From: Podochytrium sp. JEL0797 | Taxonomy: Eukaryota; Chytridiomycota; Chytridiomycetes; Chytridiales; Chytriomycetaceae | DNA: 33,490 nt | NCBI GenBank assembly: GCA_027596195.1 | Contig: JADGJG010000180.1 | Location: 1 to 33,490 of the forward strand | Direction: 5' to 3' | Shown: positions 1 through 33,490 of the stretch, piece after piece | How the letters are laid out: every line of letters starts with the position of its first letter | Position numbering within the stretch: the first letter of the stretch is position 1 | Made by a program: the position numbers and the translations under genes | Notes under the pieces: model-generated | Databases searched by the model: none | What the model was told of the DNA's origin: nothing | Seen by the model: only the letters and a program-made list of their open reading frames with translations

Positions 1-1
1 T

Positions 2-148
2 GGATTCACCACCGCGTTCTTGGCATGGTGGACTGTGATTGCTTTGATGTGCAACAAGAAATCGGCTTACTTTGAGCTGACCATGTTCCCTATTGATGCC
101 GAAAAGACTGAAGAGGAGCAGGAAGCGTATGGCGGCGTCTGCGCATAA
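2..148 (+). CDS. C-terminus of a probable GPR1/FUN34/YaaH-type acetate/ammonia transporter (5' part outside window)
   Basis: Reading from base 2, 48 codons run open to a TAA at 146-148. The peptide holds a hydrophobic segment (FLAWWTVIALMC), then a short basic turn, a Ser-x-Tyr-Phe motif, and an acidic tail ending GGVCA. In the GPR1/FUN34/YaaH family the last membrane helix typically has an Ala-Trp pattern followed by a Tyr-Phe and a short polar tail, which is why I propose that family. Members export or import acetate or ammonium in fungal membranes. Only the last helix is visible, so another polytopic membrane protein is possible. The family would make sense near the acetyl-CoA synthetase gene, but 14 kb separates them. 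Confidence 0.45.
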   Translation, partial: GFTTAFLAWWTVIALMCNKKSAYFELTMFPIDAEKTEEEQEAYGGVCA

Positions 149-170
149 TCTTTTACTTTTTCCTTCTCCC

Positions 171-183
171 TATTTATATAAAA
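171..183 (+). promoter_or_regulatory. Possible TATA element upstream of the RFC gene
   Basis: An AT-rich TATTTATATAAAA string lies between the stop codon at 148 and the RFC start at 322, about 140 nt upstream of that ATG. The spacing to the ATG leaves room for a short 5' leader. No other gene starts nearby. Function is inferred from sequence only. Confidence 0.35.
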
Positions 184-321
184 TCGAATTCCCATTTTAC
201 GCGATGTCCATAATTGCGCAGCCCATATAATCGCAACGGGGTCGTCGACACCAGAATCAGATCGGTCCACAGCTCCGCAGTTGAAACATGTCCGAACGCA
301 TTGCAAAACAAAACCAAGAAA

Positions 322-1951
322 ATGCTCGCCACCGGATCGTCCTCCTCCAGCGCCCCACCGAGACCAACCTCCAATACCGCCGACTCCGAGTTCAAAGGCA
401 ACCAGGACTCATTCTCAATGCCCTGGTGAGAGGCCTTGTTTGGGAATGGGCGGAGATTCAGCACTCACACAATCCGATGGACACCGCAGGGTCGAACACT
501 ACCGCCCGCTGATCCTCAAGGACATTGTGGGCAATGAGGATACAGTTGCGCGGTTGTCTGTGATTGCGCGTGACGGAAATATGCCAAATATCATTATTTC
601 GGGGTGCGTGCCTTGTCTACTACAAGCGGGACCTTTTTGATCCCTTGCGGAGCATGGAGATTGAAGAGATCAAACTGCCTTGGGAAGGAGGGGCGATTGC
701 TTTGGCTGACTGTGTCCCACAGACCTCCTGGAATCGGAAAAACAACCTCCATCCTCTGCCTCGCCCGTGAACTGCTCGGTGATCAATACAAAGAAGCTGT
801 GCTTGAGCTCAACGCTTCAGACGATCGGTATGCAGTTGGGGTTGCGTGTGGTATTCGCTGACGGGGACCCCTCGATTTTGTGCACAGCGGAATCGACGTT
901 GTGAGGAACCGCATCAAGATGTTTGCGCAAAAGAAGGTGACGCTGCCAGAGGGAAGACACAAGATTATCATCTTGGACGAAGCCGACAGGTTTGTGTTGC
1001 GGTTTTGGAGTGGGCTTTGGATTCTCGTTTGTAACTTGATTCCATTGCAGTATGACTCCGGGCGCTCAGCAAGCTCTTCGCAGAACGATGGCAAGAGTCT
1101 ATTCACGCTTCTTTTATTATGGTTGCTTCGATGAAGCTCATTCCCGCACTTACAGGAAATCTTTTCATCCACCACGCGTTTCGCGCTCGCGTGCAACATG
1201 TCGAGCAAAATCATTGAACCGATCCAGTCGCGTTGTGCGATTCTGAGATACTCGCGTTTGAGTGATTCCCAGCTGTTGAAGCGGTTGGTGGAGATTTGTC
1301 GATTTGAGAATGTGAGTGTGTGACTTGCTGTCCTTTTCCCTCCACAACCCCCTCTCTTCATTACTCTTTTTCGGAATTCCGCTTCCTCCTCCCTGTTTCT
1401 GCTCAAATCAAACTCATCCGCATTCATCCACGCACTCGAAAACAAAACAAAAAAGGTCGAATACGTCCCCGAAGGCCTAGAAGCCATCATCTTCTCTGCC
1501 GAAGGCGATATGCGTCAAGCCATCAACAACCTGCAAGCCACGCACTCTGGATTCGGCTTCATTTCATACGACAATGTGTTCAAAGTGTGTGACCAGCCGT
1601 CTCCGGCGGTATTGGGGGAAGTGATTACGGCGTGCATGCGGGCGGACGTGGATGCGGCTGCGGCTGGATTGGAACGGTTTTGGAATGAGGGTTACAGTGG
1701 CGTGGATATTGTAGGTACGTTGTTTCGGGTGGTCAAGTTCCATTCGATGCCCGAGTATTTGAAGTTGGAGTTTATTCGGGTGAGTTTGTTTGTGTGTTTT
1801 TGTGGTGTATGGGTCGACGAGGTCGCTCACGTCGCGTTCTTTTTTGTATTAGGAAATTGGACAGACTCACATGAGAATGATTGAAGGGGTGCAGACTGTT
1901 GTGCAAGTGTCTGGGTTGGCAGCGAGGCTGTGCAAGCTTTCTGCTCCGTGA
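322..1951 (+). CDS. RFC4: Replication factor C small subunit (human RFC2 / yeast Rfc4 type)
   Basis: Clamp-loader AAA+ ATPase subunit that helps load PCNA onto primed DNA in the nucleus. Exons 322-425, 490-603, 723-827, 888-989, 1051-1090, 1156-1311, 1456-1779 and 1853-1951 join in phase to 347 residues, close to the 354 of human RFC2. Visible in order: the RFC box PWVEHYRP (34-41), Walker [10 protein letters not shown] (73-81), LNASDDR, Walker B ILDEAD (136-141), sensor 1 ACN, the SRC motif (180-182), and the conserved C-terminal collar ending in an AARLCK motif. Position 5 of Walker A is Ile where Thr is usual. The intron at 1091-1155 begins with GC, not GT; using the nearest GT instead would insert two residues into the invariant RRTMEI stretch. 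The ATG at 322 was chosen because it reads into PWVE across intron 1. I am very sure of the family; the symbol follows yeast naming. Confidence 0.93.
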
Positions 1952-2037
1952 AGTGCATGTTGAATAATGAAGATAAACGAGGAATCCGAAGAAACCAAAA
2001 AAAACAAAAAAGTTGCAAAAATCGGACGCCCCCCCAT

Positions 2038-2478
2038 ATGCACGGCGACATCTTTCTGCGCCAGACGCGCTGCAGCCACAACGACCCCGGAAGGATCCGA
2101 AAGAAGCGGCAGTCGTTTCCCAGCGGCGAATCGCCGTTGACAAAGTACTTTTCGGGCATCAAAAAGCCGGAGTCCCTCGTCGCCTTGTCCAATGCGTCGC
2201 CGCTCAAGAAGCCGCTGCTTCTTCTTCCTCAGCGCGCCGAGTCGCTGCCGCTCTTCAAGGCCTTTGCCGCAAAGTCAAAACCCGCCTCGCCCCAAAAACA
2301 ACTTCCGCAAAAGCTCGCGTTCACCCGCTCGCTGTCCTTCCCCGCCATGCGTCCAAAGACGGCCGATGCAAAGAGAACGCCCGGATCAACCTGTCAAGAC
2401 CTCCTCGAAGAAATGGCAAAGAAATTCGAGACGTGTTTGTTGAGGTCCGAAAACGATCTCGACATGTTGGACCTGTGA
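2038..2478 (+). CDS. Small basic unrecognised protein
   Basis: An uninterrupted ORF of 146 codons starts at an ATG 87 nt after the RFC stop and ends in TGA. I do not recognise it. The product is rich in Lys, Arg, Ser and Pro and looks mostly disordered, with repeated Ser-Pro and Lys-Pro pairs, a Ser-Leu-Ser-Phe stretch, and a more acidic, probably helical end (EEMAKKF, then SENDLDMLDL). The frame is open further upstream to an ATG at 1957, which almost touches the RFC stop; the A-rich stretch between makes the 2038 start likelier. No intron is needed. It could be a regulatory or structural nuclear protein, but no function can be assigned, and it may be a chance ORF. Confidence 0.4.
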   Translation: MHGDIFLRQTRCSHNDPGRIRKKRQSFPSGESPLTKYFSGIKKPESLVALSNASPLKKPLLLLPQRAESLPLFKAFAAKSKPASPQKQLPQKLAFTRSLSFPAMRPKTADAKRTPGSTCQDLLEEMAKKFETCLLRSENDLDMLDL

Positions 2479-2798
2479 ATTTGTATACCACCAATAGAAA
2501 CCCATCTGCTTTTGTAAAAAACCCAGATCTTGTCTCCGTCTTTCTGATTTCGTATCCATTTATAATAAATCAATTGATTTTGTTTGATATCTCCCCAACG
2601 AAGAGAATTTCATCGAGTCAAATGATACGCGTGTTTCAGTCTTTTTCGCAAACACATTCTCAATGGAATATTTCAGCTTCTTGATTGCGCATCGTAAGCG
2701 CTTAACGACAAGATAAGCCGACTTGGCATATCCGGCAAAAAGGATGAACCTCAAAAACGCGTCGACAAGGGGGCACTCAAGGCGCGCCGCAATAATAT
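2479..2798. other. Convergent intergenic region
   Basis: This 320 bp lies between the ends of the small basic ORF (plus) and the ankyrin gene (minus). It is AT-rich and carries AATAAA at 2564-2569 (plus sense), which could serve as a polyadenylation signal for the plus-strand gene. I see no ORF, repeat or RNA gene here. Confidence 0.5.
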
Positions 2799-5605
2799 CT
2801 ATTTGCGACCCAACACATGCTGCACCAACGCCTCAGCAACCTCAAAATCAACCCCAAACGCCACATCCAACACGTCCTTCCCAATCGTCCCTGAATAATG
2901 CTCCAACAGCACCCGCACCGTCTCCACGCGCCCACGCCGCACACCCATTAGTAACAATACGCTTGAGATTTTGACTTGGAACCCTTTGAGCAGCGTTTTG
3001 AGCATCAACACGGATGCGTTCTGGATAGCGAGTGCTACCACGACGGAAGGGACGCACGACTCGGTGTCGCTGAAGAGTGGGGTATCGTTATGGATTCCCT
3101 GAGCTGCTGAAGATTCCGACGGAACGAGTGCCACCAACAGATCCACACGTCCGCTCTCCACTGCGGCGGCAAGCGCATACGGCCCCACACGCACCCCAGC
3201 CGTCAACAACACAATGATTGCAAGCGTGCTTCCCTCACGTACGGCCAGGTCCAACGGACCCTGCCCTTCCGTGGTGCTCGAACCCGATAAAGAGGAAGAC
3301 GGCCGCGCGAGAATCCTTTGTGTTGCGAGCATCAGTTTGACCGAAACAACCATCCCGCGCTTCGCAGCCATATACACATGCGCGCTCGACGGCACACAAA
3401 GTCCCGACACGAGCACCGCCTGAACAATCTCATCGTTCCCGGAACACACGGCGCTTCCCAACATGACTGAAACCTGATCCTCCGTGAATCCGCCAACTTT
3501 CAATCCCTTCAACAGCATCTTGAGCACCCTCACGTTTCCCTTCTCCACAGCAGCCGTCACGGCGCATAAACCAGGAACAGCACCACACTCCACAAGTGTT
3601 TCAACCACAGCCCAATTCTCCTGCCGCACTGCCAGATCCAACGGCGTCTGCGCGAGTCCAGGGTTTTCTGCAATCAAGAACCGCGTAATCGTCCTCCGGT
3701 TTTTACGCGCCGCGATAAACAAGTCACTAGCGGTTGCAGACACTTTCGTGGCGCCCATCACGACCGCGAGGAGTGGTACGTTTTCTGTCTCGATGGCGCA
3801 AGTGAGGGATACTTGGAACAGCTGGGTGGAGGTCGCAAGGGTTTCCGGAAGCGCAGGGAGAGATTGTTGATGCAAAATGAGTGTCAAGAGAGCAGCTCGG
3901 TTGTTGAGAAACACGGCGGATGTGAAACACGCGTCGGTGACGTGGGCTCCCGCTTTGAGGAGCCGCGCGAGCACGGAAGGGTCGCCTTCGTGAATCGACA
4001 TGTTGACGGCTTCGGTTGAGATGGCCGATGTGCAGGATTGCATGACTAAATCGAGGACAGGGATGCGTTCGGAGACAAGGCCGGTAGCGGGGTCCACGAG
4101 TTCAAAGGCGCGACGGTCGTCGGTTCCGAGGGTGGATTTGGCTGCAAACAGCACATCGGTGGCGGTTACGGGACATGCCGGGGAGGCGAGGAGGAGTTTT
4201 AAGCATTTGAAGCTGTGTGAGTCGATGGAGAAGGACACTGCCCCCGCGGGTGGTGTGGCGTGTGTGGCGAGGAGAAGCGACAGGATGGAGTCTTCGTCTT
4301 GCGAAATGGTGGTTGCAAACGCGACGCGACTCACGGGCACGTTCTTTGAGAGGAGTAACTGAAGAATGGGGGTGTGACGGTTCAAGATCGCGAGGTGCAA
4401 CGAGCTCGGTGGGATCAATGGATCGAGGGATTCGAACGCGTCGTCGCGGGGTGAAACGAGGAGGAGCTCGAGAATTTCAAGTTGCCCGTCTCTGGAGGAG
4501 AGTTCCACGCAGCGACGCCAGAGTTCTCTTGAAGCGCCGCAGAGGAAGCGGTGGTGGTCTTCTTCCAACGGGGTGAAGGGGTCAAACGGGTCCGCGGTCT
4601 CGACCACAGAGGGTGGTGTGGTGCGGCAGGCGTCGTACCATTCAATCAGCATTTGTACAAGTTGTACTTTTTGAGAAAGGACGCAGCGGCGGAGAGTGTC
4701 TGGCTTCACTGTGTGACACAACTCGAACAGGAGTTTGGCCGAGCCAATGTGCCCGTTCTCGCAGGCGATCAAGAGCGCTTCAGGGGCTTCGGAGAGCACG
4801 CGTGCATACAACGATTCGCAAGCAGACGCATATGCAAGCACGAGAGATGTGAATCGCGCATCTGGACGCGTAGCGGCTGTTGCGAGTAACCGGGGAACGA
4901 TCGAATTTGCGGGAGGGGAAATGGATTGAGCCATGAGTAAATCCGACAAAGAAGACACGTTCAGATCTTGCAAGTCCAACAACGCGTGCCGCACAGCGTG
5001 AACGGCGAGCCAGGGAGGTGGATTTTCGGCTGATCCGGGGACCAGCAACGAGGCGATTTCGAAACAGGATTCCTTCATGGCCAATGAAACGATTCGTGCG
5101 TCAATGATGGAGGAAGGCAGGGATTCGCGGTCTTCAATCTGCCAGTGCGTCAAGACTCGCACGGCGTTGACGAGGTTGGATAGCACGGCTTCGTGGATGA
5201 GGTTGCGGGTGAAGAAGCGAGAGTCAATCTTGTACAGAGCTATAGAGTAATATACTGGGTTATTCTCTCAACCTAATTGAGTTTCGTGAATACCTCTCAC
5301 GATTCGCCCTGGATCTGCGATCGCAAACTCGCTCGTTCCACTGGCCCTCGCCAAGCGATCCAAATCAGAAGCAGTGATCACTCCCTGGCGGTTCAGCACC
5401 TCAGCGCAAAAGGACGGTGACCGCCACGTTGAAACAAAAACGCCTATGATGCGAATTAATGAGCAGCGAATCCAAACGAAACAACTCAACTCCGCGTCAA
5501 AAGGCACAAAGTGAGAAGCCGTGCGCTGAGAACGGAAGTGTCACTGGTGCGCACGAGGATCATGGCCCAGAGCTCGGTGGGGAGGATCACTTCTGCATCA
5601 GTCAT
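2799..5605 (-). CDS. Ankyrin-repeat protein with F-box-like N-terminus
   Basis: Proposed exons 5605-5491, 5443-5294 and 5239-2799 encode about 901 residues. The N-terminus starts MTDAEVILPTELWAMIL; the Leu-Pro-x-Glu-Leu start and the later TWRSPSF resemble the F-box-like heads of fungal F-box/ankyrin proteins, which can act as substrate receptors of SCF ubiquitin ligases. The large last exon contains many degenerate ankyrin units, recognisable from repeated patterns such as ENGHIGSAKLLFELC, DLAVREGSTLAIIVLL and EKGNVRVLKMLLKG, continuing nearly to the C-terminus (VLGRK). Intron 2 (54 nt) is secure by phase. Intron 1 is less so: a donor at 5544 would also keep phase but would remove most of the F-box-like segment. 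A decayed partial copy lies at about 18200-19132. The family call is firm; the F-box reading is tentative. Confidence 0.8.
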
Positions 5606-5707
5606 TTCTCAGTAAGAATTTCATTGACGCGGGATCATGTATCGAAAATTAAAAGAATGAACGAGCGAGTGTCGAGTTAGTAGATCCAGGATTCACATGC
5701 ACTAAAT

Positions 5708-5740
5708 GGCCGCGAAGCGCGTTTAGCGCGTTTCTCGGCC
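5708..5740. repeat. Imperfect GC-rich inverted repeat (hairpin)
   Basis: The arm at 5708-5721 (GGCCGCGAAGCGCG) can pair with 5727-5740 over 14 positions, with one mismatch and one G-U pair, around a 5-nt TTTAG loop. The stem stands out in the AT-rich spacer just upstream of the ankyrin gene. It could be a transcript hairpin, a small element end or chance. Confidence 0.4.
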
Positions 5741-6122
5741 TGGGTAAATAAACTCGAGAACAAATAGCAAAAGAGTTTGCTTTTATTCAATTCGGTCCTA
5801 CAAATTTTGCGAATAATGGGGTTTGAACAGTAGAGGTTTGTCGGCCACCAATAGGCACACTGGCGGCGGCGGCTCAACCCCCACCCACCCTTCTACAATT
5901 CTTTATTCGTGAAGAACGGCACTTAAAGAACTAAAAAAGAAAGAAAAAGACATAAAAAACAGAATATAAAAAGGAAGAAGCCTTGCGACGCGAACGTGGC
6001 GTGTGCCTGACAGCGATTAGTCGGGGGGTTAGTGTACTGCCGACGGGGGTCAGTGACCGAGAGAGTGTGTAGAATGTAACGTAGAACGACATTTCAGGGG
6101 ACAGAGTTGATGTGGACAGTCG

Positions 6123-6243
6123 TGACAGGTGGCTCGACTTCGCGTTTGACAGGTGGCACCTTTTGGCTTCGAGACGCGGCTGGAGAGAGAAGCAGAGTGA
6201 GAGAGTCTCGTGGATTCACTTAACTTGGAGTTTGACAGGTGGC
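6123..6243 (+). repeat. Three copies of TGACAGGTGGC
   Basis: The 11-mer occurs at 6123, 6147 and 6233. Copies two and three share a longer context: TT before it, and CA(C/T)C, then TTGGCTTCGAG or TTGACTTCGAG, after it. All copies point the same way. They may be binding sites for a factor or remnants of a decayed tandem repeat. Nothing nearby explains them. Confidence 0.45.
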
Positions 6244-7006
6244 ATCCTTGACTTCGAGTGGCGAGACCCAAGGGAAGAGTGGCTGTCGTGGAGGTTGTTT
6301 TCTTGGGGTCGTTTTCGGAGGTCGAAAAAATGGGGGTTCGACGGCCTTTTTATACGTTCTCAAGGGCAGACGAAGCAACTCTGGTGAGATCATTCGTTGA
6401 CCCGATTGAAACAACACCCACGGTGGCTTTGGCGGCATGGAAGTGCTGACTGCCCTTTGGGACATTGGAGTTTTCGAGCCAGATTTTCTCGTGGTTGCGC
6501 GAAACTGGACTGCGCACGAATGCGGTTGGCCAGCTAATTTCCGATCCATGTTTGTCGCGGTTTTCCCGCCCTCCACCAAAAAAAACGACTTTTTTTTCAA
6601 GTTTTTGAGAATCTGACGGCACTTTTATCAACCAAACCTGTAGCTGCGAACACGCTCGTGTGGCTGGCACATGTGGGGATGCGATTTTTTTTAAATTTTT
6701 TTCGTCGGACACGCCCGCGCCCGTCCAGGCACGCTCAATTTTTCTATGTGGATCAGTGCCAAGGAAATGAAAACGAAACCAACCATTTCATGCTACTTTG
6801 CATGATCTCGTTCGCGTAGCTCTTCGTAGGTTTCGGTACTTGATTTCGAGCGACCAGGCATTTTTCTTGATGGATCGTGCCCAAATGTAAGGAGTCAAAG
6901 CGCCGCATATGCAGCTAATACGTATCATTACTTTCTTTATTTCCTCATATTCAATAAAAGCACCAACGCAAAATAATCGAGCCCTCCATGTCCCACCGAA
7001 AATTTA

Positions 7007-10000
7007 TCAAACCGCAACCGAATCCACCCCCTTTCTCCCCCCTCTCCGCGTCTTGACCCAATCTCGCACCGCATCCCGCTGCTTCTTGCCCGTCATGTCC
7101 ACCTTCTTCTTCCCCTCCAAGAACCCAAAGATCCAATACGACATTGCAATCGCGCCCTTGTCAAACACCATCGTGAACAGTTTAGACGCCACAATCACAA
7201 TCGTCAAGAAACTGAAAAACATGAGCCATGCGTCGAGTTCGCTGATTTGAGTGCTTGTGGAGCCTGATTTTGAGGGAGGAAGATGCGATCAGTTTGCATT
7301 AAGGGTTTGTATTCAGGGAGTTTAATCAACCTTTCATGACCCAGGAAGCGAAACGGGGAACATATGCACCCAAAACAAGCGGGTGCAAAAGGTACGTCGC
7401 GAATCCAATGTCACCCAAGAACCTATCGACCAAAGTTTAGAAACCTCAATCGCACCAAATCCACAACAAAAAACCAACCTCAACGGAGCCAACTCCAAAC
7501 ACCACCGAAACACCTCCGAAAGCTCACAAATAATGCACACCAAAGCGCCCGCAATCACGCCTCCGGGGCTGAACTGCCAATAGAGCGGATATGTCGCACT
7601 AATGACCGTGAACGAGTCCCCAAACTGGTTCAACGCGAGGTAGTTGAGCCCTTGGTTCAACCGCGTATCACCGAGGTATGAAAACGTGCAAATCACGGCA
7701 ATCAAGACTCCGCAAATCACGTGGCGAGTAACGAAACCAGGTTGACGCAGGTGCGACTGCATATCGATAATCATGTATCCGAGAATGAAAGGGTTGAACC
7801 AAATTTGAAGCATGTAGGTCAGAATGGCGAGGGGGATCAAAAACAGGTAACGCCGCTTGGAATACACAATGATGGCGGACGTGAGAAAGTAGATGGAATA
7901 CGAGTTAGCCATTTCTGGAAACATGCTCCATTGGACTGCAATCGTCGAATACGCGGGATTGATGTCGCTTGTGTACTGAGTTTCGCGTTAACCTTGGAGC
8001 AAAACTCGCAGCAACGGAGACTCACTATTAAAACAGACTGCGAAAACGTTTGCCAAACACTCGGGACAGCAGAATTGCCAGCGTATGGAATAGAGAATCC
8101 TTGCGGTTGGTTGCTATACGCGCCGGCTTGTCCGAGAACAAAAAAGAGCGCGCTTCCGCCAAAAGTCGGGAACCACAGTCGAAACGGACGACGAATCACA
8201 TTGCTCACGAAGGTGCGAATGTTGGATTTCTTGAGGAGCTGGCGATTGATGACCGCGCCTGAGAGAATGAAGAACAGTGGCACGGCGAAATCCCACATGT
8301 ATGTTTGCTGTTGCAAGCGAAATGTCAGCAAAATCACGGCCCCCACAACGCAACGCGCTACGAACAATCTTCTGCTGGCTTGCCGACTTCATAAAACTCG
8401 GGAGCGCATCGTTGTAATGTTTGATCACCACAGCGACAGTTGCAGCCTACGGTTTGAATCGCATTCAGTTAATTTCAGATACAGCAGCACCAAATCTCAA
8501 AAAAACTCACCCCTCTCAGCCCATTGATGTAAATCATATGATCGCTCTTGACTTGTATCGGATTCGAACGCCGAATTTTGACGCGGCTCGATTCTTTTGG
8601 GTCCGGGTGATCGCCTCCTGCCAAAATGTGGAGAATCCATTTTGAGATGGCTTTGCTGTGGTTGTCGAACGTGACTTTGAAGGCGGTCGCTGCCAAAATG
8701 GTGGAAGCGAGGGTGACGCCGTAAATGGTCCATCCTTGAACCAACGTGAGAGAAGTGTCCGTCGGGTCGCGGTCTGTTTGGGGACAGTTTCAGTTTTTCG
8801 AAGACCCAGAAAAGGGTGAAAATTTCAAACCTGGCGACATCATCAAGTTGAAAATCCACGGCCGAACCGAAACCATCAAAACCGGATGAAGAAGACAAAC
8901 GCCCACAGAAATACGCCCCAGCAACCTCAACAGAACCATTTGGAGGACATAACGCACCACACCCGAAAGCTCACAAATCAACAGAATCGCAACGGCGGCA
9001 AAGAACCCTCTCGAATGGAATGGGAACGGCACAAACGGAAGAGTGCTTGGGACGGGAGGGTACACCAGTTTCGGATCCGCCAGAGAGGGGCTTCCAGTCA
9101 CAAGGAACGAGTTGTTGCCAAGGCCTCCAAACGAGTTGTAGACAGCCGTCGGGAGCCCAAACGAGCCATTTTGGTTCACCATGATGGTTCCCATTGTATT
9201 GTCGAACAGAGAATCGGGCACGAAGTAGAAAGACACAACAACAGCGGCCAAACAAATCGCGAGAACGTATCTGAGAATCACGTTGAAGCGGCGAATCTGC
9301 GGGGACATCTCCATCACAATCAGCCCAGCGATTCCAACCGAGCACCACAACTGCGTCAGATAACACACGAGAAACAGCGTAAACAGCACGATCCACTTTT
9401 TCTTGGGAAACAGGACAGCGACGGAAGCCAAACTGAAAACCATGAACGAGTTGCCCAGTTCGATGGAGAGGGTCCAGAGAACGTTTTCAGGATACATTGG
9501 AGGCAGTTGGCGACCCAAGAGGACAATCGGCTGTTTGAAGCACTGCCAAATCGTGGGTGTGATGAAGGCGCCAGTCTCGTTCCTGACGGGGATAAAGGGA
9601 GCCAGGCCGTCGAAGCGGGACTGTGCTCCAGCGAGCTGCCAGAAGGCGCCAGAAATGTCAAGGCACCAGTAAAACATCAACGCGCCGACCGCAAGCCAGT
9701 AAAGCCGGAACGATCTCCCAATAGTCAGCGAAGCAATCGTTTCCAACGTGCAGGAACGCGCCAGGCGAATCGCAACGACGCGTCCAGAGATGGCAAAGAA
9801 GAGATAAACCGCAATAAAGCCTTTCGAAAGCTGTGCGTGTCGAAAACAAGAATGAGTGAGATCGTGATTTTCTCAACACAATAACACAAGACTTACAAAC
9901 TCCATTCCCGGCGCCGTGTTGAACGCCGTATTCCCGAGCGAAAACACTTCGAGACAAGCCAATGCTCTCAACCCATCGACATAATCAACACCATCCTCAG

Positions 10001-13000
10001 CCTCCATCGACTTGACACCCTCCTCCTCCTCGACAATCGACTTCTCGGCAGCATCAACGACACGCTTTCGGCGCCGGCTCCCACTCGCCGAAATTGCGAA
10101 AATATCGCGACTATTGCTATCCCGCCCCAAACTCGTGAACGCAATACTGCGCGGCAACGACCCATCCGACAAAACCTGCAACCCCGCTCCCACCACCGAC
10201 TTGGCCGCCACCACATACTGCAAAGCGTTCGTGTAGAGATGGCTCAAGTGACAAACGACCAACGGCGCAACGTAAAAGCAAATGATGGAGATGGGCGTCG
10301 CGAACCAGTCGAAATGGTTCCAGTGGGTTCGTTGGAAGACCATTTGGGACCGGATGCCAAGGTATTGAACTTGCCCGGGGATCAAGTGATCTTTGGAGTG
10401 GGCTTGTTTCGCCCAGCGGTCAACAGCGACCCATTGGTGGTAGCGGTTGTAGTAGTAAATGACCACGAGGAATGGAGCGAGGATGAAGAAGCGCATGTAG
10501 AACATGAGGCCGAGAGATGCGGAAAGACTTTCAGAGACGGGAGTGGAAGTCAGGCGCGACCACAGGAATTGAGAGCCGTGCATATAGATCGAAATGGCGC
10601 CGTCTGGGATGAAGAACATTGACACAACCATTATGATGAAGAAATGTCCCATTAGGAGGTGCGCTTCAAACATGCGGTGGAAGAGAGTGACAAGATGGCC
10701 GCGCTTGAATGCAATCTGGTGGCCTGGTCCGTATTCCAGAAATGGATCTCGTTCCATGTCGAGAGTCTTGGCAAACTCGAGAGCTCGAACTTCTTGGACG
10801 CATTCTTCGGCCTCGTGCTGTAATTTTCAAACAAGCAGTCAGAATTATTCCAGCAAAAGCATTCGCAAATGAGTTCACCTGCAAGAACCCTCGTTTGAGC
10901 GCCCACCCCGAGTCCAACGAGCCCCAAAGATGACGCTTCGCTTGGATGTATCTCGCCTTCAACCCTGAAAAGTATCCGTGCATCCCGGGCAAATCTTTGC
11001 CCTCCACATTACACTGCGACGCTGGCGAGTAAATCGTCTTGACAATCACGCGTCCGAAAGTCGCAAAGAAACACTTCAAGTACATGTGCAAGTCTTCTCC
11101 CATCGCTGCGGGGCCCGTGTCCCAGAAGTTGACGGACGCGCAAAATTCCATCGACAAAGAATACGCAGAGCACGGAAACTTGACACTCGACGAGTCGTAG
11201 AGGTTCGAGATGACCCCGACACACCAGAAAATGTCCGTCATGCGAGCAAACACGGAAACTTTCATTGCGTTGCGATCGAAAACGGTGGTGGGCGCAAACA
11301 TCATCACGTTGCGTTCCGCAGGGGTCGCTGCGACAAAGTGGTATGTGACGGCAGCAAAGTAGTCGTTGGCAAAGCACGAGTCGGAGTCAATCACAGAGAA
11401 GACGGATCTGGGTCTCTCCAACTCTTTCGTCTTCTTGTACGTCTCGGCGGTGGCCCAAGCAGTGTTGGCTGATTTGCCTCGAATTTCTCCAGGAATGTCC
11501 TTGGGATGCACCGAGAAGCGGATTGATTTGAACTTGGACTTGTACGCAGTGACGAGGGTCTTGGCTTTGGCCGTGCAGTTGTCCTCCGTGGCCTCCATTC
11601 CAAGCACAATCTGAACCAAATCGTTAGACCGCGGATTCCATTTGGAGAATAATCGAACAAAAACGCGTACCCTGTACGAACTCGCAGCCCAGACATGCGA
11701 AGCAAGGACATCCAGAGTCTCGCACAGCGTCCCCATCTCCTCCTTGTAGTTGGGGATGATAATCACGTGCACAACATCCTCGAAGCGCAAATCGCTCCCA
11801 ACAACATCCTGCGTCTTCTCATACCAATCCGTGTGAGAATGCTCTTTTGAGGCACGGTAGGCAATGTGGACAGCATACGCCGTGCGACAGTTGTTGGCGA
11901 GGAAGTAGAAATGAAGGCCGCCAAAATAAAGGCAATACACGATTGGAAAGTACACGGAACTGAAGATGACCATGGGGACGAGGAGAAGGAGCCAAAGGCC
12001 AAACAGGCGCTGCATCATGAAGCCGAGAATCTTGTTTCTGCGGTCTCTGGGCTCGTTCGAGTTCATGCGCTCGAGCTTCATGCGGCGGTAACACGTCCAG
12101 AGGACATTCGAGCCGGACATGAGCGCGCCGCAAACCTGGAGAACAATCAGAATTCCAAAGACGGTATCGTAAGCATTGGTCTCGGATCTTGGGAGCGAGG
12201 AACCCTGGTTCGGTGAGTCAGCACGCTGGAGCGAACATGACTGATTTTTCGATAGAAGCAAATTACAAAAACGCACCTGCAGCGCAACAGAACGATAAAC
12301 GAACGTGAACAAAAGTCCCCCAACCGCGCCAGAGAGAGACAAGGAAGTCATCATGACGCCAAACTTGGACAGTGCCAACTGGTTATCAAATCTTGCATCC
12401 AAGAGCAACGAGAGAATCACGCCAAAGCAGGCACCGAAGAGAGCAATCATCAAAGCAGCAGAAAACACAAACAATGGTCCATTCACAGTCAAAATCGCGT
12501 GTCTGGCCAGGATCGCCCACAGAATCTTGATGTTATAATTAATTAAGCACGTTCAGAAACCAAGGTGGGAATAAAACACTCAAAAAATTAACTCAACCTG
12601 GCTGACAGAAACAGCAACGAGAATGCCATGGCGCTTGCGGTTCAGGAAGCCGTTCGAAGTAATGATCCAAGAGAGAATGCCACCGCCGGCCAACGCGACA
12701 CCCATCAGAGAGTTGATATCCGCAGCTTGAGACAGAGACATTCCAAACTGGGATACCACAATGGACTGAAGTTGCGGGAAGCAGAAAAGTCCTCCGAGCT
12801 GGACAAAGAAGAAGATGGCATAGAGAACTTGATATTCCGCGGTGTGGATTTCTCGCATGAGGGGACTCGACGAAGAGGCTTGTTTTTCGCCACCTTTTTC
12901 GTCCGATTCGTAAAACCTGTTGTCAATTGGTTAGAAACGTTCCACATTGCAGAAAAGGGAACAAGAGAAAGTACGCAACTCCAAAATCGCCGCAACTTGA

Positions 13001-13819
13001 GATCCGATCACCATATCACCACGAAAGATGCAAGAACCACACAGGCCGGCAATGAGAAACATCGCACCAAGGAGAAGAAAACTGACAGCCAAAGAAAATC
13101 CACCAGCAAGCAAAGAGTGATGCACCAGCGGAACGACCACAACGCCAAATCCGATCGATCCGATCAAAACAGCAGACACCACCCCGGGCTTGTCCTGTCA
13201 GTGTCTTGATCAAAACCGACCCACGTGCGAGGGTTCAAACCATACACTCACCTGGCAGCAACACTCCAACGCGACCAAACAGCACATGAACGAAACACCC
13301 GAGCTCGCACCGCAAAGCAATCCGTCTTGGTGATGAGGGGAATCAGTTGTTTTAGTCGAAAGCACTCAAATAAGGTTTGACTCACACATGGCCCACACAA
13401 GCCACACTTTTTGCCACCACGCGCCAACCGCCGATCCGATCAAACCACTACAGAAGAGCAACGAACTCGAAGCAGAGCAGAACTTGACACCAAACCGCGC
13501 AATCAGGGGAACGGAAACAGCAGCGGCCAGGCCAAAGGCGGAAATGGCGAAAAAGAAGGCGATCGAAGCCAAGCCAGGGGAGAATCCAAACGCGGTTGAT
13601 TCAAGAGACATGCCAAAGCCAGACCAAGCGTACACCGAGCTGGGACCGAGCTGGTGCATTGGTTTGTTGGTGAGTTGAGTGCTGGGATCGGGTGGAGGAA
13701 GCAGCACAAACCATCACGAGGGGAACACCGAGAAGAAGACGCCAGTTGAACGAGAGGTCCTCTGGACCAGAGTAGCTGTGTTGAACTGGATCAGAGTAGG
13801 TGGGAAGCACTTGTTGCAT
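7007..13819 (-). CDS. Four-domain fusion: MFS transporter - GT2 glycosyltransferase - acyltransferase-3 - acyltransferase-3
   Basis: Sixteen exons (13819-13712, 13650-13386, 13325-13252, 13194-12980, 12916-12598, 12525-12277, 12204-11671, 11610-10879, 10817-9897, 9830-8831, 8773-8511, 8446-8366, 8307-8026, 7975-7479, 7422-7331, 7263-7007) join in phase through 15 introns to about 1,962 residues. MFS covers about 25-450. The GT2 unit (about 470-1060) shows PNYKEE (561), DxD-type IDSDS (662-666), GED (759-761), QAKRHLWG (811-818) and C-terminal helices. The first AT3 domain (about 1110-1515) starts DYVDGLR and keeps RSFRLYW and a conserved Glu. The second (about 1551-1930) starts YINGLRG and keeps RRPFRLW and YLLHP. 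Each domain junction lies inside one uninterrupted exon (7, 9, 11). Family knowledge suggests membrane glycan synthesis, transport and O-acylation; substrate unknown. The donor at 12979 (GTTGCG) and the exact end of exon 1 are the weakest splice calls. Confidence 0.85.
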
Positions 13820-13903
13820 CGTTTGGTTTTTGGGCTTGTTTTTTGCACTTCAAAAGACACGCGTTTTTTCTTCATCAGAGCGTTACACAAAACTCTCACG
13901 AAA
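13820..13903. promoter_or_regulatory. 84-bp divergent promoter between the fusion gene and acetyl-CoA synthetase
   Basis: The two start codons point away from each other with only 84 bp between them, so transcription of both must start inside this stretch or inside the neighbouring gene. It is T-rich on the plus strand and contains one palindromic ACGCGT at 13859-13864, roughly midway. ACGCGT is the core of the yeast MCB element, but no factor can be assigned here. Shared control of the two genes is inferred from the spacing. Confidence 0.55.
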
Positions 13904-16215
13904 ATGTCTCACATCGCCTCTCTTGAAGAGTACCAGCAACTGTACAAGAAGTCAATCGAGGAGCCAGAAGTGTTTTGGGAAACCATCGCGCGTGAGGAAG
14001 TCGAGTGGTCCATTCCGTTCGAGGACGGTGACGTTGTGCGAGGGTGGGCCGCCTTCGTTTCAACTCATCAAACGATCAACTACTGTGCTCAATTCATTAA
14101 TCATTCTATATAGCAACTTTGCGGAAGGCTCCGTCGCGTGGTTTTCATCCGGTTTTCTCAACGTTTGCGTCAACTGTGTCGACCGCCACGCCGCAGTGGA
14201 TCCCAACCGCACCGCCCTGATCCACGAGGCAGATGAACCAGGACAAGACTGCAAGATCTCTTATGGAGAGTTACTGGTTCAAGTGTCGCGATTCGCGAAT
14301 GCCTTGCGCAGCTTGGGTGTCTCGAAGGGTGAGGGTTCACAAGCCTCCTCGCATCTCCATTTTTCAAGACACTCACGCGAATATTTGAACCTCTTTCAGG
14401 CGATACTGTTGCCATCTATTTACCAATGATTCCTCAAGCGGTCTACGCCATGCTCGCTTGTGCCCGAATCGGTGCTGTTCACAGGTGAGGATAATATTTT
14501 TGAGAGCGAATCGCGGGCTGCTGGTTCTTGGCTGATTCTTCGCCTTTCCAAACCAGTGTCGTGTTTGCTGGGTTCTCTGCCGAATCGCTCGCTGGGCGCA
14601 TTCAGGATGCCAAGTCCAAGATCCTCATCACGTCCGATCAAGGGAAACGCGGTGGGAAAACTGTGCACTTGAAACAGATTGCCGACCTTGCCGTAGGTCA
14701 GTGTCCATCGATTCAGGTTTGGCTTGACTGATAGTGTCTTGAGTTGCTCACCGATCTGATCCTTTTTTCACAACAGCACGTGATCGTGTTCAGAAGAACT
14801 GGCGACCCCATGGTACCGTTCACGGCTCCAAGAGACGTTTGGTGGCACGAGGTCATCGTAAGTATCTTCCGTCTCATGTTTCACTGCACCAGTCTTCTCA
14901 TGACGCGCGACTCGATCAGGAATCCCAAGGCACGCACTGCGAACCCGAGCTCATGAATGCCGAAGATCCCCTTTTCATCCTTTACACGTCTGGAAGCACC
15001 GGCAAACCAAAAGGAGTCCTCCACACGTCCGCCGGATTCCTCATCTCCGCCATCGTCAGCCTCAAATACGCGTTCGAAGTTCGCCCCGGAGACGTGAACG
15101 GCTGCATGGCAGATGTCGGATGGATCACTGGCCACACGTATGGCGTGTACGGGCCCCTCGGGCTCGGAGTCACGACTCTCGTCTTCGAATCCACGCCCAC
15201 GTATCCAAACGCCTCGCGGTTCTGGCAAACCGTCGACAAGCACGGAATCACTCAACTTTGGTCCTCTCCCACCGCGCTGCGCCACCTCCGCAAATGCGGA
15301 GACGAGTTTGTCACTCCTTTCGACTTGTCGACCCTCAGAATCCTCGGTTGCAACGGCGAGCCAATCAACCCTGAAGTGTGGGACTGGTACAACACTGTGG
15401 TGGGACGGAACCGGTGCGTCGTCGTGGATAATTATTGGCAGACGGAAACGGGCACGATTGTTGTGAGCGCGATTCCCCACGTGACTGAAACGAAGCCCGG
15501 GTCTGCAACTGTTCCGTTTTTCGGGATCGAGCTAGGGATCGTGGATGCGGAGACTGGAGAGGAGTTGGTGGGAGACGAGGAAGTGACTGGCGTTTTGGTA
15601 GTCAAGAACTCTTGGCCAAGCATGTTCAGAACCGTTTACGGGGACCACGAGAGATTCTTAGATACGTACATGAGACCGTATCCGGGCTGCTACTTTACGG
15701 GTGATGGAGCACGACGCGACAGCGACGGGTATTATTGGATCACGGGTCGCGTCGACGACGTGATCAGCGTTTCAGGGCACCGCCTGTCCACTTCAGAAAT
15801 CGAATCAGCCTTGATCCAGCACCCCTTGATTGCGGAGAGTGCGGCCGTTGCCATTCCAGACGAATTGACGGGGCAAGCCATCGTCTGCTTTTGCACGCTC
15901 AAGGACTCTCCCAATTCGGCCCCGCAACCCTCCACCGACGACTTGAAGCAATTATCTTGCACGTTCCGTCGTCACGTTCGCACCAAGATTGGCCCCATTG
16001 CAACTCCCCAATCCGTGTATGTGGTCGCCGACTTGCCCAAAACGCGAAGCGGCAAGATTATGCGCAGAGTTCTCAAGAGAATCGCGGCGGGAGAAGTCAG
16101 TGTGAAGGATGTGAAGGATGAGGCGCATGTGAAGAGAAAGCTTGGCGATGTGAGCACGTTGATTGAGCCGGCTGTTGTTGGTGTGCTGGTGGACAGTGTG
16201 GCGAGACAGGCTTGA
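13904..16215 (+). CDS. ACS: Acetyl-CoA synthetase (AMP-forming acetate-CoA ligase)
   Basis: Converts acetate, ATP and CoA to acetyl-CoA, AMP and PPi. Exons 13904-14043, 14114-14328, 14400-14484, 14557-14716, 14777-14857 and 14920-16215 join in phase to 658 residues, the normal length. Visible: the N-terminal [17 protein letters not shown] stretch, RDVWWHE, the P-loop [10 protein letters not shown] (250-259), YWQTETG (399-405), the hinge region [18 protein letters not shown], and C-terminal SGKIMRR with its catalytic, often acetylation-regulated Lys (about 606). For the last intron I used the acceptor at 14919 (62 nt), which keeps the usual spacing between WWHE and AEDP; an acceptor at 14892 would make a 35-nt intron and add nine residues. 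AATAAA follows the stop at about 16299. It is transcribed divergently from the fusion gene, whose AT3 domains would be expected to use an acyl-CoA. Confidence 0.95.
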
Positions 16216-16516
16216 CTTTGGTTGTCGTGGGTTGGTTTGCATTGCGCTCTGGTTTCTTTTTGTCTTTTGACACTCTTTTTTGCTTGTCTGCCGCGGAAAT
16301 AAAAATGAGAGTTTGGCGTCCGAAATTATGCATTCGGACAAAAATTTCAATTACCCGACGTTAGGTATTTATGCTCAATTTTGATTATTATGTCTTGCCA
16401 AGAAGCGTGGGAAAGAGATGATTGAGTCATCGAACTTGGCGTTTGCAATCGCCTGAGTCGAACTTGGCATGAACAACAAAAAACACCTCGAAACCGCTAC
16501 GACCATCCCATCATCC
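16216..16516. other. Intergenic region between ACS and the first Slm1-like gene
   Basis: Holds the ACS 3' end with an AATAAA signal near 16299 and the leader of the following gene. A TATTTAT string near 16366 could be its TATA element. An ATG at 16469 is in frame with the downstream gene, but the paralogs indicate the start at 16517. Nothing else is seen. Confidence 0.45.
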
Positions 16517-18164
16517 ATGACAGATAGAAACACTTCTCCAGAATCAGCACACTCTTCTCCAGTAAACCTTGATCCTGCCGATGTCCTGATCGAACGAGCC
16601 AAAGGATGGAAGGAATTTGTCTCCGCCTTGAAGCACAAGTTTGAACGGAAAGCGGAATTCGAGAAGGCTGAGCTTAAGATTCTTGTTGCCGATCAGAAGG
16701 TACATATCCCCTAACTGGAGTGTAGCAATGAGCAGACAACGGATGGTGTGTAATCGTCAACCCTATCGAACGAGATGCTACAAGCGGATTTGAACAACGA
16801 AACGATACTTGGATTACGTCGCATCTAATCGACAAAGCTCTCTGTTGGTTTCATAACTAACTATTTTCTACAAATCGTGACTCAACTATAGGGCTGGTCA
16901 TCTCCTTTCCCACTCCGAGACCTTTCATTTGTCGAGGAATCCTCAATCAGGAGTCTTTCGTCCACGTTACAGTCCGATGCAACAGCAAAAGTTTCTCAAC
17001 ACACGGCATTGCTCGAGGGGTTGCTGAACCAAACCGTTCCCGCCTTGGATGGTCTCAATCAGAGTCTCAAAAAGAAGGTGCTCGCTTTGGAGACCGATCA
17101 GAAGGTGAATTTGATTGCTTGCCGTTTGCTCTTCAATATTCCTCATCCACTTTTCTGCGACAGGAACGCCGCACCGAACGAATCCAAGACATGGACTTGG
17201 TCTCCAAAGCCAAACAGGCTCTTTCCAAAGCCCTCCACGCCTCCGAATCCAACAAAGACCCATGGCTCTTGAATCTTGAACTGCGCGTGAAACTATCCCT
17301 CGCGACCACCCGCCACGAAACTCGAAACGAATCCCTCAAAGCCGCCAAGACCGATTTCAAACTCTTTGAAGCCAATTTGATTCGACAGCTCAAGATTGTG
17401 TTGATGGGTGTCATGTCGTTTACCGAGATTATGCCCACGCGAACGGATCTGTCTGCCGAGATTGAGAAGGCGTTGGAAAGTTTGGACACGGAGAGGGAGT
17501 GGCAATTGTTTTGTGACGCAAGGTTGGATAAGACGGAAGGACCCGCCATGTTTGAGACGGAGCATGAAGAGTGGTCTCATGAGGCCATGGTGCAGGTTGT
17601 TTACGAGGGTGTGTTTGGTCGCAAGGGGATCTTCAACAGTTTCCGTGAACATTATTATGTTCTAACCGTCGGTGGATTTCTTCATGAATTCAAAATGAAG
17701 CCTTCGGTCGAACATGGTGAATGGATGGACCCTGAAGATACGATCCAACTTGCAGATTGTTCCTTGGGTCCGCTCGGAATCGACTGTCAGTTTTCGTTGG
17801 CGGAGAAGAGGAAGGGTGCCATGTTTCAAAAGTCATACAGAGTTGGTTTTCCTTTTTTCTTCGTCATCTTCGAACTACGGGGCGCTAGCTAAAATTCTGC
17901 TTTCAGTTCTTGGGCTCTTCGTTGTCCGAAAGCGAGGTGTTCCACGCGGCCGTCGCGTCGGTCGCCAACATTGCCATGGAGCTGCGATCTACCGAAACTG
18001 TTGTGAGAATCGCCGGTCAAGATTCCCCTTTGTCGTCTCCGTTGCCGCCTCTTGACAGTCCTCGTCGTGGATCAGTGATTTCTTATTATGCGAACGTGGC
18101 TGGAGATACAGCCGCAGACCCGATCATTGCTTCTTCTTCCGCTGCTTGGTCGAATTCTAAATAA
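16517..18164 (+). CDS. Slm1-like BAR-PH protein, copy A
   Basis: Exons 16517-16699, 16892-17104, 17164-17841 and 17907-18164 encode 443 residues. Residues about 16-270 form the Slm1-type helical BAR region, starting LDPADVLIERAKGWKEF and including TDFKLFEANLIRQLK. Residues about 275-386 form the PH domain, with VVYEGVFGRKG, HYYVLTVGGFLHEFK and QKSYRF. In yeast, Slm1/2 bind PI(4,5)P2 at eisosomes and act as TORC2 effectors; that role is known for the family and only inferred here. The start at 16517 matches the paralogs; an in-frame ATG at 16469 would add 16 residues. It lacks a Lys-Ala pair found in copy B after the Gly-Arg-Lys of the PH domain. The stop codon overlaps an AATAAA (18160-18165). 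Confidence 0.85.
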
Positions 18165-18199
18165 ACAAATGATTCGAGCGATCTGTTGTAATACAACTT

Positions 18200-19132
18200 G
18201 TTCGATGCACCTGCTTTGAGGAGCTGCGTGCGTGCGGTCGGGTCGTCTTCTTGAATCGACATGTTGAGGGCTTCGGTGATTACAGATGGGCACGATTGCA
18301 TGACTTTGGAGATGAGGTGTGGAGCGCTGCCTGATGGTCGTTGCGGGCTCAACCATCGTCACAGCGCCATAGCTGGGAGGTTTGTTGCCCGGCTGGTTGC
18401 CCTCTAGCCTGGTGAGGCTGTCGGGTGGTGCTGGGTGACCTCCGCTCAAAGTGGTGGTGGTGATTGCTGATACCGTATCTGTTTTCAGCAGCCTTCTTTT
18501 ATTTTATTGAGGCCGACTGAGTGCACTCTAAATATATAAGTATTAGCACAAACCAATAGATCTCCAATGGCAACATAACAAATAACCGGCACAAGAAGAG
18601 GGACGGAGAGTATATCTGGCACACAGAGGCTCGTCGGGTCGACCAGTTCAAACGCGCGGCGGTCGTCGGTTCCATGGAAGGATTTGGCTGCAAGCAGTAC
18701 ATCTGCGGCGGTGACGGGACATGCTGGAGACGAGAGAAGTAGTTTTCGGCATTTGCAGCTTTGCAAGTCGATTGAAAAGGACACTGCCCCCGCAGGTGGT
18801 AAAGCGCGTGTGGCGAGGAGAAGCGAAAAGGATCGAGTCTTCGTCTTGCGAAATGGTGGTTGCGAACGCGACGCGACTCACGGGCACTTTTCGCGAGAGG
18901 AGCAACTGAAGAACGGGCATGTGACGGTTCAGGATCGCGCAGTGCAGTGAGCTCGGTGAGATCAATAGATCGATCGATTCAAATGTGTCGCGGGGTGAAA
19001 CGAGAAGGAGCTCGAGAATCTCAAGTTGTCCGTCTCGAGACGAGAGTTCCATGCAGCGACGCCAGAGTTCCCGCGAAGCGCCGCAGAGGAAGCGGTGGTG
19101 GACTTCTTCCAACGGGGTAAACGGGTCGAACG
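18200..19132 (-). pseudogene. Decayed partial copy of the ankyrin gene
   Basis: Two blocks match the ankyrin gene at 2799-5605 in the same orientation. About 18200-18310 corresponds to 3946-4047 (shared peptide pieces VMQSC, LLKAGA). About 18627-19132 corresponds to 4090-4592, with clear shared peptides such as FDPFTPLEE, HHRFLCGASRELWRRC, DGQLEILELLLVSPRD and FATTISQDEDSI. Frames are broken between the pieces, and both ends of the gene are missing. Roughly 310 bp of unrelated sequence replaces about 42 bp between the blocks. Directly upstream is Slm1-like copy A; directly beyond is a fragment of the fusion gene, so the order copies that of the 2.8-13.8 kb region. Confidence 0.85.
18311..18626. 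other. Unrelated ~310-bp insert inside the ankyrin relic
   Basis: Sequence here has no counterpart in the intact ankyrin gene and separates its two matching blocks. It includes a GC-rich part (18340-18460) and an AT-rich part with CTAAATATATAAG near 18529-18541. I see no clear terminal repeats or target-site duplication and no coding sequence. It may be an inserted element fragment or replacement DNA. Confidence 0.4.
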
Positions 19133-19140
19133 GCCGGCGG

Positions 19141-19336
19141 GAAATTAAATCGCAACCGAAGCCACATCCTTCCTCCCCCCTCTCCGCGCCTTGACCCAAT
19201 CCCGCACCGCATACCGCTGCTTCATGCAAGTCACATCCACCTCCTTCTTCCCCTCAATACGACATTGCACTCGCGCCCTTGTCAAACACCATCGTGAACA
19301 GCTTGGACGTCACAATCGCAATTGCCAAGAAGCTAT
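19141..19336 (-). pseudogene. Relic of the C-terminal exon of the fusion gene
   Basis: On the plus strand this stretch aligns with about 7003-7213, the last exon of the MFS-GT2-AT3-AT3 gene, in the same orientation. Shared strings include CTCTCCGCGCCTTGACCCAA (one change) and CCCTTGTCAAACACCATCGT. A deletion of about 16 bp near 19254 and several substitutions break the frame. The next block is joined directly to the other end of the same gene, with all of the middle missing. Confidence 0.85.
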
Positions 19337-19339
19337 ACG

Positions 19340-19487
19340 GCAGAGGAACGGAAACAGCGGCGGGTGCAGGCCAAAAGCGGAAGCGGCACAAAAGAATGCG
19401 ATCGAAGCGAGGCCAGGAGAGAATCCAAACGCGGTCGACTCAAGGACCACTACACAGTCAGACCACACATACACCAAGCTGGAAACA
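19340..19487 (-). pseudogene. Relic of the N-terminal MFS exon of the fusion gene
   Basis: Aligns with about 13503-13651 (exon 2, first MFS helices) in the same orientation; shared strings include GGAACGGAAACAGC, GAATCCAAACGCGGT and ACACC(A/G)AGCTGG. The frame is broken by small indels. Because the preceding block comes from the very end of the gene, some 6.3 kb of the original have been lost between 19336 and 19340. No trace of the acetyl-CoA synthetase that follows in the intact region is visible. Confidence 0.8.
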
Positions 19488-20378
19488 ACACAAATTCGCT
19501 CCAAATTTTCTTATTTTTTATTCTTTGAGCCACGAGACAAAACTCGAAAAAAGCGCGAATTCCCTTTCCTCCCCACCTCCATAATTTATATGGAAGGCAA
19601 TTTATATGGACTGACCCCAACATCAACACACTCGGATGGTAATTCTTTGAGCCATAAGCGTGTCCAGAAAAAGCGGATCTTGGAGAGGCCTTTCAATCCG
19701 AACTCACTTAATAGGAAGCGATCTGTGCCAAGGTCGACGGAAACTTCGAAATGTCCCTTGTAGCGGCGGACAAAATGACCTTGGAGCTAAAGCACAAATC
19801 CTTCAACTTGCCGATGATTGATGCAACCATGACTAGAAGCGCGTGTTCCTCGAGCCAGTTCGTTGTCAGTCATGTTTTTGTTGTCGAAAACGAGTGTTGT
19901 GGCTGGTTTTAGATTCCATGGGCAAAATAAATCATACACGCGTCCTCATTTGGGATCACATGCCCCGTAACACAGCGGATATTTCGTGTCTGCTTCAAAT
20001 AATCGGATTAAATGGCATCCTGGGATTTACTGCAGCTGCCATTTAGAGAATTATGAATGTCCTCCTTAAGGCTTGCGTCTAGGATGCAAGCCGTTGGGCT
20101 ACGGTAACGCGTTTTATAAAAAAAGTCTTCAAAATTTTCTAGAATTCGGGATAGCTGTTCCAAATGACGTCTTTGGATGTCCCTGGGAACGCCAAAAGCG
20201 TTTCTACATAGTCGTTTTTTCGCGTACTCGTAAGCTCTTCATTTCGAATGAATTTTTCAGTTCTTCCACTTTCGTTCCGGTTGTAAAAAGAAAAAATGGG
20301 AAAATAAATGGCGTTGAAACGCGCCCCCTGGGACCAAATACAAATCTCCGGGAAACCGCAACGACCATCCGATCAATC
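19488..20378. other. 890-bp spacer between the relic block and Slm1-like copy B
   Basis: No recognised gene. It has a 12-bp direct repeat AATTTATATGGA (19583 and 19599) and an open minus-strand stretch of about 66 codons without an ATG (19586-19785), with peptide pieces KGHFEVSVDLGTDRF and WTRLWLKELPSE that I cannot place. A hairpin lies at 20071-20097. The last part is the leader of copy B and resembles that of copy A. In the intact arrangement this position would hold acetyl-CoA synthetase; I see no ACS remnant. Confidence 0.5.
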
Positions 20379-22042
20379 ATGACAGCTAGAAACGCTTTTC
20401 CAGAATCAGCACACTCTTCTCCCGTAGACCTTGATCCGGCCGATATCCTGATTGAACGAGCCAAAGGATGGAAGGAATTTGTCTCCGCCTTGAAGCACAA
20501 GTTTGAACAGAAAGCTGAACTCAAGAAAGCTGAACTCAAGGTTCTTGTTGCCGATCAGAAGGTACACATCCTCTATTGAATTGTAGTGAACGGCAGAGAC
20601 GGATGGTGTGTAATCGGAAAGTCTAGCGAATACAAGCGGATTTGAACAACGAGGCGGCACGTTCATCACATACTTGGATTGCATTGCATCGAATCAACAC
20701 ACCTCTCTATTGATGTTTCATAACGAACTGACCGTTTTCCAAATCGTGACGCGACTAAAACAGGGCTGGTCATCTCCTTTCCCACTCCGAGACCTTTCAT
20801 TTGTCGAGGAATCCTCAATCAGGAGTCTTTCGTCCACGTTACAGTCAGATGCAACAGCAAAAGTTTCTCAACACAAGGAATTGCTTAAGGGATTGCTGAA
20901 CCAAACTGTTCCCGCTTTGGATGGTCTCAAGCAGAGTCTCAAAAAGAAGATGCTCGCCTTGGAGACCGATCAGAAGGTGAATTTGATTGCTTGCCGTTTA
21001 CTCTTCAATATTCCTCATCCACTTTTGTGCGACAGGAACGCCGAGCCGAACGAATTCAAGACACGGACTCGGTCTCCAAAGCCAAACAGGCCCTTTCCAA
21101 AGCCCTCCATGCCTCCGAATCCAACAAAGACCCATGGCTATTGAACCTCGACCTACGCGTGAAACTGGCCCTCGCCACCACCCGCCACGAATCTCGAAAC
21201 GAATCCCTCGAAGCCGCCAAGACCGATTTCAAACTCTTTGAAGCCAATTTGATTCGACAGCTCAAGATTGTGTTGATGGTTGTCATTTCGTTTGCCAAGA
21301 TTATGCCTACACGCACGGACTGGAGTGGAGAGACTGAGAAGGCGTTGGAAAGTTTGGACACGGAGAGGGAGTGGCGATTGTTTTGTGAGGCAAAGTTGGA
21401 TAAGACAGAAGGACCTGCCATGTTTGAGATGGAGCAAGACGAGCAGTCTCATGAGGCCATGGTGCAGGTTGTGTATGAGGGAGTGCTTGGTCGCAAGGCC
21501 AAGGGCATCTTCAACAGTTTCCGTGAACATTATTACGTTCTGACCGTCGGCGGATTCCTTCACGAATTCAAAATGAAGCCTTCTGTCGAGCATGGTGAAT
21601 GGATGGACCCGGAGGACACGATCCAACTTGCAAATTGCACGTTGGGTCCGCTCGGAATCGACTGTCAGTTTTCGTTGGCGGAGAAGAGGAAGGGTGCCAT
21701 GTTTCAAAAGTCATACAGGGTTGGTTTTCCTTTTTTCTTCGTCATCTTTGAACTACGGGGCGCTAGCTAAAATTCTGCTTTCAGTTCTTGGGCTCGTCGT
21801 TGTCCGAAAGCGAGGTGTTCCACGCAGCCGTTGCGTCTGTCACCAACATTGCGATGGAGCTTCGATCTACCGAGACGGTTGTAAGAGTAGCCGGTCAAGA
21901 TTCCCCTTTGTCGTCTCCGTTGCCGCATCTTGATAGTCCTCGTCGTGGATCAGTGATTTCTTATCATACGGATGCAGCTGGAGACACAGCCGCAGACCCA
22001 ATCATTGCTTCTTCTTCCGCTCCTTGGTCGAATTCGAAATAA
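20379..22042 (+). CDS. Slm1-like BAR-PH protein, copy B
   Basis: Exons 20379-20561, 20764-20976, 21036-21719 and 21785-22042 encode 445 residues. It is the closest relative of copy A; domain order is the same: LDPADILIERAKGWKEF at the start of the BAR region, FKLFEANLIRQLK in its middle, and a PH domain with VVYEGVLGRKAKG and HYYVLTVGGFLHEFK. Introns 2 and 3 are almost identical to those of copy A. The C-terminal tail after the PH domain is Ser/Pro-rich (SSPLPHLDSPRRGS) and probably disordered. The stop overlaps AATAAA (22038-22043), and copy C starts only 99 bp further on. Predicted role as for the family: phosphoinositide-binding, membrane-curving plasma-membrane protein. Confidence 0.85.
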
Positions 22043-22141
22043 ACAATGTTTTATGGGTCACTTGCACCCGCTTGTTCCTGTGCTCCCTTCATTCTGACTC
22101 ACGCAGTGGGAAAAAAACAACTCAACGAGACACAGAGATCA

Positions 22142-23838
22142 ATGTCCTCCACACGAGCAACGTCCGTAGCCAATGAATCGATCCAATCTGCAGCATTGAA
22201 CCTCGACCCTGCCGATATCCTTTGCGACAGAGCCAAAGGGTGGAAGGAGTTTGTCTCTGCGCTGAAAAACAACTACCAGCGCAAAGCCGATTTCGAAAAG
22301 GCTGAGCTCAAGGTGCTCATTGCGAACCAGAAGGTATGCATTTCGATTCGCTGCTATGAATTGAGGGTTTTGCGGCTTTGTGGCTTGCGGCCAGGGCTTG
22401 CGGCTTGGGCTTGCCATTACAATTTCGATAGATGTCGCACCCACCCTCTCCGCTCCTCTTCTCTAACTTTTCCTCTACTTCTCCTCAGGAATGGACGAGT
22501 CCCTTCCCACTCCGCGACGTTTCCTTTGCCGAGGATTCTGCTGTCGTCAAAATTTCGTCTGCGTTCCAGTCCGATACCACAAAGAAAGTCTCGCAACACA
22601 CTGCAATGCAGGAGAGCTTGCAAAAGCAAACCGTTCCAGCATTGGACGGAATCGTTTCGAGCCTCACCAAAAAGTTGTCTGCGTTGGAAAAGGACCAAAA
22701 GGTGTGTTATTGAATGTCGTTTATTACGCAAGATTAACGATGTGGGATTTCAGGACCGTCGCGCCGAGAGACGCAAAGACGAAGAAATGATCACCAAAGC
22801 CAAAGACTCCCTCGCCAAATCCCTCCTCTTAGCTCGCGCCCAAACCCCCGGAAAGGACCCCTGGCTCATCAAACTTGAACTCGAAGAGAAACTCGTCCTC
22901 GCCACCACCAAACACTATGCGAGAAACTTATCTCTCGACGCGGCCAAAACCGATTTCAAGCTGTTCGAAGCGAATCTGATCCGTCAGCTTAAAGTAGCTT
23001 TGATTGGCGTTTCTTCCTTTTCGGAGATTATGCCGACCCGGACAGATCTTTCGGAGGAGATTGAACCCATGTTGGAGCATTTTGATGCGGATGTGGAGTG
23101 GGACGCGTTTTGCGTCGCGAGACTGAACAAGAGTAGCGGTCCTGAAATGTTTGAGTCTGCTCAGTACGAGGGTTCTGACGATCCTCTGGTTCGCGTGGTT
23201 CACGAGGGATTCTTGGACCGTAAGGGGAAGGGCATCATCCAGACTTTCAAGGAGTATTTCTATGTCATCACGGCCAGCGGATACCTGCACGAGTTCAAAT
23301 CGCGACCATCGCTTGAGTACGGGATGAAGGTGGAGCCGGACGATACGATTTGTCTCAAAGAATGTACGGTAGAGGCGGTTGGTGGCGGTCGCAACCCAGA
23401 TCGATTCTCTGTCATTGAAAAGAAAGGAACCATGTTCCAAAAGTCGTATCACGTGAGTTCATTGATCGCGTTTGTCTGCAAAATTCTAATATTTTTCGGG
23501 CTTTATAGTTCAAGGGCACCTCCTTACCCGTCAGTCAGCAGTTCCACGCTGCAATGGCGTCAGTTGCCAAAGTTGCTCTTGGAGTGCTCCCACCAGTTGG
23601 TGCTGTTCAAGCCCAAGGTCCCGTGAAATCTGCTTCTCCGATTTCTGCCGTGGAAACGGCGGCCAATCTTGCGGTTGAAAACGCGGCGGCCGAGTCCCCA
23701 CTTCCAGCTTCAGTTCCGGCTTATGAAAGGCCTGCTGATCTTTCTGGCGGAAATGCAGTGGCTGAAACTCCCCTTCCAACGTCTCTGCCAGAAGTTCCTG
23801 CGAACCCCTCGTCTCCAGCCTCTGCAGCGGCCGCTTGA
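22142..23838 (+). CDS. Slm1-like BAR-PH protein, copy C
   Basis: Exons 22142-22333, 22489-22701, 22754-23452 and 23509-23838 encode 477 residues. The BAR region opens with LDPADILCDRAKGWKEF and carries TDFKLFEANLIRQLKVALIG; the PH domain contains VVHEGFLDRKGKG and YFYVITASGYLHEFK. It pairs with copy D, sharing the Cys-Asp before Arg-Ala and a GKDPWL insertion type. The tail after the PH domain is Ala/Pro-rich with a degenerate repeat of the form N-A-x-A-E-x-P-L-P. AATAAA follows at about 23891. The very short gap after copy B leaves about 100 bp for the end of one gene and the promoter of the next, so its promoter may lie within copy B. Confidence 0.85.
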
Positions 23839-24130
23839 AAACGTTGACTCCATTGTCTATTACATCAAAACAGTCGTATCTATTTCATTGGAATAAAAGT
23901 TCTCTTTTTTTCTCTCACATTGCAGCACATAAAGTCCAAATTTTCTTGTAATCAAACGTTAGGAAAATTGTGGGAAAATTGCCCAATGCGTTGCTAATAG
24001 CCCGCCAACAAATCCAGTTCTCCCTATGCTAGGCGAAACCACAGTGAATCCAACTTGCAAATTGCATGTTGGCTGACCAATCCAATGAAAAATTGTTACC
24101 AGTCCGGCGGGCCCTGACAAATCTACCGAT

Positions 24131-24158
24131 TTGTGATTGCGGTCGACCGCAATCACAA
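24131..24158. promoter_or_regulatory. Perfect 28-nt palindrome upstream of Slm1-like copy D
   Basis: The half-site TTGTGATTGCGGTC is followed immediately by its exact reverse complement, with no spacer and no mismatch. It lies about 50 nt upstream of TATA-like strings and 120 nt upstream of the copy D start. A dimeric factor site is the natural reading. I do not see the same palindrome upstream of the other copies. Confidence 0.55.
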
Positions 24159-24204
24159 TTCAGACACAAATATTTACTTGACCACAAAGAAAGGTCCGAA
24201 TTCC

Positions 24205-24222
24205 TATTTATAATCGTATAAA
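24205..24222 (+). promoter_or_regulatory. TATA-like strings before Slm1-like copy D
   Basis: TATTTATA (24205-24212) and TATAAA (24217-24222) lie 57-74 nt upstream of the chosen ATG. They decide the start: an in-frame ATG at 24222 overlaps the TATA string and would probably lie at or before the transcription start, so the ATG at 24279, which matches the paralogs, is preferred. Confidence 0.5.
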
Positions 24223-24278
24223 TGCAGAACGTTTGTGTAAGCAGAACTGGAAAAAAAATCCTCCACCAAACGCAATCA

Positions 24279-25917
24279 ATGTCTTCCAGCACAACAACGA
24301 CCCAAGCCAGCGAGTCGATATCCTCTCTATCCTTGAACCTCGACCCCGCCGATATCCTGTGCGACAGAGCCAAAGGATGGCAGGAGTTTGTCTCGGCGCT
24401 GCAAAGCAACTACCAGCGCAAAGCCGATTTCGAGAAGGCCGAGCTCCAGGTGCTCATTGCCGACCAGAAGGTACGTTGCGGGTGTAGTTTATGGCTTATG
24501 GCACTGTAGCTTTAATTCCTTCTGCTCCCCATTTCCTTCTCCTCTAATTTTCCATCTTTTTGGTGCAGCAATGGACGAGTCCCTTCCCACTCCGCGACAT
24601 TTCCTTTGCCGAGGACTCTGCAGTCGTCAAGATTTCGTCCGTGTTCCAGGCCGATGCCACAAAGAAAGTCTCGCAGTTCACTGCCATGCAGGAGAGCTTG
24701 CAAAAGCAAACAGTTCCTGCTTTGGATGGGATCGTTTCGAGTCTCTCCCAAAAGCTGTCAGCTTTGGAAAAGAACCAAAAGGTGTGTTGTTGAATTGCGC
24801 TATTTTAAATGATTCCGGACTAACAACGAGAATTCCAGGAAAGTCGAACCGAAAGACGCCACGACCAAGATCTGGTAACCAAAGCCAAAGAATCCCTCGC
24901 CCAATCCCTCGTCCTGGCTCGCTCCCAAACCCCCGGAAAGGACCCATGGCTCCTCAAGCGTGAAGTGGAAGAGAAACTGTCCCTAGCAACCGCCCAGCAC
25001 AACGCGCGAAACCAATCTCTTGACGCGACGAAAGCCGATTTCAAACTGTTTGAGGCGAATTTGATTCGTCAGCTCAAGGTGGCGTTGATTGGCGTCTCTT
25101 CGATCTCAGAGATTATTCCGAACCGTGCGAATCTTTCAGCAGACGATGAACCCATGTTGACGCATTTCAACGCCGATGCGGAGTGGGATGCGTTTTGTAT
25201 CGCGAAACTCAACAGGAGTAGCAGCCCAGAAATGTTCGAAACGGAGCAGTACGAGGGTTCTGATGATCCTCTGGTTCGCGTGGTTCACGAGGGATTCTTG
25301 GACCGCAAAGGGAAGGGCATCATCCAGACTTTCAAGGAGTATTTCTACGTCATTACGGCGAGCGGATACTTACACGAGTTCAAATCGCGACCATCGCTTG
25401 AGTATGGGATCAAAGTGGAGCCCGACGAAACGGTTTGTCTCAATGAATGTACGGTGGAGCCATTCGGTGGCGGTCGCCACCCAGAGCGATTGACTGTCAT
25501 TGAAAAGAAGGGAACGATGCTTCAAAAGTCTTACCACGTGAGTTTATCCCAAGTTTATCCATCGCGTTTTCGAAACCATCCTGATATTCCTCATTCTAGT
25601 TTGTTGGCACCTCCTTGTCCGTCAGTCAGCAGTTCCACACAGCGATCGCGTCGGTTGCCAAAGTTGCACTTGCAGTCATCCCAAAAGCTGATGCTGACCA
25701 AGCCCAAGTTACAGTGAAATCTGCTTCTCCCATTCCTGCGGTTGAAAAGGCCGCCAATCCAACGGGCGAAAACGCGGTAGCTGAGACCCCACTTCCAGCT
25801 TCTGTGCCGACTTCTTCTGCGACTGCTTATGAAAGTGCTGCTGACCTTGCTGGTAGAAACGCCGAGGCCGAAGCTCCTCTTCCAGAATCTCTGCCAGCCT
25901 CTTCAACGGCAGCTTGA
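24279..25917 (+). CDS. Slm1-like BAR-PH protein, copy D
   Basis: Exons 24279-24470, 24569-24781, 24839-25537 and 25600-25917 encode 473 residues. The BAR region starts LDPADILCDRAKGWQEF and includes ADFKLFEANLIRQLK; the PH domain has VVHEGFLDRKGKG and YFYVITASGYLHEFK, identical to copy C in these motifs. The C-terminal tail again carries two N-A-x-A-E-x-P-L-P-type repeats. AATAAA follows at about 25956. Copies C and D look like a second duplicated pair, less similar to A and B than to each other. Role inferred from the family: phosphoinositide-dependent plasma-membrane adaptor. Confidence 0.85.
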
Positions 25918-26033
25918 AATGAATATCCTCTCTTTTGAATTGAGAATTAAAGTGGAATAAAAATCGTTTTTTCATCCCCTTTGGTTCACCCAAATTAGCG
26001 CAGAACGTGCCAAAAAATTAATTTTTCCACTCG

Positions 26034-27756
26034 ATGTTCGGCCGCTCCAAGACGCTCACTTCGCAGTCGCGGACCATGGTCAACAGCCCACCCTCGAGCC
26101 CGCCCTTGTCGCCCGTGCTGAGCGCAAGCACCGGGCTCTACGACGCACCTGGCACTGTCGAGTACAAGCTTGATCCCGAGAACAACACGGCCGCCTTGGG
26201 CCTGGCACTTGACCCTGCCGATGTGTTGACTGACAGGGCGCGCGGGTGGAAGGACTTTACAACGGGGCTCAAGCATCATTTCCAGCGTTTGGCTGAGGCT
26301 GAGAAGGCGATGGCAAAGTCGCATGCTGCGAACCAGAAGGTGGGTCTTGGTGCGGGGAGTCAGTGGAGAGTTAGGAGAGCGTGTAGTAGCTGGGAAAGGG
26401 TGCTGGCAAAGGAGCATTCTTCGGATCCAACGATCGAAACTCACAAATTGCTCATCAGGAATGGTCCCACATCTCCCCAGTCCGCGACCTCGCCTTCACT
26501 GAAGATTCGTCCATCAAGACACTCGCAAATGTGTTCAAGTCCGACTCCACCACGATGGTGTCCCAACATGCATCGATCCAAAAGAGTTTGGAGTCCCAGA
26601 TTGTGGCGTCGTTGCACGGAATCAACCAGACACTCAAGAAGAAGTTGTCTGTTTTGGAAAAGGAGCAGAAGGTACTGATCATTGCATGAGTGCGAATTCT
26701 CTACCCGCGCCTGACCCCAACATAAATCAATAACTAGGAACGCAACAAGGAACGCCTCCGCGACAAAGAAATGATCATCAAAGCAAAAGAAGCCCTCTCC
26801 AAATCGATCTCCTTTGCCCGCCGCCCTGGCACCGATGCCCAACGCTACGGCGACCCTTGGCTCGCGAACCTTGCCGTCAAACAAAAACTGACCCTCGCGC
26901 GTGCCAAACACAACGCGCGCAACCAGAAGCTCGTGGAGATTAAGGCCGATTTCAAAGTGTTTGAGGCGAACCTCGTGCGTGAGCTCAAGGTGGCGTTGAT
27001 TGGGGTGTCGTCGATTGCCGAGATTATGCCACACCGTGCTGAGCATTCGTCGGATATTGAGCAAGTCTTGGGTCAGTTTGATACGGAGAGGGAGTGGAAG
27101 TTGTTTTGTGCGGCAAGATTGGACAAGACAGGTGGACCTGCCATGTTTGAAACGGAGGAATACGAAGGGCATGATGACCCCTTGGTTGGAGTCGTGCACG
27201 AGGGTCAGTTGAGTCGCAAGGCCAAAGGATTGATCAAGTCGTACAAGGAACACTACTATTTCGTCACGGCTGGTGGATATCTGCATGAATTCAAGGCCAA
27301 GCCCCACTTGGAGCGTGGCGAAAAGTTGGATCCCGAGGACTCGATTTATCTCGGTGACTGCACGTTGGAGCCACTTGGCACGCAGGACCGCAAGCCTGAA
27401 GAATTCATTTTGACCGAGAAGAAGGAGGACGGCAAAATGTTTCAACGCGCTTCCAAATCGTACAAGGTTTTAATCTCATTTAACTCGCACTTCTGAATTC
27501 TGACGCATATCTAATTCGTCTTGCCCAAACGCAGTTCCTTGGTTCGTCGTTGGCTGCCAGCCAGCAATTCCACGCCGCCATTTCCGCTGTCGCCAAGACC
27601 ACCATGGGAGTCGTCGCCACTGGTTCCACAAACGCTGCAACTCTTTCGAGATCCAACACAGCTCCTATGCAAGCGGAGAAACCCGTAGTTGCCGCTGCCG
27701 TCAGAGCCAACACAATTGCTGGTGAAAAGCCACTCCCGGAGACTTCAGAGGAGTGA
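26034..27756 (+). CDS. Slm1-like BAR-PH protein, copy E (longest, most divergent)
   Basis: Exons 26034-26339, 26459-26671, 26738-27466 and 27535-27756 encode 489 residues. It has an N-terminal extension of about 40 residues (MFGRSKTLTSQS, then a Ser/Pro-rich part) before LDPADVLTDRARGWKDF. The BAR region includes ADFKVFEANLVRELK and the PH domain VVHEGQLSRKAKG and HYYFVTAGGYLHEFK. Its tail is short and lacks the repeats of copies C and D. Intron positions and the 213-nt length of exon 2 are the same as in the other four genes. Its greater divergence and fuller N-terminus suggest it may resemble the ancestral member; this is inference. Confidence 0.85.
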
Positions 27757-28280
27757 AGCAACGGCTGCTACTCTTTCGTTCTGTTTACTTTCCCCTTTCT
27801 CGTTTGTCGCTGCTTTCAGAAAATAGATTCATGTTATATGTCGGTGTTGATTTATTTTGAATCGGCGCATACCACCTCTCGACGCAATTTGAAACCATGG
27901 AGGCAGCGACATGTGGGACAAGTGGCATTGATTGGTTAAACTGGAGCGCCGAAAATATGAGAAAAATAAGAAATAAATGGAAAATTGAGCCCCGGTCGAT
28001 TTCAGTCAAAACAACAAACGCACAAAACAACGGATCACGCGACGAACGCAATACATGTTGCCCCTAGTTGTGCAGTGCATCTATTGTGTACGATCTACAC
28101 CCATCTGTCTTCGAAAACGCGAAGTTGAATAATCCAAAACGCAGTATGCCCTGTCGGCATCAAAAACACTCCAAGACGCGTAACAACGCCTCCTACACCA
28201 CAAACAGCTCAACCACGCAAAAAGGACGTCCCTGTCAACAAGAATCCAAAAAAAATTCGACAATTAAAAAATCGAAAAAG
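27757..28280. other. Intergenic region between Slm1-like copy E and the tRNA gene
   Basis: AT-rich spacer without a supported gene. It contains a reversed CCAAT motif (GATTGG near 27930), A-rich runs, and the oligo-T terminator of the minus-strand tRNA at its right edge. ORFs are short and unconvincing. Confidence 0.5.
28266..28279 (-). terminator. Pol III oligo-T terminator of tRNA-Glu
   Basis: On the minus strand, one base after the tRNA 3' end, comes a run of five T (28279-28275), then six T (28271-28266). Runs of this length stop RNA polymerase III. Confidence 0.8.
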
Positions 28281-28352
28281 CTCCCTATCGGGGAATTGAA
28301 CCCCGGTCGCCGCCGTGAAAGGGCGGAATCTTAACCACTAGACGAATAAGGA
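28281..28352 (-). tRNA. tRNA-Glu (anticodon UUC)
   Basis: The 72-nt minus-strand sequence folds into a full cloverleaf. The acceptor stem TCCTTAT/ATAGGGA pairs at all seven positions (one G-U), with discriminator G. The anticodon stem CCGCC/GGCGG encloses the loop CTTTCAC, giving anticodon TTC (28319-28317). The T arm is CGGGG-TTCAATT-CCCCG. The D arm carries AGTGGTTAAGA and supplies box A; GGTTCAATTCC is a good box B. There is no intron and no encoded CCA, as expected for a nuclear eukaryotic gene. Confidence 0.95.
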
Positions 28353-28805
28353 TGTTTATACATTTGATCCGATTTGGTCTTGATACTCAGACGACTTTTG
28401 TCGATTTTACTCGCGCAGGGCGCCACTTTGGTGGTGTAGCGGATGGACTAGGTATAGTAGGTGCACCAGCAATAGCTCGTGTTGGTGATTTCGATTTGTG
28501 GGGTGATTTGGACGCGCTTCAGGCCAAGTGTCTGTGACGATTGAAAAAAAATTTGCCTCAGAGAAGGCCACTTGGAAGGCCGATTGAAAGGCCGATTGGA
28601 AAGCCGATAGTTTGGCCAACATGGATTAGAGCAAGCGCTATGAATGTCGACGCCAAGGCAGCGCGCGCAGAAACTGCATGTACCTGAAATGCTTCGAGTT
28701 CTGCATTTCACCTTCCTCTTCATCTTGCTCTCTAAGCAAAAATATCACTCAGCAACATCCTTGCTTCGAAAAACAAAAAACCTCGCTCAAACACAGGAAA
28801 GAACA
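28353..28805. other. Intergenic region between tRNA-Glu and the AN1 gene
   Basis: Holds the upstream flank of the tRNA and of the small zinc-finger gene. The only structure I see is a short 12-nt tandem repeat at 28563-28610. ORFs across it on either strand are short and without known motifs. Confidence 0.5.
28563..28610. repeat. Four 12-nt tandem repeats
   Basis: Units GAAGGCCACTTG, GAAGGCCGATTG, AAAGGCCGATTG and GAAAGCCGATAG follow one another without gaps. The period is a multiple of three, but no convincing coding frame contains it. Confidence 0.7.
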
Positions 28806-29079
28806 ATGGACAAAAAACCAGCCGCTGTCCAAAAGCAGCAGGTCGCGACGCCTCAGAAAACATTGCCCTGTGCGTTCAAAGGGTAAACACCGCGCGTGCT
28901 TCCCCTCCTCCCTCTGGCTCCCTTTTCTCATACCAAAATCAAGATGCGAAGACCCCGCCATCAAAAGCGTCGGCGACTGTCGCCAATGCGCCAAATGCTA
29001 CTGCGCCGGACACGCCTTGCCGTTTATCCACGGCTGTGAAATGAAGACGGGTGAAAAGTGTGGCGTCCGGTGGGACTGA
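28806..29079 (+). CDS. 70-residue AN1-type zinc-finger protein
   Basis: Two exons, 28806-28882 and 28944-29079, split by a 61-nt intron beginning GTAAAC, give a 70-residue protein. After a basic head (MDKKPAAVQKQQ) nearly all of it is one zinc finger: Cys22, Cys27, Cys38, Cys41, Cys46, His49, His55 and Cys57. The spacing C-x4-C-x10-C-x2-C-x4-C-x2-H-x5-H-x-C is that of AN1 fingers, including the H-x-L-P-x-x-H segment. AN1 proteins bind two zinc ions and often serve in ubiquitin, proteasome or stress pathways; nothing here tells which. The protein is little more than the finger, which is small for the family. The splice is supported by restoring the Cys pair across the intron. Confidence 0.75.
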
Positions 29080-29571
29080 ATTGTACATCGGAATGCGAGA
29101 GAGGGGCTGCCGAGTTTTCACTTCGTTCAAATATAGACTGCAAAAAAAGAGGCTTCTTTTGTGCAACTGAGAGATTTTCAGTCCCTTTTCCCCCACTCTA
29201 TTCTCTTTACAGTGCACGCATGGATGAAGGATTAAAGATAAATGACGGGTAGACATTTTCTTTCTTTCATACCTCTTATGCAAGATATGCTAAGAAAACG
29301 TCTCGAAGGTGACTCCAAATGGAAATAGCCATTTTTGCGCGATATATAAACATACAAGGCATTTCGAGGAATAAGCTGTCTTAAATGGAATGGTCTGCGC
29401 ATCCGAAATGTCACGAGATTAATGCAGCCACCTCGGCTTCATCAAAGAAGAAAATAAAAATCTAATTTCGATTTAATTTTGATGGACCCGAGCCCTCAAG
29501 TTTCCAGCAAGTTTCATCAGAGATTGGTTTCAATTTTTCATTCCAGTTCTTGAGATTATCATTCACCGGGG
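29080..29571. other. Intergenic region before the Pro/Ala-rich membrane protein
   Basis: No gene recognised. A good TATA-like string (GATATATAAA) lies at 29341-29350. A possible splice acceptor (TTCCAG, ending near 29546) sits before the downstream ATG, so a 5' leader intron is possible. In-frame TGA precedes the ATG at 29572, so the coding exon cannot simply extend upstream. Confidence 0.45.
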
Positions 29572-32020
29572 ATGCCTTTGGATCCCGCAGCGGACATATC
29601 CGCTACTCAAGCCGCATCTGCACCCCCACAAACCAAGAACGCATCTCCAGTGTCAGCACCTGGTTCTGCTGATACCAATTCCGCGTCTGCCAATGCTGCT
29701 TCCGCAGCTGCCAGCAATCCTCCTCTAAACTTGCCGCCATCACCGCCCCCCATTGTTGCCCCCACACCACCTGCCCCCCAACCCTCTGTCCCGAATGCCC
29801 CGGCCAACACGACGAATGCGGCCTTAATTCCTACGGCAGTAATCGCCGACGCCTCAGCACCACAACCTGCAAATAATTCCGCAGTGGCGCTGACAACTTC
29901 TCCCGTGCTTGTCCCCGCAGCCGCCGCTGCGAATTCCCCAGCTCCTCTTTCTCAATCACCCGCTCCCGTACAACCAACAATCCAACCCGTCGCGTCCTCT
30001 CAATCGACTCAACCAAAAAGTCAACCGCTGGACGCGTCTTCACCCCCTGCACCCAATGCATTGGTTCCTCCAAACAATGCGCCAATACCGCCAACCGCGT
30101 CGTCAATTTCTATCGTGGCAGCACCTGCCGTTCCATCTCAATCAGCCACAGCGTCTCCAGCCCCAGCAGCGGGCCCCCAAGCTTCACCTGCCGCTGCACC
30201 TCTCCCGGTTGTCTCTGGCTCGGCACCGAAAACGATTTTAGCCTCCTCCATCAACCCAGTTGTTCCCACATCTGCAGCACCAGCTCCACAACCCACCGTC
30301 GCGGTAAATTCGTCTCCTCAACCATCACAAGCACCCACTGCGAATCCAGCTACTGCACCACCGGTAGTGATTACACCGACGCCTGCACCGACGCCTGCAC
30401 CGGCGCCTGCACCTGTACCACAGCCAGATATCGGAGGTCCCACAGCCCCACCTGTTGCGAATGCGCCGGTTCCGAAGCCGCAGCCCGACAGCCCCAATAA
30501 TCCAGTGGCAGGAACTTCCCCTGCTGCTGTTCCCGCACCTTCACCTTCGAATCCAGTCAACCCAACTCCAGCGAACCCAGCTCCGGCAAACCCTGCTCCT
30601 CAACCTGAGGCGCCAGCTCCGGCGCCCGCAAATCCAGGTAATGCCCAAGCATATTTTGAAGGGGAGCACCCTCGTTCTTCTCGCTAACACCCTCCTAGTT
30701 CCTGTCACTGATCTACCTACCGCAGCTCCAGGGAACCCTGTCGACCCAACCTCCCAACCCGGAACCACCATGCCCGCACCACCACCCGCAGCAGCAAAAC
30801 CGGCTTTGACGGCCTCTGCAGCACCACCACAGCAAAAAATCCAGCAAGTCAGCCCAATGGCAGCCAGTCCAGCCGAAGACGCGCAACTCCCCTCCACGAA
30901 CCCCGCCACCGCCAACACGGCCCCAATCCAAGACCCAACAATCCCTCTCCAATCAGACGCGAGAGGAATGGTTGCGAGTGTTGTAACGAAACAGGGTGGT
31001 GGTGGGCGTGCGCAGGACGCGTTGCAAGGGGTTGAGCAAGCGACGGGTGGTGTGGCGGCTTCGGTGGCATTTCCAACGGGGGCTAGTATAACACAACAAC
31101 AAGTTTTGGCTGCTGCTGCGGCTCCTCATGTGGGCGTGTTTGGCGGGGACAACAGCGCCATGTCGAATCAGCAAGCCGCTGGCGGTGGTGGTACTGGTGC
31201 GGCGAGTTCGACTGGGATTGCGGCTGGAAGTGTGTTTGCTGTACTTGCGTGCGCGGTGGTGGCAGTGGCTTTGTATCGTCGTCGCAGGAGTAATGCGGGG
31301 GTGGTGGGGGTGTTGAGGCAGTTGGATGCTGAGAAGGGTGAAATGGAGAAGCGCGCAAACGTTGATGAGGTGTTTGTGCCGGTCCCTGCTGCTGCTACCA
31401 CAGCCAACTCGCAACCGATGTCGTATACTCCGTTCGAGGGAGCCAACTCGAGCTTCAACACCGCCACAGAGATGCAGCCATCTCTCCCGATGCAGATGTC
31501 ACCCCTCCAATATCCGCCCCCACTATTATCGCTCTACTCGGACGTGTATCCTCCACCCAACGACACATATACGCAAGACACAGCTCCAACCATGCCACTC
31601 TCCCTGCCTCCATCTCTCCCCCGCACTCGCACTGCTCGGTCTGAAGACTCTATATTCAAGAGCTTCACCCGAAAAATCATCAAAAAGGAGAAGGACCAAA
31701 TGAAATCATACGAGGAGAAGCACGAGAGCATGTATTCTACGTCGTGGACCGTGAGCGACAGCGCCTCGGAGCGCGAAGCTTCGATGTACAGTGGCAACAG
31801 AGGATCTGTGGTGCTGCAGCGGCAGTCCAATGTTTTGGTTTATGACGAGTTTGAGGAAGGAGAGGTGGAGGTGTTTGAGGACGAAGAGTTTGAAGACCCT
31901 GGGATGACGTTGGGTACTGAATTTGATTTCAAGGACGCGCAGGAGAGGTTTGGTGGGGAAACGCGTCCGGTTTCTGGGTCGTCCAGCATTTCTACTGTTT
32001 CTACTTCGCTGTCAATTTAA
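29572..32020 (+). CDS. Pro/Ala/Ser-rich single-pass membrane protein (mucin-like, sensor-like)
   Basis: Exons 29572-30637 and 30699-32020 encode 795 residues. Residues 1 to about 460 are low-complexity Pro, Ala, Ser and Thr, including TPAPTPAPAPAP built on a 12-bp DNA repeat (about 30373-30420). A Gly/Ala-rich stretch precedes one membrane helix at about 529-548 (SVFAVLACAVVAVALY), stopped by RRRR. The tail of about 245 residues is hydrophilic, with KSFTRKIIKKEKDQ, a very acidic part (FEEGEVEVFEDEEFEDP) and a Ser-rich end. Charge favours an outside N-terminus, where the Ser/Thr-rich part would be O-glycosylated. This layout is that of fungal wall-sensor or mucin-type proteins. No signal peptide is visible at the ATG at 29572, so a first exon may be missing or the helix acts as a signal-anchor. 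Specific function unknown. Confidence 0.75.
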
Positions 32021-32149
32021 TGAGTAAAATATATTATGCATGCCGTGTATTTCTTCACCTTTCCAGATTCTGCTTTCTATTTAAATAATTATTGTGATAC
32101 TTTGTCGCATAAAGCGTGCCTTTCGTGTGGCTAACTCCTGCCTCGTTTC

Positions 32150-33042
32150 GGCACACCTGACCCCTCCGACGAGACGTTCTACAAGAACATCCTCAGCGAT
32201 GCGAATGCCCCGACTCATCATCGCGCCGTAACTGTCTTGATCCGCGGCTGCATTCTTGAACTTGCCGGAAGCCACGAAGAAGCAGCCGCCATGTACCGCA
32301 AGACCCTCTCTCTCTGCGACAAGACCACTCCTGCAGAGCTCAACGAACAGATATTCTATGGCGAGGGCGATGGCGTGATCTCCCTTCGCGAATTTCTCGC
32401 GATGCCCACCTCGATTCTGACGTCCGCGAAACTGAACCTCGACTCCATGAATATTACGCAGTATTATACAAAAGAGGAAACAGCCAGACTCTGGGATGTA
32501 ACGCGCGAGAAAGGACTAGCATGTGTTGCTTGTCCCGCAAATTCAGTCAAGGTTGGACCGTCGTTCTCCGAAACTCGCGAACATGAATAGCCTCCCCGAT
32601 TCCAAACCATGACTTTCAACCACTCTCCTGGACATCAGTGTGACGAGTATGATGTCTTGTGTCGCGATATGGAGGGAGGCCCAGAATCGGTTGTTCGTCT
32701 CAAAAAGTGCCGACATGTCACTCCAAGCACTACTGCTCCCCTGAATGTTAACGCACCGCCTGGAAAGCGGGCCATAAGGCCATGTGTCAATCTCCAACCT
32801 CTCTCGTCGAATTCGATTTGGTGCGAGTTCATGGACTCAAAAACGCGAAATATCTCCATGAACGGCAACATTTTTGAGATTCGCGGGTCCGCACCAACGT
32901 CTTCGGATGATTGCCTCAAGTTATCGTGTCGTATTTGGGTGGTGGAAATAAGGTTGTTGTGAAGCAAGTCAATCTCACACGTGTCATGTTCAAGGAGGAG
33001 CGTTGGAACTGGGAGGCTTTGGAGAGCGAATTCTCGAAATGA
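32150..33042 (+). pseudogene. Broken MYND zinc-finger gene
   Basis: The frame around 32150-32540 reads through TPR-like sequence (SHEEAAAMYRKTLSLCD) and WDVTREKGLAC, but has no ATG near its start. The following frame contains CRDMEGG and RLKKC up to 32710. One nucleotide short of the expected CxxC spacing, the reading switches frame to TCHSKHYCSPEC, then a TAA (32749-32751) where MYND fingers have Gln, then RTAWKAGHKAMC. Further on, the same frame has two TGA stops before EERWNWEALESEFSK and a final TGA at 33040-33042. MYND fingers bind proline-rich partners. The multiple lesions make a pseudogene the best reading. Sequencing errors could explain one or two lesions but not all, and introns do not readily remove them. 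Confidence 0.6.
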
Positions 33043-33490
33043 ATGCTTGGAGCCTTGCAAAATATATACATTGATGCGTTCCAAAAAGTGTCAAAAATGA
33101 GTCTTCAAGTCTTTATTCAGCAGCAAAAGCGAAAGAAACCAAAAAAATAAACCAAAAAACATGTCAAAATACAAAAACAGATCTGGGTATTGGTTTCGGA
33201 GAGAAAATTCTCCTACTCACAACGGACGCCGCGCTCAAAAAAGGGAGCGATACGAGAAGGCTCCCAGAGAAGTCCGTCAAAAAAAGGGGGTAGAGGCTTT
33301 TTCATCGTTTGGGTGTTTAAATATATAATAAAAAGACACCAAATCATAATATAACATAGAATACCAAAGGGGGTGGGGGTGGAAAGGGGGGGGGGGGGGG
33401 GGGGGGGGGGGGATTAAAAAAATATAAACCCGTTTTGGGAAACGGCACTGGCAAGCCAACAACCCGTATCAACAATGCAAAATAAACCAA
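33043..33490. other. Terminal intergenic stretch with a 27-G run
   Basis: AT-rich sequence with no supported gene. A minus-sense AATAAA (plus TTTATT at 33111-33116) could be the end signal of a gene further right, but no coding frame is visible. Bases 33386-33412 are an uninterrupted run of G, preceded by other G-rich patches. Confidence 0.5.
33386..33412 (+). repeat. Homopolymer run of 27 G
   Basis: Twenty-seven consecutive G in an AT-rich spacer. Its true length is unreliable because sequencing and assembly often miscount such runs. Confidence 0.8.

What the first reader, a model, noticed from the sequence alone, without database searches (positions are those of the whole stretch)
7007..13819. 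One gene encodes an MFS transporter, a GT2 glycosyltransferase and two acyltransferase-3 domains
Seen: 16 exons join in phase through 15 introns without a stop, giving about 1,962 residues. Each domain border lies inside an uninterrupted exon: MFS to GT2 in 12204-11671, GT2 to AT3 in 10817-9897, AT3 to AT3 in 8773-8511. So the fusion does not depend on a doubtful splice. Known: GT2 enzymes make glycans at membranes, AT3 proteins O-acylate glycans and lipids, MFS proteins move small molecules. Inferred: a single-chain system that makes, moves and acylates a surface or secreted glycan. I know of no described protein with this order.
Basis: partly seen in the sequence, partly recalled or inferred. 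Interest (0 to 1): 0.9.

Follow-up and report, generated by a model that had tools for sequence, protein, structure and literature searches.

The report
Four-part glycan-building, acylating membrane protein
A chytrid fungus gene appears to encode one very long membrane protein that joins a small-acid-type transporter, a sugar-chain-building enzyme and two acyl-transfer units, one of which lacks its key catalytic residue; the last three parts are also joined in a second chytrid.

Summary
The minus strand at 13819-7007 reads as 16 exons, 15 GT-AG introns and 1,962 codons without a stop. Profiles support MFS, GT2 and AT3-2; AT3-1 is supported only by homology to the AT3 of a relative. Each domain border lies inside an exon. 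Cladochytrium tenue has an annotated protein with the same GT2-AT3-AT3 order, 60%, 50% and 47% identical by domain, but no MFS part. So the three-part core is a conserved chytrid fusion, and the MFS part is known only here. (1) AT3-1 lacks the histidine of the R-X10-H motif in both species but keeps RXXR and is as conserved as AT3-2: probably non-catalytic or repurposed. (2) 84 bp away, divergently transcribed, is an acetate--CoA ligase, a plausible source of AT3 donor. (3) A decayed partial copy at 19482-19144 joins exon-2-like to exon-16-like sequence, so both ends were once duplicated together. Best reading: a membrane glycan synthase with its own acylation unit, fused here to a monocarboxylate-type MFS domain. 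Product, location and MFS function are untested. New variant of a known kind.

The parts
7007..13819 (-). Whole gene: 16 exons, 15 introns, 1,962 aa
   Evidence: codon log-odds; open frame over exons 6-8
12079..13819 (-). MFS domain, about aa 1-452 (exons 1-6 and the start of exon 7); a predicted last helix (aa 424-442) lies in exon 7, the exon that also opens the GT2 domain
   Evidence: PF07690 over cut-off; lactate-type MFS NF049980 95.7 bits, cut-off 320; helix
10194..12051 (-). GT2 domain, about aa 462-1040; PNYKE aa 561, DSDS aa 663, GED aa 759, QAKRHLW aa 811 (motif meanings recalled)
   Evidence: PF13632 over cut-off; motifs; homology of own-genome GT2 paralogues begins near aa 462
8667..9989 (-). 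AT3-1, about aa 1109-1508; keeps RXXR (aa 1178), lacks the motif histidine
   Evidence: tblastn of C. tenue AT3-2, 26% identity, 3e-12; alignment; motifs
9933..9968 (-). AT3-1 position of R-X10-H: R1116, residue R+11 is Gly
7163..8537 (-). AT3-2, about aa 1552-1911; R-X10-H (R1559, H1570) and RXXR (aa 1627) present
   Evidence: PF01757 over cut-off; motifs
13904..16215 (+). Divergent neighbour: acetate--CoA ligase (AcsA), 6 exons, 650 aa
   Evidence: model; TIGR02188 874.1 bits, cut-off 724.95
13820..13903 (.). 84-bp gap between the two start codons; possible shared promoter (inferred)
19144..19482 (-). Decayed partial copy: exon-2-like sequence (19482-19341) joined to exon-16-like sequence up to the stop (19334-19144)

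Best explanation
One gene encodes one multi-pass membrane protein. Shown: the open joined frame, the domain order, the motifs, the same GT2-AT3-AT3 order in a second chytrid, and the divergent acetate--CoA ligase. Inferred: the GT2 domain uses a cytosolic nucleotide sugar to build a glycan at the membrane; AT3-2, which keeps R-X10-H and RXXR, passes acyl groups (probably acetyl, from acetyl-CoA) through the membrane onto that glycan; AT3-1, without the histidine but with RXXR, is a non-catalytic or repurposed half that may bind acyl-CoA or hold the active half in place. The MFS domain, of monocarboxylate-transporter type, was probably added in this lineage (or lost in the other); it may bring in acetate or a similar acid that the divergently encoded ligase turns into acyl-CoA.
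For: Single open frame with codon bias in 15 of 16 exons. GT2-AT3-AT3 in one C. tenue protein, identical at 342 of 568, 185 of 369 and 137 of 291 aligned residues. PF13632 and PF07690 over cut-off, PF01757 over cut-off. AT3-2 has both motifs that are reported as essential (PMC9833829, passages). AT3-1 lacks the His in both species yet is as conserved as AT3-2. AcsA starts 84 bp away on the other strand. AT3 matches in the own genome lie only on the window contig.
Against: No transcript, product or location data. The GT2 family has no PDB relative at E <= 1, so its sugar is unknown. No MFS part in C. tenue. The genome holds further AcsA-like loci, at least C512 and C68, so this ligase need not be dedicated. 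Helix counts fall short of those expected. AT3-1 alone has no AT3 profile hit.
Confidence: 0.5

Rival explanations
1. Two or more adjacent genes: an MFS gene followed by a GT2-AT3-AT3 gene (or GT2 and AT3-AT3 apart) that only look joined.
For: The C. tenue protein has no MFS part; the GT2-AT3 linker has no codon bias of its own.
Against: The MFS-GT2 border lies in an ORF that is open even unspliced, with a predicted last MFS helix in the same exon as the GT2 start; the GT2-AT3 and AT3-AT3 borders lie inside single exons; the C. tenue model joins GT2-AT3-AT3 too.
Confidence: 0.07
2. The MFS domain no longer transports anything and serves as a membrane or trafficking module of a glycan synthase.
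For: It is diverged: only 37.9 bits to PF07690, well under the cut-off of the lactate-transporter model, and few relatives (2 listed of 7,994 scored).
Against: It is matched nearly end to end, aa 26-405 against profile positions 2-363 of 378, with an open frame; nothing shows loss of function.
Confidence: 0.3
3. AT3-1 is an active acyltransferase that works without the motif histidine, so the protein adds two kinds of acyl group or acts at two sites.
For: RXXR and the arginine of R-X10-H are kept, and the domain is 50% identical between species. [quoted passage not shown]
Against: R-X10-H is called absolutely conserved in AT3 domains and essential in OafB and others (PMC9833829, passages).
Confidence: 0.2
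4. The protein makes a short acylated chitin-type oligosaccharide (a fungal lipo-chitooligosaccharide-like signal) instead of a wall or secreted polymer, the AT3 part doing what NodX does in rhizobia.
For: GT2 plus AT3 is the pairing that makes acetylated Nod factors (NodC, NodX; recalled). [quoted passage not shown]
Against: Nothing here shows a GlcNAc substrate; Pfam named only PF13632 for the GT2 segment and no PDB relative was found; no deacetylase or N-acyltransferase was looked for.
Confidence: 0.07

Closest known systems
Cladochytrium tenue hypothetical protein HK405_012072 (P0001, 1,746 aa, partial)
   Same: GT2-AT3-AT3 in the same order; identical at 342 of 568, 185 of 369 and 137 of 291 aligned residues; AT3-1 lacks the histidine there too
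   Different: No MFS part; its N-terminal part matches acetyl-CoA carboxylase (PF01039, aa 111-172), possibly a gene-model error; C-terminus cut off
Chytrid GT2 proteins without AT3 (P0002 Irineochytrium annulatum, P0003 Phlyctochytrium bullatum, P0004 Rhizoclosmatium hyalinum)
   Same: Same GT2 type, 50% (P0003) and 49% (P0002) identity over the GT2 segment; P0004 35% over 29% of the query
   Different: No AT3 or MFS listed among their Pfam domains
Bacterial AT3 proteins such as OafB (PF01757)
   Same: AT3-2 has R-X10-H and RXXR (motifs from PMC9833829, passages)
   Different: Known fusions in the passages read are to SGNH, alanine/serine racemase and, in animals, NRF domains, not to GT2 or MFS
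Monocarboxylate/OFA-type MFS transporters
   Same: Best NCBIfam match is L-lactate MFS NF049980; 25% identity to a bacterial OFA-family protein over aa 41-413
   Different: 95.7 bits against a cut-off of 320; fused to GT2

Membership tests
Acyltransferase-3 (PF01757), AT3-2 | Profile match over the curated cut-off | tested here: met
   46.9 bits against 31 for the whole protein, best stretch 1553-1904
Acyltransferase-3 (PF01757), AT3-2 | R-X10-H in the first helix and RXXR | tested here: met
   R1559/H1570 and RXXR at 1627; the same in P0001
Acyltransferase-3 (PF01757), AT3-2 | Ten transmembrane helices | tested here: inconclusive
   crude hydropathy found 7
Acyltransferase-3 (PF01757), AT3-2 | Acyl transfer activity | not testable with these tools
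   needs an enzyme assay
Acyltransferase-3 (PF01757), AT3-1 | Profile match of the domain alone | tested here: not met
   no AT3 model up to E = 10; homology by tblastn 3e-12
Acyltransferase-3 (PF01757), AT3-1 | R-X10-H | tested here: not met
   R+11 is Gly here and Ser in P0001; no His at R+5 to R+20 in either
Acyltransferase-3 (PF01757), AT3-1 | RXXR | tested here: met
   aa 1178 here, aa 996 in P0001
GT2 glycosyltransferase (PF13632) | Profile match over the curated cut-off | tested here: met
   38.2 bits against 27, segment alone
GT2 glycosyltransferase (PF13632) | DxD-like, GED and QxxR motifs (recalled as typical of membrane GT2 synthases) | tested here: met
   DSDS 663, GED 759, QAKR 811; the W follows after HL (QAKRHLW), unlike QxxRW
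GT2 glycosyltransferase (PF13632) | Polymer product | not testable with these tools
   substrate and product unknown
Major facilitator superfamily (PF07690) | Profile match over the curated cut-off | tested here: met
   37.9 bits against 33.4, segment alone; not listed in the full-length scan
L-lactate MFS transporter (NF049980) | Equivalog cut-off | tested here: not met
   95.7 bits against 320
Acetate--CoA ligase AcsA (TIGR02188), neighbour gene | Equivalog cut-off | tested here: met
   874.1 bits against 724.95

The most novel reading that the evidence does not exclude
A one-protein assembly line from small acid to acylated glycan: the MFS domain takes up the acid, the divergently encoded ligase turns it into acyl-CoA, GT2 builds the glycan, AT3-1 has become an acyl-CoA-handling pseudo-enzyme and AT3-2 transfers the acyl group outside. 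It would be a single-chain eukaryotic glycan synthase with built-in acylation, donor supply and a conserved pseudo-AT3.
Probability: 0.12. Interest if true: 0.85.

Novelty: new variant of a known kind. Interest (0 to 1): 0.55.

Why it matters
There are few functionally characterised eukaryotic AT3 proteins and their targets are unknown (PMC9558356, passages). A GT2-AT3-AT3 chain names its own candidate acceptor, so the acceptor question becomes directly testable. A conserved histidine-less AT3 beside an intact one is a natural test of what the motif histidine does. If the reading is right, it adds an acylated wall or secreted glycan to chytrid biology.

Tried and rejected
Tried without result. 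Structure models of exons 7-8 with intron 7 read through (mean pLDDT 45.8) and of AT3-1 exon 10 (39.9) were too poor to use. PDB sequence searches listed nothing. The AT3-AT3 protein search listed nothing at E <= 0.001 among the 7,993 candidates scored, but its length limits exclude P0001 itself. Paper searches gave no description of this architecture: 3 papers; 0; 0; 0; 12 of 244 listed, seen as a listing only; 5; only the open-licence library was searched.

Considered and rejected. Prokaryotic contamination: 15 GT-AG introns and chytrid relatives. A chance open frame: codon bias and the C. tenue match. The figure 1e-21 for 1,962 open codons is not used as a p-value, because the introns were chosen to avoid stops. 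The relic as a second working gene: what is left is short and its matches lie in different frames.

Full report
Observation. The three border exons agree to the base. A single ORF, 12492-10666, runs from inside exon 6 through exons 7 and 8 even without splicing, so the MFS-GT2 join needs no splice. Codon preference learnt from the neighbouring gene supports the frame in 15 of 16 exons; exon 3 is the exception. The linker between GT2 and AT3-1 is open but has no codon preference of its own.

Domains. Scanned alone, aa 1-448 match MFS_1 over its cut-off and the GT2 segment matches PF13632 over its cut-off; the full-length scan lists only PF01757, with two stretches. AT3-1 alone matches no AT3 model. 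Its identity rests on the C. tenue AT3-2 region matching it by tblastn at 3e-12 and 26% identity in a search of this window alone, and on the shared start motif and RXXR. A crude hydropathy count finds fewer helices than expected: MFS 11, GT2 4, AT3-1 8, AT3-2 7. Own-genome GT2 paralogues begin to match near aa 462, and a predicted last MFS helix (aa 424-442) lies in the same exon 7. A bacterial OFA-family MFS aligns from aa 41 to 413, leaving its own last 33 residues for that helix.

Relatives. The full-length search scored 7,989 candidates (those sharing most words) and listed 4 proteins: Cladochytrium tenue P0001 with GT2-AT3-AT3, and three proteins that match over the GT2 part. Three of the four source species were looked up and are Chytridiomycota; the fourth, Rhizoclosmatium hyalinum, is a chytrid by recall. 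Aligned with the window protein, P0001 is identical at 342 of 568 residues in GT2, 185 of 369 in AT3-1 and 137 of 291 in AT3-2. In the MFS region 36 of 151 aligned residues agree (24%), in a forced alignment to a part of P0001 that matches acetyl-CoA carboxylase (PF01039); that part may be a gene-model error. P0001 is cut off at its C-terminus. The MFS search scored 7,994 candidates and listed 2: P0006, named as a bacterial OFA-family transporter, and P0005, which carries only an MFS Pfam label. The AT3-AT3 search listed none of 7,993, with P0001 outside its length limits.

Own genome. It has 24.4 Mb in 995 contigs. GT2 matches outside the window lie on four contigs, C890, C745, C129 and C800. 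With the AT3-AT3 query all 9 matches lie on the window contig, one of them in the relic; the PF01757 search gave one match, in the window and under its cut-off. These searches read exon by exon, so short exons can be missed. MFS matches elsewhere are weak, on C129, C567 and C771; the one on C129 lies 0.6 kb beyond a GT2 copy, and its frame reads by eye as an OFA-type membrane protein, a hint of an older neighbourhood.

AT3-1. R-X10-H and RXXR are described as the conserved, essential motifs of AT3 domains (PMC9833829, passages). In both species the residue 11 after the motif arginine of AT3-1 is not histidine (Gly here, Ser in C. tenue), and no histidine stands at R+5 to R+20; AT3-2 has it in both. 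RXXR is kept in all four domains. A domain this conserved without the histidine suggests a changed role, not decay. GWT1 (PMC12423673, passages) warns that activity without that histidine is possible.

Neighbour. At 13904, 84 bp from the start codon of this gene and on the other strand, begins a 650-aa acetate--CoA ligase. Divergent genes this close may share regulation (inference). Against a dedicated role: further AcsA-like loci exist, at least on C512 and C68 (8 of 44 candidates scored).

Relic. At 19482-19341 lies sequence 80% like part of exon 2, at 19334-19144 sequence 81% like the end of exon 16 up to the stop, and next to it 19133-18636 is 85% like the ankyrin gene that lies downstream of the fusion gene. 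In the own genome this stretch matched only the window contig. It is most simply a decayed duplicate of the fusion gene plus ankyrin block. It shows that both ends were once duplicated together, not that they were transcribed together.

Judgement (my estimates). One gene: about 0.9. A GT2 glycan synthase with acylation by AT3-2: about 0.5-0.6. AcsA as donor supplier: about 0.35. MFS as acid importer: about 0.25. The rivals on MFS and AT3-1 concern parts of the reading and do not exclude the rest. The architecture is a new variant of known domain fusions; the three-part core exists unnamed in the database, and the four-part form was seen only here.

Noticed in passing
window 18207-19482 (-): Decayed duplicate of the fusion gene's two ends plus pieces of the ankyrin gene at 2799-5267.
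   Followed up: partly
window 16490-18168 and 20352-22046; also 22109-27373: Tandem array of related sequence: the first pair is 89% identical over 1,707 aligned columns, further pairs 65-83%; ORFs at 17119-17892 and 22046-23626 match PH and, for the first, BAR-like domains.
   Followed up: no
L028, L029 (contig C129 of the own genome): Several GT2 copies lie together, with MFS-like frames on the opposite strand just beyond them.
   Followed up: partly
P0001 aa 1-200: The C. tenue protein begins with a piece like acetyl-CoA carboxylase (PF01039) directly before the GT2 part: model error, chimera or a real different fusion.
   Followed up: no
P0004: Rhizoclosmatium hyalinum protein joins the same type of GT2 to an STT3 oligosaccharyltransferase domain (PF13632 and PF02516); two neighbouring genes may have been merged.
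   Followed up: no
window 1324-1884 (+): An open frame that reads by eye like part of a small clamp-loader (RFC) subunit (recalled, not searched).
   Followed up: no
window 28281-28352 (-): tRNA gene, 57.1 bits.
   Followed up: no
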